A stretch of DNA of 64,000 nucleotides, from NCBI RefSeq assembly GCF_013409785.1, contig NZ_JACCBV010000001.1, positions 124,001 through 188,000 of the forward strand. Reading direction: 5' to 3'. Made by a program: the position numbers and the translations under genes. Origin of the DNA: Microbacterium immunditiarum. Its GTDB lineage: Bacteria > Actinomycetota > Actinomycetes > Actinomycetales > Microbacteriaceae. Positions 1 through 64,000 of this stretch are shown in pieces. Position 1 is the stretch's first letter. Each line of letters starts with the position of its first letter. Under the pieces are notes generated by a model. That model was not told the origin of the DNA, searched no databases, and worked only from the letters and a program-made list of their open reading frames with translations.

Positions 1-840
1 CTCTTCGACCTCCATCCATCCGCGGTGGACCTTCTTCCCGCCGATGGGCGAATCGCGTTCATTCAATCCCTCGCGGCGGGGGCCGGAGAGCTCCTACATG
101 ACGAGCGCGTCCATCGCGCTGGGATACCGATCTGCACGGCTCGCGGCGTTCACGACGACGGGCTCGCAGACTTCACATTGGCAGCGATCCTTGCCCATGC
201 CAAACGACTAGGCGAGCTCGAGCAGAACAAGCGGCGTCGGTCTTGGGTCGAGTCCGAGGGTCGTCGCCTCCGAGGAACAACAATGCTGGTCGTGGGCCTT
301 GGAAGCATCGGCAAGGCGATCGCGCGCCGCGCAACTGCCTTTGGCATAGTTGTGCGCGGCGTACAGCGGCGCCCCCGCGCATGCGACGAGGTGGAGTCCA
401 CTCACTCGCTCGATGAGCTCGACGGACTGCTTGGTGATGCGGATTGGGTTGTTGACGTTCTCCCAGCCTCACCGGATACACGGTGGATCTTTGATTCGGA
501 ACGGTTCTCCCGATTTCGGACGGGCGCCTACTTCGTCAATATCGGCCGCGGATCCACAGTCGACGAACTCGCGCTGTGCCGAGCCCTCGCGTCCGGCGTG
601 CTCGGCGGCGCTGCTCTCGACGCGTACGAAGAGGAACCACTCGGCCCATCCAGCCCCCTGTGGGATGCTCCGAATCTGGTCATCAGTCCGCATAGTTCAG
701 CGCTGATCCCCGGCTCAGTGGATCGGATTGTCGACCTGTTCATAGACAATCTTCGCCGACACCACGAAGGTCGCCCGCTGCGGAATCTTGCATCGCCGCT
801 CGGACACGCCAATCTCTCGGAAGAGCCTTCCCATGGCTAG
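1..840 (+). CDS. D-2-hydroxyacid dehydrogenase, 5' end outside window
   Basis: This is the C-terminal part of an NAD(P)-dependent D-isomer-specific 2-hydroxyacid dehydrogenase. The frame is open from the first base, so the gene begins upstream; a GTG at 25 is only an internal codon. The Rossmann dinucleotide motif GLGSIGKAIA lies near visible residues 95-105. It is followed by the family-typical segment ending VNIGRGSTVDE and by the catalytic His in the SPHSSA segment near the C-terminus. Substrate is not deducible. It is probably chromosomal flank of the ICE or a gene at its left edge. No transfer or conjugation motif is present. Confidence 0.85.
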   Translation, partial: LFDLHPSAVDLLPADGRIAFIQSLAAGAGELLHDERVHRAGIPICTARGVHDDGLADFTLAAILAHAKRLGELEQNKRRRSWVESEGRRLRGTTMLVVGLGSIGKAIARRATAFGIVVRGVQRRPRACDEVESTHSLDELDGLLGDADWVVDVLPASPDTRWIFDSERFSRFRTGAYFVNIGRGSTVDELALCRALASGVLGGAALDAYEEEPLGPSSPLWDAPNLVISPHSSALIPGSVDRIVDLFIDNLRRHHEGRPLRNLASPLGHANLSEEPSHG

Positions 841-1010
841 TGCCGCGCACTGGAGCTATCGCGCGCATTCGAACGTGCGAACGACTGACCAGAACGTCGT
901 CGCCCTGTGCTCGAGTCGGCGTACAGGGTCGAGGTCCGGAAGAGGTGGAAGCACTCCTTGGCCATGCCGATAGGTTCGCGCTGGTTCGTGAGGGCTGCAA
1001 CGAGTCGCCC

Positions 1011-1328
1011 TCAAACCTCGCCGATGGCTTGCCCAAGTTGGAGGTACATCTCGCTGACGGCTTCGTCGTTGACGCGGTATCGGATGTGTTCGCCACGGCG
1101 GGCGAGTTCGGGTGGTGGGTCGGGGGTGAGGAGTTCGCTGGCGGTGAGGGCCACGAGCGCGTTGGAGACAGTGTTGGGGAGCAGGTCGATGCCGCGGGCG
1201 ATTTCGGAGCGGGTGGCTGGTCCGTTTTCGCGGAGGTATCCGATGATGCCGGCGCGCACCATGTTGCCGAGAGCTTTGATGGGGTCCTCCCCGGTCTCGC
1301 TGCGGGCTGGTCGCACAATTCGTGGCAT
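1011..1328 (-). CDS. winged-helix transcriptional regulator (MarR/ArsR-like)
   Basis: A 105-residue putative DNA-binding protein. The segment NGPATRSEIARGIDLLPNTV (residues ~40-60) is a clear helix-turn-helix with the recognition helix around NTVSNALVAL. It is followed by a wing containing RRGEHIRYRVN. I chose the ATG at 1328, which has a GAAGGGA Shine-Dalgarno upstream; a TTG at 1376 would add 16 residues. It is divergent from the conjugation operon beginning at 1461, so it is a good candidate for the local repressor of ICE transfer genes. The 841-1010 stretch downstream holds no gene I can support. Confidence 0.7.
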   Translation of the reverse strand: MPRIVRPARSETGEDPIKALGNMVRAGIIGYLRENGPATRSEIARGIDLLPNTVSNALVALTASELLTPDPPPELARRGEHIRYRVNDEAVSEMYLQLGQAIGEV

Positions 1329-1460
1329 GTCGCTATCTTGCCGTCCCTTCGTGCGGTCGGCGAGCAGATTCGCCAAACTTAAGGGTTCACCTTTTATGAG
1401 TGTACCTATATAGTGTGAGGTGTCAACGGGTCGACGGTTCCCTTCAGAAAGGACCTCGAG

Positions 1461-2207
1461 ATGGCGAAATCCAACATCGGCAGGCGGCGCGGTCTGGTGT
1501 GGGCGCTGGTCGGCGCCGCCGTGCTCGCCTTTGCCATTCTCGCGATCGTGCTCTCGGTCTGGCTGGCCGGACCCGCTGACCCCTCTCCCACCGGGACACC
1601 AGATCCTTCGGCGTCGTCATCCTCGACGCCTTCCACGTCTGGCGATGCTGAGGGTCCGGTTGTCGACGAGTCGGTGTCTGAGAGGGGATGGCGGGTCGAG
1701 CCGATCACACAGGACCCGGAGGTGTATGCCCGTGCGGCGTTGGAGGCCGCGTCGACGTTCGACACCCGGGAATCGACGCGGGCGGAGTGGGTGGAGTGGC
1801 TGTCGACATGGTTCACCACGCCGACTCAGTACACCGACCCGACCGAGCAGGACGACGCCAAGCGCGGGTTCCTCGCCGAGCTGCGCTCGCACGTGGTAGT
1901 CCCCGCGGAGGCGTGGGACGCCCTGGCACGGGAGAACGGCACCGTGGTCGCGAACACCGACGAGGACATGACGTTCCTTGATGATGCGGAGTTCGAAGCT
2001 CTCGGGATCCACACCGCCACGGCGGATGTCGTCCTGACGTTCAACCGTGACGCCGACGCGGAGGGCACGGATCGTGTCTCCTACGACGAGCGGGTACGAG
2101 TCAGTGTGCAGGTCATGTGCGGGGCGCCGACCGACACGACACCGGGCAGTGCGCAGCGCAGCGGAGACTGCAAGGTCGTGCGGTTCTTCACGGAGCCGGT
2201 GGGATAG
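1461..2207 (+). CDS. membrane-anchored conjugation protein, VirB8/TcpC-like candidate
   Basis: A 248-residue protein with a positively charged N-terminus, one membrane segment (about residues 12-36), a Pro/Ser/Thr-rich linker (to ~60) and a soluble extracytoplasmic domain. It is the first gene of a colinear transfer operon, and SD AGAAAGGACC precedes the ATG. Topology and position match VirB8/TcpC-type assembly proteins of Gram-positive type IV secretion systems, but I recognise no diagnostic motif, so that role is inferred from context. The intergenic region before it (1377-1460) is AT-richer, with TATATAGT as a possible -10 for this operon. Confidence 0.65.
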   Translation: MAKSNIGRRRGLVWALVGAAVLAFAILAIVLSVWLAGPADPSPTGTPDPSASSSSTPSTSGDAEGPVVDESVSERGWRVEPITQDPEVYARAALEAASTFDTRESTRAEWVEWLSTWFTTPTQYTDPTEQDDAKRGFLAELRSHVVVPAEAWDALARENGTVVANTDEDMTFLDDAEFEALGIHTATADVVLTFNRDADAEGTDRVSYDERVRVSVQVMCGAPTDTTPGSAQRSGDCKVVRFFTEPVG

Positions 2208-2210
2208 CCG

Positions 2211-2840
2211 ATGCCGGCTCCGGTGATCGTGAAGGGGGCGGCTGTGGTCGCCTCACGCTCCCGCCTGGTCCGCAAGCTGGCCTTGTTTCTCGCCATCGTC
2301 GGGATGGCCCTCCTGGTCGGCACAGCCTCCGCAATGGCACTCCCGATCGCGGTCCTGGCGACCGGAACCAGCGCGAACGCCGTCGGATCAGGGGAAGGCT
2401 CCGGGTTGCCCGAGGTGTCCGGCGACTGGGGCTACCCGCTCGCCGGCGGCTATACGAAGGGGCGGGGGTTCGGGTATCACCCGGTCCACGGCTGCTCGTT
2501 CTGCTCGAGCGATCACAAGGGCTACGACATGGCCCAGGGCTGCGGGGCGCGGATCTTCGCCACGGGGCCAGGGAGGGTCACGATCGCCGGAGCGCATTAC
2601 GGGTGGGGCAACACCGTCATCATCGACCACGGTAGGGGGATCGAGACGCTCTACGGCCACATGCAGTGGGATTCGATCCGTGTTCATATCGGGCAACGGG
2701 TCGAGACGGGGACGGTCCTGGGGGCCGAGGGCAACACCGGCAACTCGTTCGGATGCCACCTGCATTTTGAGGTGCGAGTGGACGGCACAGCGGTGCCGCC
2801 AGAGAGGTTCATGGCAGCTCGGGGACTGCCGCTGCAGTGA
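2211..2840 (+). CDS. M23 family metallopeptidase of the transfer system
   Basis: A 209-residue exported or membrane-tethered peptidoglycan endopeptidase. A hydrophobic segment at about residues 23-48 serves as signal or anchor. The M23 zinc site is visible: the HKGYD segment (first His and Asp) and the HLHFEV motif near the C-terminus (second metal His pair). In conjugative elements such enzymes open the cell wall locally for the secretion channel. It starts 3 bases after the preceding stop and belongs to the same operon. Extra cysteines in the CSFCSSDHKG region and GCHLH could form a disulfide outside the cell. Confidence 0.88.
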   Translation: MPAPVIVKGAAVVASRSRLVRKLALFLAIVGMALLVGTASAMALPIAVLATGTSANAVGSGEGSGLPEVSGDWGYPLAGGYTKGRGFGYHPVHGCSFCSSDHKGYDMAQGCGARIFATGPGRVTIAGAHYGWGNTVIIDHGRGIETLYGHMQWDSIRVHIGQRVETGTVLGAEGNTGNSFGCHLHFEVRVDGTAVPPERFMAARGLPLQ

Positions 2841-2877
2841 CGCCACTGAGCGTGACACAACGGAAGGAAACGAACAC

Positions 2878-3177
2878 ATGATCAGCAGACTCATCACCGC
2901 CCTCTTGACGGTGGACATCCCACCCGTAGAGCCGGACTTCTCCGCGCCCTTCATTACCGGGCTGCACCGGTTCGCGTCCTGGGCGCTCGCAGGCGGGCTG
3001 GTTGTCTTGCTGATCTGCGCGGTGCTGGCCGCGATCGCGCTCGGGGTGAAGTCGACCCCGGACCGGATGCGGTCGATCGCGGAGAACTGGTTCTTCCGGA
3101 TCATCATCGCTTTGCTCGTGCTCGGGTCCCTGAACGGGCTCTTCGCGTTCTTCTTCAACTACGACTTCGGTTTCTGA
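2878..3177 (+). CDS. small two-helix membrane protein of transfer operon
   Basis: A 99-residue protein starting at an ATG with strong SD GGAAGGAAA. Two hydrophobic helices (about residues 33-56 and 73-95) flank a short basic loop. Size, topology and position just before the polytopic VirB6-like gene fit a small channel or pilin-like (VirB2/VirB3-type) component. No motif confirms this, so the functional assignment is inference from neighbours. Confidence 0.65.
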   Translation: MISRLITALLTVDIPPVEPDFSAPFITGLHRFASWALAGGLVVLLICAVLAAIALGVKSTPDRMRSIAENWFFRIIIALLVLGSLNGLFAFFFNYDFGF

Positions 3178-3180
3178 CCC

Positions 3181-4626
3181 ATGCGCCGCCTCCCCGCGCT
3201 CACCACCACAGCGCTCGCCCTCGCTCTCGTCGCTCTCCCGGCCTCGGCGCACGCCGATGCGACGATGACGGGGGTCGGTCAGTCGCCGCGCGCGGCGGTT
3301 GTGGCGGTCGAGGCGCCCGTGTCTGGTGAGCCGTGGTCGGCGCCGGGGTATCCGGTGGAGTGCAAACGTGAGGGCGATCTGGTGTCCTGCACACCGGTCG
3401 ATCCGTCGTTCGTTGTGGCGCAGCAGTGCTACCTCGGCGTGGTCACGGCGGCGGGAACGGCGCTGGTGTGCACGACGTTCGAGGATCACCGGCCCCTGAT
3501 CGAGGCCCGCGGAGGGAAGCCGACTCTGGTGGACTACGGGTGCAGCTTCGGGGACCTCGCGTGTGCCGCGTTCGAGGGAGCCGGTCGCGGCATGGCGATC
3601 TCGGCGACCGCGGCGATGTACGTGATGGCCACCAACGTGTCGTTCAACACGGAGTCGGTGCTGTGGGATGCCGCCGTCGGGGAGTGGGCGTTCTGGCGGT
3701 GGGCGGTGCTGTTCGTCGTGCTGCTGGCGATGATCTGGACGATCACCGCCGCTGCGGTGAACAAGGACCGGGAAGAGCTGGTCGGGGCTCTGCTGCGCTG
3801 CGCCCTGGCACTCCCGATGGTGCCGTTCACGCTGTGGGTGACCGGGCACCTGGTGAACGCGGTCGATGACATGACTTGGTACATCCTGTCCCGCGACGGG
3901 ATCACCGGGCTGTTCCGCACCATGCAGTCGGTCATGTGGGCCGGCGGACAGGCCGCATGGTTCTTCGCGTACCTGATGCACGGGCTCCTGCTGGTAGCCA
4001 TGGTGCTGCTCATCTTCGTGTTCATGTTCCGCAACCTGGGCCTTGCCGCGCTGGTCGCGATCGGACCGGTCGCGTGGATGCTGTTCCCGCTGCGGCGGAT
4101 CGGCCCCGACTGGGTCATCCGCTACATCTCCGCACTTCTGACTCTCCTGCTGACAGGGCCATTGACCATCGGGTTCGTGTCGTTGATCGTGCACGGGCTG
4201 GCCGGGGTGAAGACGATCTGGGACCCAGCAGCGTGGCCGCTCGTCGTGGGGCTTGCCGCGGTCGCGGTCGCTCCGTTCGCGATCTTCGGGCTGTTCAGCT
4301 TCCTCGGCGGTGTCGCGGTGGACTCCATCGGCTCCCGCATGGGCGCGACCACCGCCCGAGCGGGGTCCACTGCCGCGCACACCATCATCCGCATGCCCAC
4401 CCGCCTCGCCTCCAGCCCCGCCGGACAGTCCGTCTCCCGCGGCCCCGCACCCGCAGGCGGAAGCGCCGGTGGGGCATCCTCCCCGCGCCAGCCCGCCGGT
4501 GCGACCGCGTCGGCACCGGCCACGACGGCATCCCCAGCGCGGAGTTTGAGCGGCGGGTCCACCGCCCCACTGCCGGCGCCCGCACCTGCTGCGGCGCCAG
4601 CGAGTCCAGCGAGGAGGACGTCATGA
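3181..4626 (+). CDS. VirB6/TrbL-like polytopic channel protein
   Basis: A 481-residue protein with an N-terminal signal peptide (cleavage likely after the AHA segment near residue 25), an extracytoplasmic cysteine-containing region (residues ~45-130), then six or more membrane helices between about 140 and 390. A disordered Ala/Pro/Ser-rich tail ends the protein. This layout is that of TrbL/VirB6-type inner-membrane channel subunits of conjugative T4SS. Its stop overlaps the start of the next gene (ATGA), implying coupled translation. Confidence 0.72.
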   Translation: MRRLPALTTTALALALVALPASAHADATMTGVGQSPRAAVVAVEAPVSGEPWSAPGYPVECKREGDLVSCTPVDPSFVVAQQCYLGVVTAAGTALVCTTFEDHRPLIEARGGKPTLVDYGCSFGDLACAAFEGAGRGMAISATAAMYVMATNVSFNTESVLWDAAVGEWAFWRWAVLFVVLLAMIWTITAAAVNKDREELVGALLRCALALPMVPFTLWVTGHLVNAVDDMTWYILSRDGITGLFRTMQSVMWAGGQAAWFFAYLMHGLLLVAMVLLIFVFMFRNLGLAALVAIGPVAWMLFPLRRIGPDWVIRYISALLTLLLTGPLTIGFVSLIVHGLAGVKTIWDPAAWPLVVGLAAVAVAPFAIFGLFSFLGGVAVDSIGSRMGATTARAGSTAAHTIIRMPTRLASSPAGQSVSRGPAPAGGSAGGASSPRQPAGATASAPATTASPARSLSGGSTAPLPAPAPAAAPASPARRTS

Positions 4627-6116
4627 GCGTTCCGGAGTCCGTAGCGCGCCCGGTGCGGTTGGCGCGCCGGTCCCGGCAGGGCGTCCTGCTCGGGTTGGAC
4701 GGCGGGCAGCTGATGTGCATCGGCGCGGCGATCGGCTTCCTGTTCCTGGCCGTGAACCGGTTCGGCCTGGCCGGGGTGCTGATCGCCGCGCCCGTCTCGA
4801 TCCCGCTCGCGGTGGCGGGGGTGATCACGATCCACGGGCTGCCCTGCCCCACCATGATCACCCTGTGGGTTCTGCTGCACGTGCGGCACGCGACCGGCAC
4901 CACGAAGGCGACCTATAGGCCGGAGGCGAAGCGGCTGGAAGGGACGGTGAACCTGCCGGGGCGGGCCGGGTTCGTGCAGATTTGGTCAGCGGACGGGATG
5001 GCGGTCGCGTACCACCCGCACGAACGAACCGTGTCGATCACCGCCGAGCTCGAGGTGCAGGGGTTCTTGATGCGGGACGCGCAGGACCGGCTCGAGCTCG
5101 CCCGGCAGTGGTCCAACGTGCTGGGCCCGTTCACGCAGCGCCCGGGCGTGAAGCGGGTCGCATTGCAGGAGCGCACGCATCACACCACGATCCGTGCCGC
5201 CCGGGACGCGTTCAACGACACCACGCGGCGCCGCCGGGTCGACCCGGGCTCGGCTGTCGTTCGCAACTACCAGGAGGTGCTCGACCTGGGCGAGCGGTTC
5301 GCCGTGTCGCACCGCAACTACCTCACGCTCACCTTCGACCTCATCGACCTGACCGCCCAGGTGCGTGCGCTCGGCGGTGGGAAGGACGCGGTGATCGCCC
5401 TCGCCGCGATGGAAGCGGGAAACGTGACCGCAGCACTGCGCACGGCGGGCAAGACAGTGCGGAAGTGGGTGTCGCCACGGGATTGGGCGGGGCTGGCAAG
5501 GGCGGTATTCGACCCGGAGTTCCTGACCGCCCTCGACGACCGCACCGGAGACCTGTCCGGGTTGGATCTGGCGGCGATCGGGCCGATGGCGTTGGAAGAA
5601 CCACGCGGGCGGAACGGGATCGTGAGAACGGACAGTGGCGTACACACCACGATGTGGATCCACGAATGGCCGCGTACCGACGCGCCGGTCGGGTTCCTCG
5701 AGCCGCTGGTGTTCGCCCGGCTGCCGATCAGCAACCAGGCCGTCGCGCACATCCTCACCATCGTGCTCACCCCCGGCCCCATCGCGAAGGCGCTCAAACG
5801 CATCCAAGACGACAAGCGGGTCTGGCGCTCCAATCAGCGAATGCGTGCCAAGCGCGGCCGGGAAGGGTCCGCGGCCGACGACGCCGACTACGCCGCCCTG
5901 CGCCAACAGGAAGAGGAGCTGGTGTCCGGTCACGGCGAATACACCTACGGCGGATACCTCACGATCACTGCCCGCGACGAAGACACGCTGGAGCAGTCCG
6001 TCGCCGGTGCCCGCAACGCCATGGGACAGGTCGGAATGGAGGCGCAGGTGCTGTACTGCCAACAAGCCGAAGCCCTCCTGGTCAACGCCCTCCCGCTGGG
6101 CTGGGGGATGAAGTAG
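4623..6116 (+). CDS. SCO6880-like conjugation protein
   Basis: A 497-residue protein with two hydrophobic segments near the N-terminus (about residues 28-75), then a long soluble part. The architecture (PrgI-like membrane hairpin followed by a domain resembling the N-terminal part of VirB4 ATPases but lacking a P-loop) matches the SCO6880 family found next to VirB4-like ATPases in actinobacterial conjugative elements. The catalytic ATPase is supplied by the next gene, which starts directly after this stop. Family assignment is from recall and context. Confidence 0.7.
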   Translation: MSVPESVARPVRLARRSRQGVLLGLDGGQLMCIGAAIGFLFLAVNRFGLAGVLIAAPVSIPLAVAGVITIHGLPCPTMITLWVLLHVRHATGTTKATYRPEAKRLEGTVNLPGRAGFVQIWSADGMAVAYHPHERTVSITAELEVQGFLMRDAQDRLELARQWSNVLGPFTQRPGVKRVALQERTHHTTIRAARDAFNDTTRRRRVDPGSAVVRNYQEVLDLGERFAVSHRNYLTLTFDLIDLTAQVRALGGGKDAVIALAAMEAGNVTAALRTAGKTVRKWVSPRDWAGLARAVFDPEFLTALDDRTGDLSGLDLAAIGPMALEEPRGRNGIVRTDSGVHTTMWIHEWPRTDAPVGFLEPLVFARLPISNQAVAHILTIVLTPGPIAKALKRIQDDKRVWRSNQRMRAKRGREGSAADDADYAALRQQEEELVSGHGEYTYGGYLTITARDEDTLEQSVAGARNAMGQVGMEAQVLYCQQAEALLVNALPLGWGMK

Positions 6117-7670
6117 ATGCCCCGCAACGTGATCACCATCACCGCGCCCGACCGCACCCGCAAGCAGCGGCGCGCCGAGGCACGGGCCATCGCGCTGCTG
6201 CACGCACAGGAGCCTGGCACGTCCAGCGCGTCCGGCTTGGTGCTGCCGCCGGCGCCGCCGGGGAGCCGGCTCGGGGTGGGGCTGACCCGGGGCGGGTACT
6301 GGAATCCGGCACGGGTGCGTGTGCCGGCGCACCGGGCCACGAGTCAGCACATCGCCGGCATGTATCCGTTCGTCGCCGACACCGGCATCGGTCACCGCGG
6401 GCCCGTGCTCGGCGTGGACCTGAACGCCGACAGCCTGTGGCACTTCTCCCCGTGGGACGCATACACCGACACCACCGGCCGCGGCACTCTCTCCACCAAC
6501 GTGCTCGTGCTCGGCGCGTACCGGTCCGGGAAGAGCGCGGTGGTGAAGATGCTCACCACCCGCTCGCTGGCGTTCGGGCACCAGACCGTGGTGCCGTCGG
6601 ACTCGAAGGGCGAATGGGGACCGGTCGCCGAAGCGGTCGGCGGGAAGGTGATCCGGCTCGGCGGCACCCACCGCGCCACCCTCAATCCCCTCAACCGGGG
6701 ACCGCGCCGCACCGGCGCCAGTGACGACGAGCACGAGAAAATGGTCCGCGACCGGCGGATGGCCACGCTCGGCAGTCTCGTCGAGATGACCCTGCCCCGC
6801 GATGCCCGGCTCACCCCGGTCGAGCACGTCTGCCTGCACACCGCCCTGGACCGCGCGGTCACCACGACCGGCGATCACCCGACGTTGCGGGCGGTGCTCG
6901 CACACCTCGCCGAGCTCGCCGCGTCGACCGACCCAGCCGATGCCGAGGTGCGGGTCGCGACCAGCCGGCCCCGGTTCGTGCTGCAACGGTTCGTGCACGG
7001 CGACCTGTCCGGGCTGTTCGAGGACGAGTCCACGGTCGAGTTCGACGCCGACGCGCCGATGGTGGTCGTCGACACATCGGAGTTGTTCGCGCGCGGCGAG
7101 TTCGTCGCCCAGCTGACGCAGGTGTGCACAACCGCATGGGTGCAGGCGGTGATCTCCGACCGCGCCGCCAAACGCACCCGCTACGTGGTCCGGGAAGAAG
7201 GCTGGCGGGACATGGGGTCGCTTCAAAATCTGCAGATGTATCAGCAGTGGCTGAAGCTGTCCCGCCACTACGGGATCAGCAACATCGTCATCCTGCACAA
7301 GTTCACCGACCTGGACGCGGTCGGCGACGCCCAATCCCAGGAACGCCACCTCGCGTACTCGATCGCCGGGGACATCGAGAACAAGTTCATCTTCCGCGTC
7401 AACCACCAGGAGCAGCAGTCGCTGACCGCCCGGCTGAACCTGCCACCGCATCACACCGAGATGGCCCGCGGCCTGCAATCCGGACGGTTCCTCGCCTACG
7501 TGGGCCAGTTCTCCTACCTGGTGGACGGGTTCTGCACCTCCACCGGATGGGAGCGGACCCTGTTCGACACCGACGACGCCATCACCGACCCCACCGCCGC
7601 CCCCGCACCGCCCGTGTTCGACCCGGCGGTGCTGGAGGCGGTCTGGCCCGAACAGCAGGAATGGACATGA
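6117..7670 (+). CDS. VirB4-like conjugation ATPase
   Basis: A 517-residue cytoplasmic ATPase. The Walker A motif GAYRSGKSAV is at about residues 131-141 and a Walker B-like strand ends in VVREEGW near residue 360. A C-terminal region (NIVILHKFTD segment) resembles the conserved motif of VirB4/TrwB-type P-loop ATPases. It would energise assembly or substrate transfer in the T4SS. It lies one base after the SCO6880-like gene, and its end overlaps the ParA-like gene by 4 bases. Confidence 0.82.
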   Translation: MPRNVITITAPDRTRKQRRAEARAIALLHAQEPGTSSASGLVLPPAPPGSRLGVGLTRGGYWNPARVRVPAHRATSQHIAGMYPFVADTGIGHRGPVLGVDLNADSLWHFSPWDAYTDTTGRGTLSTNVLVLGAYRSGKSAVVKMLTTRSLAFGHQTVVPSDSKGEWGPVAEAVGGKVIRLGGTHRATLNPLNRGPRRTGASDDEHEKMVRDRRMATLGSLVEMTLPRDARLTPVEHVCLHTALDRAVTTTGDHPTLRAVLAHLAELAASTDPADAEVRVATSRPRFVLQRFVHGDLSGLFEDESTVEFDADAPMVVVDTSELFARGEFVAQLTQVCTTAWVQAVISDRAAKRTRYVVREEGWRDMGSLQNLQMYQQWLKLSRHYGISNIVILHKFTDLDAVGDAQSQERHLAYSIAGDIENKFIFRVNHQEQQSLTARLNLPPHHTEMARGLQSGRFLAYVGQFSYLVDGFCTSTGWERTLFDTDDAITDPTAAPAPPVFDPAVLEAVWPEQQEWT

Positions 7671-8920
7671 CCAGAGATACCGTCCGAGTGACCGTCACCG
7701 GCGACACGGCGACCTACTGGGGACCGTCCGGGCAGATGAAGTTCATCACCCCCACCGAGACGCAGGATATCCGCGCGGCGATCCTGGACCGCGCCCTCAG
7801 TGACGCGGTCGGCGCCGGGGTGGAGCTCGACGTGATCATCTCCGGCGATCGCGGCGAACACCGCGTCGCCGTGACACCCGACGGACAAGTCCGCCAGGTT
7901 CCCGATCCCGACCCTCCCACCAACCCCACCCCGGTACTCGCGTTGCCGACACCGACGTTCGCCGCGGTCCCCGCGGAGCATGTGCCGTCCCCGCCGGCGC
8001 TGCGCCGTCGAGTGTCCTTCGTGACCACCGAACCGGCACCGCCGCGCCCGCACCGTGGCATCCGGGGCCTTCTCGCTGCCGCCGGGCTGCCCGTGACCGC
8101 GTCCCGGCAGGAGCGGGAGCACTGGGAAAGCGTGCAGGCGGTGTCTTCCCATTGGGCGGGGTGCCGGGTGGTCGCCGTAGGCAACGGGAAGGGCGGCGCG
8201 GGCAAGACGATGACCACCGCGATGCTCGCGGCCGTGTTCGCCCGGCACGGCGGCGCCGGGGTGCTGGCCTGGGACAACAACGACACCCGCGGCACCCTCG
8301 GCTGGCGCACCGAGCAAGGCGCCCACCAGGGCACCGTGCAAGACCTGCTGCCCTCCGCCGACCATCTGCTGGCGCCGGACGCGGGGGCGGGGCAGATCGC
8401 CGAGTACGTGCACCATCAGCGGGATGACAAGTACGACGTGCTCCGCTCCAACCCGCACCTGCTGGCCGTGGATCAGCGCATCGGCGCGGCCGAGTTCGAC
8501 CGGCTGATGCAGGTCGCCGTCCGCTACTACCGGATGGTCATCTTCGACTCGGGCAACGACGAGTCCGCCGACCGCTGGCTGCGGATGGTCGACCACGCCC
8601 ACCAGCTGGTGATCCCCACCTCGGCGGCGCCGGACGCCGCCGAATCCGCCGTCCTGTTGCTGGAAGAGCTGCAGGGCAGGGACGCGCACTCCGCGAAGCT
8701 TGCCGAGGAGGCCGTCGTCATCGTCTCCCACCCCGAGCAGGGCGCGATCGCGCAGATCCAGCGGGTGGTGGCCGGGTTCCGGGAGCTGGGGGTGCGGGTG
8801 GAGACCATCCCGTTCGACCCGGCCCTGAAGTCCGGGCCGCTGCGGTTCGCGGCGCTGCGCAAGGACACGAAGCGGGCGTGGATCGCCGCCGCGGCCGCGA
8901 CCACGAAGCAGCTGGACTGA
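7667..8920 (+). CDS. ParA/MinD-like ATPase of transfer operon
   Basis: A 417-residue protein. An N-terminal small domain (~1-75) and a Pro-rich linker lead to a ParA-type P-loop, GNGKGGAGKTMTTA (about residues 170-183), the deviant Walker A of SIMIBI ATPases with the signature lysine. MVIFDSGNDES corresponds to the Walker B/switch segment. Possible roles are positioning the relaxosome or transfer machinery, or partitioning excised ICE circles. The ATG at 7667 overlaps the upstream stop (ATGA); a second ATG at 7661 is possible. Confidence 0.82.
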   Translation: MTRDTVRVTVTGDTATYWGPSGQMKFITPTETQDIRAAILDRALSDAVGAGVELDVIISGDRGEHRVAVTPDGQVRQVPDPDPPTNPTPVLALPTPTFAAVPAEHVPSPPALRRRVSFVTTEPAPPRPHRGIRGLLAAAGLPVTASRQEREHWESVQAVSSHWAGCRVVAVGNGKGGAGKTMTTAMLAAVFARHGGAGVLAWDNNDTRGTLGWRTEQGAHQGTVQDLLPSADHLLAPDAGAGQIAEYVHHQRDDKYDVLRSNPHLLAVDQRIGAAEFDRLMQVAVRYYRMVIFDSGNDESADRWLRMVDHAHQLVIPTSAAPDAAESAVLLLEELQGRDAHSAKLAEEAVVIVSHPEQGAIAQIQRVVAGFRELGVRVETIPFDPALKSGPLRFAALRKDTKRAWIAAAAATTKQLD

Positions 8921-10722
8921 TGGACCCCGACCGCATCCTCCCCCGGGTCGGGCTCGCCGCAGCCGCAGCGGTGCTGCTCGTGCTCGCGGGGACGAACGTG
9001 CTCGTCCAGTTGGCCACACGGGTCGCGTGTGGCGCACCTCCGAGCTTGGACTCGCTGTTCTCGGGGGTCTGGTTGATCCTGACCGGTGACGCCAGCGGCT
9101 ACGACCCGGCACCGGGCTGCGGGATCCCGGTGGCCGCGCTCCGCGTGCTCGGGATCGTCCTGCTTGTGGTTCTCATCGGGGGCGTGACGGTGGGTGTCGT
9201 GTGGTGGGGCCGCTACCGGAGATCTGATCGGGCATTCGTGCGCGACCTGCACCGAAGGGCGGGATTCGCGTCCGCCGGAGAGGTCACCGCGCACTTGTCG
9301 CGAAAGGCGGTGCTGCGCCGCGGCCCGCAGTTGCGACCCGGTTTGCAGCGGCCGCAGCCGACCGACGTGGGGTGGCGGGTGGGCCGGTCGCGAGGCGTCA
9401 ATGTGCTCGTGTCGATCGAGGACTCCGTCGCCGTGGTCGGCCCGCCCCGCTCCGGCAAGGGCTACCGGGTGCTGATCTCCGCCATCCTCGACTGGGCCGG
9501 CCCCCTGGTGACGACATCGACCACGAACGACAACCTCACCGCCACGTTGCGGATGCGGCAGCAGCGCGGTGATGTGCTGGTGTTCGACCCGCAAGGGATC
9601 TCGGGGATCCGGGACACGCTGCGCATCGACCCGATCGCCGGGTGCGAGGACCCGCTGGTGGCCACCCAGCGTGGGACGGCGATCGTGACCGGGACGGCGC
9701 TGGGCACCAGCAGCCACAACCAGGAATGGGCGCAGGTTGCCTCAACCGTCCTGGCCCGGCTGCTGCACGCCGCCGCCGTCTCCGGCCGCACGGTCAGCGA
9801 CCTCTACCAGTGGGGCTCGAACCCCGCCCTGGCTCGCTCTGCCGTCGGGATTCTCCGCACGGACGGCGCCGCGGGGTGGGGCGACGGACTGGACGCGATC
9901 CTCGCCGGCGACGAGAAGCTGCTGTCCTCCACCTGGTTCGGGGTGCAAGCCGCCGTCGCTCCGCTCGCGATCCCCCAGATTCGCGACGCCCTCCAACCCG
10001 GCCCCGGCGACCGGTTCGACCCGGCCGAGTTCCTCACCGGCCAGAACACGCTCTACCTGCTCGGATCCGGGGCCGGCGCCGGGGCGATGGGAGGGTTCCT
10101 CGGCGCGCTGCTGGACGACGTCGTCGAGGTCGCCCGGCGCACCGCGCTCGCCTCACCGGGTGCGCGGCTGGGACTGCCGTTGGGGTTGATCCTGGATGAG
10201 ATCGCGAACCTGTTCCGGTGGGCGGCGCTTCCCCGGGTGATGGCCGACGGCGGTGGCCGCGGCATCTGCACCTTCGTCGTGCTGCAGGCCCTGTCTCAGG
10301 CAGAGACGGCCTGGTCGAAGGCGGAGGCGGACACCATCTGGGCGGCCGCGACTGCGAAGGTCCTCCTCGGCGGCGCGTCAAACGTGTCGCACCTGCGGGA
10401 CATCGAGTCCCTCCTCGGCTCCCGTACCCGCGCCCGCACGCAACGGTCCTGGTCCTCTCGCGACGGCGGCTCCTCGACCACCGTGCAGGAGGATCGGGTG
10501 CCGCTGCTGAGCATCGACGAGCTGCGGAGGATGCCGCCCACCCTGGGGCTTCTCGCCTATAGGAACCGGCGCAGCGTGCTCCTCGACCTGGACGGGTGGG
10601 ATCAGCGCCGCGATGCCCGAATGATCCGGGGCGGGAAGGCGGCTACCGAGCGGGAGCAGCAGGCGGTGTTCGCCGCCCGCTACGCCCCACCCCCGGCCCC
10701 ACCGGAGGAGGAAGGCGAGTGA
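8920..10722 (+). CDS. type IV coupling protein (TraG/VirD4-like)
   Basis: A 600-residue DNA-translocation ATPase that links relaxosome and channel. Two N-terminal membrane segments (about residues 8-28 and 70-92) precede a P-loop, GPPRSGKGYRV (~residues 171-181). A Walker B LILDEIANLF (~424-433) and the distal conserved region follow (mid-400s to 530). A short acidic tail (PPEEEGE) ends the protein. It is fused by a TGATG junction to the ParA-like gene, and the next gene starts within its stop codon. The motif order is that of T4CPs. Confidence 0.88.
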   Translation: MDPDRILPRVGLAAAAAVLLVLAGTNVLVQLATRVACGAPPSLDSLFSGVWLILTGDASGYDPAPGCGIPVAALRVLGIVLLVVLIGGVTVGVVWWGRYRRSDRAFVRDLHRRAGFASAGEVTAHLSRKAVLRRGPQLRPGLQRPQPTDVGWRVGRSRGVNVLVSIEDSVAVVGPPRSGKGYRVLISAILDWAGPLVTTSTTNDNLTATLRMRQQRGDVLVFDPQGISGIRDTLRIDPIAGCEDPLVATQRGTAIVTGTALGTSSHNQEWAQVASTVLARLLHAAAVSGRTVSDLYQWGSNPALARSAVGILRTDGAAGWGDGLDAILAGDEKLLSSTWFGVQAAVAPLAIPQIRDALQPGPGDRFDPAEFLTGQNTLYLLGSGAGAGAMGGFLGALLDDVVEVARRTALASPGARLGLPLGLILDEIANLFRWAALPRVMADGGGRGICTFVVLQALSQAETAWSKAEADTIWAAATAKVLLGGASNVSHLRDIESLLGSRTRARTQRSWSSRDGGSSTTVQEDRVPLLSIDELRRMPPTLGLLAYRNRRSVLLDLDGWDQRRDARMIRGGKAATEREQQAVFAARYAPPPAPPEEEGE

Positions 10723-11114
10723 CAAACCGCCGACACCGGACCAGCGCGTACACCGACGGGTATCTGCGGTCGGTGGTGTGGTTCCGTCGCCGCGACCGCT
10801 GGTTCGGGTGCGAGCAGCGCCGCCGCGGCAGTCTCGGCTGCGCCGCCTGCGGAAACCCCGCCACCCGCCGACAGCTGGAGCTGCACCACGTCGACTACAC
10901 CCGCGTGACCCGCACCGGCCGCGTCTGGCGGGCCGGGGAGCGGCATGACGACCTCGTCGCGATGCACCCGTACTGCCACGAACTGCTGCACCGGCTCATC
11001 GACCGAGACCGGGTGCTCGCCGAGCACCGTGACCGCCGCAGCGCCACTCTCCTCGCCCTCACCCACCTCCGCCTCGCGCTGCGCACCCCGGGAGGGGAGG
11101 CGGAGCATGGATGA
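10719..11114 (+). CDS. HNH-nuclease-like zinc protein
   Basis: A 131-residue basic protein starting at a GTG that overlaps the coupling-protein stop. The core contains CAACG (zinc Cys pair), then ELHHVDY (the HH of an HNH/beta-beta-alpha fold), then the PYCHELLH segment providing further ligands. This arrangement is typical of small HNH endonuclease-like proteins. A nuclease gene inside the transfer operon could act in relaxosome processing or mobility, but no activity can be shown from sequence. It could equally be a zinc-binding adaptor. Confidence 0.65.
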   Translation: MTNRRHRTSAYTDGYLRSVVWFRRRDRWFGCEQRRRGSLGCAACGNPATRRQLELHHVDYTRVTRTGRVWRAGERHDDLVAMHPYCHELLHRLIDRDRVLAEHRDRRSATLLALTHLRLALRTPGGEAEHG

Positions 11115-11598
11115 CGAGGACGAGGAGATGTCGGTCGACGAGATCGTCGCCGCCCTCGAGCTGGGCGCCGCCACCGGCGACCCGGGCGACCGGGGCGGGG
11201 ACTCCGCCCCGTTGGGCGCCACCCCGGTCAAGTGGCGGGACCTGCCCGACGAGCAGGCACGCGAGCACTGGATCGCGTTGCGGGACTGGGTGCAGTGGGT
11301 GACCGTCCGCTACGACGTCCCGGTCGCGCTCGTCCCGCCGTGCTGGTGGCGGCACGCCGCGCTCGTCGAGGAGCTGTCCGCGCTGCACACCGCGTGGAAC
11401 GCGTCGTTCGACCGCACCGATGCTGGATTCGGGCCGGTCGGCTGGCACGAACGCTGGGCGCTCGCTCCAGCGAGGTTGCGTGCCGCGTACAGCGGCTCTT
11501 GCAGCAGCGGTCACCAGCCGATCAAGCCTCGTTCCTGGGCCGGAGCCGCCGATGGGGACGAATGGGACGCGTGGACCAGCCAGGCCCACGGCACCTGA
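11107..11598 (+). CDS. DUF4913-like ICE protein
   Basis: A 163-residue acidic protein starting at an ATG inside the end of the previous gene. The Trp-rich segment with WVQWVTVRYD and CWWRHAALVEEL (about residues 65-100) matches my recollection of DUF4913, a family common in actinobacterial mobile elements. There are no membrane segments. Function is unknown. Co-location with coupling-protein and SSB genes suggests a DNA-transfer or maintenance role. Confidence 0.6.
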   Translation: MDDEDEEMSVDEIVAALELGAATGDPGDRGGDSAPLGATPVKWRDLPDEQAREHWIALRDWVQWVTVRYDVPVALVPPCWWRHAALVEELSALHTAWNASFDRTDAGFGPVGWHERWALAPARLRAAYSGSCSSGHQPIKPRSWAGAADGDEWDAWTSQAHGT

Positions 11599-11644
11599 CA
11601 CCCCCGCCCGGGGATGTCAACGAGAGAAAGGGAAGGTAGCAATC

Positions 11645-12094
11645 ATGTCGACCAGGATCCCGCTCACCATCGAGGGAAACCTCACCGGTGACCCCGAGCA
11701 CGGCACCAGCGACGCCGGCACCGAGTACGCCCGGTTCACCGTCGCCGTAAACGACCGCCGACGAAACGAAACCACCGGACAGTGGGAGGACGCCGGCACG
11801 ATCTACCACCGTGTCGTGGTGTTCAACCAGCAAGCCCGCAACGTCGTCGCGTCGCTACGGAAGGGCGACCAGGCGATCGTGAACGGGGAGCTGCGGTTCT
11901 CCACGTTCGAGGACCAGGACACCGGCAAGACCCGCGAGTCCCGCGACGTCGTCGCCGACACCGTCGGAGCGTCGCTGAAGTTCGCGTCCGTCGCGATCCA
12001 GCACGTCCCAAAAGCTAACGGCCCCGAAGCGTCGCGTTACGCTACGGGGCCAGTAGCCGAACCGGCAGCCACCGGTGTCGGGATCGCACGCTGA
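11645..12094 (+). CDS. ssb: single-stranded DNA-binding protein
   Basis: A 149-residue OB-fold protein. The N-terminal region (NLTGDPE, YARFTVAVNDR, YHRVVVFNQQARNV, KGDQAIVNGELR) follows the bacterial SSB pattern. The C-terminal tail lacks the usual acidic DDxPF tip and ends GVGIAR, so partner recruitment may differ from housekeeping SSB. SD AAAGGGAAGG lies just upstream. As the last gene of the transfer operon it presumably coats the transferred single strand. It is an ICE-borne copy, not the chromosomal one. Confidence 0.88.
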   Translation: MSTRIPLTIEGNLTGDPEHGTSDAGTEYARFTVAVNDRRRNETTGQWEDAGTIYHRVVVFNQQARNVVASLRKGDQAIVNGELRFSTFEDQDTGKTRESRDVVADTVGASLKFASVAIQHVPKANGPEASRYATGPVAEPAATGVGIAR

Positions 12095-12106
12095 ACCCCA
12101 TCGAAG

Positions 12107-12142
12107 GGTGCGGGCGGGAGTCAGTGTACTCCCGCCCGCACC
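12107..12142. terminator. convergent hairpin terminator between ssb and relaxase
   Basis: A perfect 15-bp GC-rich inverted repeat (arms 12107-12121 and 12128-12142) with a 6-base loop. It sits between the convergent ssb and relaxase genes. No long T-run follows, as is common in high-GC actinobacteria. It probably works in both directions. Confidence 0.8.
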
Positions 12143-12158
12143 TCTGTACCCACCTCAG

Positions 12159-15100
12159 TCACTGCAGGGAAGGACCCGTCGCCGAGCGTTGACGGCTCCC
12201 CACAGACTCCGGCGCAGCACGATCCACGCCGCGCGCGTGCCCTCGATCTCGCGGAACCCTGTCCCCGGCGTTCTGATGGCCTGCTGTCGCGTCGGCGAGC
12301 GCGTCGCGCAGTCGCTGTCCGTCGCGTCGTAGCGCCGTGAGCTCGTCCCACTGCTCGAGGGTGCGGCGGGGGGCGTGAGTGCGGGCGTCCAGGTCAGCGA
12401 GCCGCGCAGCCAGGGTCAGCGCTGTGGACGCCGCGCGGGCCAGCCAAGGTTCCTTCGTGCCAGGGTCCGTCTCTGCCAGGTGGGAGCGCTCGTTACCCTC
12501 GGGTTCGCGGGCGGCGCGGCCGAGCTCGGACGAGGCGGCGCGGACGCCGTCGCCGAAAGTGAGTTCCAGAACGCCGCGGGTCATCATCGCCGCGACCTGT
12601 GCGGTCGACTCGGCGTCGTCGCGGGCGATCGTGACGACCTCGTTGTGCACGCGCCCTCGTGTCATCCCGACATACAGGCCCGCCGCGTCCACGTCAGGGC
12701 CGACGATCGAGGCATGCGTGGTGTCCCCCTGGATGCCGTGCACCGTCGACGCGTACGAGAGGTGCACATCCTCGGCGCAGTACGCCCCTGACACGGTGCG
12801 GGTGTCGAGAGGGTCGGTGACGCTGGCCAGGTGGACTCCGGTGGCGGTGATGTCGGTGATCGTCCAGGTCGCGCGGTTGTCGACGCCGGTGTGACGGTCG
12901 TTGCGTCGGGTCTGCACGATGTCCCCGACCAGCAGGTGCTGCCCGTCGCGGCCCAGCACGACCCGGCGGGGATCGAGGTCGCCGTGGTCTATCCGTCGCT
13001 GCTGAATGGTCTCGTTGATCAGTTGCGCCTCGGCGTTGCTGCCCACGACCACCGCGACCCGCTGCCGCCGGGCTGCGAAGTGGAAGTACCGGTCCACGAT
13101 GTACGCGCGCGCCTCATCCGTGTGACCGGCGCGGTGGACCAGGCCACGGTCGGCGAGTTCGGCGGCCGCTGCGATCGAGTCGCTCATGCTGCGAGGATCA
13201 CGGAGTCGGAGGGTGAGTGCGGCGTAGCCGGGGTCGCGGAAGCGGTGCACGTCGATGAGTTCCACGGTGCGGTCGCTGTGGCGGTGCATGATGCTCATCG
13301 CTCCGGAGTGACCGACGGGGCGGGCCTGCAGCGGGTCGCCCACCATCGCGATCCCCGCACCGGTCTGCTCCGCGACGATCGCCAGCGCCCGCGCCGTGTC
13401 CAGGTCGACCATCCCAGCCTCATCGACCACTATTCGGTCTCCCGCCCGCAGCATGTATCGGCGTGGGCCGCCGAAGGTGGCGTCAGTGACCGGATCCCGC
13501 TCACCTCCCTGCAGTTGTCTCCACGCGGTGCGCCCCGTGGGGTCGGGTGCGTACCGCCAGCCATGGTCGACCAGCAGGGCATGCAAAGATCCAGCCTGAG
13601 TGCCGACCTCGCGGGCGGCGACGGCGGCCGCCTTCTTCGTCGGAGCGACGACGACCATCTGTCTTCCCTGCGCCGCCAACGCGCTACCGGCCGCGCGCAG
13701 GATCGTGGTCTTGCCCGTACCTGCAGGCCCAACGATCGTGACCAGCCGGTCCGTCCCGGCGATCGCCGCCGCGGCATCCCGCTGGCCGACGTCCAGCGCA
13801 TGGTCCGCCATCATGCGTGCCGCCGCCGGAGCGAGATCGTCACTGGCGAGGGGCGTTCCCGGCGTGCTCAGCGTGCGGAACCGTTCCGACAGTTCCCGCT
13901 TGACGGTGGCGGTGGGGACCGACATGCGGTGCTTGAGATGGGCAGGCACGCGGGACTCGCCGGGCAGCAGGTCGAGCGTCAGGGCGAGGCCGCGGGCGGT
14001 GACATCGTCGATCACCTCCGCCAGAACGGCACGGTCCGCGATCACACCGGTCGCAGCGACCGCGCGGGTGGCACCGGCCCGGACATCGATGACGCTGAAC
14101 CGTCCGCCGGTGGACGCGGCGCGCTGGTCGGCCTCGTTGACCGCGATGCCCGCCAGCAGGTTCCGATCCAGCCTCCCCACTCGAGGCGGCGGCGACGGTG
14201 CCATCGGCCTCGGTGGACCGAGCGTCGCCAGCTCGCCGCGGATCATCGCCGCCCAGTCCTCCTCCGCGAACGCGACGGGCTTGTCCGGCCGCGCATGCGC
14301 CCACGCCCACCGGTCGATCGCCCGCAACGCGACCGGCCCCGGTTCCTGGCCCCGATGCTCGGCACGCCACTGCGCCAGCTTGATAGCCCGATTCGCCTCG
14401 ATCTGGTTCGACCGGCGCGACAGCGGACGCACCATGTGCGCCAGCCCACCGATCTCGCCGTTCGCATCGATCGTGTAGCCGAATCGGGCCAGGGCCGCCC
14501 GCCACCTCGGATCGGTGCGGGCCAGCAGCTCACCCTCCGCGTTGACGAGCGTATGCAGCCTCATCGCCACCCGGGAGTCCACATTCGACCACCGGCCATC
14601 CGCGCCCTGCACCTTCACGCTCAACCACAAGTGCCGGTGAACGTGCGGGTCCAGCGCCCGAGACCGGCGGTGCCGGAGCTCGACGACCTCGATCCGCGAC
14701 AGCGACTCCCGAACCCGCCCGCCAGCCCCGCGGCGCGCATTCAACTCGCGCTGCCAGAGCAGCAGGATCCAATCCCGCAGCCGATCCTGCAACGCCTCGA
14801 ACTCGACCGCCAACTCGGGGTGCAGCATCGCCGCGATACTGAACGACTTCGGCGCGTTGATCGTCCCGTCCAGCACCAGATCCGTCTCCGGCGAGCGCAG
14901 GTCGCGTCCCCGCCGGGCCCCGGTCGTCGGTTCCGGCCCGTCCACCCATCGGGTCAGCTGAGACGGGTTCAACCGGTCACGAGCGATCACACCATCGACC
15001 ACGACGAACCGGTCGAGGGACCCTTCTGCATAGCCGGTCAGAGCGCTGACGCCAGCTGCCCGCGGGTGCGGCGCGTCACACGCGCCATCGAACGCATAAG

Positions 15101-15164
15101 CGACCGCTTGCCGCACACCCTGCGACCCCTGACCGCGCTTCCACCGCTCCAGTCCGCCACGCAT
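12159..15164 (-). CDS. MobF-type relaxase-helicase (TrwC/TraA-like)
   Basis: A 1001-residue protein that nicks at oriT and unwinds the transferred strand. The N-terminal relaxase has the three-histidine metal motif DPHVHRHLW (about residue 170), preceded by the family segment INAPKSFSIAAML. The C-terminal RecD-like helicase has Walker A GPAGTGKTT (~478) and Walker B VVDEAGMVD (~578), and a UvrD/RecD C-terminal motif SYASTVHGIQG. I chose the ATG at 15164, which follows a TATGCT -10-like hexamer by 6 bases and may be leaderless. An upstream in-frame start at 15293 would add 43 unconserved residues. Confidence 0.88.
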   Translation of the reverse strand: MRGGLERWKRGQGSQGVRQAVAYAFDGACDAPHPRAAGVSALTGYAEGSLDRFVVVDGVIARDRLNPSQLTRWVDGPEPTTGARRGRDLRSPETDLVLDGTINAPKSFSIAAMLHPELAVEFEALQDRLRDWILLLWQRELNARRGAGGRVRESLSRIEVVELRHRRSRALDPHVHRHLWLSVKVQGADGRWSNVDSRVAMRLHTLVNAEGELLARTDPRWRAALARFGYTIDANGEIGGLAHMVRPLSRRSNQIEANRAIKLAQWRAEHRGQEPGPVALRAIDRWAWAHARPDKPVAFAEEDWAAMIRGELATLGPPRPMAPSPPPRVGRLDRNLLAGIAVNEADQRAASTGGRFSVIDVRAGATRAVAATGVIADRAVLAEVIDDVTARGLALTLDLLPGESRVPAHLKHRMSVPTATVKRELSERFRTLSTPGTPLASDDLAPAAARMMADHALDVGQRDAAAAIAGTDRLVTIVGPAGTGKTTILRAAGSALAAQGRQMVVVAPTKKAAAVAAREVGTQAGSLHALLVDHGWRYAPDPTGRTAWRQLQGGERDPVTDATFGGPRRYMLRAGDRIVVDEAGMVDLDTARALAIVAEQTGAGIAMVGDPLQARPVGHSGAMSIMHRHSDRTVELIDVHRFRDPGYAALTLRLRDPRSMSDSIAAAAELADRGLVHRAGHTDEARAYIVDRYFHFAARRQRVAVVVGSNAEAQLINETIQQRRIDHGDLDPRRVVLGRDGQHLLVGDIVQTRRNDRHTGVDNRATWTITDITATGVHLASVTDPLDTRTVSGAYCAEDVHLSYASTVHGIQGDTTHASIVGPDVDAAGLYVGMTRGRVHNEVVTIARDDAESTAQVAAMMTRGVLELTFGDGVRAASSELGRAAREPEGNERSHLAETDPGTKEPWLARAASTALTLAARLADLDARTHAPRRTLEQWDELTALRRDGQRLRDALADATAGHQNAGDRVPRDRGHARGVDRAAPESVGSRQRSATGPSLQ

Positions 15165-15170
15165 ATGCGA

Positions 15171-15176
15171 AGCATA
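15171..15176 (-). promoter_or_regulatory. -10 element of a probable leaderless relaxase transcript
   Basis: On the minus strand TATGCT is followed by exactly six bases and then the relaxase ATG. No Shine-Dalgarno sequence is present. The spacing is that of leaderless promoters common in actinobacteria. Confidence 0.4.
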
Positions 15177-15188
15177 AGCAACTTTGCC

Positions 15189-15213
15189 GACCTGCGTCGT
15201 GGATACGCAAGTC
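15189..15213. other. candidate oriT inverted repeat
   Basis: The arms GAC-N-TGCGT and ACGCA-N-GTC flank a 7-base loop, about 25 bases upstream of the relaxase start, in a 248-bp gene-free interval. A second small hairpin (GCAC/GTGC) lies near 15267-15281. MobF oriT sites usually lie next to the relaxase gene and carry such repeats. The nick site cannot be read from sequence. Confidence 0.35.
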
Positions 15214-15412
15214 ACTCGGAACGAGCGCGCACGGACGCTACCGAAGTCGCCCGAACGCGCGGAGCGCACAGAAAGTGCCTGCGTGCATCCCACCAGGGTC
15301 GTCGTGGTTGCTCAAGCCGGCTACTGGCCGCCTGTGTGAATCGGAGGTGTCGGTTCCGGCCGCGGTAATCTTCGGCTATTCAGCTCGATCACGAGGTAGT
15401 AGGGGGCGTTCG

Positions 15413-16489
15413 ATGGCGGCTCGCGGTCGCGCAGTGGGCGGGGAACGCGAGCTCGGCCAGGATCGGCCAGGTGACCAAGCGGCATCTTCCGATCCCGGAA
15501 ACCAGAATCTGCCTATCCGTAATCACACTGTCAACAAGGCTCATCTCGCCCGCTTCGCGCGAGGTTCCTTGCTCCACCGGGTGCCGATCGATGGCGAAGG
15601 CAAGCCGATTCCGGTGTCCGTGAATGATGCTGCCGTGCGCAAGTTCTTCTATGTTCCGCAAGATCCGGATGGCAACCGTGACTTCGCGTTTGAGGGGTGG
15701 GCGTCCAAGTTCGAGGGTGCTGCGGCCGACGCCGTCAGGTCGATCGTTGACGACGGCGTGTGGCCCCCGACCTCTGAGACCCGTCGGGCGCTGGCGGAGT
15801 GGATCGCGCTTCAGAACGTGCGAACTCCGACGAGGCGCGCGTACTCCGCCAAGATCGCCGCGGTGCTCATCGCGCAGTTCCAGCAGGAAGGCGCTCTCGG
15901 CCGGCTCGAAGCAAAGCTTGCCGCTTTGGGCTGGGAGTTCAGCGACGCCGAGCGTGAACTCCTGCGAGAAGAAGTCGAGTCCTACGACGCCACCGAGGGT
16001 CGGGTGTCGACCGGGATGCATCTGGACATCATCAGGGCCAGTATGGCCGGGGTCGTCCCCACACTCCTTGCGCGTGGCTGGGTGCTCGTGCAGTTCGACC
16101 ATCAGTCCCTGTGCACCTCGGACAATCCCATCGGGATGGCCGACGAGTACTTCTCGCCATCCTGGCTGCCGCTCGGCCTCAGCGACACTGCCTATGTCAC
16201 AGTCGCGGTCGATCGACACGCTGCGCTTGTCCTTCCGCTGGCTCCCGGAGACGGGCAGTTCGACGGTGAGCGCGCGTACGCGAACGCGATCAACCTGGCC
16301 ACGCTGTGGAACGCGGATGAAGTTCTCTTCGCTCATCCAGACGACGATCTCGCAAGCATGTTGCCTCCGACTCCACCCCGTCGACCCCGCCCATTCCCAA
16401 CCGAGGCAGAGTTCCTGGACTTCTCCGAGTGGCCCGTCGACACTCTCCTCGGGTTCATCGGCTCGACGAGGAAGCGAGCCCGCCAATGA
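15413..16489 (+). CDS. DUF4238-like protein
   Basis: A 358-residue protein. The early segment with KAHLARFA (~residues 45-55) and the central LCTSDNPIGM (~residue 235) correspond to the conserved beginning and the 'SDNP' core of DUF4238 proteins. The family has no assigned biochemistry and is often carried on mobile elements. The start at 15413 has SD TAGGGGGC; longer starts from 15275 would run through the oriT-like region. It is coupled (ATGA) to the HEPN-like gene, so the two probably act together, possibly in defence or as a toxin-antitoxin-like unit. Confidence 0.6.
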   Translation: MAARGRAVGGERELGQDRPGDQAASSDPGNQNLPIRNHTVNKAHLARFARGSLLHRVPIDGEGKPIPVSVNDAAVRKFFYVPQDPDGNRDFAFEGWASKFEGAAADAVRSIVDDGVWPPTSETRRALAEWIALQNVRTPTRRAYSAKIAAVLIAQFQQEGALGRLEAKLAALGWEFSDAERELLREEVESYDATEGRVSTGMHLDIIRASMAGVVPTLLARGWVLVQFDHQSLCTSDNPIGMADEYFSPSWLPLGLSDTAYVTVAVDRHAALVLPLAPGDGQFDGERAYANAINLATLWNADEVLFAHPDDDLASMLPPTPPRRPRPFPTEAEFLDFSEWPVDTLLGFIGSTRKRARQ

Positions 16490-17052
16490 CCGACGACTTC
16501 GCGAACCAGATTCGCGCCAAGCTCAGCAGCTCCACGATGCGCAACGCCCTCACCCGCGCTGGCGCACTGCTGACAGGCTACGAGCTGGTCAAGACATCCA
16601 TCGTCGATGATGTGCGCGCCTTCTTCACGGTCGGCTTCGACACTGGGCATCTTCAAGATCGTTATGAATCGGAAGTGCTGGGGCTCGACACGAAACGCCA
16701 CAACGGCAAGCCGAACGCATTGGTCGCTTCGCTGACCTGGCTCCAGCAAGAAGGTGCGTTGTCGACTTCTCAGGTCGAGGTGTTTGAGAGCGTGCGCATC
16801 CACCGAAATGAGATCGCACACGAGCTTGCGCGGTTCCTGATCGACCCTCAATACGATGTTCGTGCTGATCTGCTCGTGCAGCTGTACGAGATCATGCTCG
16901 CACTCGACCGGTTCTGGGGTCCGATCCACATCGGCGCCAACCCCGACTTCGACAACCGCGACCTTGACGAAGTGACATTCCAGAGCGGCACAACCTTGCT
17001 CTTCGGTCTCCTCCTGGGTCTAGGCCAATCGGAGCAAGTCGAAGACCAGTGA
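16486..17052 (+). CDS. HEPN-like protein, partner of DUF4238 gene
   Basis: A 188-residue, mainly helical protein. The segment RIHRNEIAHE near residue 105 contains an R-x4-H motif (RNEIAH), the catalytic signature of HEPN-domain RNases found in toxins and abortive-infection proteins. It starts at an ATG overlapping the upstream stop. A hydrophobic C-terminal stretch (TLLFGLLLGLG) is present. RNase activity is inferred from the motif alone; many HEPN proteins are non-catalytic. Confidence 0.6.
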   Translation: MTDDFANQIRAKLSSSTMRNALTRAGALLTGYELVKTSIVDDVRAFFTVGFDTGHLQDRYESEVLGLDTKRHNGKPNALVASLTWLQQEGALSTSQVEVFESVRIHRNEIAHELARFLIDPQYDVRADLLVQLYEIMLALDRFWGPIHIGANPDFDNRDLDEVTFQSGTTLLFGLLLGLGQSEQVEDQ

Positions 17053-17255
17053 CCGCTGTTCGTTGAGCCCTGCGACGGCGGTCGCGTTCCGACCGGTCGT
17101 GGTTCCCTCGACTGTTGGCGCTGCATTCCCCCAGCTGATGACACGCGCGTCGGTCGTTCCGGGCTCCCCGCTCATCGTCGAATGCGACCCGGATCAGTGT
17201 TGCGGGTGGCGGCGGAACGTCACTCTTGCCGATCAGCGCCAGCGTCGATGTCTGT
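17053..17255. other. intergenic, convergent gene ends
   Basis: A 203-bp interval between the HEPN-like gene (+) and the E1/JAB gene (-). I see no conserved gene or strong terminator in it. Short frames that read through it are antisense shadows. Confidence 0.5.
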
Positions 17256-18698
17256 TCAGACCGGCTTTGCCAGCAGCGGAACGTTGTCGCCCGCAGCGAA
17301 GCGACCGGGACCGCAGTGGAGGCATCCGGGTCGCCTCTTCGGTGTGTGCTCGACCACCTCATCGGTTCGTGGGAAGTAGGACGCCCAGTGGTCGTGGGGG
17401 ACGTCCTCGTCAACGAGCTCACCAACGGTCATGAGCCAGTCATCGACCGCTCGGGCGGCGGCGACCGCGTTGAGGGAAATGACGCTAGGGGCATGCACAT
17501 CGTCGTCGTCCACGTAGCGTTGACGACGACGCTGCTTCTCGCTGGTCGCCTCCTCCGTCAGGCGGCTCGCGGGGATGAGCCCGTTGCATTGGAGACATCC
17601 GCTGCCGGGGCTGCTCATTCGCGACACGGAGAAGATGTCGGCGAGCGTGCCGTCCACGATGGACACCTTCGATCCGACCTGCGTGTGCGGCACCAAGTAC
17701 TGGTGCGTGATCGAATTGACGAGACGACGTGCGAGCGCGGAGTCCGCCGCGAGGAAGATGTGATCGCAGTCGGTCAGCAGAGCGGCGACATCCGCGTCGA
17801 CGACAGACTGGGGGATGCTAGTGACGCGGGTGGTCGTGGATGCCTGGTGCGCGACTCGTGCGGCGATCTTCACCTTCGGTGTGGCGAGGCGTTCGCCGAG
17901 CTTCCGCATCCACCGGGGAGCACTGCCGCGGCGCAACCATCCCATCGCGTCGAGGCGACGGGACCCGACCACTCTGGGCAAGTTAGTGGGGTCGAGCCGA
18001 TCCGGGTCGATGAGGATGAGTTCGCCGACGCCGAGCCGGGCCAGGTACTCGACGATGAGCGAGCCGATGCCGCCCAGCCCGACCACGGCGACGCGGGAAC
18101 GAGCGAGGATCTGCTGTCCACGGTCGCCGAAGATGCGGGTCTGCCGGTCGTAGCTCGGGTCCGCAAGCGCCGCGGCGACGGGCTGCGGGGTGAGGGTGCG
18201 CTGAGGTCGCCCGACGACGCGGAGGTGGGCGATGCGGTGACGTTCACCGGTGTCGGACCAGATGTCGCCGGCGACGGCGTTCGCGGCGAAGACCAGGGCG
18301 CCCACGGGGACGCCGGCGTTGATATCGAGCAGGGCGGGGTACCCGCGTTCGTGCGAGGCGATGTCGGTGTCGGAGAAGTCGACGCTGGTGGAGCCGCCGT
18401 GATTGTGGATCGCAAGGTAGGCCAGCCCCTGCTCCGCGCAGACGTCGATGTTCTCGGCGACGAATGGGGCGGTGAGCTTGCGGTACCCGCGATCCCCGGG
18501 AATGTAGTCGACGCCATCTTCGGCGAGAACGACGTCGCGGACCAGCAGACGCGTGCCCCGTGGGCTGCGTGCGATACCGCAGCGCAGAACGGCGCCGTGC
18601 TCATCCTGGTCGCCGGGGAACAGATGGGCACGCAGCGTCGCCCACTGTTCCCCGGTCATCACAACCGACCACGGCTCGGTCACTGCTCGGCGAGCCAT
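17256..18698 (-). CDS. JAB-E1 fusion: ThiF-type ubiquitin-activating protein with N-terminal JAMM peptidase
   Basis: A 480-residue two-domain protein. Residues ~15-150 form a JAB/MPN domain with the metal motif HNH...SDTD (H-x-H and S-x2-D). Residues ~190-480 form a ThiF/E1 adenylation domain with GLGGIGSLIVEYLARLG and ILIDPDRLDPTNLPR. Two zinc Cys pairs (CLQC and, at the C-terminus, CLHC) follow. In bacterial ubiquitin-like operons E1 adenylates the Ubl C-terminus and JAB removes or processes Ubls. I see no conserved catalytic cysteine beyond the zinc pairs; three isolated cysteines remain candidates. It overlaps the E2-like gene by 19 bases. A GTG at 18683 is an alternative start. Confidence 0.85.
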   Translation of the reverse strand: MARRAVTEPWSVVMTGEQWATLRAHLFPGDQDEHGAVLRCGIARSPRGTRLLVRDVVLAEDGVDYIPGDRGYRKLTAPFVAENIDVCAEQGLAYLAIHNHGGSTSVDFSDTDIASHERGYPALLDINAGVPVGALVFAANAVAGDIWSDTGERHRIAHLRVVGRPQRTLTPQPVAAALADPSYDRQTRIFGDRGQQILARSRVAVVGLGGIGSLIVEYLARLGVGELILIDPDRLDPTNLPRVVGSRRLDAMGWLRRGSAPRWMRKLGERLATPKVKIAARVAHQASTTTRVTSIPQSVVDADVAALLTDCDHIFLAADSALARRLVNSITHQYLVPHTQVGSKVSIVDGTLADIFSVSRMSSPGSGCLQCNGLIPASRLTEEATSEKQRRRQRYVDDDDVHAPSVISLNAVAAARAVDDWLMTVGELVDEDVPHDHWASYFPRTDEVVEHTPKRRPGCLHCGPGRFAAGDNVPLLAKPV

Positions 18699-19081
18699 CG
18701 CAGCACCTTGAGCACCTTGGTGGCGGCGGTGTCAATGGTGGGGTCCAGCCGGTTGCTGCGCCGCGACAGCTGGGTGCCGGCTTGCGCGTGCGGGCCCCAC
18801 GTGACCGATGCGAACCCTTCACCGTGGCCGGCGCCGTCCTTGCGGTCGAGGTCGGGGCGCACGAACAGCGGATACACATCGGCTTCGGGGTAGGGAAAGG
18901 TGATCTGGAACGCGATCCACGACGTCGACTGCGTGTACGCCGGTCCGAGGGGGACGGGATCGATCAGGACCCACCCCCCGCCGTCGCCGTCGCTTTCGAA
19001 GGTGACGGTCGCCTCGGGGAACGTTTCGCGCAGCTCGTCGATCGCGTCGCTGATCGCCGCGGTGATCGTGGTGGTACTCAC
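18680..19081 (-). CDS. prokaryotic E2/UBC-like protein without cysteine
   Basis: A 133-residue protein between the Ubl and E1 genes. The segment FQITFPYPEADVYPLFVRPD (residues ~58-77) has the beta-strand/'YPxxxP' pattern of E2 folds, and a Trp-Gly-Pro-His segment follows near residue 98. There is not a single cysteine in the translated protein, so it cannot form the classical E2~Ubl thioester. It is either a non-catalytic scaffold or belongs to an E2-like family using other chemistry. It starts with GTG overlapping the multi-Ubl stop (GTGA). The call depends strongly on operon context. Confidence 0.72.
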   Translation of the reverse strand: MSTTTITAAISDAIDELRETFPEATVTFESDGDGGGWVLIDPVPLGPAYTQSTSWIAFQITFPYPEADVYPLFVRPDLDRKDGAGHGEGFASVTWGPHAQAGTQLSRRSNRLDPTIDTAATKVLKVLRWLAEQ

Positions 19082-19722
19082 GAGTTGTCGTCTCCGTCGA
19101 GGGCGCGGAACTCGTCGTGCGGACGAACACGGATGTGTTCATCGTCATCGACGGGGGTAAAGGTCTTGCCGTCCTTGCGGGAGAGCAGGAAGTCGGGCTT
19201 GATCGGCACGCCCTGCGCGATCGCGGCGTCCTTGATCGACCGGCCGGTCTGGCGGACGCCGTGGAGGGTGACCTGGCGGCGGTTCACGGTGACGGTGATC
19301 TCGTGCTGCGGCAGCGGCTTGGTGAAGAACCGGTCGCCGTCGGAGATGGGAACGAGCTCGCCGATGCCGATGGGGTCATCGAGCTCGTCGACGATGTCCT
19401 TCCAGATGCCGTGGTCCTCGGGCACGGGCGGGGTGGGAAGCTGCCGCAGCTGCGTCTCGGAGAGCACCGCGCTGCGCACCACATAGGGCGTCTTGTCGAT
19501 GAAGATCGTCCGGGGCCGGTCCGTGAAGAAGCGCTGACCTTCCTCGATCGCAACGGTCTCGGTGACCGGGATGGGGTGGTCCTGCGCGTCGGGAACGTCG
19601 ATCCACAGGTTCTCGGCCGGGGGCTGGACCAGGTCGCGCAGCTGCCTGCCGGTGAGGCGCCGCTGCGCGACGGTGACCGGTTCGCTGTCGATGTAGATGG
19701 TGATGCTGTCTCGGGGTGCCAC
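19078..19722 (-). CDS. multi-ubiquitin-like protein, three tandem beta-grasp domains
   Basis: A 214-residue protein made of three Ubl-like repeats: ~5-67, ~69-139 and ~140-205. Repeats 1 and 2 begin with hydrophobic strands (SITIYID, RTIFID) and end in matching EGQRFFT and DGDRFFT segments. Repeat 3 begins HEITVTV and ends with a degenerate HDEFRAL. This is the architecture of the Multi_ubiq family. The C-terminus is GDDNS, not Gly-Gly. GTG start with SD GAGAGGAG. It follows a dedicated promoter-like motif 55 bp upstream, so the Ubl-E2-E1 trio may be expressed separately from the upstream genes. Confidence 0.85.
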   Translation of the reverse strand: MAPRDSITIYIDSEPVTVAQRRLTGRQLRDLVQPPAENLWIDVPDAQDHPIPVTETVAIEEGQRFFTDRPRTIFIDKTPYVVRSAVLSETQLRQLPTPPVPEDHGIWKDIVDELDDPIGIGELVPISDGDRFFTKPLPQHEITVTVNRRQVTLHGVRQTGRSIKDAAIAQGVPIKPDFLLSRKDGKTFTPVDDDEHIRVRPHDEFRALDGDDNS

Positions 19723-19776
19723 TGTGGGCTCCTCTCTGTCTCTTGGCGCGGTGGGTGCTGTTTCCCACTCGGAGGC

Positions 19777-19805
19777 TAGAGACGGGACAACTTCCGAATC
19801 GTCCA
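19777..19805 (-). promoter_or_regulatory. bipartite promoter-like motif, copy A
   Basis: On the minus strand: TGGACGAT, 8 variable bases, then TGTCCCGTCTCTA. The same 8+13 bases with the same spacing recur at 21785-21813. This copy stands 55 bp before the multi-Ubl start. The layout (GGAC-type -35 and a distinct -10) is that of a dedicated sigma-factor or activator site. The sequence further downstream also shares GACAGAGAGGA before the start codon with copy B. Confidence 0.65.
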
Positions 19806-19811
19806 GACGGG

Positions 19812-20846
19812 TCAGCCCGCGCAGTCATCACAGGTGTCCGCGCCGGGTGCGAATTGGCTGCGGTGCTTCTCGAGGAAGCAGACGGCGCAGGTGATCTGAG
19901 CGGTCGCGGTGCATCCGCAGTGCCCGGCGGGGCATCGAGGCTGACGGCATCGGGGGCAGATCCAGCCGACGATGAAGCTGCGTGCGCACGTTTCGCACTC
20001 TTCGAAACGATCCGTCGTGTGGTGCGCGGTGCCGTCGCGCGGCGGGGAGAACGACAGCCAGGAGGCGCCGTACTCCACCATCACCACGAAGAGCCGGTCG
20101 CCTGCCCATCCGACTTGCCCGTAGAGCTGGTCGGAGGAGTGCCCGGTCCGGTACCAGACTCGCGCGTCGTCGCGGGTGATGATTCTGGTGGGGTCTGTCT
20201 GCTCGAGGGCGGCGTGCACGAGCGGGTTGGAGCTCTGGTCACTTCCACGAGCAGGCGGGAAGATACCGCCTCGCGCTGCGGCGAATGTCACGACGCCGGC
20301 CGGATCAAGCACGGCAATGACACCCGGTGACTGCAGCCGCCCGGCAAGGCGCACGCTGATCGCTGCGCGGGAGGCGTTCGATGCGTCGAACAGATCGATG
20401 GCGCCTTGCGCGGTCGGGCCGCGGGCGGCGGTGTGTGCGTCGACAAGGTCGTCAGGGAGCAATACTCGCGCCGCGAACGCGTCACAGCAGGCGTCCTCAA
20501 ACAGTTCGGGTTGCCGGTGGTCCACGACCCGGGTTCCCAACGCGATGTCGGTCTTCTGCAGGTGGTGGCCGAGCTCGTGAAGCACGGTGAACTGCTGTCG
20601 GCGCGGCGACATGGATTCGGTGACCACAAGCGTGGGTGGGTCCCACCGGTAGCCGCCCGTGACGGAGCAGCCGAGATCCGAGTCATGGGGGACGAACTCG
20701 GGCACCCGCAAGACCGAGATGTCGTCGCGATCCTGCAGCGCCGTGAACGCGTCGAGGGTGAGGTCTTCGATCGCGCCGCCGCGTCCCGCCCAGGCGGCGA
20801 TCATGTCGTCGACCTGGGCAGGTGTCGCGTCGAAGATCTGCGGCAC
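19812..20846 (-). CDS. ImmA/IrrE-type metallopeptidase with cysteine-rich C-terminus
   Basis: A 344-residue protein. The HELGHH zinc motif (~residue 90), the downstream LFEDACCDAFAARVLLP segment and the phase-variable helix around it mark the IrrE/ImmA family, which cleaves repressor-type regulators. The last ~65 residues are packed with paired cysteines (CETC, CPRC, GHCGC, CAVC, CDDC), a binuclear zinc, treble-clef or RING-like arrangement. GTG start one base after the preceding stop. In this Ubl operon the tail might recruit Ubl or E2 proteins (inference). Its natural target is probably one of the two adjacent HTH-type proteins. Confidence 0.78.
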   Translation of the reverse strand: MPQIFDATPAQVDDMIAAWAGRGGAIEDLTLDAFTALQDRDDISVLRVPEFVPHDSDLGCSVTGGYRWDPPTLVVTESMSPRRQQFTVLHELGHHLQKTDIALGTRVVDHRQPELFEDACCDAFAARVLLPDDLVDAHTAARGPTAQGAIDLFDASNASRAAISVRLAGRLQSPGVIAVLDPAGVVTFAAARGGIFPPARGSDQSSNPLVHAALEQTDPTRIITRDDARVWYRTGHSSDQLYGQVGWAGDRLFVVMVEYGASWLSFSPPRDGTAHHTTDRFEECETCARSFIVGWICPRCRQPRCPAGHCGCTATAQITCAVCFLEKHRSQFAPGADTCDDCAG

Positions 20847-20847
20847 G

Positions 20848-21759
20848 CTACTGTTTGCCCTCGCGGGCAAGAACAGCGGCGATCCGCTGCCGCCAAAGAT
20901 CCCGCCCGGTGCCCGACTCGCGTGCGGCGAGCTGATACGCCTCGTATCCGAGGCGGGTGCGGGCGTGCGTCTCGTCGTTGTCCGTCGCACGTTCCCGGAT
21001 GATCGCACGCCAGCGTGGCTCGTGCAGCTCCCGGAGGAGGTCCCAGGGCAAAGGAGACAGCGCGGCCAAGATCATTTCGGCGGGGACATTTGCCGCCGAC
21101 GCCAACTGTTCGGCTTCCTCGATTGAGAGAGGTTCTTTGCCGAGCCGTATCGCCATCGCACGCGGCTGCGGTACGCGAAGGGTGTCGATGATCTGCTGCA
21201 GGGGGATCTCCAGCGGGCGGGGACGTGGGCTTGCGCTTGAGGCGGTAACGGTCGGGGCATGCTGGAGAAACTCGATGGCGTCAAACATTTCGTCGATAGC
21301 CAGGGTGGCGCCGGAGCCGGGGGGCGGGTCGGACTCACGGGTATGCACGCCGGAAAGACGCGGTGGTGTGGTTGGTGCGTCGCGGACGGCGCGGAGCACG
21401 GCGGGGGCCGCCACCGCGATGACCTGATCGAGGGCGGCGTAGGGGATCCATTCGGCCTGTCCGGGCCAGACGGCCAGGCCGCCGTGGAGGGGGCTCGCTT
21501 CCGGCTCGATGATGACGGCGCGGGCATCGCCCACGCCCGGCTCGAGGCTCACAGGGAAGATGCGGGCCCTGGCCGCATCCTCGTCGACGGACTCGATGAG
21601 GACGACCGCGTCGGCGTCTTGCCAGGATGCTTGCCGCAGTTGTCCGGCGCTGACCTTGTCGGCGGGTGGGGTGCTGCGAAGTGTCGCGCCGGGGCGCTTG
21701 GGTCCGATGGGGAATTGTGCGGAGATGGCGAGCCAGCGCTCGGCGGCGTCAGATGGCAC
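20848..21759 (-). CDS. unknown HTH-like protein preceding metallopeptidase
   Basis: A 303-residue protein I do not recognise. A Pro/Ala-rich middle region links an N-terminal domain (~1-130) to a C-terminal helical part. There the segment PLSIEEAEQLASAANVPAEM (~220-240) resembles a Cro/XRE-type helix-turn-helix. ImmA-type peptidases are usually paired with such a regulator, so it is a likely substrate or repressor. I chose the GTG at 21759, which has SD GAGAGGA. The 26 bases before it carry copy B of the promoter motif. A GTG at 21783 is less likely because it lies next to that motif. Confidence 0.6.
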   Translation of the reverse strand: MPSDAAERWLAISAQFPIGPKRPGATLRSTPPADKVSAGQLRQASWQDADAVVLIESVDEDAARARIFPVSLEPGVGDARAVIIEPEASPLHGGLAVWPGQAEWIPYAALDQVIAVAAPAVLRAVRDAPTTPPRLSGVHTRESDPPPGSGATLAIDEMFDAIEFLQHAPTVTASSASPRPRPLEIPLQQIIDTLRVPQPRAMAIRLGKEPLSIEEAEQLASAANVPAEMILAALSPLPWDLLRELHEPRWRAIIRERATDNDETHARTRLGYEAYQLAARESGTGRDLWRQRIAAVLAREGKQ

Positions 21760-22720
21760 GGGAGTCCTCTCTGTCCTCTTCACGTAGAGACGGGACAGGC
21801 GAAGGATCGTCCAAGACCAAGCTGACCAGAGCGACCATCACCTCTCGTCCCTGTTTATCGTCACCGGCGAGCTCGACCAGGCGTGCCCGGAGCCGGCCGA
21901 TCATGGTGTACGCGCTGCTGCGCCCGACACCCAGCGCCCCCGCCAGTGCAACCGCATCATCGGCGTGCCGGATGACAACGAGCTCCCGCTCGCTGAGCAG
22001 CGGCATCAGGCTCTCGGCTGTGCGCTCCTGGCGTCGCTTGTCCGCCGTCGTGCCGGTCGTGTCAGCTGCGGGTGTAACGTCCTCGATGTATTCCCAGTCC
22101 GCATCCACGGTCGCCGATGCCGCGTCGCCTGGCTCCAGCGTCGAGGGGAAGCGCTCCGCGCAGATCCTGGTGATGTCGCTGATGTGCAGCCGGCCGGCCT
22201 CATCCAGAAGTCGCCGCAGGAGTTCCTCCAGCTCACCGCGCCGCCCGAGCTGGATCCCGTCGGCCGTGGGGATCGTTTCCACGAAAGTGCTCGACGCGAG
22301 CTGCCGTAGCCGCGACTCTGTGACGCCTCGATCGGCATCGCCACCATCCGCCAGTCGCCAATAGTGGTCGATGGCGGAGCGTTCGAACAGCGGCGAGCGC
22401 TCGAGGCGCTTCTCCAAGCGGTTTCGGAGCGCCCCGAACGGGAGGGTCCGTGCCCGGTCGACAAGCCAGTGCACTGCCCACTTTCGTGTGAGACGGCGGG
22501 CGGCGTCGTCATCGGGCACCTCGATGACCGCGTTGGCGTAGCCGGAGCCTTTGTCGAGAAAGAACTCGTTGACGAGATCTGCGACCTCGTCTGTTGCGGC
22601 GAGACCCGGGAACCGTGGAAGCTCGTAAGCGAAGACATCGGTCATCATGTCGAGCGCGGCCGGCCCCAGGCTGCCCCGGGACAGTGCCTCGTCTTTGATG
22701 TGCGTGGTAGCTGCGTGCAC
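21749..22720 (-). CDS. putative regulator with C-terminal sigma-region-4-like HTH
   Basis: A 323-residue protein beginning at a GTG that shares one base with the protease stop (TAGTG). Residues ~245-290, around LLSERELVVIRHADD and GVGRSSAYTMIGRLR, form an HTH resembling sigma-70 region 4 or LuxR/GerE-like modules. The N-terminal part is helical, without a recognisable domain. An extended acidic tail follows. It is a natural candidate for the factor reading the duplicated motif found inside its own 3' end and before the multi-Ubl gene (inference). Confidence 0.55.
   Translation of the reverse strand: MHAATTHIKDEALSRGSLGPAALDMMTDVFAYELPRFPGLAATDEVADLVNEFFLDKGSGYANAVIEVPDDDAARRLTRKWAVHWLVDRARTLPFGALRNRLEKRLERSPLFERSAIDHYWRLADGGDADRGVTESRLRQLASSTFVETIPTADGIQLGRRGELEELLRRLLDEAGRLHISDITRICAERFPSTLEPGDAASATVDADWEYIEDVTPAADTTGTTADKRRQERTAESLMPLLSERELVVIRHADDAVALAGALGVGRSSAYTMIGRLRARLVELAGDDKQGREVMVALVSLVLDDPSPVPSLREEDREDSRAI
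21785..21813 (-). promoter_or_regulatory. bipartite promoter-like motif, copy B
   Basis: The same motif as at 19777-19805: on the minus strand TGGACGAT-N8-TGTCCCGTCTCTA. It is embedded in the 3' end of the HTH/sigma-like gene and lies 26 bp before the following gene's GTG. All 21 fixed positions are identical while the eight spacer bases differ, which argues for selection on the motif and not recent duplication of the whole segment. Confidence 0.65.
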
Positions 22721-25098
22721 TAATACCAACTGTTCTCGCGACCGCCGCGCAGCCGCACGCGGCCGGCGACGCGTTGCACCGGCCGGAGCGCGGCGAACTG
22801 TGCGGCGACCTCGTCGTAGAGCACCCCACCGTTAGCGGGGTCGGTGATCGTGACCAGCAGCGCGAACGGCACCTCGGTGGGTGAGCCGTCCAGGGCTCCG
22901 GCACGACGGGCGACGTAACGGATCTCCAGTCTGGGGTCGTTGACCTCGCCTGCGGCGAAGCTCACCCGGTGATGCCGTAGGGTCTCCCACTTCCCGGAGT
23001 CGCGGAGATCGGCCTCGTTCAGGCTTGCGGAGCCGGACAGCGTCTTCGTCACGGGTTCTTGACCGCTGGTCCACCCGGACGTGAGGAGGTTGCGTGCTTC
23101 CACCGAGGTCAGGTCTGCGATCCGCGCCGGCTCGGATGAGCCTTTCGGCGGGGAGAACCGAAACATGTTGCGGTTGGGGCGCAGCGTGAGCTCCAGGGAC
23201 GCCGAGGTGTACTCGGTGGGCTGTGTCGGCTCGACAGGTGAGGCGTAGGCGAGGGTCACGGACATCTTGGCCGAGCCGCCGAATGTTCGCGGCCATGGCA
23301 GTTGGTAGCCGAGGATGTCGCCGCGGCTGATCTGGTCCACGTACAGTACGTGCAGCAGGTCGGGCGTGCATTCCATGGCGTCGGCGAAGGTCAACGGAAG
23401 ACGACCGAAGCCGAGTTCGTCTCGCTTTGCGATAAACGCACGGTGTCGCTCTGCGAAGTGCACAGCGAACGCGCGCAGCACACTGCTGTTCACCCGCGGC
23501 AGCCGTGTGGTCAGGTCGGCGAGGGCATGGGTGACCAGGGGTGCAGAGAAGCTGGTGCCTGAGGCTTCCAAGAATGTGCCGTCGGCGCGTAGTACGTCGA
23601 ACATGCGCTGGTCGACACCGCCGAACTGGACGCCCAGGGGTTGCGTGCGGCGCCCGGCGCGCCCGGGACCCATCGAGGAGTAGGGGGCGCGGCTCCACGG
23701 TCGATGCGGCGCGGGGATGTCGCACGATCCGACCGACACGGCATTGGCCATGTCGGCGGGAACCTCTACTCGGTGGAGCCCGGTCTGGCGGTCTTGGTCG
23801 CCGTGGTTTCCGGCGGCAACCACGAAGACGACGTCTCGTTCCCAGGCGAGCTGGTCCAGTTCGGCCGTCCACCGGTTGGGTTCCATGTCGTCCTCGACGG
23901 CGAGCGCGGGCCCAAGGCTCAGATTGACCAGCTTGTGACGGTCGTCGGCGAGGGTGTCCTTGATCTGGTCGAGGACCCAGTAGCCGTCCAAGTCGCCCGG
24001 ATCGAACGGAGGCGGCATGACACGGAAGCTTTCCACCGGCAGCGGCGGTTGCGTCGCCTGATGTCCCGCTGCGAGCAGCCCATACATGGTGGCCCCGGTG
24101 ACGCCGGTGCCGTGATCGAGTTCGTCGGACTCGGCCGGTTCAGGGGTGAGATCGATGGCAGCGCTTGGGAACAGACCAGGGTGGCTCGGGTCGTGTACAC
24201 CACCGTCAAAGACGGCGACCGTGGTGACATCAGCGATCGGTCGCGCGGTGGCGGGAGGGAGAACCCGGCTGGCGCTGCGCAGCCCGAACCTGGGTCGGGG
24301 TCGGATGGCCGGCATCGGTCGAAGCACGCGGAGCGGATTGAACCGGGCGAGTTCGGGGGCACGATCAGGTGCGACACGCACCGGCACGAAAGTGAGGCCG
24401 CCGACGCGGCGAAGGTACTCGTGATGGACAGCCCCACCATTCGCGGCCACCAGCGCCGTCCAGCGGCTTAGCGCGTCATCGTCGATCGCCACCGGTTCTC
24501 CGGACCGGACAGTCTGCGGGTGCAGGACGGCCTCCCAGAGGGTGTCTTCCGCACCATCCAAGGCTTCCGCGACCTCGGGCACTCGCAGCACCGTGCCGAC
24601 CTTGGGTGGTGCGAGTTCCTCAAGTCGACGGATCTGTGCGAAGGCCTGCTGGGCGCTGCGGCCGGCACCGTGCGTGTCGATCAGGTCCTCGAGGTCTTCG
24701 AGGGCGGATTCGTCGACGGCGAGGATGAGACGGCGCGTACCGGTGTGTTGCGTCTTCGTGGCGGTGCGCAGTTCGCCTGTATCGGCGCGTGAGCCGACGG
24801 GAACTGCGCCGACGAAGGCGAGCAGGACGTCGGGGAAGTAGGTGGGGGCGATGTAGTTGGGAAGCAGCTTCGCTTCGACGTAGACGCGGTCGGCCGCTCG
24901 CAGCGTGTCCGGGAGCGCGGCGACCGCCGATCGGGTGGATCGGATCTGTGGCAGCAGCCACTCTCGTGCCTCGTCCGGGGTGTACGGCTCGAATTTCGGT
25001 CCGCCGCCGGTGGGCGCGAACTCGACGTCCATGCGCAATGCCTCGCCGTTGACCATCAGGCGCCGGGTGGTGCCGGCAGTGGCACTGACGTCGGTCAC
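22720..25098 (-). CDS. subtilisin-like S8 serine protease
   Basis: A 792-residue protease with no signal peptide, so probably cytoplasmic. The catalytic triad is visible: Asp in VAVFDGGVHD (~residue 290), His in DHGTGVTGAT (~residue 325) and Ser in ASGTSFSAPLV (~residue 515). A ~280-residue N-terminal region and a ~270-residue C-terminal beta-rich region flank the catalytic core. GTG start overlaps the AAA ATPase stop (GTGA). AAA ATPase plus S8 protease gene pairs recur in bacteria; the ATPase may unfold or gate substrates. Here the pair heads an operon with Ubl genes. Confidence 0.85.
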   Translation of the reverse strand: MTDVSATAGTTRRLMVNGEALRMDVEFAPTGGGPKFEPYTPDEAREWLLPQIRSTRSAVAALPDTLRAADRVYVEAKLLPNYIAPTYFPDVLLAFVGAVPVGSRADTGELRTATKTQHTGTRRLILAVDESALEDLEDLIDTHGAGRSAQQAFAQIRRLEELAPPKVGTVLRVPEVAEALDGAEDTLWEAVLHPQTVRSGEPVAIDDDALSRWTALVAANGGAVHHEYLRRVGGLTFVPVRVAPDRAPELARFNPLRVLRPMPAIRPRPRFGLRSASRVLPPATARPIADVTTVAVFDGGVHDPSHPGLFPSAAIDLTPEPAESDELDHGTGVTGATMYGLLAAGHQATQPPLPVESFRVMPPPFDPGDLDGYWVLDQIKDTLADDRHKLVNLSLGPALAVEDDMEPNRWTAELDQLAWERDVVFVVAAGNHGDQDRQTGLHRVEVPADMANAVSVGSCDIPAPHRPWSRAPYSSMGPGRAGRRTQPLGVQFGGVDQRMFDVLRADGTFLEASGTSFSAPLVTHALADLTTRLPRVNSSVLRAFAVHFAERHRAFIAKRDELGFGRLPLTFADAMECTPDLLHVLYVDQISRGDILGYQLPWPRTFGGSAKMSVTLAYASPVEPTQPTEYTSASLELTLRPNRNMFRFSPPKGSSEPARIADLTSVEARNLLTSGWTSGQEPVTKTLSGSASLNEADLRDSGKWETLRHHRVSFAAGEVNDPRLEIRYVARRAGALDGSPTEVPFALLVTITDPANGGVLYDEVAAQFAALRPVQRVAGRVRLRGGRENSWY

Positions 25099-26222
25099 TT
25101 CTGGCCTCCTGCCCGTCTGATCCCGCTGGCGACTGTGGGGTGGCTCACGCCCGCGAGGGCGGCGATGCGCCGGTTGGACATTTCGAGGGTCTGGTGCGCG
25201 TGGCGCCACAGCTGGTCCCGTAGCTCGCTCGTCGGGAAGCGCGCGATCAGCTCAGAGACGAGCGCCTCCTCAAGAGCTAGCTGGTGCAGGATCGCCTTCC
25301 GCCGGCAAATCTCCCAGAAGCGCATCAGGACGGAGTGGCTGGCACCCGCCCAGAGCGCCGCGGTCAGCTCGACGAGCTGTGCAGACGCCTCTCCATGGTT
25401 CGCGTTGCTCAACAGCATCCGCCTCTGCGTCTGGTCGGGGAGAGGGAACTCGACGATCCGATCGAACCGCCGGTCGATCGCCTCATCCAACAGTTGGGGG
25501 TGATTGGTGGCAGCCACTAAGAGGCTGCTGTCGGGCCATCTGTCAAGCTCGACGAGGATCACGTTCACGACCCGCTTGAGCTCGCCGATGTCCGAGTCGT
25601 CGTCGCGACGCTTGGCAACCGCGTCGAACTCGTCCAGGAGTAGCACGCACGGGCCGGACTTCGCGTATTCCAGGACCGACTTGATGTTTCGACCGGAGCT
25701 GCCCAGATAGCTGGAGACCACTGAGGCAAGGTCCAAAGCGACCAGTGGTACACCCAGCCGCTGCGCCAGCCAGCGGGTGGCGAGCGTTTTGCCTACTCCG
25801 GGCGGACCAGAAAACAGCACCGTTCGACTCAGCGAAACACCGGCTCTTGCGAGCTCATCCGCGCGGTTGCGTTCCTCCACGATCTCATTCAGTTCGATCG
25901 CGACCCGCTGATCGACAACGAGCTCATCCGCGATCGGGAGCGCATTCACATCGACGAGCGGGTGCGTTCCGTCACCGTCGGCTGGGATCGCTCCGCTATC
26001 GAACCGCAGCCCCGCGGACGGCTTCGACGCCGAGAGCGCCTCGTGCACGGCGACCCGAAACGCCCCTGGGTCGCCGACGGTCGGCGGCACCGCACGAACA
26101 AGACGGCCGGCAAGCTGACGCACACCCGCTGCATGGCCGCGGGCGCCCACTCGAACCAAGTCAACGACGACTCGCTCCAGTCCATCAGTCGACTGGTAAA
26201 TTGCTGGGTTCCGGTCCGCCAT
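25095..26222 (-). CDS. AAA+ ATPase, first gene of Ubl-associated operon
   Basis: A 375-residue AAA+ ATPase. Walker A GPPGVGKTLA is at about residue 145, Walker B VLLLDEFDAVAKRR at ~205, and sensor/arginine finger residues lie in ATNHPQ and DRRFDR. A C-terminal helix-turn-helix-like segment (NRRIAALAGVSHPTVASGIR) is unusual for an AAA protein and could bind DNA. The ATG at 26222 is preceded on the minus strand by TACGGT and 7 bases, so the transcript may be leaderless. A 6-bp inverted repeat (26228-26242) overlaps that position and could be an operator. The longer frame to 26474 is unconserved. Confidence 0.83.
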   Translation of the reverse strand: MADRNPAIYQSTDGLERVVVDLVRVGARGHAAGVRQLAGRLVRAVPPTVGDPGAFRVAVHEALSASKPSAGLRFDSGAIPADGDGTHPLVDVNALPIADELVVDQRVAIELNEIVEERNRADELARAGVSLSRTVLFSGPPGVGKTLATRWLAQRLGVPLVALDLASVVSSYLGSSGRNIKSVLEYAKSGPCVLLLDEFDAVAKRRDDDSDIGELKRVVNVILVELDRWPDSSLLVAATNHPQLLDEAIDRRFDRIVEFPLPDQTQRRMLLSNANHGEASAQLVELTAALWAGASHSVLMRFWEICRRKAILHQLALEEALVSELIARFPTSELRDQLWRHAHQTLEMSNRRIAALAGVSHPTVASGIRRAGGQK

Positions 26223-26301
26223 GTTTACCACCGTAGCGGTGGGGTCGGACCTCCGCGACCCGACTCGCTGTCGGCTGCGTGGCGCTCTGCCGCCGACACT
26301 C

Positions 26302-27330
26302 TCAGCGCGCGAGGTCTGGGCTCGGCGTGCCCGGGGCGGGTGTCCGATGTGGCGCGGCGGCGTCGGGGTCGAGTGCGACGACGGCGCGTCGCAGAGCGGC
26401 GAGATCTTGAGCGACGCGTGTTTCGAGCTTGCGTCCGGGCTCGCTTCCTGCTGGCAGGGGGATGGTGGGGACAATGTCGCGGACGGCGATTTCGTGGAGA
26501 GGAATCAGTAGTTCGGCGGTCTGCGTGGTGACTTGTCTGGTTGCTTCCGCGTACTGAGTCATGCGTCGAAGTTCGCTGAGCCACGCGACCGCGGTTCTGG
26601 TCCCCACCCGTCGTGTGCGTGCCCGTTCGAGAGCAGCCGTCGCAGTGGTGAACTCCCCATCGGGCAGATGCGGGGTTGCGCGGCGTACATCGAATCCTGC
26701 CTTGCCGTCCCGGTCGAGGATGGTGACGCGGTCGATGTGGGGTGAGGTCTCGAGCTGGGCGACGAGCGCCGTGGTCCCGTCGTAACCGCGGTCGTGGGCG
26801 GTACGGGAGGTGAATCGGGCGGGGAGGTTCTCGCGACGGGATCGGAAGTAGCGGGAGGTGGCGGAGAGGAGGCTGTCGGCGCGGGACGCTCCGGTCGCGA
26901 CGACGTGTACTTGGAAGCCTGCGTCGCTGAACGCGCGCGCGGTGGCGAGAGTGAGCTCAGGTGTGTGGAAGGTGCCTTCGAGCAGTAGCGATCGTTGGGT
27001 GTTGCGGGCGTGGTCGATGGCAGCGCGGACCCATGCCGCGGTGACGGGCGCGAAGGCGTCCGGCGCGTGGATCGGGTCTCGGGTGATGAGCTCGCGGTAG
27101 CGGGGGTGGAAGGCGCGCAGGTCGTCGCCGCTGAGCGGTACTGGTTCGAAGTCGTACTCGCGCAGCAGGCTGTGGGTGGCGCGCGATTTGCCGGCGCCGG
27201 GCTGCCCGCCGAGCAGGATCAGGGCCGGGGAGTCGCTGGCGGCATCATCGGGGAAAAGGATGGAGCGGATCTCGTCGACGAAGATCCGGGCGAGCTCCTC
27301 GGGGGTGGGTTCCGGCTGCGGTGCGGTCAC
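26302..27330 (-). CDS. zeta toxin family kinase
   Basis: A 342-residue P-loop kinase. Walker A GGQPGAGKSRATH lies at about residue 40, LSGDDLRAFHPRY (~65-78) supplies the substrate-binding Asp/Arg region, and LLLEGTFH (~120) corresponds to the second conserved zeta motif. Zeta/PezT toxins phosphorylate UDP-N-acetyl sugars and block wall synthesis. GTG start overlaps the stop of the small upstream gene (GTGA), which would encode the antitoxin. The C-terminal ~130 residues extend beyond the minimal kinase. It would stabilise the ICE. Confidence 0.8.
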   Translation of the reverse strand: MTAPQPEPTPEELARIFVDEIRSILFPDDAASDSPALILLGGQPGAGKSRATHSLLREYDFEPVPLSGDDLRAFHPRYRELITRDPIHAPDAFAPVTAAWVRAAIDHARNTQRSLLLEGTFHTPELTLATARAFSDAGFQVHVVATGASRADSLLSATSRYFRSRRENLPARFTSRTAHDRGYDGTTALVAQLETSPHIDRVTILDRDGKAGFDVRRATPHLPDGEFTTATAALERARTRRVGTRTAVAWLSELRRMTQYAEATRQVTTQTAELLIPLHEIAVRDIVPTIPLPAGSEPGRKLETRVAQDLAALRRAVVALDPDAAAPHRTPAPGTPSPDLAR

Positions 27331-27584
27331 GTGGTGTCCGCGGTCAATTCGGCCAGACGTGCAGCGAGGCGTTTCGTTTGTGCATCGACGGCGGCGCGGT
27401 CGTACCCGTCGACGGCGAACACCTCCTCGCGCACGGCGGCGATCTCGGCGTGTGCCTTCTCCACGGCGGGACCGACGGTGCGGGCCGATTGAAGGATGCG
27501 GGCCTGCAGGGCGGTCGCGGTCTCGCGCATCACGTCGTATGCGACGGTGTCGTTGACTCGCCACCGCGGTATCTGAGTGTTCAT
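27327..27584 (-). CDS. putative antitoxin of the zeta toxin
   Basis: An 85-residue, helix-rich protein with SD GAGGAAA five bases before its ATG. It is translationally coupled to the zeta toxin. It shows no similarity I recognise to classical epsilon antitoxin or PezA. Helices with heptad-like Ala/Glu/Arg (AEIAAVREEVFAVDG) suggest a coiled coil. The antitoxin role is inferred only from size, order and coupling. Confidence 0.6.
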   Translation of the reverse strand: MNTQIPRWRVNDTVAYDVMRETATALQARILQSARTVGPAVEKAHAEIAAVREEVFAVDGYDRAAVDAQTKRLAARLAELTADTT

Positions 27585-27631
27585 CGGGTTTCCTCGCCCT
27601 GATCGTACCGGCGTCCCCGAGCACAGCGGGG

Positions 27632-28272
27632 TCACGACTGCGTGGTTGTGGAGACGACGGCGAGGTCGTAGCCGCCGTAGGGGCTGTATGCGGGGACGTG
27701 ACGGTGCCGAGGCCGGATCGATCGGTGCGGATCGGCGCACCCGGAGCGCGGTACCGGCCCGGGTAGTGGGCCGCCAGCCAGTCTTCGAGCTTGCCGGTCA
27801 TCTTCTGGGTGCCCATTGAGCCACGGAGCTTGGCGGGCAGGATCGGCAGGTTGCGCCAGCCGGGGAAGGCGTGGTCGTGCCAGGCTTCGACGGTGTCGTT
27901 CTCGGTGCCGATGGCGTGCCATGCGCACGTTGCGCAGACGGTCATCTCGATGAGGTCGCCTACGCATGCACACCGGTCGGTGCCGCGCGGGTGGGCGTCG
28001 GGCGGGCAGCGGAGATCGGCGGTGAAGGTGTCGAGGGTGTGGTCGTCGAGGCGGAGGGTGCCGCCACAGATGGCGCGGTGCCACATGTGCGAGCCGGGGC
28101 TACATGCGAAGCGGCCGTGCTCGAACTGGTAGCGGGCGTTGGCGGTGTCGAGGTCGTCGGGGCTCTGGTAGCCGCTGGTGAACCGCAGTGGGGCGGCGCC
28201 GGACCAGGGGCCGGCTGTGTCGAGGTCTGCGTCGTGGATCAGCGCGTCGATCGCGCTGCTGAGGTCGTCCAT
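27632..28272 (-). pseudogene. DUF6349-like gene with single-base frameshift
   Basis: The frame starting at the ATG 28272 encodes a protein of ~190 residues with Cys-rich zinc-like motifs (CACVGD, CATCAWH) and Trp/His segments, resembling my recollection of DUF6349. Near 27703-27706 the reading frame loses the family's ending. The next frame continues with HVPAYSPYGGYDLAV and stops at 27632. One extra C in a short C-run would restore a single ORF of about 213 codons; the span of 641 bases is one short of a multiple of three. Without the shift the frame runs on unnaturally into downstream genes. Confidence 0.55.
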
Positions 28273-28335
28273 GAGTTCTCCGTGAGGTTGAGGGGTGGGC
28301 GGCTCTGGTGCGGGTCGCCGCCCACCCCGGGGCTG

Positions 28336-29083
28336 CTACGTGTTGTCGACGGTGGGGATGTCGTCGGCGCTGGTGACGAGGTGGGCGTCGAGTTCGCGGA
28401 TGACGCGGTGGCACCCGGCGGACGCGGCGCTGGTGATCGGGCCGGGAACGGCGCCGAGGAACCGGTCGAGGGCGATGGCGTGGGTGGCGGTGTTCAGCGC
28501 TCCGGATCGCCATCCGGCTTCGACGATCACGATCTGTTGGGCAAGCGCGGCGAGTATCCGGCCACGGGCCAGGAAGCGCCACTTCGTCGGCGTGTGTCGC
28601 GGGGGCACTTCGCTGATCACCGCGCCGGTCGCGGCGACCCGTTCCAGCAGGGATGTGTGCCCGGCGGGGTAGGGGCGGTCGATGCCTCCGGCGAGCACGG
28701 CGATCGGGGTGCCGAGCGCGGTCAGGGTCGCGCGGGTCGCGGCCGCTTCGATGCCGTAGGCAGCGCCGGTGATGATCGCGTGCCCGCGCTCGACGAGTGC
28801 CGTGGTCAGTTCGGTGGCGACGTGTTCGCCGTAGGAGGTGGCGGCGCGGGATCCTTCCACCGTGGTGCGGTGCCGCCGGGTCAGGACGGTGCGGTCGCCG
28901 GTTCCCCACAGCCCGTAGGGCCTGCAGGTGGCGGTCGGGGAGGTGGCCGAGGGGCCGAAGGCACCAGTCGATGTCTTCGTCGATGTGGTAGCCGGGCTCC
29001 TGTGTGGGCTTGTCGCGGTAGTAGCTGAGCGCCGCGGACGCGACGCGGTAGAGGAGGGATTCGGCTTCGGAACGGTCGAGCAT
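28336..29083 (-). pseudogene. DprA/Smf-like gene, frameshifted near the 5' end
   Basis: The C-terminal ~175 residues are a DprA Rossmann-like domain: GSRAATSYGEHV, GAAYGIEAAA, AVLAGGIDRPYPAGHT, IVEAGWRSGALNTA and GAVPGPITSAASAGCHR. DprA loads RecA on single-stranded DNA. Translation most plausibly starts at the ATG 29083 (SD GGAAGGA), but that frame leaves the DprA frame around 28915-28925. Removing one C from a C-run there would join MLDRSEAE... to the DprA part, and the 748-base span is one over a multiple of three. It is either a decayed gene or a sequencing error. The N-terminal domain is also shorter than in housekeeping DprA. Confidence 0.6.
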
Positions 29084-29129
29084 GAGTGGGTGTCCTTCCG
29101 GTTCTGAGTATGACGGCACTTCGGGCGGG

Positions 29130-30200
29130 TTACAGGGATGGTCCGCCGCGGGATCGCGGGGAGACGCCTGGGGTGTGTGGGGCGGCGGGGTCGTTGTGGT
29201 GCGGGTCGCGGCGCCGGGCGGGCAGTCGCAGTCGGGCGTTGATGGCCCGGGCGATCTCATCCATCCGCGACGCTTCGGCCTCCCGCGCCGCCTGGATCGC
29301 GGACAAATGGGCCTCCTGTCGCGCCTGCTCCCGGGCGCGGCGCTGTGCGAGCTCGGCGCGTCGCTGCGGGTAGGCGAAGGCTTCTCGGGCGCGGGCGCTG
29401 TCACGTTCCCATGCCGCGATCAGCTCGAGCGGGGTGGGCTCTTCCTCCTGGCGGGTCCGGTTTCGTTGGGCGGGGGTGCGGGGGCGGGTGAAGAACGCTT
29501 CAGCCGCGTCGTGGTTGGCCCGCCGCTCGGTGGCGGTGACGCGGTGCAGCCGTCGCGGCGGGAGGCCTGCGGCGATGCGGGCGCGCTCGCGTCGTCGCCA
29601 TTCCTTGTTGTACGCGTTGTAGCGCTCCTTGACCTCGGGGTCGGCGCGGTACTCGCGCTGCCGCTGCGTGAGGTGCTCCTGGTTCTTCTCGTAGTACCGG
29701 CGCTGCTGGGCAGCGCGGGTGGCCGGGTCGTCCTGGTTTCGCCGTTTCGTGGCGGCGAGCAGCTCGTCGCGGTTGCGGTGGTAGTAGGCGCGGCCGGACG
29801 CGCGCACCTGGTCGCGGTGGCCCTCCCGCCACCGGCGCCGCTGCTTCTGCATCTTTTCCGGGTTCGCCGCGATCCACCGCGCCTTGCGTTCCCGCTCCCG
29901 CTGCCGGTATGCCTCCTTCCGCTCCCGCACCTCCGCTTCCGCCGCGGCGCGTTCCGCCGTCCGGGCCCTCGCATCCGCGCCGAGCCTGGCCGCGAGGGCT
30001 TCGGTGACCGCAGCCGAGGCTGCGCGGGCGCGGTCGCAGTCCCGCTGCCACGCCTCGAGCAGGACGGCCGGGGTGCCAGCCTCCGCCAGCACCCGCGACA
30101 AGAGCTCGGGGGTGGCGGGACGGGCGAAGAAGGCATCCGCGGCTGCCTGCCGGGAGGAGCGGCCGACGGGGCTGGGATGGTGCTGCGCGAAGACCGTCAT
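29130..30200 (-). CDS. basic coiled-coil protein of unknown function
   Basis: A 356-residue, strongly Arg/Glu/Ala-rich protein predicted to be mostly helical. Short internal repeats of the type YYxxNxxxL...R (YYHRNRDEL, YYEKNQEHL) sit in the middle. Two similar segments, AAADAFFARPATP near the N-terminus and AAEAFFTRPRTP near residue 250, suggest an internal duplication. ATG at 30200 overlaps the glutaredoxin-like gene stop. I do not recognise the family. The Arg-rich repeats could bind DNA. Confidence 0.6.
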   Translation of the reverse strand: MTVFAQHHPSPVGRSSRQAAADAFFARPATPELLSRVLAEAGTPAVLLEAWQRDCDRARAASAAVTEALAARLGADARARTAERAAAEAEVRERKEAYRQRERERKARWIAANPEKMQKQRRRWREGHRDQVRASGRAYYHRNRDELLAATKRRNQDDPATRAAQQRRYYEKNQEHLTQRQREYRADPEVKERYNAYNKEWRRRERARIAAGLPPRRLHRVTATERRANHDAAEAFFTRPRTPAQRNRTRQEEEPTPLELIAAWERDSARAREAFAYPQRRAELAQRRAREQARQEAHLSAIQAAREAEASRMDEIARAINARLRLPARRRDPHHNDPAAPHTPGVSPRSRGGPSL

Positions 30201-30472
30201 GATGCACCGGATGACAAAGTTGCCCACTTGTGGAGGCGGTCGATGAGGTCGGGGCGGAACCCGCACCAGTGGTGGTCAGGTTCCCCGTCAACGATCACGA
30301 CGGGCGCCTCGGAGTACCCGAGATCGACCGTGAGGTACTCGTGGGCGGGAGCGTTCGAGTCCTCGGAGAGGTCGACGACCCTGTAGGGGATGCCGGTTTC
30401 GTCGAGCTTGCGGAGCGTGAGCCGGCAGCGCACGCAGCCCGGTCCGGTGGAGTACACGGTCACCGTGACCAT
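30197..30472 (-). CDS. glutaredoxin/NrdH-like protein
   Basis: A 91-residue thioredoxin-fold protein. The N-terminal VTVYSTGPGCVRCRLT carries the redox CxxC (CVRC). SEAPVVIVDGE supplies the cis-Pro region, and the tail WCGFRPDLIDRL matches NrdH-type glutaredoxins. It would act as an electron donor for a reductase. Its ATG lies inside the last codons of the upstream helicase gene. Similar small redoxin genes occur in actinobacterial mobile elements. Confidence 0.82.
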   Translation of the reverse strand: MVTVTVYSTGPGCVRCRLTLRKLDETGIPYRVVDLSEDSNAPAHEYLTVDLGYSEAPVVIVDGEPDHHWCGFRPDLIDRLHKWATLSSGAS

Positions 30473-33400
30473 CCCGCACCCCCCGGCGCTGCCACCATTC
30501 CCGGCACCGTGTGCGGCGCCGCCGCGTCCACGCCCGCCATGCGACCGACGTCACGCTGCGGAACGGGGTCGGCGGCAGGGTCGGTGGTGGTCGCGTCGTT
30601 CTGCAGGGCGGCGTCGATACGGGCAAGCTCGGCGCGGGCGGTGTCGAGGGCCGCGGCGTGTTTGAACGGCGCGGTCAGAGACCGCTCGGCGTCGTCGCGC
30701 GTCGTGGTGGCGTCGGCGATGCGGGTGCGGACAGTGCTGATGAGCTGGTCGATGCCGGTGAGTCGGTTCTCCAGCATGCGGATGGTGCCCCAGTCCTGCG
30801 CGTCCAGGGCCTTGTCCACGGGGATGCGGATGGTGCCGCCGGGGATCCCGTCCAGCTCGAGGACCAGGTGGATGTGGCCGAGGTCGGTGCGGGTGCGCGC
30901 GAGGATGGGGAATCCGCTGATCTGTCCGACGGGGCCGCGGGGCCGGTCGTCGATGACGGGGCGGGCATAGGCGATGCCGGCGGTGGTCGCCCACCGGGCT
31001 AGGGCGGTGGCCGCGTCTGTGCGGGACGTGTAGATGCGGTCCCCGATCGTGATCCGGAACTTCTCCCCGGACAGGTCTTGCACCCGCGGGACCGCCGCGG
31101 TGAGCGCGGCGAGATCGGCGGTAGCAGCGTCCAGGGACCGTTCCGCCTGGGTGACGGCGGCGCGCAGCGTGGACTGTCCGCGGTGCCAGGCGCGTTCCAG
31201 GCGTTCCAGACGGGCGGTCTCGTTGAGAGCAACGGAGCGTTCGAGCAGGAGGGGGTTGCCGGAGGCGAGGGCTTTGGCTTCGGCGGCGGTGAGGGTGTCG
31301 CCGGTGATGTCGTCGATCTCGCGGACGTCGAGCCTCCCGCGCATGATCTGCGCGATGAACCGGGCTTTGCGTTCGATGGTCTGCCACATGTAGGCGGCGA
31401 AGGTGTGCTCGACCACGTACTGGTAGATCCGCACCTCCGCGTTCTGGTTGCCTTGGCGGAGGATGCGGCCGTGGCGTTGGGCGACGTCGGCGGGCCGCCA
31501 CGGGCAGTCCACGTCGTGCAGCGCGACCGCCCTCGCTTGCACGTTGGTGCCGACCCCCATCCGTTGGGTGGACCCGATCAGCACGCTGATGCGCCCTTCC
31601 CGGGCGGCGGCGAACAGGCGGGCTTTGTCGGCGTCGTTTCGGGCCTCGTGCACGAACCGCACCCGCTCCACCGGGACACCGCGGGCGGTGAGTCGGTTCC
31701 GGAGGTCCTGGTACGCGTTCCACCGGTCCTCGGTGGGGGTGGACAGGTCGCAGAACACCAGCTGCAGTGCGCCCCGCAGCGGCGACGGCTCCCCAGTGCG
31801 GGTGTCGAGGAAGTTGTCGTCGGCGTGGTCGTGGTGGATGCGGGCGATCCGGTCCGCGACCACATCCAATGGCACGTCGAGCGGGGTGGCGGTGGGGTGG
31901 ACGAGGCGGATGTCGAGGGCGGCTTTGCGGCCGTCGGTGGAGATCTTCAGCATGTTGTCCTCGGTGGGTGGCACCGCGTGCGCGGCGACCGCCTCGGCCC
32001 GTTCCCCGAGCAGCCGCACGTAGTCGAGGACCTCGTCGGTCGCAGGGATAACAACCGTCTCGGGCAGTCGGCGTCCGTCGGCCCGTTCGGTGAGCAGCGG
32101 GGTGGGGAGGTCGAGGTCTTCGGCGGACTTCACGTCGGCGAAGGTGTGCCACATCCGCAGCATCTCCGGCACGTTCTGGAAGCGCGCGAACCTTGTCTTG
32201 ACCCGGAACTTGCCGCCGCCGGTGGGGGCCATCTCCACCTCGGTGACCGTCTGACCGAACGTGGCCGCCCAGCTGTCGAACGCCTCCACGCCCGCCGCGC
32301 GCAGCAGGTCGGGGCGCAGGTAGCGGGACATGACGTGCGCTTCGGTGATGCTGTTGGCGATCGGGGTGGCGGTGGCGACGGTGACCACCCGGTTCCCGTG
32401 CACCCGGCGGAGGTAGTCGAGCTTGAGGGCGAGGTCCAGGGCGCGGGCGGACCCGTCGATGTTCGCGTCCGGGATATGAGAGGCGGTGTGCAGGTTCTTG
32501 TAGTCGTGGGCCTCGTCGACGATGAGGTAGTCGATCCCGGTGGCCTCGAAGCTGATCCCGGGGTCGCGGGGCTGGTCCAGCAGCCGCTTCTGCCGCTCCT
32601 CCTCCGCCTGGATGCGCTTCTCGATCCCCTTCACCGTCAATCGGTCCTCCTTCTCCACCTCCGTCAGCGCCCGTCGGAGCACGGCGAGGGTGTCGTTGAC
32701 GAACGCGGTCTGCGCTTCCGGGTCCAGGCCGAGGCGCTGGAAGGCAGTGCGGGTGAGGATGACGGCGTCCCAGTCGTTCGCCGCGACCCGGGCCACGAAC
32801 AGCCGCCGCTTGTCGCCGGTGAGGGCGTCGGTGCCGGCGGCCAGGATCCGCGCCTGCGGGTACACCTGCATGAATTCTCGGGAGAACTGTTCAAGCATGT
32901 GATTCGGCACCACGATGGCCGGCTTGTTCACCATCCCGAGACGCTTCAGCTCCATCGCACCGGCCACCATCTCCGCGGTCTTGCCGGCCCCGACCTCGTG
33001 GAACAGGCCGACGGCGGGTTCGGAGATCATCCGCGCCACCGCCGCCTTCTGATGCGCGCGCAGCGTGAACGTCGCCGACATGCCCGGGAAGGTGAGGTAC
33101 TCCGCCTCGGTGGCGTAGTCGCGCAGCACGAGGGAGTTGAACCTCCTGTTGTACTCGGCGGAAAGCTCCGTCGCGCGGGCGGGGTCTTCCCAGACCCATT
33201 CCTCGAACCGTTCTTGCAGGGCTTGGGCCTTGTCTTGGGCGGCGGCTGTCTCGGTCGGGTTGAACACCAGCCGCTCCGTGCCGTCGGCATCCTTGATGGT
33301 GTCGTCGACACGGATCGGGGTCTGGTTCGCCAGGGCCGTGAACAGATCCGGCGCGGGGCGGCGTTCGGTGCCCCACTCCTGGGTGGCGCGCACGGTGGAG

Positions 33401-35493
33401 CGCATCGCCTTGCGCACCCGCCACTCCGCCGGCAGCGGGCACCGCACCGTCAGCCTCGGATCGTTGAGCAGCTCCCGCAGAAATTGCTCATGCACCTCCT
33501 CGCTGATCCACACCGCTCCGATGCGAGCGCTGATCTCCCCCGGGGTCAGCGGGTCCGGTAGCACCGCTTCCAGCGCCGCCATGTTCACCTGGAACCGGGA
33601 GTCGGTGTCCGCCGCTGCACGAGCAGCTGCGATCTTGGGTGCGAGGTTCCCAGACAGGTACTCTGGCGCCGGCACTAGGGCGCCGGTGGTCGGGTCGTCG
33701 AACACGAGCTCCCCGAGCCGTTCGCGTGCGTGGTCGGGGGTGTCGCCGAGGAGGCGGGCGATATGGTCGATATCGGGGCGACCGAGGATGTCGAGGGTGA
33801 TCTGCAGCGCCTCGGCGGGGGTGTCGGCGCCCAGGCGTTGCGGGCGCGGGGTGATGACCCGGTGGGTGAGCAGCGCCGCCGGCTGCGCCTCCTGGGTGTC
33901 GTCATCGAACACCTCCAGGGCGAACACCAGCGGCCCGTACGGGTCCTCACGCAGCAACCGCGGCGCCGTCGGCGTGCGGCGGGACAGTATCGGGTCGCCG
34001 TTGTCGTCCACCCGGCCGGTGCCCGCGGTGGTGTATCGGTTGATCGGCCCGTACCGGTTCACGTACTGCCGCCACAACAGCTGGAGCCGGTTGCGGGCGG
34101 TGGTGATCTCCTCGGTATCGTCCAGCGTGCCGCGCTCGAGGTGCAGCTGCGTGATCGCCGCGTCCCGTAGCCGCAGCAGCAGCCGCAACTCCCCTCGCGC
34201 CGTCTTGGGGACTGCGAATGGGACCCGCATGCTGTCGGCGGTGACCTCGAAACCGCCGTCATCACGGGCGTGCAGGGTGCCGTCCCACTCCGACCCCGCC
34301 GGCACCACCGACTCCTCCTCAACGGCGGGCTCATCCGGGTTCGGCTCGGGGCGAGGCTGGTAGTCGAGGCCGTGCCGGTGCGCGTAATCCGGCAGCGGCG
34401 CGAGCACCTCCCGCAGCCAGGCGGGGACCGTGTCGAGGTCGCCGGAGCGGACGACGAGGGTGCCGTTGTGCAGACCGTGATCCACCGCAAGGTCGCCGAG
34501 GACATGGTCGGGGTGCTCGTCGAAGTAGGTGTTGATCCCGATCGGAACGCCGTCGACCTCTCGCGTGACCACCTGTTCCCAGCTCGGGCCCGCGGGTGCG
34601 GTGTCTGGGTCTCGGCGGCGCAGGATGAGCAGGTCGGTGACCGCCTCGGTACCCGCGGTGCGCCGATGCGCCCCGGTGGGAAGCCGCACCGCCACGACCA
34701 GGTCCGCGTACTGCGCAATCTCGCGGCGGACACCGGGATTGACCGCATCCAGGGTGTAGTGGCTGGTCAGCACGGCGACGATGCCGCCGGGGCGGGTCAG
34801 CCTGAGCGACTTCAAGACGAAATGGTTGTGAATGCTGTGCCGGTTCGTGTTATCGACGGGGTCGTGCAACGCGACCTTCCCGAACGGCACATTCCCCACC
34901 ACGGCGTCGAACCAGCCGCCCGGGAACTTCGTGTCCACGAACGACTCCGCCCGCACCGTCGCACCCGGGTACAGCGCCCGCGCGATCGCCGCGCTCGTCG
35001 GGTCCAACTCCACCCCCACCATGCGCGCGACCGCGGGGGCGAGGCCCAGGAAACTGCCCGACCCGCACCCCGGCTCCAGCACCCGCCCCTCGTCGAACCC
35101 CAGCGCGGTGACGGTGTCCCAGATGACGGCGACCAGCGCGGGATCCGTGAAGTGCGCATTGAGCGTCGTCCGCCGCGCCGCGGCAATCGCCTGCTCGTCC
35201 AGCAGCGTGCGCAACTGCTCCCGCTCGGTGGCCCAGTCGGTGTTGTGGTCGTCAAACACATCGGGGATGGCACCCCAGCTCGACCACCCCGCCAGCACGA
35301 CCTGCTCCTGCGCCGTGGCGGGGCGGTGCTCCCGGTCGAGGGTGCGCAGAAGGTCGATGGCGGCGATGTTCGCCGCGAACCTCGCCTTCGCCCCGGACGG
35401 GACCAGCGGCCGGTCCGGATCAGGCCGGAACGACGGGGCAGCTACCCGGTCTGAGAGTCGCGAGCCCAGCGGGCCTCCACGCTCTCCTCCCAC
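30460..35493 (-). CDS. fused N6-adenine DNA methylase / SNF2-type helicase
   Basis: A giant protein of about 1677 residues. The SAM-binding motif LEPGCGSGSF is near residue 135 and GNVPFGKVAL near 200 stands for the (N/D)PP(Y/F) methyltransferase motif. The superfamily-2 helicase part has HEVGAGKTAEM (~830), LIVDEAHDYKN (~990) and the C-terminal RHGRILRQGNQNAEV (~1340). Such fusions are common in ICEs and large plasmids, probably protecting or processing element DNA. The start is uncertain: the frame remains open to an ATG at 36144 but that extension is Gly-rich and antisense-like. The GTG at 35493 is my best guess. Confidence 0.8.
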   Translation of the reverse strand: MGGERGGPLGSRLSDRVAAPSFRPDPDRPLVPSGAKARFAANIAAIDLLRTLDREHRPATAQEQVVLAGWSSWGAIPDVFDDHNTDWATEREQLRTLLDEQAIAAARRTTLNAHFTDPALVAVIWDTVTALGFDEGRVLEPGCGSGSFLGLAPAVARMVGVELDPTSAAIARALYPGATVRAESFVDTKFPGGWFDAVVGNVPFGKVALHDPVDNTNRHSIHNHFVLKSLRLTRPGGIVAVLTSHYTLDAVNPGVRREIAQYADLVVAVRLPTGAHRRTAGTEAVTDLLILRRRDPDTAPAGPSWEQVVTREVDGVPIGINTYFDEHPDHVLGDLAVDHGLHNGTLVVRSGDLDTVPAWLREVLAPLPDYAHRHGLDYQPRPEPNPDEPAVEEESVVPAGSEWDGTLHARDDGGFEVTADSMRVPFAVPKTARGELRLLLRLRDAAITQLHLERGTLDDTEEITTARNRLQLLWRQYVNRYGPINRYTTAGTGRVDDNGDPILSRRTPTAPRLLREDPYGPLVFALEVFDDDTQEAQPAALLTHRVITPRPQRLGADTPAEALQITLDILGRPDIDHIARLLGDTPDHARERLGELVFDDPTTGALVPAPEYLSGNLAPKIAAARAAADTDSRFQVNMAALEAVLPDPLTPGEISARIGAVWISEEVHEQFLRELLNDPRLTVRCPLPAEWRVRKAMRSTVRATQEWGTERRPAPDLFTALANQTPIRVDDTIKDADGTERLVFNPTETAAAQDKAQALQERFEEWVWEDPARATELSAEYNRRFNSLVLRDYATEAEYLTFPGMSATFTLRAHQKAAVARMISEPAVGLFHEVGAGKTAEMVAGAMELKRLGMVNKPAIVVPNHMLEQFSREFMQVYPQARILAAGTDALTGDKRRLFVARVAANDWDAVILTRTAFQRLGLDPEAQTAFVNDTLAVLRRALTEVEKEDRLTVKGIEKRIQAEEERQKRLLDQPRDPGISFEATGIDYLIVDEAHDYKNLHTASHIPDANIDGSARALDLALKLDYLRRVHGNRVVTVATATPIANSITEAHVMSRYLRPDLLRAAGVEAFDSWAATFGQTVTEVEMAPTGGGKFRVKTRFARFQNVPEMLRMWHTFADVKSAEDLDLPTPLLTERADGRRLPETVVIPATDEVLDYVRLLGERAEAVAAHAVPPTEDNMLKISTDGRKAALDIRLVHPTATPLDVPLDVVADRIARIHHDHADDNFLDTRTGEPSPLRGALQLVFCDLSTPTEDRWNAYQDLRNRLTARGVPVERVRFVHEARNDADKARLFAAAREGRISVLIGSTQRMGVGTNVQARAVALHDVDCPWRPADVAQRHGRILRQGNQNAEVRIYQYVVEHTFAAYMWQTIERKARFIAQIMRGRLDVREIDDITGDTLTAAEAKALASGNPLLLERSVALNETARLERLERAWHRGQSTLRAAVTQAERSLDAATADLAALTAAVPRVQDLSGEKFRITIGDRIYTSRTDAATALARWATTAGIAYARPVIDDRPRGPVGQISGFPILARTRTDLGHIHLVLELDGIPGGTIRIPVDKALDAQDWGTIRMLENRLTGIDQLISTVRTRIADATTTRDDAERSLTAPFKHAAALDTARAELARIDAALQNDATTTDPAADPVPQRDVGRMAGVDAAAPHTVPGMVAAPGGAGWSR

Positions 35494-36053
35494 TCCTGCG
35501 GGTGCGTCTCCAGGAACCGTCTCGGGGAACTCGAGGAGACCATCTCCCGCAGGAAGGTCTCCGGCAGCAGATACCTGTCCGCGGCGTCCTCGACCGTCAG
35601 GCCGTGGTCGACCCACCCGTCCGCTTGTTCCTGCATCCGGTACGCCCAGGAGATCAGGCCCTCGGAGTGCTCCTGGGTCGTCCACTCCCACTCGTCCCGG
35701 GTCAGCTCCGACGTCGTGAACAGACCGGAGTCGGACAGCGCCATCTCCGTCGCCCGCGCCCGCGCGTTGCTCAGCCTCGCCACCTTCGCCAGCGAGTCCT
35801 CCCCCGGCAGGTCCGGGCCCGCCAGCTGCGGGGTCAGCTGCGCGATCCGGTTCTGGATCTCCTCCCCGGCCGCGGTGAAGAACGCCTCCCGATCCTGAAG
35901 GTGCGCGGTCGATGCCGGGCGGTGCGCCCGCCAGTGCCGCTCCACGTGCCGTCCGTGCTGGTTCATCGCCCTCATCCTCCGTGCCTGTCTGATCAGAACC
36001 GCCGCCGCGACGAGGATCATCCCCACCACCGTCGGCATCCGCTGCGCCGCCAT
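35442..36053 (-). CDS. single-span membrane protein, helicase-linked
   Basis: A 203-residue protein starting at an ATG with SD GAAGGAGA. One N-terminal membrane helix (about residues 5-22) precedes a charged cytoplasmic-type helical domain rich in Trp/Glu (DEWEWTTQEHSEGL). Its 3' end overlaps the proposed helicase start by about 50 bases in another frame, so the two genes appear translationally coupled. Function unknown. Confidence 0.6.
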   Translation of the reverse strand: MAAQRMPTVVGMILVAAAVLIRQARRMRAMNQHGRHVERHWRAHRPASTAHLQDREAFFTAAGEEIQNRIAQLTPQLAGPDLPGEDSLAKVARLSNARARATEMALSDSGLFTTSELTRDEWEWTTQEHSEGLISWAYRMQEQADGWVDHGLTVEDAADRYLLPETFLREMVSSSSPRRFLETHPQEWEESVEARWARDSQTG

Positions 36054-36157
36054 CGCCGTCTCCTTCGTCTGTGCCGTCGAGGTCGCCCCACAGGTCGAGC
36101 TCTGGCTGTTCCCATCCCTCGCCGCGGCGTCTGCGCGCCACCATGAGGCCGGCCCGC

Positions 36158-36391
36158 TCACCAGTCGTCGTCGCTGGTACTCTGCCGGACGGTGGACTCG
36201 ATCCACGCCTCCACCTCGTCCAGCGCATACAGCACCGACCGGCCGGCCTTGCGGAACTTCGGACCCTTGCCCTCGTACCGCCACATCGCCAACCGGGCGG
36301 TCGTGATGCCCGGAAGCATCCGCGCCACCTGCTCCGGACTCAGGTAGGTGTGGCTCAACTCGTTGGCCCGCGATGTCGTCGGTGTCGCCAT
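36158..36391 (-). CDS. excisionase-like HTH protein
   Basis: A 77-residue protein with a MerR/AlpA-type HTH: the YLSPEQVARMLPG turn (residues ~16-28), followed by TTARLAMWRYEGKGPKFRKAG and ALDEVEAWI. This is the pattern of recombination directionality factors (Xis) and of HTH_17 proteins. It lies 700 bases from the integrase and is transcribed divergently, which fits a role in ICE excision. It could also act as a local transcription regulator. Confidence 0.75.
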   Translation of the reverse strand: MATPTTSRANELSHTYLSPEQVARMLPGITTARLAMWRYEGKGPKFRKAGRSVLYALDEVEAWIESTVRQSTSDDDW

Positions 36392-36423
36392 GACTCACTC
36401 TCCTTGCTTACTCGCGTCGTGGA

Positions 36424-36453
36424 TTGACAAGAGTGAACCATGGTCTGTATATT
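36424..36453 (+). promoter_or_regulatory. sigma-70-type promoter for the integrase operon
   Basis: TTGACA (36424-36429), an 18-base spacer and TATATT (36448-36453) form a near-consensus promoter. It points to the two plus-strand genes ending with the integrase. It lies in an AT-richer 130-bp divergent region next to the excisionase-like gene, which may bind here. Confidence 0.7.
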
Positions 36454-36519
36454 CGCGTCAAGGGTACGCAATAGCGGATCTGCGACGCGGAAAGGCATAC
36501 TGAGGAGGTGAAGGTCGAC

Positions 36520-37098
36520 GTGAGAACCCTCGACGGCAAGCCAGTGACGTGGCGGCATGCCACCGTGCCGATCGGGGCCGCGCTGCAGATCGTCCCGGCA
36601 TTCGTCGCGACCGCCACCGAGCAGGACATCGAGGTGGACGCCACCGTCGAGGCCCACTACCGTCCCGAGGCGGGGCGGTATCTGGTCAGCGCGGTCACTG
36701 CCCGCGCAGTGAACCCCGATGGCAACGTCACCTCGAACGTGCTGCGCACCGTCCGCGTCGGCGAAGTGCTCACCGCCGCGGTGCCGCGCTGCATCACGGT
36801 CGAGCACGAGTTCTTCGCGCACCGAGCCACGGTGGACCAGCTCACCACCGCCGAAGGCCGGCTCATCCCCGAAGACTTCGCCGCACAAGCCCGCAAGGCC
36901 GGACCCAAGCCCGACACCCTCGAACTCGTGCAGCTGATCTACAGCGTCGCCGCCCTCGCCGGCGTCATGCCCATCAAGGCAGTCCAGGACGAACTCGGAA
37001 TCACCAACCGCACTGCCGTGTACTGGACCACCAGAGCTCGCGCCGCGGGCCTGCTCGACGGCATCACGTTCCCCGTCGGCCGAAAGGCCGATGGGTAG
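36520..37098 (+). CDS. integrase-linked protein with C-terminal HTH
   Basis: A 192-residue protein. Residues ~1-110 form a beta-rich domain without recognised family. The C-terminal ~60 residues contain an HTH-like segment (AVQDELGITNRTAVYWTTRARAAGLLDG). I chose the GTG at 36520, placed 8 bases after GGAGGTGA; the GTG at 36508 overlaps that SD. It overlaps the integrase gene by 8 bases, so the two are co-expressed. Genes of this type commonly precede integrases in actinobacterial ICEs, perhaps as regulators of integration. Confidence 0.65.
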   Translation: MRTLDGKPVTWRHATVPIGAALQIVPAFVATATEQDIEVDATVEAHYRPEAGRYLVSAVTARAVNPDGNVTSNVLRTVRVGEVLTAAVPRCITVEHEFFAHRATVDQLTTAEGRLIPEDFAAQARKAGPKPDTLELVQLIYSVAALAGVMPIKAVQDELGITNRTAVYWTTRARAAGLLDGITFPVGRKADG

Positions 37099-38317
37099 CA
37101 TCAAGCCCTACAAGACGAAGAAGGGCCGCCGCTACCTGGTCCGGTATCGCAAGCCCGACAACAGCCAGACCGACAAGCGCGGCTTCACAACCCACAAGGC
37201 CGCAGAGCAGTTCCTCGCTCGCGTCGAAGTCGCCAAGTCCCGCAACGAGTACATCGACCCGAAGGATGCCCGCGCCACTATCGAGGAGCTCGGCCCGGCG
37301 TGGCTGCTCAACCGCACGCGCGTGGTCAAGCCCTCCTATGCACGGACGTTGCAGTCCGCGTGGGAGGTGCATGTCCAGCCGAAGTGGGGAGCACGGCGGA
37401 TCGCGACGATTCTGCACTCCGAGGCACAGGACTGGGTCTCCGAGCTGAGCACACGCCGGTCGGCGACGACCGTCGCCCGCGCGTATGGCATCCTCGCCGG
37501 CATCCTGGACACCGCGGTGAAAGACCGACGGCTCTCCTCCAACCCGGTGCGCGGGATCAAGATGCCCCGCAAGAAGAAGAAGCCGCACGCCTACCTCACC
37601 CACACCCAGGTCGACATCCTCGCTGCGACGTCCCTGTACCCGACACTGGTCTACTTCCTCGCCTACACCGGACTGCGGTGGGGCGAGGCGACCGGGATAC
37701 GAGTGAAATACGTCGACTTCACCCGGCGGCGTGTACGGATCGAAGAGAACGCCGTCGACGTCGGCGGGAAGATAATCGTCGGCACCCCGAAAGACCACGA
37801 GAAGCGATCCGTCCCGTTCCCCCGATTCCTCGAACGGGGCATCCGCGACTGCGTGGCGGACAAGGGCGACGAGGGTCTGCTATTCGGCGACGGCGAGGAG
37901 CACGTGCGGCAGCCGTCGTCACAGGACGGATGGTTCGTCGCCGCCGTCAAACGCGCCCGGAAGATCGACCCGTCGTTCAAGAACGTCACCGCGCACGATC
38001 TGCGGCACACCGCGGCAAGCCTCGCGATCAGCGCCGGCGCGAACGTTAAGGCGGTCCAGCACATGCTCGGGCACGCCAGTGCTGCCATGACCTTAGACAC
38101 CTATAGCGACCTGTTCGACGACGACCTCGATGCCGTCGCCGAAGCGCTCGACCGCGCCCACGCCGGCATCAGCGGCATCCGGCGGCCGAGGGCGCGGGCG
38201 GTGGAGGCTAGGACGAAGCGCCGTGGCTCGCTGTTCAGCGGCCCCGGCGGTGAACGCGACGCTGCTGCACCGCTGTCGGGGACAACGCCCACGTCCTCTC
38301 GGTCGCTGGAACTGTGA
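37091..38317 (+). CDS. int: tyrosine recombinase, ICE integrase
   Basis: A 408-residue site-specific recombinase. An N-terminal arm-binding AP2-like region (KGRRYLVRYRKPD) and a core-binding SAM-like domain (~60-160) precede the catalytic domain. Catalytic residues are visible: Arg in YTGLRWGEA (~195), His/Arg in TAHDLRHTAASL (~300), His in MLGHASAAMT and the Tyr nucleophile in TLDTYSDLF (~337). A ~60-residue basic/disordered tail follows. It is oriented toward the tRNA-Ser about 1.8 kb away, the probable integration target. The 3' end overlaps a convergent gene. Confidence 0.92.
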   Translation: MGSIKPYKTKKGRRYLVRYRKPDNSQTDKRGFTTHKAAEQFLARVEVAKSRNEYIDPKDARATIEELGPAWLLNRTRVVKPSYARTLQSAWEVHVQPKWGARRIATILHSEAQDWVSELSTRRSATTVARAYGILAGILDTAVKDRRLSSNPVRGIKMPRKKKKPHAYLTHTQVDILAATSLYPTLVYFLAYTGLRWGEATGIRVKYVDFTRRRVRIEENAVDVGGKIIVGTPKDHEKRSVPFPRFLERGIRDCVADKGDEGLLFGDGEEHVRQPSSQDGWFVAAVKRARKIDPSFKNVTAHDLRHTAASLAISAGANVKAVQHMLGHASAAMTLDTYSDLFDDDLDAVAEALDRAHAGISGIRRPRARAVEARTKRRGSLFSGPGGERDAAAPLSGTTPTSSRSLEL

Positions 38318-38552
38318 GCGTCGCCTCCGCGCGCGCAACCGCGTCGTGCGCGTCGCGGTGCGCGCCGACATCCCACCACTTGCCGTCGACCAGCACGTAC
38401 GCGGTGTAGAAGGTCGTGCGGGCACGGCCCAGCTGATGCGCCTCGATCACCGCGAGCAACTCGCCGCCCGCGCAGCGCTCCCACCGATCGCGACCCGCAG
38501 CATCGAAGTCGGGCAGGTCCAGCACCGCTCCGAACGCGCTCGCAGAGCTCAT
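38235..38552 (-). CDS. hypothetical protein near the right ICE end
   Basis: A 105-residue protein starting with an ATG that overlaps the upstream stop (ATGA). The central segment with TTFYTAYVLVDGKWWDVGAH looks like a small beta-sheet domain. No motif is recognised. Its last 83 bases run antisense to the integrase 3' end. It is probably co-transcribed with the preceding gene. Confidence 0.5.
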   Translation of the reverse strand: MSSASAFGAVLDLPDFDAAGRDRWERCAGGELLAVIEAHQLGRARTTFYTAYVLVDGKWWDVGAHRDAHDAVARAEATLTVPATERTWALSPTAVQQRRVHRRGR

Positions 38553-38815
38553 TCGTAGACCACAACGATCGTCCACGCCTCCGCGATCAGCCGGACATCG
38601 AAGACGCGAGAGTTCCCCGGTGCCGTCGACGCGGTGAACCGCCAGCCCTGCGGCCACACCGGCGGTTGCGTGACCATAGGCGGTACATAGTCAGGCTCTT
38701 CATGCAACCGCGTCGGCGTGTCGATCACCCGCCACCGCCGTCCGCCCCACAGCATCGCCGCCGGTACACCGTTCGTCATCCACACATTGACGATTTCTCG
38801 AGTTGCAGCCTCCAC
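38549..38815 (-). CDS. small beta-rich protein, DUF6504-like
   Basis: An 88-residue protein. The pattern AMLWGGRRWRVIDTP near the start and the final VFDVRLIAEAWTIVVVYE resembles DUF6504 proteins, which occur as small cytoplasmic genes in actinobacteria. I chose the GTG at 38815, with SD TTGGAG; a TTG at 38827 lies on that SD. An AT-rich stretch just upstream (38827-38862), with TATAAA on the minus strand, is a likely promoter. Confidence 0.5.
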   Translation of the reverse strand: MEAATREIVNVWMTNGVPAAMLWGGRRWRVIDTPTRLHEEPDYVPPMVTQPPVWPQGWRFTASTAPGNSRVFDVRLIAEAWTIVVVYE

Positions 38816-39018
38816 GGGGCGCTCCAATTGCTAGAACATTTATACTACATAGGAGAGCGTGTGCCGCTACATCACTCGAATCTATACCTGACATTGGCGA
38901 GACGGTCCGAGTGTGCCAGCGCGCGGCAGGCTCCCCGACCAGGACGCGGTGGGGGCTGGCTCTAGACCCAGCTCGGAGCAGAACCGAACTCGGCCGGATT
39001 GCGTCCAGCCGCCTCTAG

Positions 39019-39735
39019 CTACGCCGAGCGGAAGAGCTCGCCGAGCGCATCGCGCGGGTCAGGCGGATCCGGTAGCGCCAGACGCGCGCGGATGCTTTCA
39101 GGCGTCGCGCCAGTCTCCTCTATCTCTGCGATCGCGCAAGCCCACTTGAACGAATCGAGCTTCTCCCCGTAGTTCGCCTCGTAGCGCAACCGCTGGATGA
39201 CTCCGCCTAACCCCATCGCTAGGACCAAGAAGAGGCCTTTCAGCAACTCCGTCGTCTGCGCCCCCTGCGTGAATCCCATCTCGAGAGCACGAATGTGCTC
39301 ATCGTTCGCGCCGCGCTTCCTCGCCTTCGCGACCCTCCGCTGCACCTCCGCGGTGAGTTCGTCAGGCGTGAGAGAGACGACGTCGTCCACCGCAGTCCGA
39401 ATCCGCTCGGGCATCTTGGCCACCAACGCAGACACCCGGTCGAACGTTACAAGCGCGTCCAGGCGATGGGCCAGGTGATTGCGCTCCCGATTCACCAGCT
39501 GAACCGCGGTTGCAAGATCCTCGTCCACAAGCCCGAAACCGTCACAGATGTTCAACTTCGCGTTGAAGGAGGCGCGATCGAGAACGACCTTCGCCCGCTC
39601 TCCTCGGAGCTCGATAATCGTCGTCAGCGCCTGTTCGAGTAGAAGGTGGCCACGCAGAAAGATCATGCTCATCTGGGCGTGCCGGTCGAACAGAAGGTCA
39701 CTGAACTCAATCGTCCCGGCATACTTCGAAGCCAC
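39019..39735 (-). CDS. HEPN-like protein at the right ICE end
   Basis: A 238-residue helical protein. RERNHLAHRLD near residue 82 contains an R-x4-H motif (RNHLAH) typical of HEPN RNases. The N-terminus (MSMIFLRGHLLLEQALTTII) resembles the first helices of MAE_28990/DUF4145-like HEPN families. A hydrophobic helix (LLKGLFLVLAMGLGGV) lies near residue 170. It stands alone between integrase and tRNA-Ser, a common place for ICE-borne defence cargo. Function is inferred from the motif only. Confidence 0.6.
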   Translation of the reverse strand: MASKYAGTIEFSDLLFDRHAQMSMIFLRGHLLLEQALTTIIELRGERAKVVLDRASFNAKLNICDGFGLVDEDLATAVQLVNRERNHLAHRLDALVTFDRVSALVAKMPERIRTAVDDVVSLTPDELTAEVQRRVAKARKRGANDEHIRALEMGFTQGAQTTELLKGLFLVLAMGLGGVIQRLRYEANYGEKLDSFKWACAIAEIEETGATPESIRARLALPDPPDPRDALGELFRSA

Positions 39736-40081
39736 GACAAGTATTCAACCAGGATGCGCTGCTTACGCCCCCCTCCCGTGTGGTTGCGGCGTAATCCCTC
39801 GATCAGCGATCACGTGGCCGCCATGAAGCCGTAGCGCTGGGCCTGACTCCGCAACAGCCGTGGACGAATGTACGAATGGATCAGGAGGAACGCTGGCTGT
39901 GAGTACGGGGCCACGACACGCCTCGATACCGACCGGGGTGCCTCGTCCGCCGCCACAATCAGAGGGCTCTACCGGATTCACCTGGATTCGCTTGTGGGTG
40001 AAATGTGGGTGAAACGCGTCCGCGGCGAATGGCGAAGGCCCCGACTCCCGCGGAATTCCGCGGATCTCGGGGCCTTCAGGC
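39736..40081. other. gene-free region at presumed ICE/chromosome junction
   Basis: A 346-bp stretch between the HEPN-like gene and tRNA-Ser. It contains a short tandem repeat (GTGGGTGAAA twice, about 39993-40013) and the tRNA terminator hairpin. The right attachment site should lie at or next to the tRNA 3' end, about 40082-40110. A plus-strand frame reading into the tRNA (giving the VTVGFEPTVGG string) is a well-known tRNA-Ser artefact. Confidence 0.5.
40035..40076 (-). terminator. tRNA-Ser terminator hairpin
   Basis: Arms AAGGCCCCGA (40035-40044) and TCGGGGCCTT (40067-40076) pair perfectly. A 16-bp palindrome (40048-40063) sits inside the loop. It is located just downstream of the tRNA 3' end on the minus strand. 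Confidence 0.7.
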
Positions 40082-40084
40082 TGG

Positions 40085-40172
40085 CGGTGACGGTGGGATT
40101 TGAACCCACGGTAGGGGGTTACCCTACACAACTTTTCGAGAGTTGCACCTTCGGCCGCTCGGACACGTCACC
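40085..40172 (-). tRNA. tRNA-Ser (anticodon CGA)
   Basis: On the minus strand the acceptor stem GGTGACG pairs with CGTCACC. The D-arm has GTGTCCGAGCGGCC, the anticodon arm CAACT-CTCGAAA-AGTTG has CGA at positions 34-36, a long variable arm is present (class II) and the T-arm is GTGGGTTCAAATCCCAC. CCA (40082-40084) is encoded. The 3' end faces the ICE, so this gene is the probable integration target. Confidence 0.93.
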
Positions 40173-40297
40173 GCCGTCCAGTTTACGACAGACGGACGGA
40201 TGCCGCGAATCGGCGCCGCATCCACCGCCTGGCCCCTCGCCGAGCATCCGCCGCGCCACCCTGGCCCACTCCACTCGCCCCCTGCCAGACTGACCCC

Positions 40298-41251
40298 ATG
40301 GCCGTCATCGAGAACTCGAAAGTCACCGTCGTCGGCGCGGGGAGCGTCGGCTCGAGCGCTGCGTACGCGTGCCTCATCCGGGGGTCGGCGCGCCACGTCG
40401 CGCTGTACGACATCGCGACCGAGAAGGTCGAGGCCGAGGTGCTCGACCTCGCGCACGGCACGCAGTTCACGGGGTCGAGCGACATCGTCGGCGGCAGCGA
40501 CGTCTCGGTCGCCGAGGGCTCGCACGTCGTCGTCATCACCGCGGGGGCGAAGCAGAACCCGGGGCAGACGCGCATCGAGCTCGCGGAGGTCAACGCCGGG
40601 ATCATCCGCTCGATGATGCCGCAGCTGCTCGAGGTCGCGCCGAACGCGATCTACGTCCTCGTGACGAACCCGTGCGATGTGCTGACGGTGCTCGCGCAGG
40701 AGGCGACCGACCTGCCGCTCGAGCGCATCTTCGCCTCGGGCACCGTCCTCGACACGTCACGCCTGCGGTGGCTGCTCGCGCAGCGCGCCGGGGTCTCGAC
40801 GTCGAGCGTGCACGCGTACATCGTGGGCGAGCACGGCGACACCGAGTTCGCCCTGTGGTCGGCGGCCACGATCGGCACCGTGCCGATCCTGGACTGGCGA
40901 CCGGCCGACGGCTCCGCCCCCTTCACACCCGGCGAGCTCGACGAGATCGCCGTCGACGTGCGCGACGCCGCCTACAAGGTCATCCAGGGCAAGGGTGCCA
41001 CGAACTACGCGATCGGACTGTCGTCCGCACGCATCGTCGAGGCGATCCTCAACGACGAGCACGCCGTCATGCCCGTCTCGACGGTGCTGCACGACTTCCA
41101 CGGCGTCGACGGCGTCGCCCTGTCGGTGCCGTCCATCGTGAGCGCGACGGGCGCGGCGCCCATCCGCGAGACGTCGTTCTCACCCAAGGAACTGGAGCTG
41201 TTCCGCCACTCGGCCGACGCCTTGCTCAAGGTCGCAGACTCCCTCCGCTGA
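40298..41251 (+). CDS. ldh: L-lactate dehydrogenase
   Basis: A 317-residue NAD-dependent enzyme interconverting pyruvate and L-lactate. The Rossmann motif GAGSVGSSAA is at residues ~14-23. The mobile-loop region ITAGAKQNPGQTRIEL (~85-101) supplies the Gln/Arg that select lactate over malate. The catalytic His is in GEHGDTEF (~177-184). Length is normal. It is a single gene 125 bp downstream (on the other strand) of tRNA-Ser and is the first chromosomal gene after the ICE. Confidence 0.93.
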   Translation: MAVIENSKVTVVGAGSVGSSAAYACLIRGSARHVALYDIATEKVEAEVLDLAHGTQFTGSSDIVGGSDVSVAEGSHVVVITAGAKQNPGQTRIELAEVNAGIIRSMMPQLLEVAPNAIYVLVTNPCDVLTVLAQEATDLPLERIFASGTVLDTSRLRWLLAQRAGVSTSSVHAYIVGEHGDTEFALWSAATIGTVPILDWRPADGSAPFTPGELDEIAVDVRDAAYKVIQGKGATNYAIGLSSARIVEAILNDEHAVMPVSTVLHDFHGVDGVALSVPSIVSATGAAPIRETSFSPKELELFRHSADALLKVADSLR

Positions 41252-41361
41252 CGCGGCGACAGCCGCAACGGATGCCGCCCGAGCACCGCCTCACATCGCG
41301 ACACCGGGCCACGCCGAGCCCCCGATCCGGCAATGTCGCACGCGGCGAATAGCCTGGCCGC

Positions 41362-42729
41362 ATGGCCTCCCGACGCCCGACCGCCACCGCTCCCTACCGG
41401 TGCACCGAGTGCGGGTGGACGACGATCAAGTGGGTCGGGCGCTGCGGCGAGTGCCAGCAATGGGGAACGGTGGTCGAGGCATCCGAGCAGACCGGCATCA
41501 CCCGTACGATCGCGCCCGTGGCGCCCGCTGCCGATCGCGCCGCGCGGCCGATCACGGCGATCGACACGCGCGACTCGCCCCGCCGAACGACCGGCGTCGG
41601 CGAGTTCGACAGGGTGCTCGGCGGAGGCCTCGTACCGGGGGCCGCGATCCTGCTGTCGGGCGAGCCGGGCGTCGGAAAGTCGACGCTGCTGCTCGACGTC
41701 GCGGTGCAGGCCGCGCGCAACGGGCAGCGTGTGCTCTACGCGAGCGCCGAGGAGTCGACCGCACAGGTGCGCCTGCGCGCCGAACGCACCGGCGCGCTCC
41801 ACGACGAGCTGTTCCTCGCGAGCGAGACGGATCTCGCGACGATCCTCGGGCACGTCGACGAGGTGCAGCCCGAGCTGCTCATCGTGGACTCGGTGCAGAC
41901 GGTGTCGTCGGCGCTGTCCGAGGGGATGGCGGGGCATCCGTCTCAAGTGCGCGAAGTCGCCTCGACACTCATCCGCGTCGCGAAACAGCGCGACCTGCCC
42001 GTCGTGATCGTCGGGCACGTCACGAAGGACGGGTCGATCGCCGGCCCGCGCGTGCTCGAGCACCTCGTCGACGTCGTGTGCCACTTCGAGGGCGACCGGC
42101 AGACGTCGCTGCGGTTCGTGCGCGCGCTCAAGAACCGGTTCGGGCCGACGGACGAGGTCGGATGCTTCGACATGACCGGCTCGGGCATCGCCGAGGTTCC
42201 CGACCCGAGCGCGCTGTTCCTCGGACACGGCGCGCCCGTCGCAGGCACGTGCGTCACGATCGCGCTCGAGGGTCGGCGGGCGCTCCCTGTCGAGGTACAG
42301 GCCCTCACCGTCGAGAACAAGGGCCCGAACCCGCGTCGCGTCGTGAACGGCGTCGATGCGGCGCGCGTCGCGATGGTGCTCGCGGTGCTCGAGAGGCGAG
42401 CCGGCATCCGGGTGTCCGACCAGGACGTCTACGTCTCGACGGTCGGCGGCGTGCGGCTCGTCGAGCCCGCGGCCGACCTCGCGATCGCGGTCGCCGTCGC
42501 GAACGCCCTGCGCGATCGCTCGCTCCCCCGCAGCACCGCCGCGATCGGCGAGCTGTCGTTGTCGGGCGAGATCCGTCCGGTGACGCAAGCCGCGCAGCGG
42601 CGCACCGAGGCCGAGCGGCTCGGCTACCGCACGATCGTCGACTCGTCGAGCACGTCGCTGCGGGCGGCGCTCGATCGGCTGCGAGTCGACGTGCAGCCGC
42701 GGGTGGGCGACGACGTTCCTGCGTTCTAG
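41362..42729 (+). CDS. radA: DNA repair protein RadA
   Basis: A 455-residue RecA-like ATPase acting in branch migration during homologous recombination. It has an N-terminal zinc finger (CTECGWTT...CGECQQW, residues ~13-35), Walker A GEPGVGKST (~100-108), the RadA-specific KNRFG motif (~257) and a C-terminal Lon-protease-like domain with the GEIRPV segment. Complete and of standard length. Codon use matches its neighbours. Confidence 0.95.
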   Translation: MASRRPTATAPYRCTECGWTTIKWVGRCGECQQWGTVVEASEQTGITRTIAPVAPAADRAARPITAIDTRDSPRRTTGVGEFDRVLGGGLVPGAAILLSGEPGVGKSTLLLDVAVQAARNGQRVLYASAEESTAQVRLRAERTGALHDELFLASETDLATILGHVDEVQPELLIVDSVQTVSSALSEGMAGHPSQVREVASTLIRVAKQRDLPVVIVGHVTKDGSIAGPRVLEHLVDVVCHFEGDRQTSLRFVRALKNRFGPTDEVGCFDMTGSGIAEVPDPSALFLGHGAPVAGTCVTIALEGRRALPVEVQALTVENKGPNPRRVVNGVDAARVAMVLAVLERRAGIRVSDQDVYVSTVGGVRLVEPAADLAIAVAVANALRDRSLPRSTAAIGELSLSGEIRPVTQAAQRRTEAERLGYRTIVDSSSTSLRAALDRLRVDVQPRVGDDVPAF

Positions 42730-42764
42730 GTAGACAGGGTAGACAATTCAGGTAGACTTCTACC
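42729..42764 (+). promoter_or_regulatory. vapBC operator/promoter
   Basis: Three GGTAGAC direct repeats (42729, 42738, 42751). The last forms a 14-bp palindrome GGTAGACTTCTACC (42751-42764) that overlaps a TAGACT -10-like hexamer. The antitoxin GTG starts six bases after that hexamer, so the mRNA is probably leaderless and the palindrome is the autoregulatory VapB site. Confidence 0.55.
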
Positions 42765-43034
42765 GTGAGTCTCAACATCAAGAATGAGGATGTTCACGCC
42801 GCCGTGCGTGAACTCGCTGACGCTCTCGGCGTCAGTCAGACGTCCGCCGTCGAGGCCGCAGTCCGCGACAAGCTCGACGCGCTGCGCACTGAGCGGCGCC
42901 GCGCCGAGCGCGAGCGGCGGATCCGTCAAGCGGTGGCGGAGCTGCAGGCTGCCGTCGCGGACGACGGTGCGGCCATCGATCTGTGGGCCTACGCCGACGG
43001 CCTGTACGACCGCGACACGGGACTTCCCCGGTGA
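42765..43034 (+). CDS. vapB: VapB-type antitoxin (PSK/Rv0623-like)
   Basis: An 89-residue antitoxin. The N-terminal segment MSLNIKNEDVHAAVRELADA with LGVSQTSAVEAAVRDKL is a ribbon-helix-helix of the Rv0623/PSK family. The C-terminal part (DLWAYADGLYDRDTGLP) would wrap the toxin's active site. GTG start with no SD, directly after the palindromic operator. GTGA overlap couples it to the PIN toxin. Confidence 0.82.
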   Translation: MSLNIKNEDVHAAVRELADALGVSQTSAVEAAVRDKLDALRTERRRAERERRIRQAVAELQAAVADDGAAIDLWAYADGLYDRDTGLPR

Positions 43035-43480
43035 TCATCGACACGTCGGCGCTCATCGCGATCGCGCTCGCAGAACCGGGATCAGAAGAACTGGCGGATG
43101 CCATGGCGAGCGCCAATCGGCGCCTCATGTCGGCGGCGACGTACGTTGAGGCATCCGTCGTGATCGACGCTCGGCAGAACCCCGTCGCAAGCCGCCTCTT
43201 CGACGAGCTGTTCGACGACATCGAGATCGTTCCCGCTACCGCCGAGCAGGCGCGCATCGCACGGGAGGCGTACCGCGACTACGGACGCGGGTCGGGGCAT
43301 CCGGCTCGGCTCAACTTCGGCGACTGCTTCAGTTACGCCCTCGCGACCGAGCGGCGCGAGCCGCTGCTGTATGTCGGCGGCGACTTCGCGCACACTGACA
43401 TCCGCTCAGCACTCGATCCGGCCCGTCAGGCCGGCGCAACTGCGAAGAGCTCCAGCCCTTCGCAGGCCGCCGGCACATAG
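43031..43480 (+). CDS. vapC: VapC-type PIN-domain ribonuclease toxin
   Basis: A 149-residue PIN nuclease. Acidic active-site residues are visible: Asp in VIIDTSAL, Glu in TYVEASVV (~40), Asp in NFGDCFSYALA (~98) and Asp in GGDFAHTD (~117). It cleaves RNA (often tRNA or rRNA) when free of VapB. GTG start overlaps the antitoxin stop. Its last ~55 bases run antisense to the lipoprotein gene end. Confidence 0.85.
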   Translation: MIIDTSALIAIALAEPGSEELADAMASANRRLMSAATYVEASVVIDARQNPVASRLFDELFDDIEIVPATAEQARIAREAYRDYGRGSGHPARLNFGDCFSYALATERREPLLYVGGDFAHTDIRSALDPARQAGATAKSSSPSQAAGT

Positions 43481-43842
43481 CCGCCGCTCACGGGGGAGAA
43501 CCCGCCGCCGAGGGCGATGCGATCGCCGTGGCGGTACTCCTCACCGTCCCACACGAGGACGGTGCCATCCGCTTCGAGCGTCGCGTCGCCCGCGGGGAAG
43601 ACCGGCACCGCGATGTGCCCCTCCGGTGACGCGACCTGCACGCACGCAGGGTCGAGCACGAGGGTTCCCTCGAGGAGCGCGTCCATGCCGGCATCCGGTC
43701 TCGGATACACCGCCAGCGGACCCGATGACGGAACGTCTCCGCCCGACGATCCGGCGCAGGCAGACAGCGCAAGCGCGACGACGAGCACGGATGCCCCGGC
43801 CCACCGCCGCCCCGGAGGAGAAGGGCGAGCGCGGGCGGTCAT
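43426..43842 (-). CDS. putative lipoprotein
   Basis: A 138-residue secreted protein. The N-terminal RRWAGASVLVVALALSACAG contains a lipobox (LSAC, Cys ~29), so it should be anchored to the outer face of the membrane. The mature part is small and beta-rich with two further cysteines (DPACVQV, AACEGL) that could pair. No enzymatic motif. It may be preceded by the small membrane ORF at 43853-43954. Confidence 0.7.
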   Translation of the reverse strand: MTARARPSPPGRRWAGASVLVVALALSACAGSSGGDVPSSGPLAVYPRPDAGMDALLEGTLVLDPACVQVASPEGHIAVPVFPAGDATLEADGTVLVWDGEEYRHGDRIALGGGFSPVSGGYVPAACEGLELFAVAPA

Positions 43843-43852
43843 GGTGAGATCC

Positions 43853-43954
43853 TCAGCGGCCGCGCGCGCGCCGGCGCTGGCTCGGAGCGAACCCGAGCGC
43901 CACGGGGATGATGAGACCCGCGGCGCACACGAAGGCGACCATCACGAACTCCAT
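43853..43954 (-). CDS. small single-span membrane peptide, possible
   Basis: A 33-residue frame (MEFVMVAFVCAAGLIIPVA then GFAPSQRRRARGR) with one hydrophobic helix followed by a basic tail, ending 10 bases before the lipoprotein ATG. Composition is typical of real short membrane proteins, but the Shine-Dalgarno is weak, so it may be chance. Confidence 0.35.
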   Translation of the reverse strand: MEFVMVAFVCAAGLIIPVALGFAPSQRRRARGR

Positions 43955-44049
43955 TCGCGGGAGTCTGCCAAACGGGTACCGTGATGTCGAGATCCGTGTG
44001 GGAGTGTTGCGCAGGTCGGACTCTCACTGAGTGAGGCGCCGCCGGGTGG

Positions 44050-44469
44050 TCACGCGTCGAGCGCGGCGATCAGGTCGGCCGGAGAGGCCTGCATCGCGTG
44101 CGGGCCCGCGATGTCGAAGAACACCGTCGTGATCTCGTCCTCGTGCACCTCGAGGAAGGCCCGGAGCCAAGCCGGCGACTGCAGGGCGACCCCCGGCGGC
44201 AGTGACTCGGGCTTGTTCGCGGCGTCGCTGAACAGCAACAGCGCGACGTCGCCCGTGCGGGGGTCGCGATAGGTCCAGACCTCGCCCGCGTCGAGCGGAT
44301 TGTCGCGCTCGCCGACGCGCAGCAACGGGACGACGGTCGGGCCGTGCCGCAGCGCGAATGCGACGGCCGCCATGTCCTGCGTCTGGAGCGCATCGGCGAG
44401 CTGTGCGTTGCGAAACTCGAGCGGCGGTAAGCCCTTGCGCTTCGCACGACTCTGCTTGCCCGATGCCAT
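44050..44469 (-). CDS. SseB-N-like protein
   Basis: A 139-residue cytoplasmic protein. The central part, with VWTYRDPRTGDVALLLFSD and GVALQSPAWLRAFLE, resembles the N-terminal domain of SseB family proteins, a fold of unknown role in actinobacteria. A basic N-terminus (GKQSRAKRKG) precedes. Complete, standing alone between convergent and divergent neighbours. Confidence in the gene is higher than in the family. Confidence 0.6.
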   Translation of the reverse strand: MASGKQSRAKRKGLPPLEFRNAQLADALQTQDMAAVAFALRHGPTVVPLLRVGERDNPLDAGEVWTYRDPRTGDVALLLFSDAANKPESLPPGVALQSPAWLRAFLEVHEDEITTVFFDIAGPHAMQASPADLIAALDA

Positions 44470-44764
44470 CCGTCCAGCGTAGTGGCGGTGGGCAGCGACG
44501 AGCGTGGCCCTCTCAGATCGCCTTGGGATGGGCGACCCGAGAGGGCCGACTGCTCACCGCGGTGCTCGCAACTCGCTGGGGTCGAGTATCGCTGTCTGGG
44601 GTCAGCGCGAGCCATCTCCGCTCGGGAGCTGATTCAAGGCTAGGTGAGCTCGAAACATTCGTCTGTCCCCTCTTCGGGGGACAGACGATGAGAGAACTCT
44701 CATTTAACGGGATCGGGCCCTGCAGAGAGGCCCAGTGAATGGGCTCACAGTACTCGACGACGGA
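44470..44764. other. intergenic region with hairpin
   Basis: A 295-bp interval with no supported gene. It carries a perfect 10-bp hairpin (44661-44670 with 44677-44686, loop TCTTCG). Short frames over it are not conserved-looking. Confidence 0.5.
44661..44686. terminator. hairpin terminator
   Basis: GTCTGTCCCC and GGGGACAGAC arms with a six-base TCTTCG loop, about 80 bases past the end of the minus-strand gene at 44765-45499. It probably terminates that transcript. Confidence 0.6.
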
Positions 44765-45499
44765 TCAGTATAGAAGGAACTGCTTCGACTGCGTCGAAGT
44801 GAAGCCGCCGATCTCGACGCTGAGGTGATACGAGGCGCCCCCCGCGCCGGCTCGCGGCCGCTCGTCGTCACCGCACGTCGAGATGGAAGAGCGCGTGCGA
44901 TCCCACACGATGGGCGTCGCGCTGGCGACGGCCTGGCCGGCCTTGAGCGTGACGACGACGTCGCTGGGAGCCGACTGGCAGTCCGTCGAACGCCACCACG
45001 TGTCGCTGCCGCTGCTGATGACGAACGACTGCGTCGCGGTGCCGACGTTGATCGTGCAGTCCTGCGCCGAGACGTTCGTGAGCCTGATCGACAGCTGCGG
45101 GTTCTGGCCCGACGCGTACGTGTCCTGGTCGGTGACCGCCTCGACCGTCACATCCCGCGCGCGGCAGGGATCGATCGCGGGCGTCGTGGACGGCGGGGCG
45201 GATCCCTCTTCGGGTGGCGTCGACGTCCCCGGCGGCGCCTCGGTGCCCGCCTCCTCCGCGGCAGGGGTCTGCGAACCGCCGATCTCGGGCGCAGGGATGG
45301 CGGTCGTGGCATCCGTCGTCTCGGTGCTCGACGGAGTGGCCGCAGGGCCGGCCGCGAACGCGTCGGCCCAGCTGCGCCACGGCTGCGCGATGAGGAGCCA
45401 GATCGCAGCGATCACGATCAAGAGCCCCAGCAGCACCGTCAGCCGGCGCCGCCGATACACCGCGGGCGGATGCCGCCGTCGCCGTGTCGTGCCGCTCAT
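44765..45499 (-). CDS. membrane-anchored extracellular protein
   Basis: A 244-residue protein. A basic N-terminus (TTRRRRHPPAVYRRRR) precedes one membrane helix (about residues 20-38). A Ser/Thr/Pro-rich linker of ~70 residues and an Ig-like beta domain follow, with cysteines at PCRARDV, QDCTINV, STDCQSA and STCGDDE. Asn-rich strand patterns (NVSAQDCTINVG) recall DUF4232-type domains. Function unknown, extracytoplasmic location likely. Confidence 0.65.
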   Translation of the reverse strand: MSGTTRRRRHPPAVYRRRRLTVLLGLLIVIAAIWLLIAQPWRSWADAFAAGPAATPSSTETTDATTAIPAPEIGGSQTPAAEEAGTEAPPGTSTPPEEGSAPPSTTPAIDPCRARDVTVEAVTDQDTYASGQNPQLSIRLTNVSAQDCTINVGTATQSFVISSGSDTWWRSTDCQSAPSDVVVTLKAGQAVASATPIVWDRTRSSISTCGDDERPRAGAGGASYHLSVEIGGFTSTQSKQFLLY

Positions 45500-45550
45500 G
45501 CGTCCAGGGTAGGTCTCGCCCCTCGCCGCGCCCCGACGGCACGCCCGGGA

Positions 45551-46162
45551 TCAGCGCGTGCGCAAGCCGTCGAGCGCGACGGCGAGCACGTCGCCCGCGA
45601 GCTCGTCGGCGCCCTCGGGACCGGTCGGCCGGTACCACTCGACGATCGAGTTGACCATGCCGAACACGAGACGGGTGGCGACGGATGCCTCGATGTCGGC
45701 GCGCACGGACCCCTCGGCCTGCGCCTCGCGCACGAGCGCGGTGATCGCGTGGTCGAACGCCCGACGGCGTTCGAGCGCCGAGCGCTCCACCGCGCTGTTG
45801 CCCCGCACGCGCAGCAGCAACGTCACGTACGGAAGTCGCGCCACAAGGACGCGCACCGCCCCGCGGAGCACGAACGCCAGCCGCTCGGTCGCGGTGCCCT
45901 CGGTCGCGCCGGGCTCGACGAGGACTCCCTCGAGGGCGCCGAGCGCCTCCTCGAGCGCGACGCCGAGCAACTGCTCCTTCGAGTCGAAGTGGTGGTAGAG
46001 CGCCGACTTCGACAGCCCGAGCCGGTCGGCGAGGGCCGAGATCGGCGTCGCATCGAAGCCGTGCTCGTTGAAGACGGCGACGGCGACGTCGAGCACCGCG
46101 TCCTGGTCGTAGCCCGGGCGGCCTCGGCGCGAGGCGACGGGAGGCTCGGCGGCGGTCGTCAC
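45551..46162 (-). CDS. paaR: TetR-family repressor of phenylacetate genes (PaaR-like)
   Basis: A 203-residue TetR regulator. The N-terminal HTH is FDATPISALADRLGLSKSALYHHF (split: FDATPISALADRLG then LSKSALYHHF). A helical ligand-binding domain follows, ending in WYRPTGPEGADELAGDVL, typical of TetR proteins controlling acyl-CoA catabolism. GTG start at 46162. It is divergent from paaF with the operator at 46209-46236 between them. The ligand is probably phenylacetyl-CoA, by analogy to PaaR/PaaX systems (inference). Confidence 0.78.
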   Translation of the reverse strand: MTTAAEPPVASRRGRPGYDQDAVLDVAVAVFNEHGFDATPISALADRLGLSKSALYHHFDSKEQLLGVALEEALGALEGVLVEPGATEGTATERLAFVLRGAVRVLVARLPYVTLLLRVRGNSAVERSALERRRAFDHAITALVREAQAEGSVRADIEASVATRLVFGMVNSIVEWYRPTGPEGADELAGDVLAVALDGLRTR

Positions 46163-46208
46163 GGGCTCCAGTCTGTCACCGCCGGTGGCGGATGCGGGTC
46201 GTCTCTGC

Positions 46209-46236
46209 CATAATTCCTGAACGATCGGTAAGTAAT
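46209..46236. promoter_or_regulatory. paa operator/promoter, copy 1
   Basis: CATAAT, 2 bases, CTGAACGATCGGT, 2 bases, GTAAT. The same pattern stands before paaA (52170-52197). CATAAT is a likely -10 and the partly palindromic AACGATCGGT core is a TetR-type site, so repressor binding would cover the transcription start. It excludes the ATG at 46235 as the real paaF start. Confidence 0.7.
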
Positions 46237-46255
46237 GGCGATCGAGAGGACGACG

Positions 46256-47008
46256 ATGCCCGAGCCCGCGACGCGCGCCTGCTTGCGCGTCGAGCGCCTG
46301 GCTGATCGGGTGGTCGCGACCCTCGATCGTCCCGAGGCCCGGAACGCGATCGACCAGGCGATGATCGACGCCCTCCATGCCCTGTGCGCAGAGCTCGAGG
46401 CGTCGCCGGCGGTGCTCATCCTCACGGGCGCCGACGGCGTGTTCGCATCCGGAGCCGACATCGCCCAGTTGCGCGACCGGCGCGCCGAGAACGCGCGCCG
46501 CGGCATCAACGCGCACGCCTTCCGCCGCATCCGCGCGCTCCCGATGCCCGTGATCGCCGCGATCGACGGCTGGGCGCTGGGCGGCGGCGCCGAGCTCGCC
46601 TATGCCGCCGACCTGCGGATCGGCACGCCGCGCATGCGCATCGGCAACCCGGAGACGGGCCTCGGCATCATCGCGGCCGCCGGTGCGACCTGGCTGCTGC
46701 CGCGGCTCGTCGGCGACGCCCGAGCGAGCGAGCTGCTCCTCACGGGTCGGGTGCTCGACGCCGAGGCCGCCCTCGCCTGGGGGCTCGTGTCGTCACTGCA
46801 CGAGCCCGACGACCTGCTGCCCGCCGCACACGCGCTCGCTGATCGGATCACCGCGAACGATCGTCTCGCCACGATGCACACGAAGCGCGCGCTCCTCGCA
46901 CCGGAAGAGGCACACCCTGACATCGAGCTCGAGTTGCAGGCAGAGTTGTTCGAGAGTCCCGAGAAGTTCCGCCGCATGACCGACTTCCTCGAGAGGAAGA
47001 AGCGATGA
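46256..47008 (+). CDS. paaF: enoyl-CoA hydratase (PaaF-like)
   Basis: A 250-residue crotonase-fold enzyme, probably 2,3-dehydroadipyl-CoA hydratase of lower phenylacetate catabolism. Oxyanion-hole segments FASGADIAQL (~65) and GWALGGGAELAYAADLRI (~105-122) and the catalytic Glu region NPETGLGII (~132) are present. I chose the ATG at 46256 with SD GAGAGGA; the ATG at 46235 lies in the operator. ATGA overlap couples it to the dehydrogenase gene. Confidence 0.82.
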   Translation: MPEPATRACLRVERLADRVVATLDRPEARNAIDQAMIDALHALCAELEASPAVLILTGADGVFASGADIAQLRDRRAENARRGINAHAFRRIRALPMPVIAAIDGWALGGGAELAYAADLRIGTPRMRIGNPETGLGIIAAAGATWLLPRLVGDARASELLLTGRVLDAEAALAWGLVSSLHEPDDLLPAAHALADRITANDRLATMHTKRALLAPEEAHPDIELELQAELFESPEKFRRMTDFLERKKR

Positions 47009-48009
47009 GCTCCGTTGACCCGTCGTCTCGCTTCGCTCGCTCCGGGCCCGAGGGGTGGGGCGCCGCGCGCTCGCCCGGGGTGAGCCCGTCGACCCACGGC
47101 AACGCCCGCGCGGCGACCGAGGACTCCGCCGCCGGCTTGACCTCGCGCGTGCCCGAGCGCGTCGGCGTGCTCGGCGGCGGCCGCATGGGCTCCGGCATCG
47201 CGCACGCGTTCGCCGTTGCCGGTGCACGCGTGGTCGTGGTCGAGCGGGACCGCGAGTCGGCGGATGCATCGGGGCGCCGCATCCGCGATTCCCTCCGTCG
47301 CACGGCCGAGCGCTCTGCCACCGCGGGCGAGCCGCTCTCACCGCTCGACGCGCTCTCGTCGGCGTTCACGATCACGACCGACGTGTCGCTCTTCGCGTCG
47401 TGCGGCCTCGTGGTCGAGGCGGTTCCCGAGGATCGCACCCTCAAGGCCGCCGAGCTCGCGCGGGCGGAGGCGGCGATCGCGCCCGGTGCGGTGCTCGCGA
47501 CGAACACGTCGTCGATCCCGATCGAGGCCCTCGCCGAGAGCCTCGCGCGTCCGGAGCGCTTCCTCGGACTGCACTTCTTCAACCCCGTGCCGTCGTCGCA
47601 GCTCGTCGAGATCATCGTGGGCTCGTCCACCGATTCCGCGGTGGTCGACGACGCGTTCGGGTGGGTGTCCGCCCTCGGCAAGCGCCCCATCATCGTGCGC
47701 GACAGTCCCGGGTTCGCGTCGAGCAGGCTCGGCGTGATGCTCGGGCTCGAGGCGATCCGCATGCTCGAGGAGGGCGTCGCGAGCGCGGAGGACATCGACG
47801 CGGCGATGGAGCTCGGGTACCGGCATCCGATCGGGCCGCTGCGCACGACCGATGTCGTCGGACTCGACGTGCGCCTCGCGATCGCCGAAGAGCTCGAGCG
47901 CACGCTCGGCGAGCGCTACACACCTCCCGAGCTGCTGCGCCGCATGGTCGCCGACGGGCACCTCGGCCGCAAGTCCGGCCGGGGCTTCTACGAATGGAAT
48001 GACAGATGA
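47005..48009 (+). CDS. paaH: 3-hydroxyacyl-CoA dehydrogenase (PaaH)
   Basis: A 334-residue NAD-dependent enzyme oxidising 3-hydroxyadipyl-CoA. Rossmann motif GVLGGGRMGSGIAHAFA begins near residue 52 and the catalytic region LGLHFFNPVP lies near 190. The first ~48 residues are an unusual extension. It is encoded by DNA resembling an intergenic repeat (GTCTCGCTTCGCTCGCTC) found elsewhere in the window, and the normal family start would be near VPERVGVLGGG. Start overlaps the paaF stop and the stop overlaps paaZ by 4 bases. Confidence 0.85.
   Translation: MSSVDPSSRFARSGPEGWGAARSPGVSPSTHGNARAATEDSAAGLTSRVPERVGVLGGGRMGSGIAHAFAVAGARVVVVERDRESADASGRRIRDSLRRTAERSATAGEPLSPLDALSSAFTITTDVSLFASCGLVVEAVPEDRTLKAAELARAEAAIAPGAVLATNTSSIPIEALAESLARPERFLGLHFFNPVPSSQLVEIIVGSSTDSAVVDDAFGWVSALGKRPIIVRDSPGFASSRLGVMLGLEAIRMLEEGVASAEDIDAAMELGYRHPIGPLRTTDVVGLDVRLAIAEELERTLGERYTPPELLRRMVADGHLGRKSGRGFYEWNDR
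47018..47100. repeat. REP-like sequence inside the paaH 5' coding region
   Basis: The stretch beginning GACCCGTCGTCTCGC and continuing TTCGCTCGCTCCGGG matches the consensus of small intergenic repeats seen at 56971-57045 and 57570-57607. It is in frame and has no stop codon, so it is translated as the N-terminal extension of PaaH. Confidence 0.5.
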
Positions 48010-50081
48010 CACAGATCGTGGCGAGCTACCTGAGCGACGAATGGTGGCGACCGGATGCCGCGACCGACGCCGCCGTCGTGCGAGACGCGTCGACGGGCGA
48101 GGAGGTCGCGCGCATCAGCGCGGCGGGCGCCGACATCGCGGGCGCGCTCGAGCATGCGCGCACGGTCGGGCAGCGCAGCCTCAGCACGATGACATTCCAT
48201 CAGCGGGCCCTCCTGCTCAAGCAGTTCGCGCAGGCGCTGACCGAGCGCAAGGCGGAGCTGTACGAGCTGTCGAAGCACGCCGGAGCGACGCAGCGCGACG
48301 CGATGATCGACGTCGACGGCGGCATCGGCGTGCTGTTCACCTACTCGTCGAAGGGGCGCCGCGAGCTGCCGAACGCGTCGGTGATCGTCGACGGCCCCGT
48401 CGAGGTGCTCTCGAAGGACGGCTCATTCCTCGGACGGCATATCTACACGCGCCTGCCGGGTGTCGCGGTGCAGATCAACGCGTTCAACTTCCCCGTGTGG
48501 GGCGCGCTCGAGAAGTTCGCACCGGCCTTCCTCGCGGGTGTGCCCACGCTCGTGAAGCCCGCGACGCCGACGGCGTACCTCGCCGAGGCGTGGGTGCGCA
48601 TCCTCGTCGAGTCGGGGCTGCTCCCGGCCGGATCGCTCCAGCTTCTGAGCGGCTCGGCACACGACCTGCTCGACCACCTGCGACTCGGCGATCTCATCGG
48701 GTTCACGGGGAGCGCGTCGACCGCGGAGCGCCTCCGCGCGCACCCGAGCGTCCAGACGGGGGGTGTGCGCTTCACCGTCGAGACGGACTCGATCAACGCG
48801 TCGGTGCTCGGCCCCGATGCCGAGCCCGGGACGCCCGAGTTCGAGGCCTACGTGAAGCAGCTGATGGTCGAGCTCACGAGCAAGACCGGGCAGAAGTGCA
48901 CCGCGATCCGGCGGGCGATCGTGCCCGAGGCATCCGTCGACGCCGTCGTCGAGGCCCTCCGCTCCGCGATCGAGAGCCGCGTCGTGATCGGCGACCCGCA
49001 CCACGAGTCCGTCACGATGGGCCCGCTCGTGTCGACCGAGCAGCGCGACGACGTGCTGCGGCAGGTCGCCGCGCTCGAGTCGGCGGGCGGCCTCGTCCTC
49101 GTGGGGTCGACGGATGCCCCACCCGTCGTCCACGCCGACGGCACCGTCGCCCCGGCGCCCGAGGGCGCCTTCGTGGCCCCGATCCTCGTCGGCTTCGGCC
49201 ACGACGCGCCCGACGCCGTGCACGAGGTCGAGGCGTTCGGACCGGTCGCGAGCCTGCTCCCCTACTCGACGCTCGACGAGGCGGCGCGCCTCGTCGACCG
49301 GGGCGGCGGCTCGCTCGTCACGAGCGTCGCGACGAACGATCCGGCGGTCGCGGTCCAGCTGCTCTCGCACATCGGCGCCTACAACGGACGCGTGCTCTTC
49401 CTCAACCGCGACAACGCGCGGACCTCGACGGGCCACGGCTCGCCCGTGCCGCACCTCGTGCACGGCGGTCCGGGGCGCGCGGGCGGGGGCGAGGAGCTCG
49501 GTGGCATCCGCGCGGTGCTGCACCACATGCAGCGCACGGCGGTGCAGGGTTCCCCCGAGATGCTGACCGCGCTCACCGGCGTGTGGCATGAGGGCGCGCC
49601 CGCGCGCCACGACGTGCATCCGTTCCGCAAGTCGCTCGCCGAGCTGCGCCTGGGCGATCAGTTCGCGTCGGAGCCACGGTCCGTCACCCTCGACGACATC
49701 GAGACCTTCGCGCACTTCACGGGCGACACGTTCTACGCGCACATGGACGAGGCCGCGGCCTCCGCCAACCCGTTCTTCCCCGGACGGGTCGCGCACGGCT
49801 ACCTGCTCGTCTCGTGGGCGGCGGGCCTGTTCGTCGACCCCGATCCGGGCCCCGTGCTCGCGAACTACGGGCTCGAGAACCTGCGGTTCATGACGCCTGT
49901 GTCGCCGGGCGACGAGATCCGCGTCGTGCTGACGGCGAAGCAGATCACGCCGCGCGAGACCGAGGACTACGGCGAGGTGCGCTGGGACGCGGTCATCCGC
50001 AACCAGCGCGACGAGACGGTCGCGACCTACGACGTGCTCACCCTCGTCGCGAAGGAGCACGCCGCGGTCGCGACCGCCTGA
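48006..50081 (+). CDS. paaZ: bifunctional oxepin-CoA hydrolase / semialdehyde dehydrogenase (PaaZ)
   Basis: A 691-residue two-domain enzyme that opens the oxepin-CoA ring and oxidises the resulting aldehyde. The N-terminal aldehyde dehydrogenase domain (~1-520) has catalytic Glu in FTVETDSINAS (~258) and Cys in GQKCTAIRR (~298). The C-terminal MaoC-type hydratase domain (~540-690) has FTGDTFYAHMDEAAA and FPGRVAHGYLLVS. Length matches PaaZ. It overlaps the paaH stop and ends the paaF-H-Z operon. Confidence 0.92.
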   Translation: MTQIVASYLSDEWWRPDAATDAAVVRDASTGEEVARISAAGADIAGALEHARTVGQRSLSTMTFHQRALLLKQFAQALTERKAELYELSKHAGATQRDAMIDVDGGIGVLFTYSSKGRRELPNASVIVDGPVEVLSKDGSFLGRHIYTRLPGVAVQINAFNFPVWGALEKFAPAFLAGVPTLVKPATPTAYLAEAWVRILVESGLLPAGSLQLLSGSAHDLLDHLRLGDLIGFTGSASTAERLRAHPSVQTGGVRFTVETDSINASVLGPDAEPGTPEFEAYVKQLMVELTSKTGQKCTAIRRAIVPEASVDAVVEALRSAIESRVVIGDPHHESVTMGPLVSTEQRDDVLRQVAALESAGGLVLVGSTDAPPVVHADGTVAPAPEGAFVAPILVGFGHDAPDAVHEVEAFGPVASLLPYSTLDEAARLVDRGGGSLVTSVATNDPAVAVQLLSHIGAYNGRVLFLNRDNARTSTGHGSPVPHLVHGGPGRAGGGEELGGIRAVLHHMQRTAVQGSPEMLTALTGVWHEGAPARHDVHPFRKSLAELRLGDQFASEPRSVTLDDIETFAHFTGDTFYAHMDEAAASANPFFPGRVAHGYLLVSWAAGLFVDPDPGPVLANYGLENLRFMTPVSPGDEIRVVLTAKQITPRETEDYGEVRWDAVIRNQRDETVATYDVLTLVAKEHAAVATA

Positions 50082-50088
50082 ATCGTCG

Positions 50089-50772
50089 CTAGATCCGGAT
50101 CAGACCCTGCGTCGAGGTGCTCGTGAAGGCACCCGACCAGAACCACAGGCCGGTGAAATGGCCGCGGAACCAGACGTTGTTCCCCTCGACGCTCTCGCCG
50201 TGCGTGAAGGCGTTGAACGTGCCCGTCACGCCCGCCGCGAGCGAGCCGCGGATCGCCGCCTGACGCGTCGGAGCCGCGCGTCCGTTGACGAACGCCTTCG
50301 ACACGCGCTGCTGCGAGCCCAGCATCGCCGGCTGCGGACCACCGCCGATGCGGTTCCCGATCCACGTGACCGGGTCCACCGTCCTGATCAGCTGGCCGTT
50401 GCGGAAGAACCGGATCTCGACGTGGTCGCACGCCCCCTGCGCGTTGCCGGACGCGCCCATCATGCCGATGAGCTGGCCCGCGACGACCTGAGAGCCCGCG
50501 CCGACCTTGAGCGTGTTCTCCTTGATGTGCATGCGCACGATCGTCACGGTGTGCCCGTCGATCTTGTTCGGCAGGTCGATCGCGACCGACACGCCGGCCG
50601 CGGGGGTGAGCACGCCGGCGAACGTCACGCGTCCCGGCTCGATCGCCCGCAGCTCGTTGTATCCGATGAAGTCCGCCCCTGCGTGGGTACGGCCGCCCGG
50701 CCGCGGTGCGCCGAACTGTCCCCCGTTCGAGACGAGCGGTCGTTGGACCAGCCCGTTCCCCCAGACCGTCAT
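50089..50772 (-). CDS. M23-like peptidase with altered zinc motif and SH3-like tail
   Basis: A 227-residue protein. The N-terminal half is an M23-like domain with the first His/Asp in THAGADFIGY (~30-38). The second motif reads CDHVEIRFF (~117) and not H-x-H, so one zinc ligand is replaced by Glu. A C-terminal SH3-like domain (VNGRAAPTRQAAIRG and following) could bind wall. There is no signal peptide. The overall make-up recalls phage-type endolysins. SD GAGGAGAAGG precedes the ATG at 50772. It separates the two paa blocks. Confidence 0.65.
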   Translation of the reverse strand: MTVWGNGLVQRPLVSNGGQFGAPRPGGRTHAGADFIGYNELRAIEPGRVTFAGVLTPAAGVSVAIDLPNKIDGHTVTIVRMHIKENTLKVGAGSQVVAGQLIGMMGASGNAQGACDHVEIRFFRNGQLIRTVDPVTWIGNRIGGGPQPAMLGSQQRVSKAFVNGRAAPTRQAAIRGSLAAGVTGTFNAFTHGESVEGNNVWFRGHFTGLWFWSGAFTSTSTQGLIRI

Positions 50773-50924
50773 GATCCTTCTCCTCACAACCGGCAGGCCG
50801 GATCCGGAGCCTCGGATGCCACGGGCGGCGCTGCGTTCTTGCAAGAGGGGAGGGCCGGGCGGCGCGGGTGATACCCGCGGTGGGCGAGTCAGGCGGGGCG
50901 CGCGGGGTGGCGCGGCATCCCTCG

Positions 50925-51374
50925 CTACGACTTCGGCAGCGTGCGATCGGTGGTCAGCGACCGTCCGCGGAACTCCGCCACGACGTCGCCCGCGTCGTCG
51001 ACGACGGTCACGTCATAGAGGCCGGAGCGCCCGTTGCGCACGCGGCGACGGGCCGTCGCGGTGAGCTTCTGGCCCGCCTGCGTCGACTTCAGGAACGTGA
51101 TGTCGGCGCCCTGCGCCACGGTGATGCGCTCGTCCTCGTTGCACGCGATCGCGAACGCGGTGTCAGCGAGCGCGAACACGATTCCGCCGTGGGTGATGCG
51201 GAAGCCGTTCGTCATGTCGTCGCGCACGATCATGCTCACGACGGAGTGCCCCGGCTCGTCGTGCTCGACCACCATGCCGAGGGCGGCCGAGGCGAGATCG
51301 CGCTCCATCATGGCGCGAGTGAGGCGATCGGATGCCGCGTCGGCGCGGTCGGGATCGGTCGGTTCCGTCGTCAT
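50925..51374 (-). CDS. paaI: hydroxyphenylacetyl-CoA thioesterase (PaaI)
   Basis: A 149-residue hot-dog-fold thioesterase. The HGGIVFALADTAFAIACN segment (~62-79) is the catalytic/CoA-binding motif of PaaI. It hydrolyses ring-hydroxylated phenylacetyl-CoA dead ends and protects the CoA pool. It is transcribed opposite to the rest of the paa genes, with its own presumed promoter. Confidence 0.85.
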   Translation of the reverse strand: MTTEPTDPDRADAASDRLTRAMMERDLASAALGMVVEHDEPGHSVVSMIVRDDMTNGFRITHGGIVFALADTAFAIACNEDERITVAQGADITFLKSTQAGQKLTATARRRVRNGRSGLYDVTVVDDAGDVVAEFRGRSLTTDRTLPKS

Positions 51375-51469
51375 CGAGGGTCTCCGGGTCGAGTTGAGAC
51401 CGAGCCTAATGCGGCCGTGGGCGACGGGGCGGCTTCAGGGCGGTGCATGCAGATTGCCTGCACAGCCGA

Positions 51470-51475
51470 TAGAAT
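51470..51475 (+). promoter_or_regulatory. -10 element of a probable leaderless antitoxin mRNA
   Basis: TAGAAT is followed by six bases and then the ATG at 51482. TTGCCT lies about 17 bases upstream as a possible -35. There is no Shine-Dalgarno. Same spacing as at the other VapB start (42765). Confidence 0.45.
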
Positions 51476-51481
51476 GTCGAC

Positions 51482-51715
51482 ATGGCTGTGACGATCACCG
51501 TGCGGAACGTGCCCGACGAGGTGAGGGACGAGCTCGCAGCGCGCGCCGCCCGGTCGGGCCGCTCGCTGCAGGAGTACCTCAGCATCCAGCTGCGGCACCT
51601 CGCCGAGACCCCGAGCGCCGCTGAGGCGATCACGCGAGCCCGCCTGAACGCGAGGTCGTACCCCGATCTGTCGATGGACGAGATCGTCGAGGCCGTGCAT
51701 GGCGCGCGCCGCTGA
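51482..51715 (+). CDS. FitA/VapB-like ribbon-helix-helix antitoxin
   Basis: A 77-residue antitoxin. The N-terminal VTITVRNVPDEVRDELAARAAR is a classic ribbon-helix-helix, followed by GRSLQEYLSIQL and a C-terminal toxin-binding segment (LSMDEIVEAVHGARR). Its end overlaps the PIN toxin by 17 bases. Together they form a second VapBC-like locus, placed just upstream of paaA. Confidence 0.82.
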   Translation: MAVTITVRNVPDEVRDELAARAARSGRSLQEYLSIQLRHLAETPSAAEAITRARLNARSYPDLSMDEIVEAVHGARR

Positions 51716-52121
51716 CGCGGCGCCCGAGACGGTCGTCATCGATGCGTCGGCGGTGATCGCGCTCGTGACGTCGCGGTCGGCTGCGGCATCCGCTCTCGCC
51801 GAGCGCCTGACCGAGACGTCCCTGCACGCACCCCACCTGCTTCCGACCGAGGTGGACAGCGGCGTACGCGGGCTCATCCTCGGCGCACGCCTCACTCCCG
51901 AACAGGGCGAGGCGGCACGACGCGCCGCCCACGATCTGCCGATCGAGCTGTGGCCGTGGGCTCTGCTCACCGACAGAGCGTGGGAGCTCCGGGCGAACCT
52001 GTCGAGCTACGACGCCGGGTACGTCGCGCTCGCCGAGCATCTCGGCGCTCCGCTCATCACGGGCGACGCCCGCATCGCGCAGGCCGCGGGCGCCCGCTGC
52101 CGCGTCGACGTGTTCCGCTGA
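51699..52121 (+). CDS. VapC-like PIN-domain toxin
   Basis: A 140-residue PIN nuclease. Active-site acids: Asp in VVIDASAVIAL (~15), Glu in LLPTEVDSGV (~52), Asp in SYDAGYVALAE (~104) and Asp in ITGDARIAQA (~123). Overlap with the antitoxin supports co-expression. The tail ends 105 bp before paaA. Confidence 0.84.
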   Translation: MARAADAAPETVVIDASAVIALVTSRSAAASALAERLTETSLHAPHLLPTEVDSGVRGLILGARLTPEQGEAARRAAHDLPIELWPWALLTDRAWELRANLSSYDAGYVALAEHLGAPLITGDARIAQAAGARCRVDVFR

Positions 52122-52169
52122 TCCGGTCGGGCAAGCGGCTCGGGGTGACACGCGTCGGCAGGGTGGTGG

Positions 52170-52197
52170 CATAATAACTGAACGAACGGTCTGTAAT
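52170..52197 (+). promoter_or_regulatory. paa operator/promoter, copy 2
   Basis: CATAAT, 2 bases, CTGAACGAACGGT, 2 bases, GTAAT, with the same spacing as the copy before paaF. It lies 30 bp upstream of the paaA ATG. This indicates that the paaABCDE-G operon and the paaFHZ operon share one repressor. Confidence 0.72.
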
Positions 52198-52226
52198 TCG
52201 GATCGAGGATCCGTCAGGAGTCGACG

Positions 52227-53201
52227 ATGACCACCACCACCCTCGACGAAGAGGTCGAGCGCTCCCCCGAAGAGGCGGCATTCGACGCCATCATCGACGC
52301 CGACTCGCGCGTCGAGCCCCGCGACTGGATGCCCGACGCGTACCGCAAGACGCTCATCCGGCAGATCTCGCAGCACGGCCACTCCGAGATCATCGGCATG
52401 CAGCCGGAGGGCAACTGGATCACGCGGGCGCCGAGCCTCAAGCGCAAGGCGATCCTCATGGCCAAGGTGCAGGACGAGGCCGGACACGGCCTGTACCTGT
52501 ACTCCGCGGCGCAGACGCTCGGCATCACGCGCGACGAGATGACTCAGCAGCTCATCGATGGCCGCGCGAAGTACTCGTCGATCTTCAACTACCCGACTCC
52601 GACCTGGGCCGACATGGGTGCGATCGGATGGCTCGTGGACGGCGCCGCGATCTGCAACCAGGTCCCCCTGTGCCGCGCGTCGTACGGACCGTACGCGCGC
52701 GCGATGATCCGCATCTGCAAGGAGGAGTCCTTCCACCAGCGGCAGGGCTTCGAGATCCTCCTGACCCTGATGCAAGGCACCGCGGCACAGCGCGAGATGG
52801 CGCAGGACGCGGTGAACCGCTGGTACTGGCCGTCGCTCATGATGTTCGGCCCGCCCGACGACCAGTCGCCGAACTCGGCGCAGTCCATGGCGTGGAAGAT
52901 CAAGCGCTTCTCGAACGACGAGCTGCGTCAGCGCTTCATCGGGATGCTCGTGCCGCAGGCCGAGATCCTCGGAGTGACGCTCCCCGACCCGAACCTGCGC
53001 TGGAACGAGGACACCGGCCGCTGGGACACGAGCGAGATCGACTGGGACGAGTTCCGCGAGGTGCTCTCCGGTCGCGGTCCGTGCAACGCCGAGCGGCTTC
53101 AGCGTCGCCGCGATGCGCACGAAGACGGTGCGTGGGTGCGCGAAGCGGCGGCGGAGTACGCCCGCAAGCAGTCCGAGAACGCACAGAAGGCGGTGGCGTG
53201 A
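52227..53201 (+). CDS. paaA: phenylacetyl-CoA epoxidase subunit A, catalytic
   Basis: A 324-residue diiron oxygenase subunit that, with PaaC as structural partner, epoxidises the aromatic ring of phenylacetyl-CoA. Metal-ligand segments QDEAGHG (~82-88) and [12 protein letters not shown] (~165-176) are conserved. SD AGGAG precedes the ATG. It ends in a TGATG junction with paaB. Length and sequence are typical. Confidence 0.94.
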
Positions 53202-53506
53202 TGGCGACCCCCGGATCCGACGCCCGCGAGACCTGGCCCCTGTGGGAGGTGTTCGTGCGCGCGAACCGCGGCCTGAGCCACGTGCACGCCGGTTCGCTGC
53301 ACGCGCCCGACGCCGAGATGGCGCTGCGCAACGCGCGAGACCTCTACACGCGCCGCGGCGAGGGCACGTCGATCTGGGTCGTGCCGGCGGATGCCATCAC
53401 CACGAGCGACCCCGACGCGAAGGGCGCGTTCTTCGAGAGTCCGGCCGGAAAGAACTACCGGCACGCCGTGTACTACACGGCGTCGGAGGGGGTGCCGCAC
53501 CTGTGA
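53201..53506 (+). CDS. paaB: phenylacetyl-CoA epoxidase subunit B
   Basis: A 101-residue small subunit needed for epoxidase assembly or activity. The N-terminal WPLWEVFVRANRGLSHVHAGSLHAPD is diagnostic (read as WPLWEVFVRANRG and SHVHAGSLHAPD). Overlaps both paaA (TGATG) and paaC (GTGA) by one to four bases. Confidence 0.94.
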   Translation: MATPGSDARETWPLWEVFVRANRGLSHVHAGSLHAPDAEMALRNARDLYTRRGEGTSIWVVPADAITTSDPDAKGAFFESPAGKNYRHAVYYTASEGVPHL

Positions 53507-54468
53507 CGCAGCCCTTCACCACCACTGACCCCACCACTGACCCCGGTTTGGGGCGGAATACCGACTTTGGGGTGGATGAGACGCGCCCCAAGCGCGGAAA
53601 TCCGCCCCAAACCCCGAATGCTGTGCCCACCGATGACGTGCACGGCGAGGTCACCGTCGACCAGATCGCCCTCGCAGCCGAGCTCGCGGGGGAGGACGGG
53701 CGCGCGGCATCCGCCGAGGTCGCCGAGTACGCCCTGTGGCTCGGCGACGACGCGCTGATCCTGTCGCAGCAGCTCGGGTACTGGATCGCCCGTGCGCCCG
53801 AGCTCGAGGAGGACGTCGCCCTCGCGAACATCGCGCTCGACCTGCTCGGGCACGCCCGATCGCTCCTGCACTACGCGGGCACGTTCGACGGGCGCACCGA
53901 GGACGACCTCGCGTACTGGCGCGACGAGCGCGAGTTCCGGTGCGCGTGGCTGTTCCAGCAGCCCAACGGGGACTTCGCCCACACGATCGTGCGGCAGCTC
54001 GCGGCATCCGCGTGGTGGTTCGAGCTGTACTCGGCGCTGCGCGCGTCCACCGATCCGACACTCGCCGCGATCGCCGAGAAGGCGGTCAAGGAGGTCGACT
54101 ACCACCGCGACCACGCCGTGCAGTGGACGCTGCGGCTCGCGGGCGGCACCGATGAGTCGCGGCGGCGCATGGTCCGCGCGATCGAGGACGTGTGGCCGTA
54201 CGTCGACGAGCTGTTCCGCGACGACCCCCTCATCGACGGCCTCGCGGAGCAGGGCATCGCGGTGCGGCCGTCGAGCCTGCGACCGGCGTTCGACGACGTG
54301 ATCGCCGAGATCTTCGCCGAGGCGGGGCTCGAGGTGCCCGACCCGAACGCGAAGGGTGCATTCGTCTCTGCGGGCGGCGGGCGCCACGGGCGCCACTTCT
54401 CGGCGCTCGGGCACCTGCTGGCCGAGATGCAGGTGCTCGCGAGGCAGCATCCGGGGGCGACATGGTGA
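53503..54468 (+). CDS. paaC: phenylacetyl-CoA epoxidase subunit C, with N-terminal extension
   Basis: A 321-residue ferritin-like structural subunit of the epoxidase. The conserved core begins around YALWLGDDALILSQQLGYW (~residue 80) and ends near LGHLLAEMQ. The first ~48 residues (VTQPFTTTDPTTDPG and following) are atypical. They are encoded by an inverted repeat with 13-bp arms (53545-53557/53601-53613), so they look like an in-frame insertion. GTG start overlaps the paaB stop. The subunit lacks the metal ligands of PaaA by family knowledge. Confidence 0.9.
   Translation: MTQPFTTTDPTTDPGLGRNTDFGVDETRPKRGNPPQTPNAVPTDDVHGEVTVDQIALAAELAGEDGRAASAEVAEYALWLGDDALILSQQLGYWIARAPELEEDVALANIALDLLGHARSLLHYAGTFDGRTEDDLAYWRDEREFRCAWLFQQPNGDFAHTIVRQLAASAWWFELYSALRASTDPTLAAIAEKAVKEVDYHRDHAVQWTLRLAGGTDESRRRMVRAIEDVWPYVDELFRDDPLIDGLAEQGIAVRPSSLRPAFDDVIAEIFAEAGLEVPDPNAKGAFVSAGGGRHGRHFSALGHLLAEMQVLARQHPGATW
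53545..53613. repeat. palindromic element inserted in paaC 5' end
   Basis: Arms GGTTTGGGGCGGA (53545-53557) and TCCGCCCCAAACC (53601-53613) are perfect inverted repeats. Inside, CTTTGGGG and CCCCAAG pair imperfectly. The element is about 69 bp, a multiple of three, and keeps the paaC frame open. It resembles a REP/MITE-like hairpin. Confidence 0.6.
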
Positions 54469-54971
54469 CCGCCACGCGTGAATCGCGCCTCGCCGTCGCG
54501 CGCGAGGCCGCGGCATCCGTGTGCGACCCCGAGGTCCCCGTGCTGACGATCGCCGACCTCGGAGTGCTGCGCGGCGTTCGCCTCGACCCCGATGACCACA
54601 CCCGAGTCGAGGTGACGATCACGCCGACGTACTCGGGCTGCCCCGCGATGGAGGCGATCCGCGACGACCTCGTGCTCGCCTTGAACGACGCAGGCTTCGC
54701 GCACGTCGACGTGCGCACGGTGCTGTCGCCGGCGTGGACGACGGACTGGATGACGGATGCCGCGAAGCAGAAGCTCCGCGAGTTCGGCATCGCTCCACCG
54801 ACCGGACGTGCCCCCGCGCGGGGGCCGATCCGTGTCGCGCTCGGTGTGAAGTGCCCGCGCTGCGGATCGCTCGACACGCGCGAGGTCTCGCGGTTCGGGT
54901 CCACCTCGTGCAAGGCGCTCTTCGAGTGCCGCTCGTGCCTCGAGCCGTTCGACTGGTTCAAGGTGCACTGA
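54462..54971 (+). CDS. paaD: PaaD, epoxidase maturation protein
   Basis: A 169-residue protein with an N-terminal MIP18/SufT-like domain (DPEVPVLTIADLG, TPTYSGCPAM) and a C-terminal zinc-ribbon (CPRCGS...CRSC). PaaD supports cluster or metal insertion into the epoxidase system. ATG at 54462 overlaps the paaC end; a GTG at 54465 is also possible. It ends in TGATG with paaE. Confidence 0.9.
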   Translation: MVTATRESRLAVAREAAASVCDPEVPVLTIADLGVLRGVRLDPDDHTRVEVTITPTYSGCPAMEAIRDDLVLALNDAGFAHVDVRTVLSPAWTTDWMTDAAKQKLREFGIAPPTGRAPARGPIRVALGVKCPRCGSLDTREVSRFGSTSCKALFECRSCLEPFDWFKVH

Positions 54972-56185
54972 TGGAGGCACGGCTGCCGCACGCGCCCACG
55001 ACCGACGAGCACTCGACGCTCGACAACGCGCCCGAAGTCGCGGAGGCGTTCCTCGCGAGCGCCGTCGGCGGCGCGCGCCGCGGGCGCGCGCGGTTCCACG
55101 AGCTCGAAGTCGCCGACGTACGGCCGCTCACCGAGGACGCGATCGAGGTGACGTTCGCCGTGCCCGACGAGCTGCGCGGCGAGTTCGACTACCTCGCCGG
55201 CCAGCACGTCGCGCTGCGCACCCATCTCGACGGGCAGGAGGTGCGGCGGTCGTACTCGCTGTGCCGTCCGCCGTCGGTGGGCGCGGCATCCGGAACCGGT
55301 TCGATCAGCATCGCCATCAAGCGCGACATCGGCGGCCGCTTCTCGACGTGGGCGCACGGCAATCTCCGGCCCGGCGACCGCCTCGACGTCATGAGCCCGC
55401 AGGGGTCGTTCACCTCGGCGCTGGCCGACCTCGACGGGCGCCACGTCGCGGGAATCGCCGCGGGTTCGGGCATCACGCCGCTCATGGCGCTGGCCGCGGC
55501 CGTGCTCGCGCACTCCGACACGTCGCGCTTCACGCTCATCTACACCAACCGGTCGACGAGCGACGTGATGTTCCTCGAGGAGCTCGGCGAGCTCAAGGAC
55601 CGCTACCCCGCCCGGCTCGCGCTGCACCACGTGCTCTCGCGCGAGCAGCGCACGGCTCCGCTGCTGTCGGGGCGCATCGACGAGCCGAAGCTCCGGCGCA
55701 TGCTCGACGTGCTCGTGCCGCCCGCGACGGTCGACGAGTGGTTCCTGTGCGGGCCGCTGGACCTCGTGCAGCTGTGCCGCGACGTGCTGGCGGATGTCGG
55801 CGTCGACCGCGCGCACGTGCGCTACGAGCTCTTCACGACGGGTGAGCCCGGGCAGCCGGCACCCGCCGCGCCTCGGAACGTCGAGGTGCGCCGCGGCGAA
55901 CCCGTCGTGACCGTCGAGCTCACGCTCGACGGCGTCTCATCGACGGTCGAGAGCCCCGTCGACGCGCACGAGACGATCCTCAACGCCGCGCTGCGCGTGC
56001 GGCCCGACGCGCCCTTCGCGTGCACGGGCGGCGTGTGCGGCACCTGCCGCGCGCGGCTCGTGTCGGGCTCGGTGCGGATGACCGAGAACTGGGCTCTCGA
56101 GCCGGATGAGCTCGAGCGCGGGTACGTGCTCACGTGCCAGTCCCACCCGACGACCGAGCGCGTCGTCGTCGACTACGACGGATGA
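54971..56185 (+). CDS. paaE: phenylacetyl-CoA epoxidase reductase subunit
   Basis: A 404-residue flavoprotein that passes electrons from NADPH to the diiron centre. The FAD-binding motif RRSYSLC (~91-97) and the NAD(P) domain GIAAGSGITPLMALA (~160) are followed by a C-terminal plant-type 2Fe-2S ferredoxin domain with CTGGVCGTC (~353) and a final Cys near VLTCQSHP. Complete, last of the paaABCDE set. Confidence 0.94.
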   Translation: MEARLPHAPTTDEHSTLDNAPEVAEAFLASAVGGARRGRARFHELEVADVRPLTEDAIEVTFAVPDELRGEFDYLAGQHVALRTHLDGQEVRRSYSLCRPPSVGAASGTGSISIAIKRDIGGRFSTWAHGNLRPGDRLDVMSPQGSFTSALADLDGRHVAGIAAGSGITPLMALAAAVLAHSDTSRFTLIYTNRSTSDVMFLEELGELKDRYPARLALHHVLSREQRTAPLLSGRIDEPKLRRMLDVLVPPATVDEWFLCGPLDLVQLCRDVLADVGVDRAHVRYELFTTGEPGQPAPAAPRNVEVRRGEPVVTVELTLDGVSSTVESPVDAHETILNAALRVRPDAPFACTGGVCGTCRARLVSGSVRMTENWALEPDELERGYVLTCQSHPTTERVVVDYDG

Positions 56186-56195
56186 ACGGAGTCCC

Positions 56196-56966
56196 ATGAT
56201 CGACCTCACCATCGACGACGGCGTCGCCACGGTCGTGCTCAACAGCCCCGAGAAGCTCAACGCGCTCGACGAGCAGGCGCTCAAGGACCTCGGGTCCGCG
56301 TATGACGAGGCCGAGGCATCCGGTGTCCGCGCCCTCGTGCTGCGCGGCGAGGGGCGCGCGTTCTGCGCGGGCCGCGACATCTCGGGCGTCGACCCCCGCG
56401 ACGACGACGTCATGGGATACCTCGGTGAACTCGTGACCCCGCTGCTGCGCCGAATGTCGGCGTTCCCCGCGCCGACCTTCGCCGCCGCACACGGCGCGTG
56501 CCTCGGAGTGGGACTCGGACTCCTCATCGCGACGGACGTCGTCTACGTCGCCGACAGCGCGAAGGTCGGCTCGCCGTTCGCCGCGCTGGGCGCCACGCTC
56601 GACTCCGGCGGGCACGCCCTGTTCTTCGAGCGGCTCGGCGCGCACAAGACGCTCGACCTCATCTATACGGGACGCCTCATGTCTGGCACGGAGGCTGTGG
56701 CATCCGGGCTGTTCTCGCAGGTCTTCCCGGCGGACGAGGTCGCCGCCGCGACCGAGACGGCGGCGAAGAAGGCGGCGGATGGCGCGACCGGCGCCTTCCT
56801 CGCGAGCAAGGAGCTCGTGCGGCGACTGCGCGACGAGCGCCTCGGCCTGTGGGAGTCGGTCGAGATCGAGAACGCCGCCCAGGCCGCGTTGTGCGACACG
56901 GACGACTACCGCGAGGGGTTCGCGGCGTTCCAGGAGAAGCGGAAGCCGGTGTTCCGCGGGCGGTGA
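56196..56966 (+). CDS. paaG: 1,2-epoxyphenylacetyl-CoA isomerase (PaaG-like)
   Basis: A 256-residue crotonase-family protein converting the epoxide to oxepin-CoA. Motifs: FCAGRDISGVD (~63-74), HGACLGVGLGLLIATDVVY (~105-123) and the catalytic acid region LGATLDSGG (~134). The gap of 10 bases to paaE and SD-like GGAG support operon membership. Assignment to PaaG over another enoyl-CoA hydratase rests on operon position. Confidence 0.85.
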   Translation: MIDLTIDDGVATVVLNSPEKLNALDEQALKDLGSAYDEAEASGVRALVLRGEGRAFCAGRDISGVDPRDDDVMGYLGELVTPLLRRMSAFPAPTFAAAHGACLGVGLGLLIATDVVYVADSAKVGSPFAALGATLDSGGHALFFERLGAHKTLDLIYTGRLMSGTEAVASGLFSQVFPADEVAAATETAAKKAADGATGAFLASKELVRRLRDERLGLWESVEIENAAQAALCDTDDYREGFAAFQEKRKPVFRGR

Positions 56967-56980
56967 CGCTTCGTCTCGCC

Positions 56981-57045
56981 GCGCTCGCTCAGCGATCGAG
57001 ACGAAGCGCTCGCTCAGCGATCGAGACGAAGCGCTCGCTCACCGA
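56981..57045. repeat. tandem 25-bp repeat, REP-like
   Basis: Two exact 25-base copies (56981-57005, 57006-57030) and a partial third, unit beginning GCGCTCGCTCAGCGATC. The repeat lies between convergent paaG and argA and touches the argA stop. Related GCTCGCTC sequences occur at 47018-47100 and 57570-57607. Confidence 0.8.
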
Positions 57046-57554
57046 CCGGGGTCGAGCACCTTCAGCATCCGCGTGTTGCCGAGGGTATTCGGCTTGACGT
57101 GCGCGAGGTCGAGGAACTCCGCGACGCCCTCGTCGGGGCTACGGACCAGTTGCGAGTAGACGTCCGGGTCGACGATGACCTCGCCCATCGGCGAGAACCC
57201 GCGTCGTTCGAAGAACTCGACCTCGAACGTCAGGCAGAACAGGCGCGAGAGGCCCATCTCGCGGGCATCCGCTTCGAGCCGCTCGACCAAGGCTCGTCCG
57301 ACGCCGCGATGCAGCCACTCGTCGAGGACGATGAGCGTGCGGATCTCGCCGAGGTCTTCCCACATGACGTGCAGCGCGCCGCATCCGATCAGATGGCCGT
57401 GCGCGTCTTCGGCGACGACGAATTGCTGCGTCGACTCGTACAGCACGACGAGGTCCTTGCCGAGGAGGATGCGCCGCTGCACGTACGGTTCGAGCATTGC
57501 CTGGATGCCCCGGATGTCGGCGGTGCGCGCCCGCCGGACCGTGAAGTCGCTCAC
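57039..57554 (-). CDS. argA: amino-acid N-acetyltransferase (GNAT, ArgA-like)
   Basis: A 171-residue GNAT enzyme. The acetyl-CoA-binding motif LHRGVGRALVERLEADA (~85-101) and the family segment RRILLGKDLVVLYE (~27-40) match short actinobacterial L-glutamate N-acetyltransferases, the first step of arginine synthesis. No amino-acid-kinase domain, as expected for this type. Stand-alone gene convergent with paaG. Confidence 0.78.
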   Translation of the reverse strand: MSDFTVRRARTADIRGIQAMLEPYVQRRILLGKDLVVLYESTQQFVVAEDAHGHLIGCGALHVMWEDLGEIRTLIVLDEWLHRGVGRALVERLEADAREMGLSRLFCLTFEVEFFERRGFSPMGEVIVDPDVYSQLVRSPDEGVAEFLDLAHVKPNTLGNTRMLKVLDPGR

Positions 57555-57569
57555 GCGTTCAGCCTAGAG

Positions 57570-57607
57570 CGCGCTTCGCCTCGGTCGCTCCGCTCCCTCG
57601 CTCAGCG
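57570..57607. repeat. short GC-rich REP-like sequence
   Basis: GCGCGCTTCGCCTCGGTCG and CTCCGCTCCCTCGCTCAGC resemble the GCTCGCTC/CGAGACGAAGC repeats nearby. It sits in the argA-mftG gap and ends at the mftG stop. Confidence 0.4.
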
Positions 57608-59200
57608 ACCGCGCATCAGCCGCGCGACGTGCTCGCCGATGAACACCGCCGTCGCGAACGGACCGCGCGACGGGACGTCCGGCAGCATCGACGTGTCTGC
57701 GACCCGCAGTCCTTCGATCCCGTGCACGCGCCCCTCCCCGTCGAGCACGGGCCCCATCGGTGCCGACCCGCACAGGTGGATCGCCGTGCCGAGGTGCGTG
57801 CGCATCCACGCGTCCAGCCGCGCGTTGTCGTCGAGCGTCGCGTCGTCGAGCTCGGTGAGCCGGTCGAGCAGTCCGTCGAAGGCGTCGGAGTGCAGCAGGG
57901 CTGCGGCCGTGCGGATGCCGACGCGCATGCGCGCGAGATCGGACTCCTCCTGGAGGTACCGGTAGTCGATCCGCGGCGGCGCCGTCGGGTCGGCCGACTG
58001 CAGCGTGATCGACCCGCGCCCCTCCGGCCGCTGCAGCCCCACGATGAGCTGCAGGTCGTCCGCGTGCGCGAGCTGGGCCGCCATGCGGCGGGCCGAAGCT
58101 CCCAAGACTCCGCGAATAGTGCGGATCGGATGCCGCGCCACCGCCCGCAGGCCGCCGGCGAGCGTCCGCGTGGACCCGGTCAGCAGGTACCCGAGCGGCT
58201 TGACCGAGAGGAGCACCTCGAGGTCGCCGTCCGACGCCTCCGCGCCCGCCACCCCCGAGTCGAAGTTGAGCGCCGTGGGGAACGCGAACCGCTCGCCCGG
58301 ATCGAACACCGGGCGACGCGCCTTCCATCCGACCGCGATGTCGGGGTGGTCGCTGAACGACTCGCCCACCGGCAGGTCGCTCACCACCCGCACGCCGACC
58401 GACTCCAGGTGGGCACGCGGGCCGACGCCCGACGCGAGCAGCAGGTGCGGGGTTCCGATCGCGCCCGCGCACAGCACGATCTCGTCGCCCTCGATCACAC
58501 CCGCCGTGGTCTCGACGCCCACCGCGCGCGTGCCCTCGAAACGAACGCGAAGCACCCGTGTGTCGGCGACGATCCGCAGATTCGATCGCCCGCGCACCGA
58601 AGCGAGGTACGCGAGCGCCGTGTTGACGCGCACGCCCTCGATGACGTTCGCCGGGACCGGCCCGACGCCCGGTGCACCCGGCGCGTTCTTGTCGGGCTCG
58701 TCCGCGAAGCCCAGCTCGCGCGCCGCCGCCGTGAACGCACTCGTGACGACGCCGTCCTGTCGCGGACGCGCCACGGGCATCGGCCCCGACGAGCCGTGCC
58801 CCTCGCGCGAGGAGAAGTCGCGATCGCTCTCGAGCGCCTTCAGCACGGGGAGCGCCCGCCTGTACGACCATGCGGGGCCGGCCGCATCCGCCCATCGTTC
58901 GAAATCGCCCGGACGCGCACGCACGAAGTACCCGCCGTTGATCGCGCTCGAGCCGCCGAGCACCCGGCCGCGCGCGATCGTGTACGGCAGGTCGGGAGTG
59001 AGGTGGCCGAGGTACGACCAGCTGTGCGGATGCCCCGGCATCGCCCCCTGGACGGTGGTGCCGTCCAGCAGATCGGCGGGGAACCGCTCCGGCGCGGAGC
59101 CCGCCTCGACGAGCACGACATCGCGATCGGAGTCTTCGCTCAAGCGCGCGGCGAGGGGTGCGCCGGCCGCCCCGCCGCCGACGACGACGACGCGCGTCAT
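57602..59200 (-). CDS. mftG: GMC-family oxidoreductase, mycofactocin system (MftG)
   Basis: A 532-residue FAD enzyme of the glucose-methanol-choline family. The N-terminal VVVGGGAAGAPLAARL and GGSSAINGGYFVRA are FAD-binding segments. The C-terminal active-site region TAIHLCGSAPMG with DTSMLPDVPSRGPFA closes the fold. MftG proteins link mycofactocin-dependent oxidation to the respiratory chain. ATG at 59200 overlaps the mftR stop. The operon is divergent from mftA. Confidence 0.85.
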   Translation of the reverse strand: MTRVVVVGGGAAGAPLAARLSEDSDRDVVLVEAGSAPERFPADLLDGTTVQGAMPGHPHSWSYLGHLTPDLPYTIARGRVLGGSSAINGGYFVRARPGDFERWADAAGPAWSYRRALPVLKALESDRDFSSREGHGSSGPMPVARPRQDGVVTSAFTAAARELGFADEPDKNAPGAPGVGPVPANVIEGVRVNTALAYLASVRGRSNLRIVADTRVLRVRFEGTRAVGVETTAGVIEGDEIVLCAGAIGTPHLLLASGVGPRAHLESVGVRVVSDLPVGESFSDHPDIAVGWKARRPVFDPGERFAFPTALNFDSGVAGAEASDGDLEVLLSVKPLGYLLTGSTRTLAGGLRAVARHPIRTIRGVLGASARRMAAQLAHADDLQLIVGLQRPEGRGSITLQSADPTAPPRIDYRYLQEESDLARMRVGIRTAAALLHSDAFDGLLDRLTELDDATLDDNARLDAWMRTHLGTAIHLCGSAPMGPVLDGEGRVHGIEGLRVADTSMLPDVPSRGPFATAVFIGEHVARLMRGR

Positions 59201-59841
59201 GCGGCGCTCGTGTGCGCGTCGGCCAGCCGCCGGAACGACGCGTCGAGCAGCTCGAGCAGATCGACGTCGTCGTGCGCGAGCCATTGCTCGTACGCTGCGA
59301 GGCAGAGTCCGAGGCACGACCACGCGATCGCCTGCGGGGCGAGCGAGTCGACCTGGACATCGAGGCGTCCCGCCACGTACTCGGCGATCACGCGGCGCCA
59401 CGCCGCATACCGCAGCGTCGAGTGCGCGACGAGGCTGGGCACGTTCAGCAGCAGCCACATGCGCTCGCGGTGGAACCTCAGCTCCTCGCCGGGGAAGCGG
59501 TTGAAGTCGACGACCGCCGCGCGCAGCGCCTCCATGAGCGGCACGTCGTCGGGCACCCCCGCGAGGTGCTCGCGCATCTCGTTGAGCAGCCGCTCGAAGT
59601 CGCCCCACGGCAGGTCGTTCTTCGACGCGAAATAGCGGAAGAACGTGCGGCGCCCGATCCCCGCGGCCCGCACGATGTCGTCGACCGTCGTCTTGTCGAA
59701 CCCGCGCTCGAGGAAGAGCGCCAGCGCGAGATGGCTCAGCTCACCGTGCGTCGTGACGGGGGCCCGGCCCATGCGAGCACGTTGCGCGTCGGGCGCGGCG
59801 GCCCGGGCATCCGCTTCGAGACGATCCGCTTCGAGCGTCAT
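59197..59841 (-). CDS. mftR: TetR regulator of mycofactocin genes (MftR)
   Basis: A 214-residue TetR protein. HTH: FDKTTVDDIVRAAGIGRRTFFRYF, written in parts as TVDDIVRAAG and GRRTFFRYF, followed by SKNDLPWGDFERLL, which is characteristic of MftR. A helical ligand domain follows. It is divergent from mftA across a 151-bp region (59842-59992) with a TAGTAT -10-like hexamer near 59935, so it likely controls both sides. Acyl-CoA-type ligands are known for the family. Confidence 0.85.
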   Translation of the reverse strand: MTLEADRLEADARAAAPDAQRARMGRAPVTTHGELSHLALALFLERGFDKTTVDDIVRAAGIGRRTFFRYFASKNDLPWGDFERLLNEMREHLAGVPDDVPLMEALRAAVVDFNRFPGEELRFHRERMWLLLNVPSLVAHSTLRYAAWRRVIAEYVAGRLDVQVDSLAPQAIAWSCLGLCLAAYEQWLAHDDVDLLELLDASFRRLADAHTSAA

Positions 59842-59992
59842 ACGTCCTCCTCATGGAGCCGCCGGGTGCTGCGGCTTCCGCTAGGTGGGAGGTCCATCGG
59901 CGAGGGACTCTTCCAATCGGCACTCGGTGTCATTAGTATCGCCCGCATCGGGGCATCGAAGAAGATGATCAGCCCCAACGAAGGAGCATCCC

Positions 59993-60103
59993 ATGGACTC
60001 GAAGCAGATTGTGGCAGAAGCCGACACCACCGCGCAGGACGTCATCGAGGTCGACACGCTCGTCGAAGAGGTATCGATCGACGGCATGTGCGGCGTCTAC
60101 TGA
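59993..60103 (+). CDS. mftA: mycofactocin precursor peptide
   Basis: A 36-residue precursor starting after SD AAGGAG. It ends IDGMCGVY, the conserved mycofactocin core whose terminal Val-Tyr is decarboxylated and cross-linked by MftC and then released to make the redox cofactor. The leader is acidic (EVDTLVEEV) for MftB recognition. Identification is secure from the C-terminal motif and the adjacent genes. Confidence 0.95.
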   Translation: MDSKQIVAEADTTAQDVIEVDTLVEEVSIDGMCGVY

Positions 60104-60120
60104 CCCACCGCACGATCCCT

Positions 60121-60390
60121 ATGAACCCCGACTCGGCGTGGCGTCTGCACCCTCAGGTCTCGGTGAGGCCTGAGCCGTTCGGCGCCCTGCTGTACCACTT
60201 CGGCACCCGCAAGCTGTCGTTCCTCAAGGACCGCACGCTGCTGGCGATCGTCGAGGGCCTCGCCGACGCACCCGACGTTCGCTCGGCATGCGAGGCCGCC
60301 GGCGTGACCGGTGACCAGCAGGGCCGATACCTGCGCGCGCTCGACACGCTCGCCGAGTCCGACATGATCCTGGAGCGCGCTGCAGCATGA
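60121..60390 (+). CDS. mftB: mycofactocin peptide chaperone MftB
   Basis: An 89-residue RiPP recognition element that presents MftA to MftC. The segments PEPFGALLYHFGTRKLSFL and LDTLAESDMIL are typical. It starts 17 bases after mftA and overlaps mftC by ATGA. There is no strong SD. Confidence 0.92.
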   Translation: MNPDSAWRLHPQVSVRPEPFGALLYHFGTRKLSFLKDRTLLAIVEGLADAPDVRSACEAAGVTGDQQGRYLRALDTLAESDMILERAAA

Positions 60391-61703
60391 CGATCGCCCT
60401 CGACGCACCGGCCACACGACCCACCCCGGGCACGCGGCTCGTCGACCTGTTCGAGTTCGGACTCGAGTCGCCCATCTGCCTCACGTGGGAGCTCACCTAC
60501 GCGTGCAACCTCTCGTGCGTGCACTGCCTCTCAAGCTCCGGGCGGCGCGATCCGCGCGAGCTGACGACCGAGGAGTGCAAGGCGGTCATCGACGAGCTCG
60601 AGCGCATGCAGGTCTTCTACGTCAACATCGGCGGCGGCGAGCCGACGGTGCGACCCGACTTCTGGGAGCTCGTCGAGTACGCCACGAGCCACCACGTGGG
60701 CGTGAAGTTCTCCACCAACGGCGTCAAGATCACGCCGGATGTCGCGACGATGCTCGCCGCGAACGACTACGTCGACGTGCAGATCTCGCTCGACGGCGCC
60801 ACGGCCGAGGTCAACGACTACATCCGCGGCCCGCGCTCCTACGAGACCGCGATGCGGGCGATGCAGAATCTCGCGGATGCCGGCATGAAGAACTTCAAGC
60901 TGTCGGTCGTGTGCACGCGCACGAACATCCCCCAGCTCGACGAGTTCAAGGCGATCGCCGACCGCTACGGCGCGCAGCTGCGCCTCACTCGCCTGCGCCC
61001 CTCGGGACGCGGCGCCGATGTGTGGGACGAGCTGCACCCCACGGCCCAGCAGCAGCGCGAGCTGTACGACTGGCTCGTCGCGAACGGCGAGAACGTCCTG
61101 ACGGGCGACTCCTTCTTCCACCTCTCCGCCTACGGGCAGGCGCTGCCGGGCCTGAACCTGTGCGGCGCGGGCCGCGTCGTGTGCCTCATCGACCCCGTGG
61201 GCGACGTCTACGCCTGCCCGTTCGCGATCCACGACGAGTTCCTCGCGGGCAACATCCGCCAGCCGGGAGGGTTCGAGCGGGTGTGGCGCGAGTCCGAGCT
61301 CTTCACGCGCCTGCGCCAGCCGCAGTCGGGCGGCGCGTGCTCGTCGTGCCAGTTCTTCGACACGTGCAAGGGCGGCTGCATGGCCGCGAAGTTCTTCACG
61401 GGGCTGCCCCTCGACGGCCCCGACCCGGAATGCGTCCGAGGCTTCGGCGAGGAGGCCCTCGCGAAGCAGAAGGACTCCGGCGGCGGCATCCCCAAGCCGT
61501 CCGGCGACCATTCGCATCGCACGTCGCCCCCGCGCCCCCGCTCCGGGACGGGACCCGTGCGCGTGACCATCCAGCGTAGGAACGACCTCTCCCGCCCGCC
61601 CGTGAGCGCGTGCGAGGAGAACCCGCTCGCGGGATTCGTCCCGAAGCAGACCACCGGCGCCGCTGGGCGCCAACAGGAGGGCAGCCGCTCCAGCAACGCG
61701 TAA
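60387..61703 (+). CDS. mftC: mycofactocin radical SAM maturase MftC
   Basis: A 438-residue radical SAM enzyme that oxidatively decarboxylates and cross-links the Val-Tyr end of MftA. The iron-sulfur motif CNLSCVHC (C-x3-C-x2-C) is near residues 41-48, NIGGGEPTVRPDF near 80. The C-terminal SPASM domain has CGAGRVVC, CSSCQFFDTCKGGC and a final Cys (PECVRG). A ~70-residue disordered tail follows. mftD, mftE and mftF are not downstream within the window. Confidence 0.95.
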   Translation: MTIALDAPATRPTPGTRLVDLFEFGLESPICLTWELTYACNLSCVHCLSSSGRRDPRELTTEECKAVIDELERMQVFYVNIGGGEPTVRPDFWELVEYATSHHVGVKFSTNGVKITPDVATMLAANDYVDVQISLDGATAEVNDYIRGPRSYETAMRAMQNLADAGMKNFKLSVVCTRTNIPQLDEFKAIADRYGAQLRLTRLRPSGRGADVWDELHPTAQQQRELYDWLVANGENVLTGDSFFHLSAYGQALPGLNLCGAGRVVCLIDPVGDVYACPFAIHDEFLAGNIRQPGGFERVWRESELFTRLRQPQSGGACSSCQFFDTCKGGCMAAKFFTGLPLDGPDPECVRGFGEEALAKQKDSGGGIPKPSGDHSHRTSPPRPRSGTGPVRVTIQRRNDLSRPPVSACEENPLAGFVPKQTTGAAGRQQEGSRSSNA

Positions 61704-61809
61704 GACCCCGAGCACCGCAGGCGCCGCGCGACGAGGCTGGCGCCGAGGTGGGGTGCGGTCTCGCGCGGGGCCGCTTCGGTTCGCCCTCGATCGAGAGAGG
61801 GAGAACGAG

Positions 61810-62670
61810 ATGGGACTTCTCGACGGCAAGGTCGTGCTCATCACGGGAGGGTCGCGCGGACAGGGCCGCGCCCACGCGGTGACGAGCGCACGTGAAGGCG
61901 CGGACGTCGTCATCGTCGACACGCTGCAGCAGATCGGGACGGTGGCGTACCCGATGGCGCAGCAGGCCGACTTCGATGAGACGGTCAAGCAAGTCGAGGC
62001 GCTGGACCGGCGCGCCGTCGCGGTGGAGGGCGACGTTCGCAACCAGGCCGATCTCGACCGCGCGGTCTCCGAAGGCATCGCGCAGCTCGGCAAGATCGAC
62101 GCGCTCATCGCCAACGCCGGCATCTTCTCGCTCGCGCCCGCGCACGAGATGACCGAGGAGATGTGGGACGACATGATCGCAGTGAACCTCACCGGGGTCT
62201 GGAAGTCGGCGAAGGCGGTGCTGCCGCACATGATGGAGCAGGGCGGCGGATCGATCGTCGTGACGTCGTCGATCAACGGCCTCGAGCCGGGCGCTAACTA
62301 CGTGCACTACTGCGCGGCCAAGTTCGGCGTCGTCGGCGTCATGAAGACACTGGCACTGGAGTACGCGCGCCACGGCATCCGGGTCAACGCCGTCCACCCC
62401 GGCGCGATCCTCACGCCGATGACGAGCTGGCAGGGCGCGTGGGACATGATGTCCGGCAAGCCGGCGGGCGAGGGCACCGAAGAGGACATGCTCGAGGCCG
62501 GCTACTCCTTCCACGCGCTCAAGGGCGCCGGCTTCCTTTCGCCGCAGCGCATCGCGGATGCTGCGCTGTGGCTCAACTCGGATCTCGCGTCCGCCGTGAC
62601 GGGCATCTCCGTCCCGGTCGATGCGGGTCACCTGCTGCAGCCCGGCTACAACCCGGATCCCGTCAAGTAG
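61810..62670 (+). CDS. mycofactocin-coupled SDR oxidoreductase 1
   Basis: A 286-residue short-chain dehydrogenase. The cofactor motif [12 protein letters not shown] (~12-23), NAG (~98), Ser (VTSSINGL) and the catalytic pair Y-x3-K (YCAAK) are present. An insertion after beta-2 ([19 protein letters not shown]) marks SDRs that hold NAD tightly and use mycofactocin as external acceptor. Substrate is unknown, probably an alcohol. SD GAGAGGGAGAA. Confidence 0.85.
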
Positions 62671-62719
62671 GCGCGGCCGCAGCGTCCGTCAGTTCCGTTC
62701 GAAGGGGAAGGGAAACGAA

Positions 62720-63538
62720 ATGGCAGGAATTCTCGAAGGCAAGGTCGCCTTCATCACGGGAGCGGCACGCGGGCAGGGCAGGTCGCACGCGATCCGCCTC
62801 GCCCAGGAGGGCGCGGACATCGTCGCCGTCGACATCTGCTCGCAGATCGAGACGGTCGGGTATCCGATGTCGACGCCCGACGATCTGAAGGAGACCGTGA
62901 GCGCGGTCGAGGCGCTCGACCGGCGCATCTTCGCGGCGCAGGCAGACGTGCGCGACCGCGAGACGTTGCAGAAGGCGTTCGACGAGGGCACGGCGCAGCT
63001 CGGCCCGGTCGACATCGTGCTCGCCAACGCGGGCATCGCGCCACTGTCGCTCGAGCCCTCGCCCCAGGAGTGGTACGACGTGCTCGACGTCAACCTCACA
63101 GGCGTCTACAACACGGTCGAGGTCGCGAAGCCGTCCATGATCGAGGGCGGCCGCGGCGGCGCGATCGTCATCACGAGCTCGACCGCGGGCATCAACGGCA
63201 TCGGCGGAGACACGCCCGGAGGGCTCGGCTACACCGCGTCGAAGCACGGTGTCGTCGGCCTCATGCGCTCGTACGCCAACACGCTCGCGCCGCACAGCAT
63301 CCGCGTGAACACCGTGCACCCGACCGGCGTCGACACGCCCATGATCGTCAACGAGGTCATGCAGCAGTTCCTCGAGCAGGACCCGCAGATGGGTCAGGGC
63401 ATGGCCAACGCGCTGCCGGTCCCGATGATCGAGGCGGTCGACATCTCGAACGCGATCCTGTTCCTCGCCTCGGATGCGGGCAGGTACGTCACGGGCGTCA
63501 CGCTGCCCGTCGACGCCGGGTTCACGAACAAGCGCTGA
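62720..63538 (+). CDS. mycofactocin-coupled SDR oxidoreductase 2
   Basis: A 272-residue SDR with [12 protein letters not shown], the NAG motif, Ser (ITSSTAGI) and YTASK. The insertion with [20 protein letters not shown] is the mycofactocin-SDR signature. It is a close paralogue of the next gene at DNA level (identical segments around 62745-62800 and 63600-63655), implying recent tandem duplication. SD-like AGGGGAAGG upstream. Confidence 0.85.
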
Positions 63539-63580
63539 CTCGCGCGATATCAGAAAGCCACGACAAGGGGAGGAATCACC

Positions 63581-64000
63581 ATGGCAGGACGAGTCGAAGG
63601 CAAGGTCGCCTTCATCACGGGAGCCGCTCGCGGACAGGGCAGGTCGCACGCGATCCGGCTCGCGCAGGAGGGCGCCGACATCATCGCGGTCGACCTGTGC
63701 GACACGATCCCGAACGTCGCATACCCGTCCGCGACGCCTGAGGATCTGGCCGAGACGGTGCGGCAGGTCGAAGCGCTCGACCGGCGCATCGTTGCGTCCC
63801 AGGTCGACGTGCGGGACGGTGCGGCCGTCAAGAAGGCGGTCGACGAGGGCGTCGCACAGCTCGGCAAGCTCGACATCGTCGTGGCGAACGCGGGCATCTG
63901 CGTGCTGACACCGTGGGACGAGACATCCGAGGAGGTCTGGGACCAGACGATCGACACGAACCTCAAGGGCGTGTGGAACACGGTTCGTCACGCCGCACCG
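63581..64000 (+). CDS. mycofactocin-coupled SDR oxidoreductase 3, 3' end outside window
   Basis: The first 140 residues of an [23 protein letters not shown], then the insertion with VAYPSATPEDLAETVRQVE, then NAGICVLTPWDE. The N-terminus is nearly identical to paralogue 2. It has SD GGGGAGGAA. Catalytic Ser/Tyr/Lys lie beyond the window. Three adjacent SDRs with mftA-C suggest a substrate family oxidised via mycofactocin. Confidence 0.85.
   Translation, partial: MAGRVEGKVAFITGAARGQGRSHAIRLAQEGADIIAVDLCDTIPNVAYPSATPEDLAETVRQVEALDRRIVASQVDVRDGAAVKKAVDEGVAQLGKLDIVVANAGICVLTPWDETSEEVWDQTIDTNLKGVWNTVRHAAP

Follow-up and report, generated by a model that had tools for sequence, protein, structure and literature searches.

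A poly-ubiquitin-like operon on a Microbacterium mobile element, joined to a putative three-gene controller and an IetAS-like protease pair

The type 6e poly-Ubl operons set out by Iyer, Burroughs and Aravind in 2006 are, in the accessible text, highly mobile and combine a protein of two to three ubiquitin-like (Ubl) domains, an inactive E2/RWD protein without its cysteine and a JAB-E1 fusion (PMC1779556). M78 genes beside multiubiquitin genes were reported in 2016 and read there as toxin-antitoxin modules (PMC4963859). Both observations are already known, as far as the accessible parts of these papers go, and the literature that we searched holds no tested function for poly-Ubl operons. Elsewhere, a sigma factor, an inhibitor and a protease occur in one set in the CalpL-CalpT-CalpS system of type III CRISPR, according to the available portions of two papers (PMC11417357, PMC12751052).

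Here we describe a locus in a 64-kb stretch of Microbacterium immunditiarum DNA (the window). An ORF check placed all eight genes on the minus strand at 17256..26222, with intergenic gaps in operon order of -115, -10, -35, -161, +89, -4 and -19 bases when the longest starts are taken, and the eight co-directional, mostly overlapping genes of a preliminary description are thereby borne out. By their sequences the genes fall into three modules: an IetA-IetS-like pair, a putative controller (HTH1-HTH2-ImmA) and a Ubl-E2-JAB/E1 set. HTH1, HTH2, Ubl and E2 had no PADLOC match, and HTH1 and HTH2 no Pfam family match. A literature search, with most subscription papers outside its reach, returned among the matches listed no published description of all eight genes together, of the controller trio, or of poly-Ubl with IetAS next to it; the preliminary description likewise knew of no described system with exactly these genes. 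Carriage of the operon by an ICE-like mobile element, as first proposed, is supported by a TrwC-type relaxase-helicase (12159..15293, minus strand; PF08751, 6.6e-31), a tyrosine integrase (37091..38317, plus strand; PF00589, 4e-18) and a tRNA-Ser(CGA) gene (40082..40172, minus strand) whose 26-bp attachment repeat (about 40082-40107) recurs 65.8 kb away; two candidate transfer (mating-pair formation) ORFs had no Pfam match.

A scan of genome contigs found the complete eight-gene set in 6 of 12 loci, and it is also present in L073, from genome G038 (duplicates L060=L002, L065=L004 and L080=L012 were counted once), so the genes do co-occur above chance. Among the ten closest loci (L002-L011), all ten have HTH2 (truncated in L006) and nine have ImmA; where testable, HTH1 is present in 9/9 and AAA+S8 in 7/9, L006 running off its contig end. 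More broadly, an M78 gene lies within 5 kb of Multi_ubiq in 23 of 35 actinobacterial loci, as against 0.27 expected. Relatives of the HTH1-HTH2-ImmA cassette also precede CBASS cyclases, where no Ubl gene was seen, and among the matches listed no published description of this arrangement was found. HTH1 in L012, L013 and L088-L090 was assigned on the basis of where it lies, how long it is and 19-24% identity; at 1e-4 the class-A profile missed it in both L012 and L013 (L088-L090 lay outside that set). Separately, L137 in genome G074 has HTH2 and ImmA, and profiles found no HTH1 or Ubl there.

The "two HTH-like proteins" of the preliminary description are both present, and are better read as a sigma-like protein, HTH1 (21749..22729, minus strand; 326 aa), and a MazF-fold protein with an HTH-like helical part, HTH2 (20848..21783, minus strand). 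The MazF-fold/HTH identity of HTH2 (303-311 aa, likely start about 21759) is well supported, with the MazF-fold domain at model residues about 42-140 and a HigA/Cro-like match in the HTH part (E 0.009). CalpT is a MazF homologue, and the usual MazF carries an 'RP' loop. As an active MazF toxin, a reading that we considered, HTH2 would fit by fold, but this loop is not visible by eye. Six further HTH2 matches among 396 phylum genomes were weak and short (E 3e-6 to 2e-4). HTH1 may be a divergent sigma-70-like protein, a weakly supported reading: it gave no significant sigma match, while sigma factors are frequent in its structure list and its position is occupied by a Pfam sigma-70 region 2 gene in L081 (32.5 bits, cut-off 24) and a region 4 gene in L094 (34.1 bits, cut-off 24.1). 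ImmA (19812..21008, minus strand; likely start about 20846) carries the M78 motifs, with HELGHH at 144, and a cysteine-rich, zinc-finger-like tail with 11 cysteines within residues 338-396 in conserved columns; it matches Peptidase_M78 (PF06114, 4.6e-10) and PADLOC capP (4.6e-13).

One conserved, putatively regulatory element lies ahead of Ubl and one ahead of HTH2. Copy 1 (TGGAC-N11-TGTCCCGTCT; 19780..19805, minus strand) is 57 bases ahead of the Ubl start codon, copy 2 (21788..21813, minus strand) is within the 3' end of HTH1 directly ahead of HTH2, and the 3.9-Mb genome holds no further exact copy. A type-1 matrix found both sites in 12 of 20 scanned loci (L073 lay outside the scan), all 12 before-HTH2 sites falling outside the set used to build the matrix, and gave an extra site in L008, 581 bases ahead of Ubl (16.3 bits, p 1.2e-6). 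Type-1 elements contain the dyad GGAC-N12-GTCC, type-3 elements retain GGAC-N16-CGTC and not the dyad, and a second element type is common to L012, L013, L089 and the CBASS locus L090. The Ubl genes of L006 are near relatives, but its ImmA is closer to that of L088 (53%) than to that of L002 (45%), and L006 and L088 have a common element that is absent from the 134 other loci examined. Because L006 pairs near Ubl relatives with an L088-like ImmA and the L088 element, the element goes with the controller cassette and not with the Ubl genes. No published description of this controller make-up, or of a conserved element ahead of both a MazF-fold gene and Ubl, was found among the matches listed.

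As a unit, the HTH1-HTH2-ImmA switch is well supported, and we consider it probable that it is operated by its protease in some form. In the version that we favour, though at somewhat less than an even chance, HTH1 would be a dedicated sigma factor kept inactive by the MazF-fold HTH2. Infection or DNA damage would activate the ImmA-type protease, by analogy with CapP, active ImmA would cut HTH2, and the element would fire, raising the output of HTH2-ImmA and Ubl-E2-JAB-E1; IetAS and HTH1 have no element in front and would be made beforehand. Alternatively, HTH2 may itself bind and repress the element, with HTH1 as an accessory DNA-binding protein; cleavage of HTH2 by ImmA would then derepress the operon as in CapP/CapH, and no sigma factor would be involved. 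The HigA/Cro-like part of HTH2, the capP match of ImmA, the dyad in type-1 elements and the lack of a significant sigma match for HTH1 are all consistent with repression, as is the report, in the accessible text of PMC13373217, that 219 of 544 Bub operons have CapW or CapH+CapP next to them. Against this stand the presence of HTH1 in the nearest loci, as regular as that of HTH2, its sigma-rich structure list, the sigma-70 genes in its place in L081 and L094, and the lack of the dyad in type-3 elements; we regard the repressor as a serious but rather unlikely alternative to the sigma step.

At the head of the operon are an IetA-like AAA ATPase (25095..26222, minus strand; 375 aa) with an AAA family match (1.3e-31) and Walker A and B motifs at 139-146 and 194-200, and an IetS-like S8 subtilase (22720..25209, minus strand; 829 aa in the longest ORF, with relatives of 791-794 aa making a start at about 25098 likely) with Asp/His/Asn/Ser motifs (PF00082, 9.1e-24). 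The adjacent genes match PADLOC IetA (1.5e-75) and IetS (1.2e-33), and we label them "IetAS-like" because they miss the NCBIfam equivalog cut-offs by far (IteA 235 vs 510 bits; IteS 86 vs 900 bits). Scoring two candidates per genome at E <= 1e-30, we found the window-type S8 in 3 of 398 family genomes, each time inside this operon. Among the records listed (three listings covering 40 of 102, 60 of 140 and 40 of 73), IetAS-like pairs adjoin poly-Ubl in at least five alphaproteobacterial plasmids, in two other layouts, for which no published description was found among the matches listed.

These distributions bear on whether the locus is a chance stack of ICE cargo, in which a poly-Ubl operon, an ImmA regulator and an IetAS-like pair merely adjoin and IetAS would act independently of Ubl. 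IetAS is modelled as a pair of its own in PADLOC and NCBIfam, four of the IetS plasmids viewed (L116-L119) show no Ubl, AAA+S8 of the window type occurs at just 4 of 35 Multi_ubiq loci in the broader actinobacterial sample, and McrBC heads L012. Chance stacking nevertheless seems unlikely to us, given the AAA+S8 head in seven of nine testable close loci, the confinement of the window-type S8 to the operon and the recurrence of the pairing in another phylum. The suggestion that all eight genes form one system stands for the closest loci, where they are a recurrent unit, and must be qualified by its divisibility, in the broader loci, in L012 and in cassette relatives without Ubl. An obligate tie between AAA/S8 and poly-Ubl was ruled out, L008 and L011 lacking both genes. 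In L011 a deaminase-domain gene lies about 500 bases upstream, and L089 has an HNH-like gene under the Pfam cut-off. The element was absent upstream of AAA in 7 of 8 loci, with one loose match in L009. The regions upstream of AAA and of Ubl have 9 common 8-mers, as against 4.3 in shuffles.

HTH2 and ImmA might instead be a toxin-antitoxin pair that keeps the multiubiquitin cassette stably on mobile DNA, the proposal made for Synechocystis in 2016, where the accessible text places 70% of multiubiquitin proteins beside COG2856/DUF955 loci read in that way (PMC4963859). The MazF fold of HTH2 suits this reading; however, the genes number three, not two, related cassettes precede CBASS cyclases, and conserved elements stand ahead of HTH2 and of the Ubl or cyclase operon, as for a switch, which together make it improbable.

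The triple Ubl protein (19078..19722, minus strand) matches Multi_ubiq (PF14452) at 1.4e-15, two stretches passing singly and a third repeat visible by eye (94 clusters; alignment of 34), and its C-terminus is DGDDNS. The E2/RWD-fold-like protein (18680..19081, minus strand; 133 aa) matches Prok-E2_E (PF14462) at 4.9e-4 with 20.3 bits, under the curated cut-off of 25. In the JAB-E1 fusion (17256..18698, minus strand), the E1 part matches ThiF (PF00899, 1.9e-29) and PADLOC E1-E2 models and has E1 motifs and two CxxC pairs; the JAB part had no Pfam match at E <= 0.1 and shows by eye a JAMM-like pattern (D32-E-H-G, H98-N-H, F108-S-D-T-D). The E2-like and Ubl proteins proposed earlier are both present and neither has any cysteine, so we consider a thioester relay of the classical E1-E2 kind unlikely and rejected the cascade reading. 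That cascade, with JAB maturing Ubl, E1 and E2 thioesters passing it to lysines and IetAS degrading the tagged proteins, is very improbable: the gene set looks like one, and Cys311, kept in 11 of 12 aligned JAB-fused E1 rows, could serve an E1 thioester, but Ubl and E2 are cysteine-free, Ubl ends in Ser and not Gly-Gly, no cysteine is invariant across all 15 aligned E1s, and already in 2006 the E2 found in such operons was termed inactive (PMC1779556, in its accessible part).

Instead, E1 would activate the Ubl chain at its Ser end with no thioester passed from E1 to E2; the E2 fold, which lacks cysteine, may serve for binding or as an adaptor, and JAB would act as eraser. Once attached to infection-related proteins, or bound by them, Ubl might then guide or license the AAA-subtilase pair, with IetAS as the probable effector. 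The IetAS-like pairs that adjoin poly-Ubl in Alphaproteobacteria are in favour of such tag-then-degrade action; coupling of an IetAS effector to Ubl is a tentative proposal, not quite as likely as its opposite. For the preferred reading as a whole, a composite, inducible operon for defence that works in full as laid out here, we put the chances a little below even. Possible, with still less confidence, is that HTH1-HTH2-ImmA represents a further controller family, a relay of sigma factor, MazF-like anti-sigma and M78 protease that is Calp-like without CRISPR, uses promoter elements of its own to serve at least two unrelated kinds of immunity, poly-Ubl and CBASS, and here arms a Ubl marking free of E2 chemistry that directs an IetAS-like protease.

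What the locus offers is a putative three-gene on-switch joined to ubiquitin-like genes and to a protease pair whose kind is known from phage defence; relatives of the switch front a quite different immune system, CBASS, in other bacteria. With a switch that might be triggered, an exact promoter-like element and a candidate effector in the IetAS-like pair, poly-Ubl function becomes testable. Should the proposed action of the controller prove right, sigma/anti-sigma/protease relays would count as a general means by which bacteria arm their immunity and not as a peculiarity of CRISPR; IetAS, if the coupling is true, would gain a possible specificity factor.

Compared with known systems, the AAA and S8 genes resemble IetAS in their adjacency and PADLOC matches, and differ in their low NCBIfam scores and their joining to a poly-Ubl operon. 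The Ubl-E1-E2-JAB logic is that of Bil, Bub and type II CBASS, and the window E1 matches PADLOC E1-E2 models; BilB, in the accessible text, has a catalytic cysteine (PMC11354881), unlike the window E2. CapH+CapP and other "controllers of associated/adjacent pathways" likewise place an HTH protein and an M78-type protease beside diverse immune operons (PMC13373217, accessible text), and the window ImmA resembles CapP in its capP match. Unlike CapH+CapP, the window controller has three genes, a sigma-like protein, a MazF fold and a cysteine-rich tail, and is co-directional inside the operon with two element copies. In bringing together genes for a sigma-like protein, a putative inhibitor and a protease it recalls the Calp relay as described in the accessible parts of PMC11417357 and PMC12751052, from which it differs in that its protease is M78 and not SAVED-Lon, no cyclic-nucleotide sensor was seen, and the operons that cassettes of its type would drive are poly-Ubl or CBASS. 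The Synechocystis pSYSX cassette has multiubiquitin, E2, E1 and a DUF955 (M78) neighbour, as here; the window adds a three-gene co-directional controller, which we do not read as toxin-antitoxin, and the IetAS-like pair (PMC4963859, accessible text). The tandem Ubl domains, cysteine-less E2/RWD-like protein and JAB-E1 fusion of the window are those of type 6e, for which the row in the accessible 2006 text includes a metal-binding protein Y but neither IetAS nor any sigma-like, MazF-like or ImmA gene (PMC1779556). No c4-type gene (the Y/DUF6527 place) follows JAB-E1 in the window or its near relatives, and because this Y-like gene is absent we call the locus a 6e-like variant, its poly-Ubl set being, judged by sequence and the accessible 2006 text, closest to the type 6e operons.

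All eight open reading frames of the minus-strand operon were present as the preliminary description had them and matched named families. In a Pfam search of the operon proteins, HTH1 and HTH2 gave no match, nor did the JAB half of JAB-E1, in which a JAMM-like motif was read by eye. The triple ubiquitin-like (Ubl) gene is the single one in the one-contig 3.9-Mb genome, of which the window is 124001-188000. A protein search matched the triple Ubl to 94 clusters, and one scan of a species-genome collection with it returned 12 loci, against which all eight operon proteins were run by tblastn. The complete set was found in six loci (L002, L004, L005, L007, L009, and L010), every gene except ImmA in L003, and the operon minus AAA and S8 in the Microbacterium loci L008 and L011; the L006 operon is truncated by a contig end. 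L012 and L013 are distant, with Ubl identity of 44-45%, and tblastn found neither AAA/S8, E2, nor the JAB half in them. In L012 (Rathayibacter), an McrBC pair (3063-6961) heads the poly-Ubl operon, where AAA and S8 would stand.

Multi_ubiq (PF14452) was found in 13 of 396 phylum genomes and 22 of 398 family genomes, with our own genome inside both counts. The resulting wider sample comprises 35 loci, the own locus being counted once and one genome (G427) giving two. Counted from listed positions, 23 of the 35 have an M78 domain (PF06114) no more than 5 kb from Ubl, against an expectation, ignoring kinship, of 0.27 (99 M78 matches, about 128 Mb, 34 genomes). AAA and S8 of the window's type are present at four (our own genome G000, G038, G508, and G757), some loci stopping at contig edges; the G038 locus, L073, has all eight genes. 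By profile, the controller trio of HTH1, HTH2, and ImmA was recognised at these four and at G606, and only HTH2 and ImmA were recognised at G188 and G691; G670 carries a sigma-70/225-aa/ImmA version. The M78-Ubl adjacency repeats a 2016 report, in which 70% of multiubiquitin proteins were neighbours of loci containing a DUF955 component (PMC4963859).

Window-type S8 was found in three of the 398 family genomes, every one inside this operon, in a survey (E <= 1e-30, two candidates scored per genome) that misses distant IetS. Six plasmid IetS proteins share 55% or more identity with that of Bradyrhizobium locus L110, itself included, and five of them adjoin poly-Ubl: IetAS follows poly-Ubl in the same direction in L108 and L110, and lies tail to tail with it in L115, L120, and L121. 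The latter three are closely related (IetA 88-89%), giving two lineages in total. No Ubl was seen beside the sixth, in Paracoccus (L116), or in three more distant IetS loci viewed (L117-L119). The tested proteins of L110, L108, and L115 match IetA or IetS models. IetAS may plausibly be linked to Ubl. A DUF4238 gene adjoins the operon at 15275-16489; L118 and L119 likewise have DUF4238 genes close to their IetAS-like pairs.

The window's Ubl and E2 contain no cysteine, and 14 aligned E2-like proteins share no invariant column. Across 15 aligned E1s, the invariant residues include the P-loop glycines, Asn239, and Arg242 and no cysteine; of the 12 JAB-fused E1s aligned, 11 have Cys311, so an E1 thioester may form. 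The C-terminal Ubl residue is Ser, not Gly-Gly, in 34 of 34 aligned rows, and 20 of 26 further Ubl proteins (DUF3892 omitted) end in Ser, the rest in Gly, Lys, Gln, Ala, or Arg. In most poly-Ubl proteins compared, Gly-Gly gives way to a conserved Ser at the terminus (DDNS, TDKS, GSS). A 2006 analysis already terms the E2 of this operon kind inactive (PMC1779556).

The mobile carrier proposed for the operon is supported by a TrwC relaxase, a tyrosine integrase, a tRNA-Ser, and a 26-bp repeat found at genome positions 98264-98289 and at the tRNA-Ser end (164082-164107). Together, these give a predicted carrier of about 65.8 kb, its right 40 kb inside the window. A 25-mer of the tRNA-Ser end (window 40083-40107) has six exact copies in the genome, at 98265, 164083, 3841570, 3849702, 3884258, and 3901349, four of them at 3.84-3.90 Mb, which suggests that about five integrated elements accreted in tandem across the sequence origin. 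The carrier of the operon also encodes a 1922-aa protein (window 30460-36228) that combines methyltransferase domains with SNF2/ResIII helicase domains.

The case is strongest, and most readily tested, for the controller together with its elements, putative regulatory sites before Ubl and before HTH2. The 89 bases from ImmA to Ubl, the sole positive intergenic gap of the operon, contain the pattern TGGAC-N11-TGTCCCGTCT, which is present there, exactly or nearly so, in 10 of 11 close loci, L006 being the exception. A type-1 matrix built from nine before-Ubl sites only was scanned over 20 loci. A second site lies immediately before HTH2 in 12 loci (the window, L002-L005, L007-L011, L086, and L091); none of these sites was used in building the matrix, and L086 and L091 are wholly outside it. 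Eleven of the 12 outscore all 1,652,072 background positions, and the L010 site has p 1.2e-6; the scan found no site in L069 or L081. Exact copies in the genome number two, both in this operon, and the next-best match has two mismatches; the reversed pattern, as a control, has two matches at two or fewer mismatches. GGAC-N16-CGTC within the element matches the usual ECF promoter shape, while the dyad GGAC-N12-GTCC would also allow an operator reading; HTH1 may be a sigma factor.

Related controllers also precede another kind of immune system. Plasmids from Streptomyces longwoodensis and Sinomonas carry HTH2 relatives of 27-28% identity within the gene order HTH1-like, HTH2, ImmA, cyclase; the cyclases match PADLOC cyclase models (5.6e-174 and 8.6e-167), with Pfam SMODS under cut-off. 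In Streptomyces cathayae, a plasmid carries the cassette ahead of DUF3892, ThiF, and DUF6527 genes. A type-2 element, AGTTACRTCGTCYGTYCC, derived by eye from sites before the driven operon, the genes downstream of the controller, occurs there with 0-1 mismatches in L012, L013, L089, and the CBASS locus L090. Matches with 2-3 mismatches fall 51-72 bases before HTH2 in the first three and, in L090, inside the HTH1 3' end, 205 bases before the annotated HTH2 start; the background is three matches at three or fewer mismatches elsewhere in 1.96 million strand-bases. A type-3 element, related to type 1, occurs in two loci and in none of 134 others scanned: in the CBASS locus L088, the one copy found lies 116 bases ahead of the cyclase, and in L006, two copies within a duplicated segment lie 431 and 670 bases ahead of Ubl. 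The Ubl genes of L006 are close to the window's, yet its ImmA is 53% identical to that of L088 and 45% to that of L002. Because L006 pairs with L088 in both site and ImmA, and type 2 is common to Ubl and CBASS loci, the element appears to travel with the controller and not with the controlled genes, and the cassette may move between immune systems.

Several further arrangements were noted. L137 (G074) has HTH2 and ImmA-type genes, two small ORFs, and then a 1011-aa protein, without Ubl, and may represent a third type of system governed by this switch. On a Mesorhizobium huakuii plasmid (L094:5513-8866), an M78 domain precedes a UvrD helicase and PD-(D/E)XK nuclease, with genes for a sigma-70 factor and a 184-aa protein upstream and poly-Ubl downstream, possibly a DNA-sensing form of the switch; by annotation, L111, L112, and L114 have similar gene orders. 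The divergent position occupied by XRE/ImmA in other poly-Ubl loci belongs to a RES/Xre pair in L109 and L134. An HTH2 relative in L069 (11252-12265, minus strand), without a Pfam match, has an N-terminus resembling by eye a zinc anti-sigma motif, H-x3-C-x2-C.

The locus as a whole combines modules of known kinds with a controller for which the literature searched gave no description.
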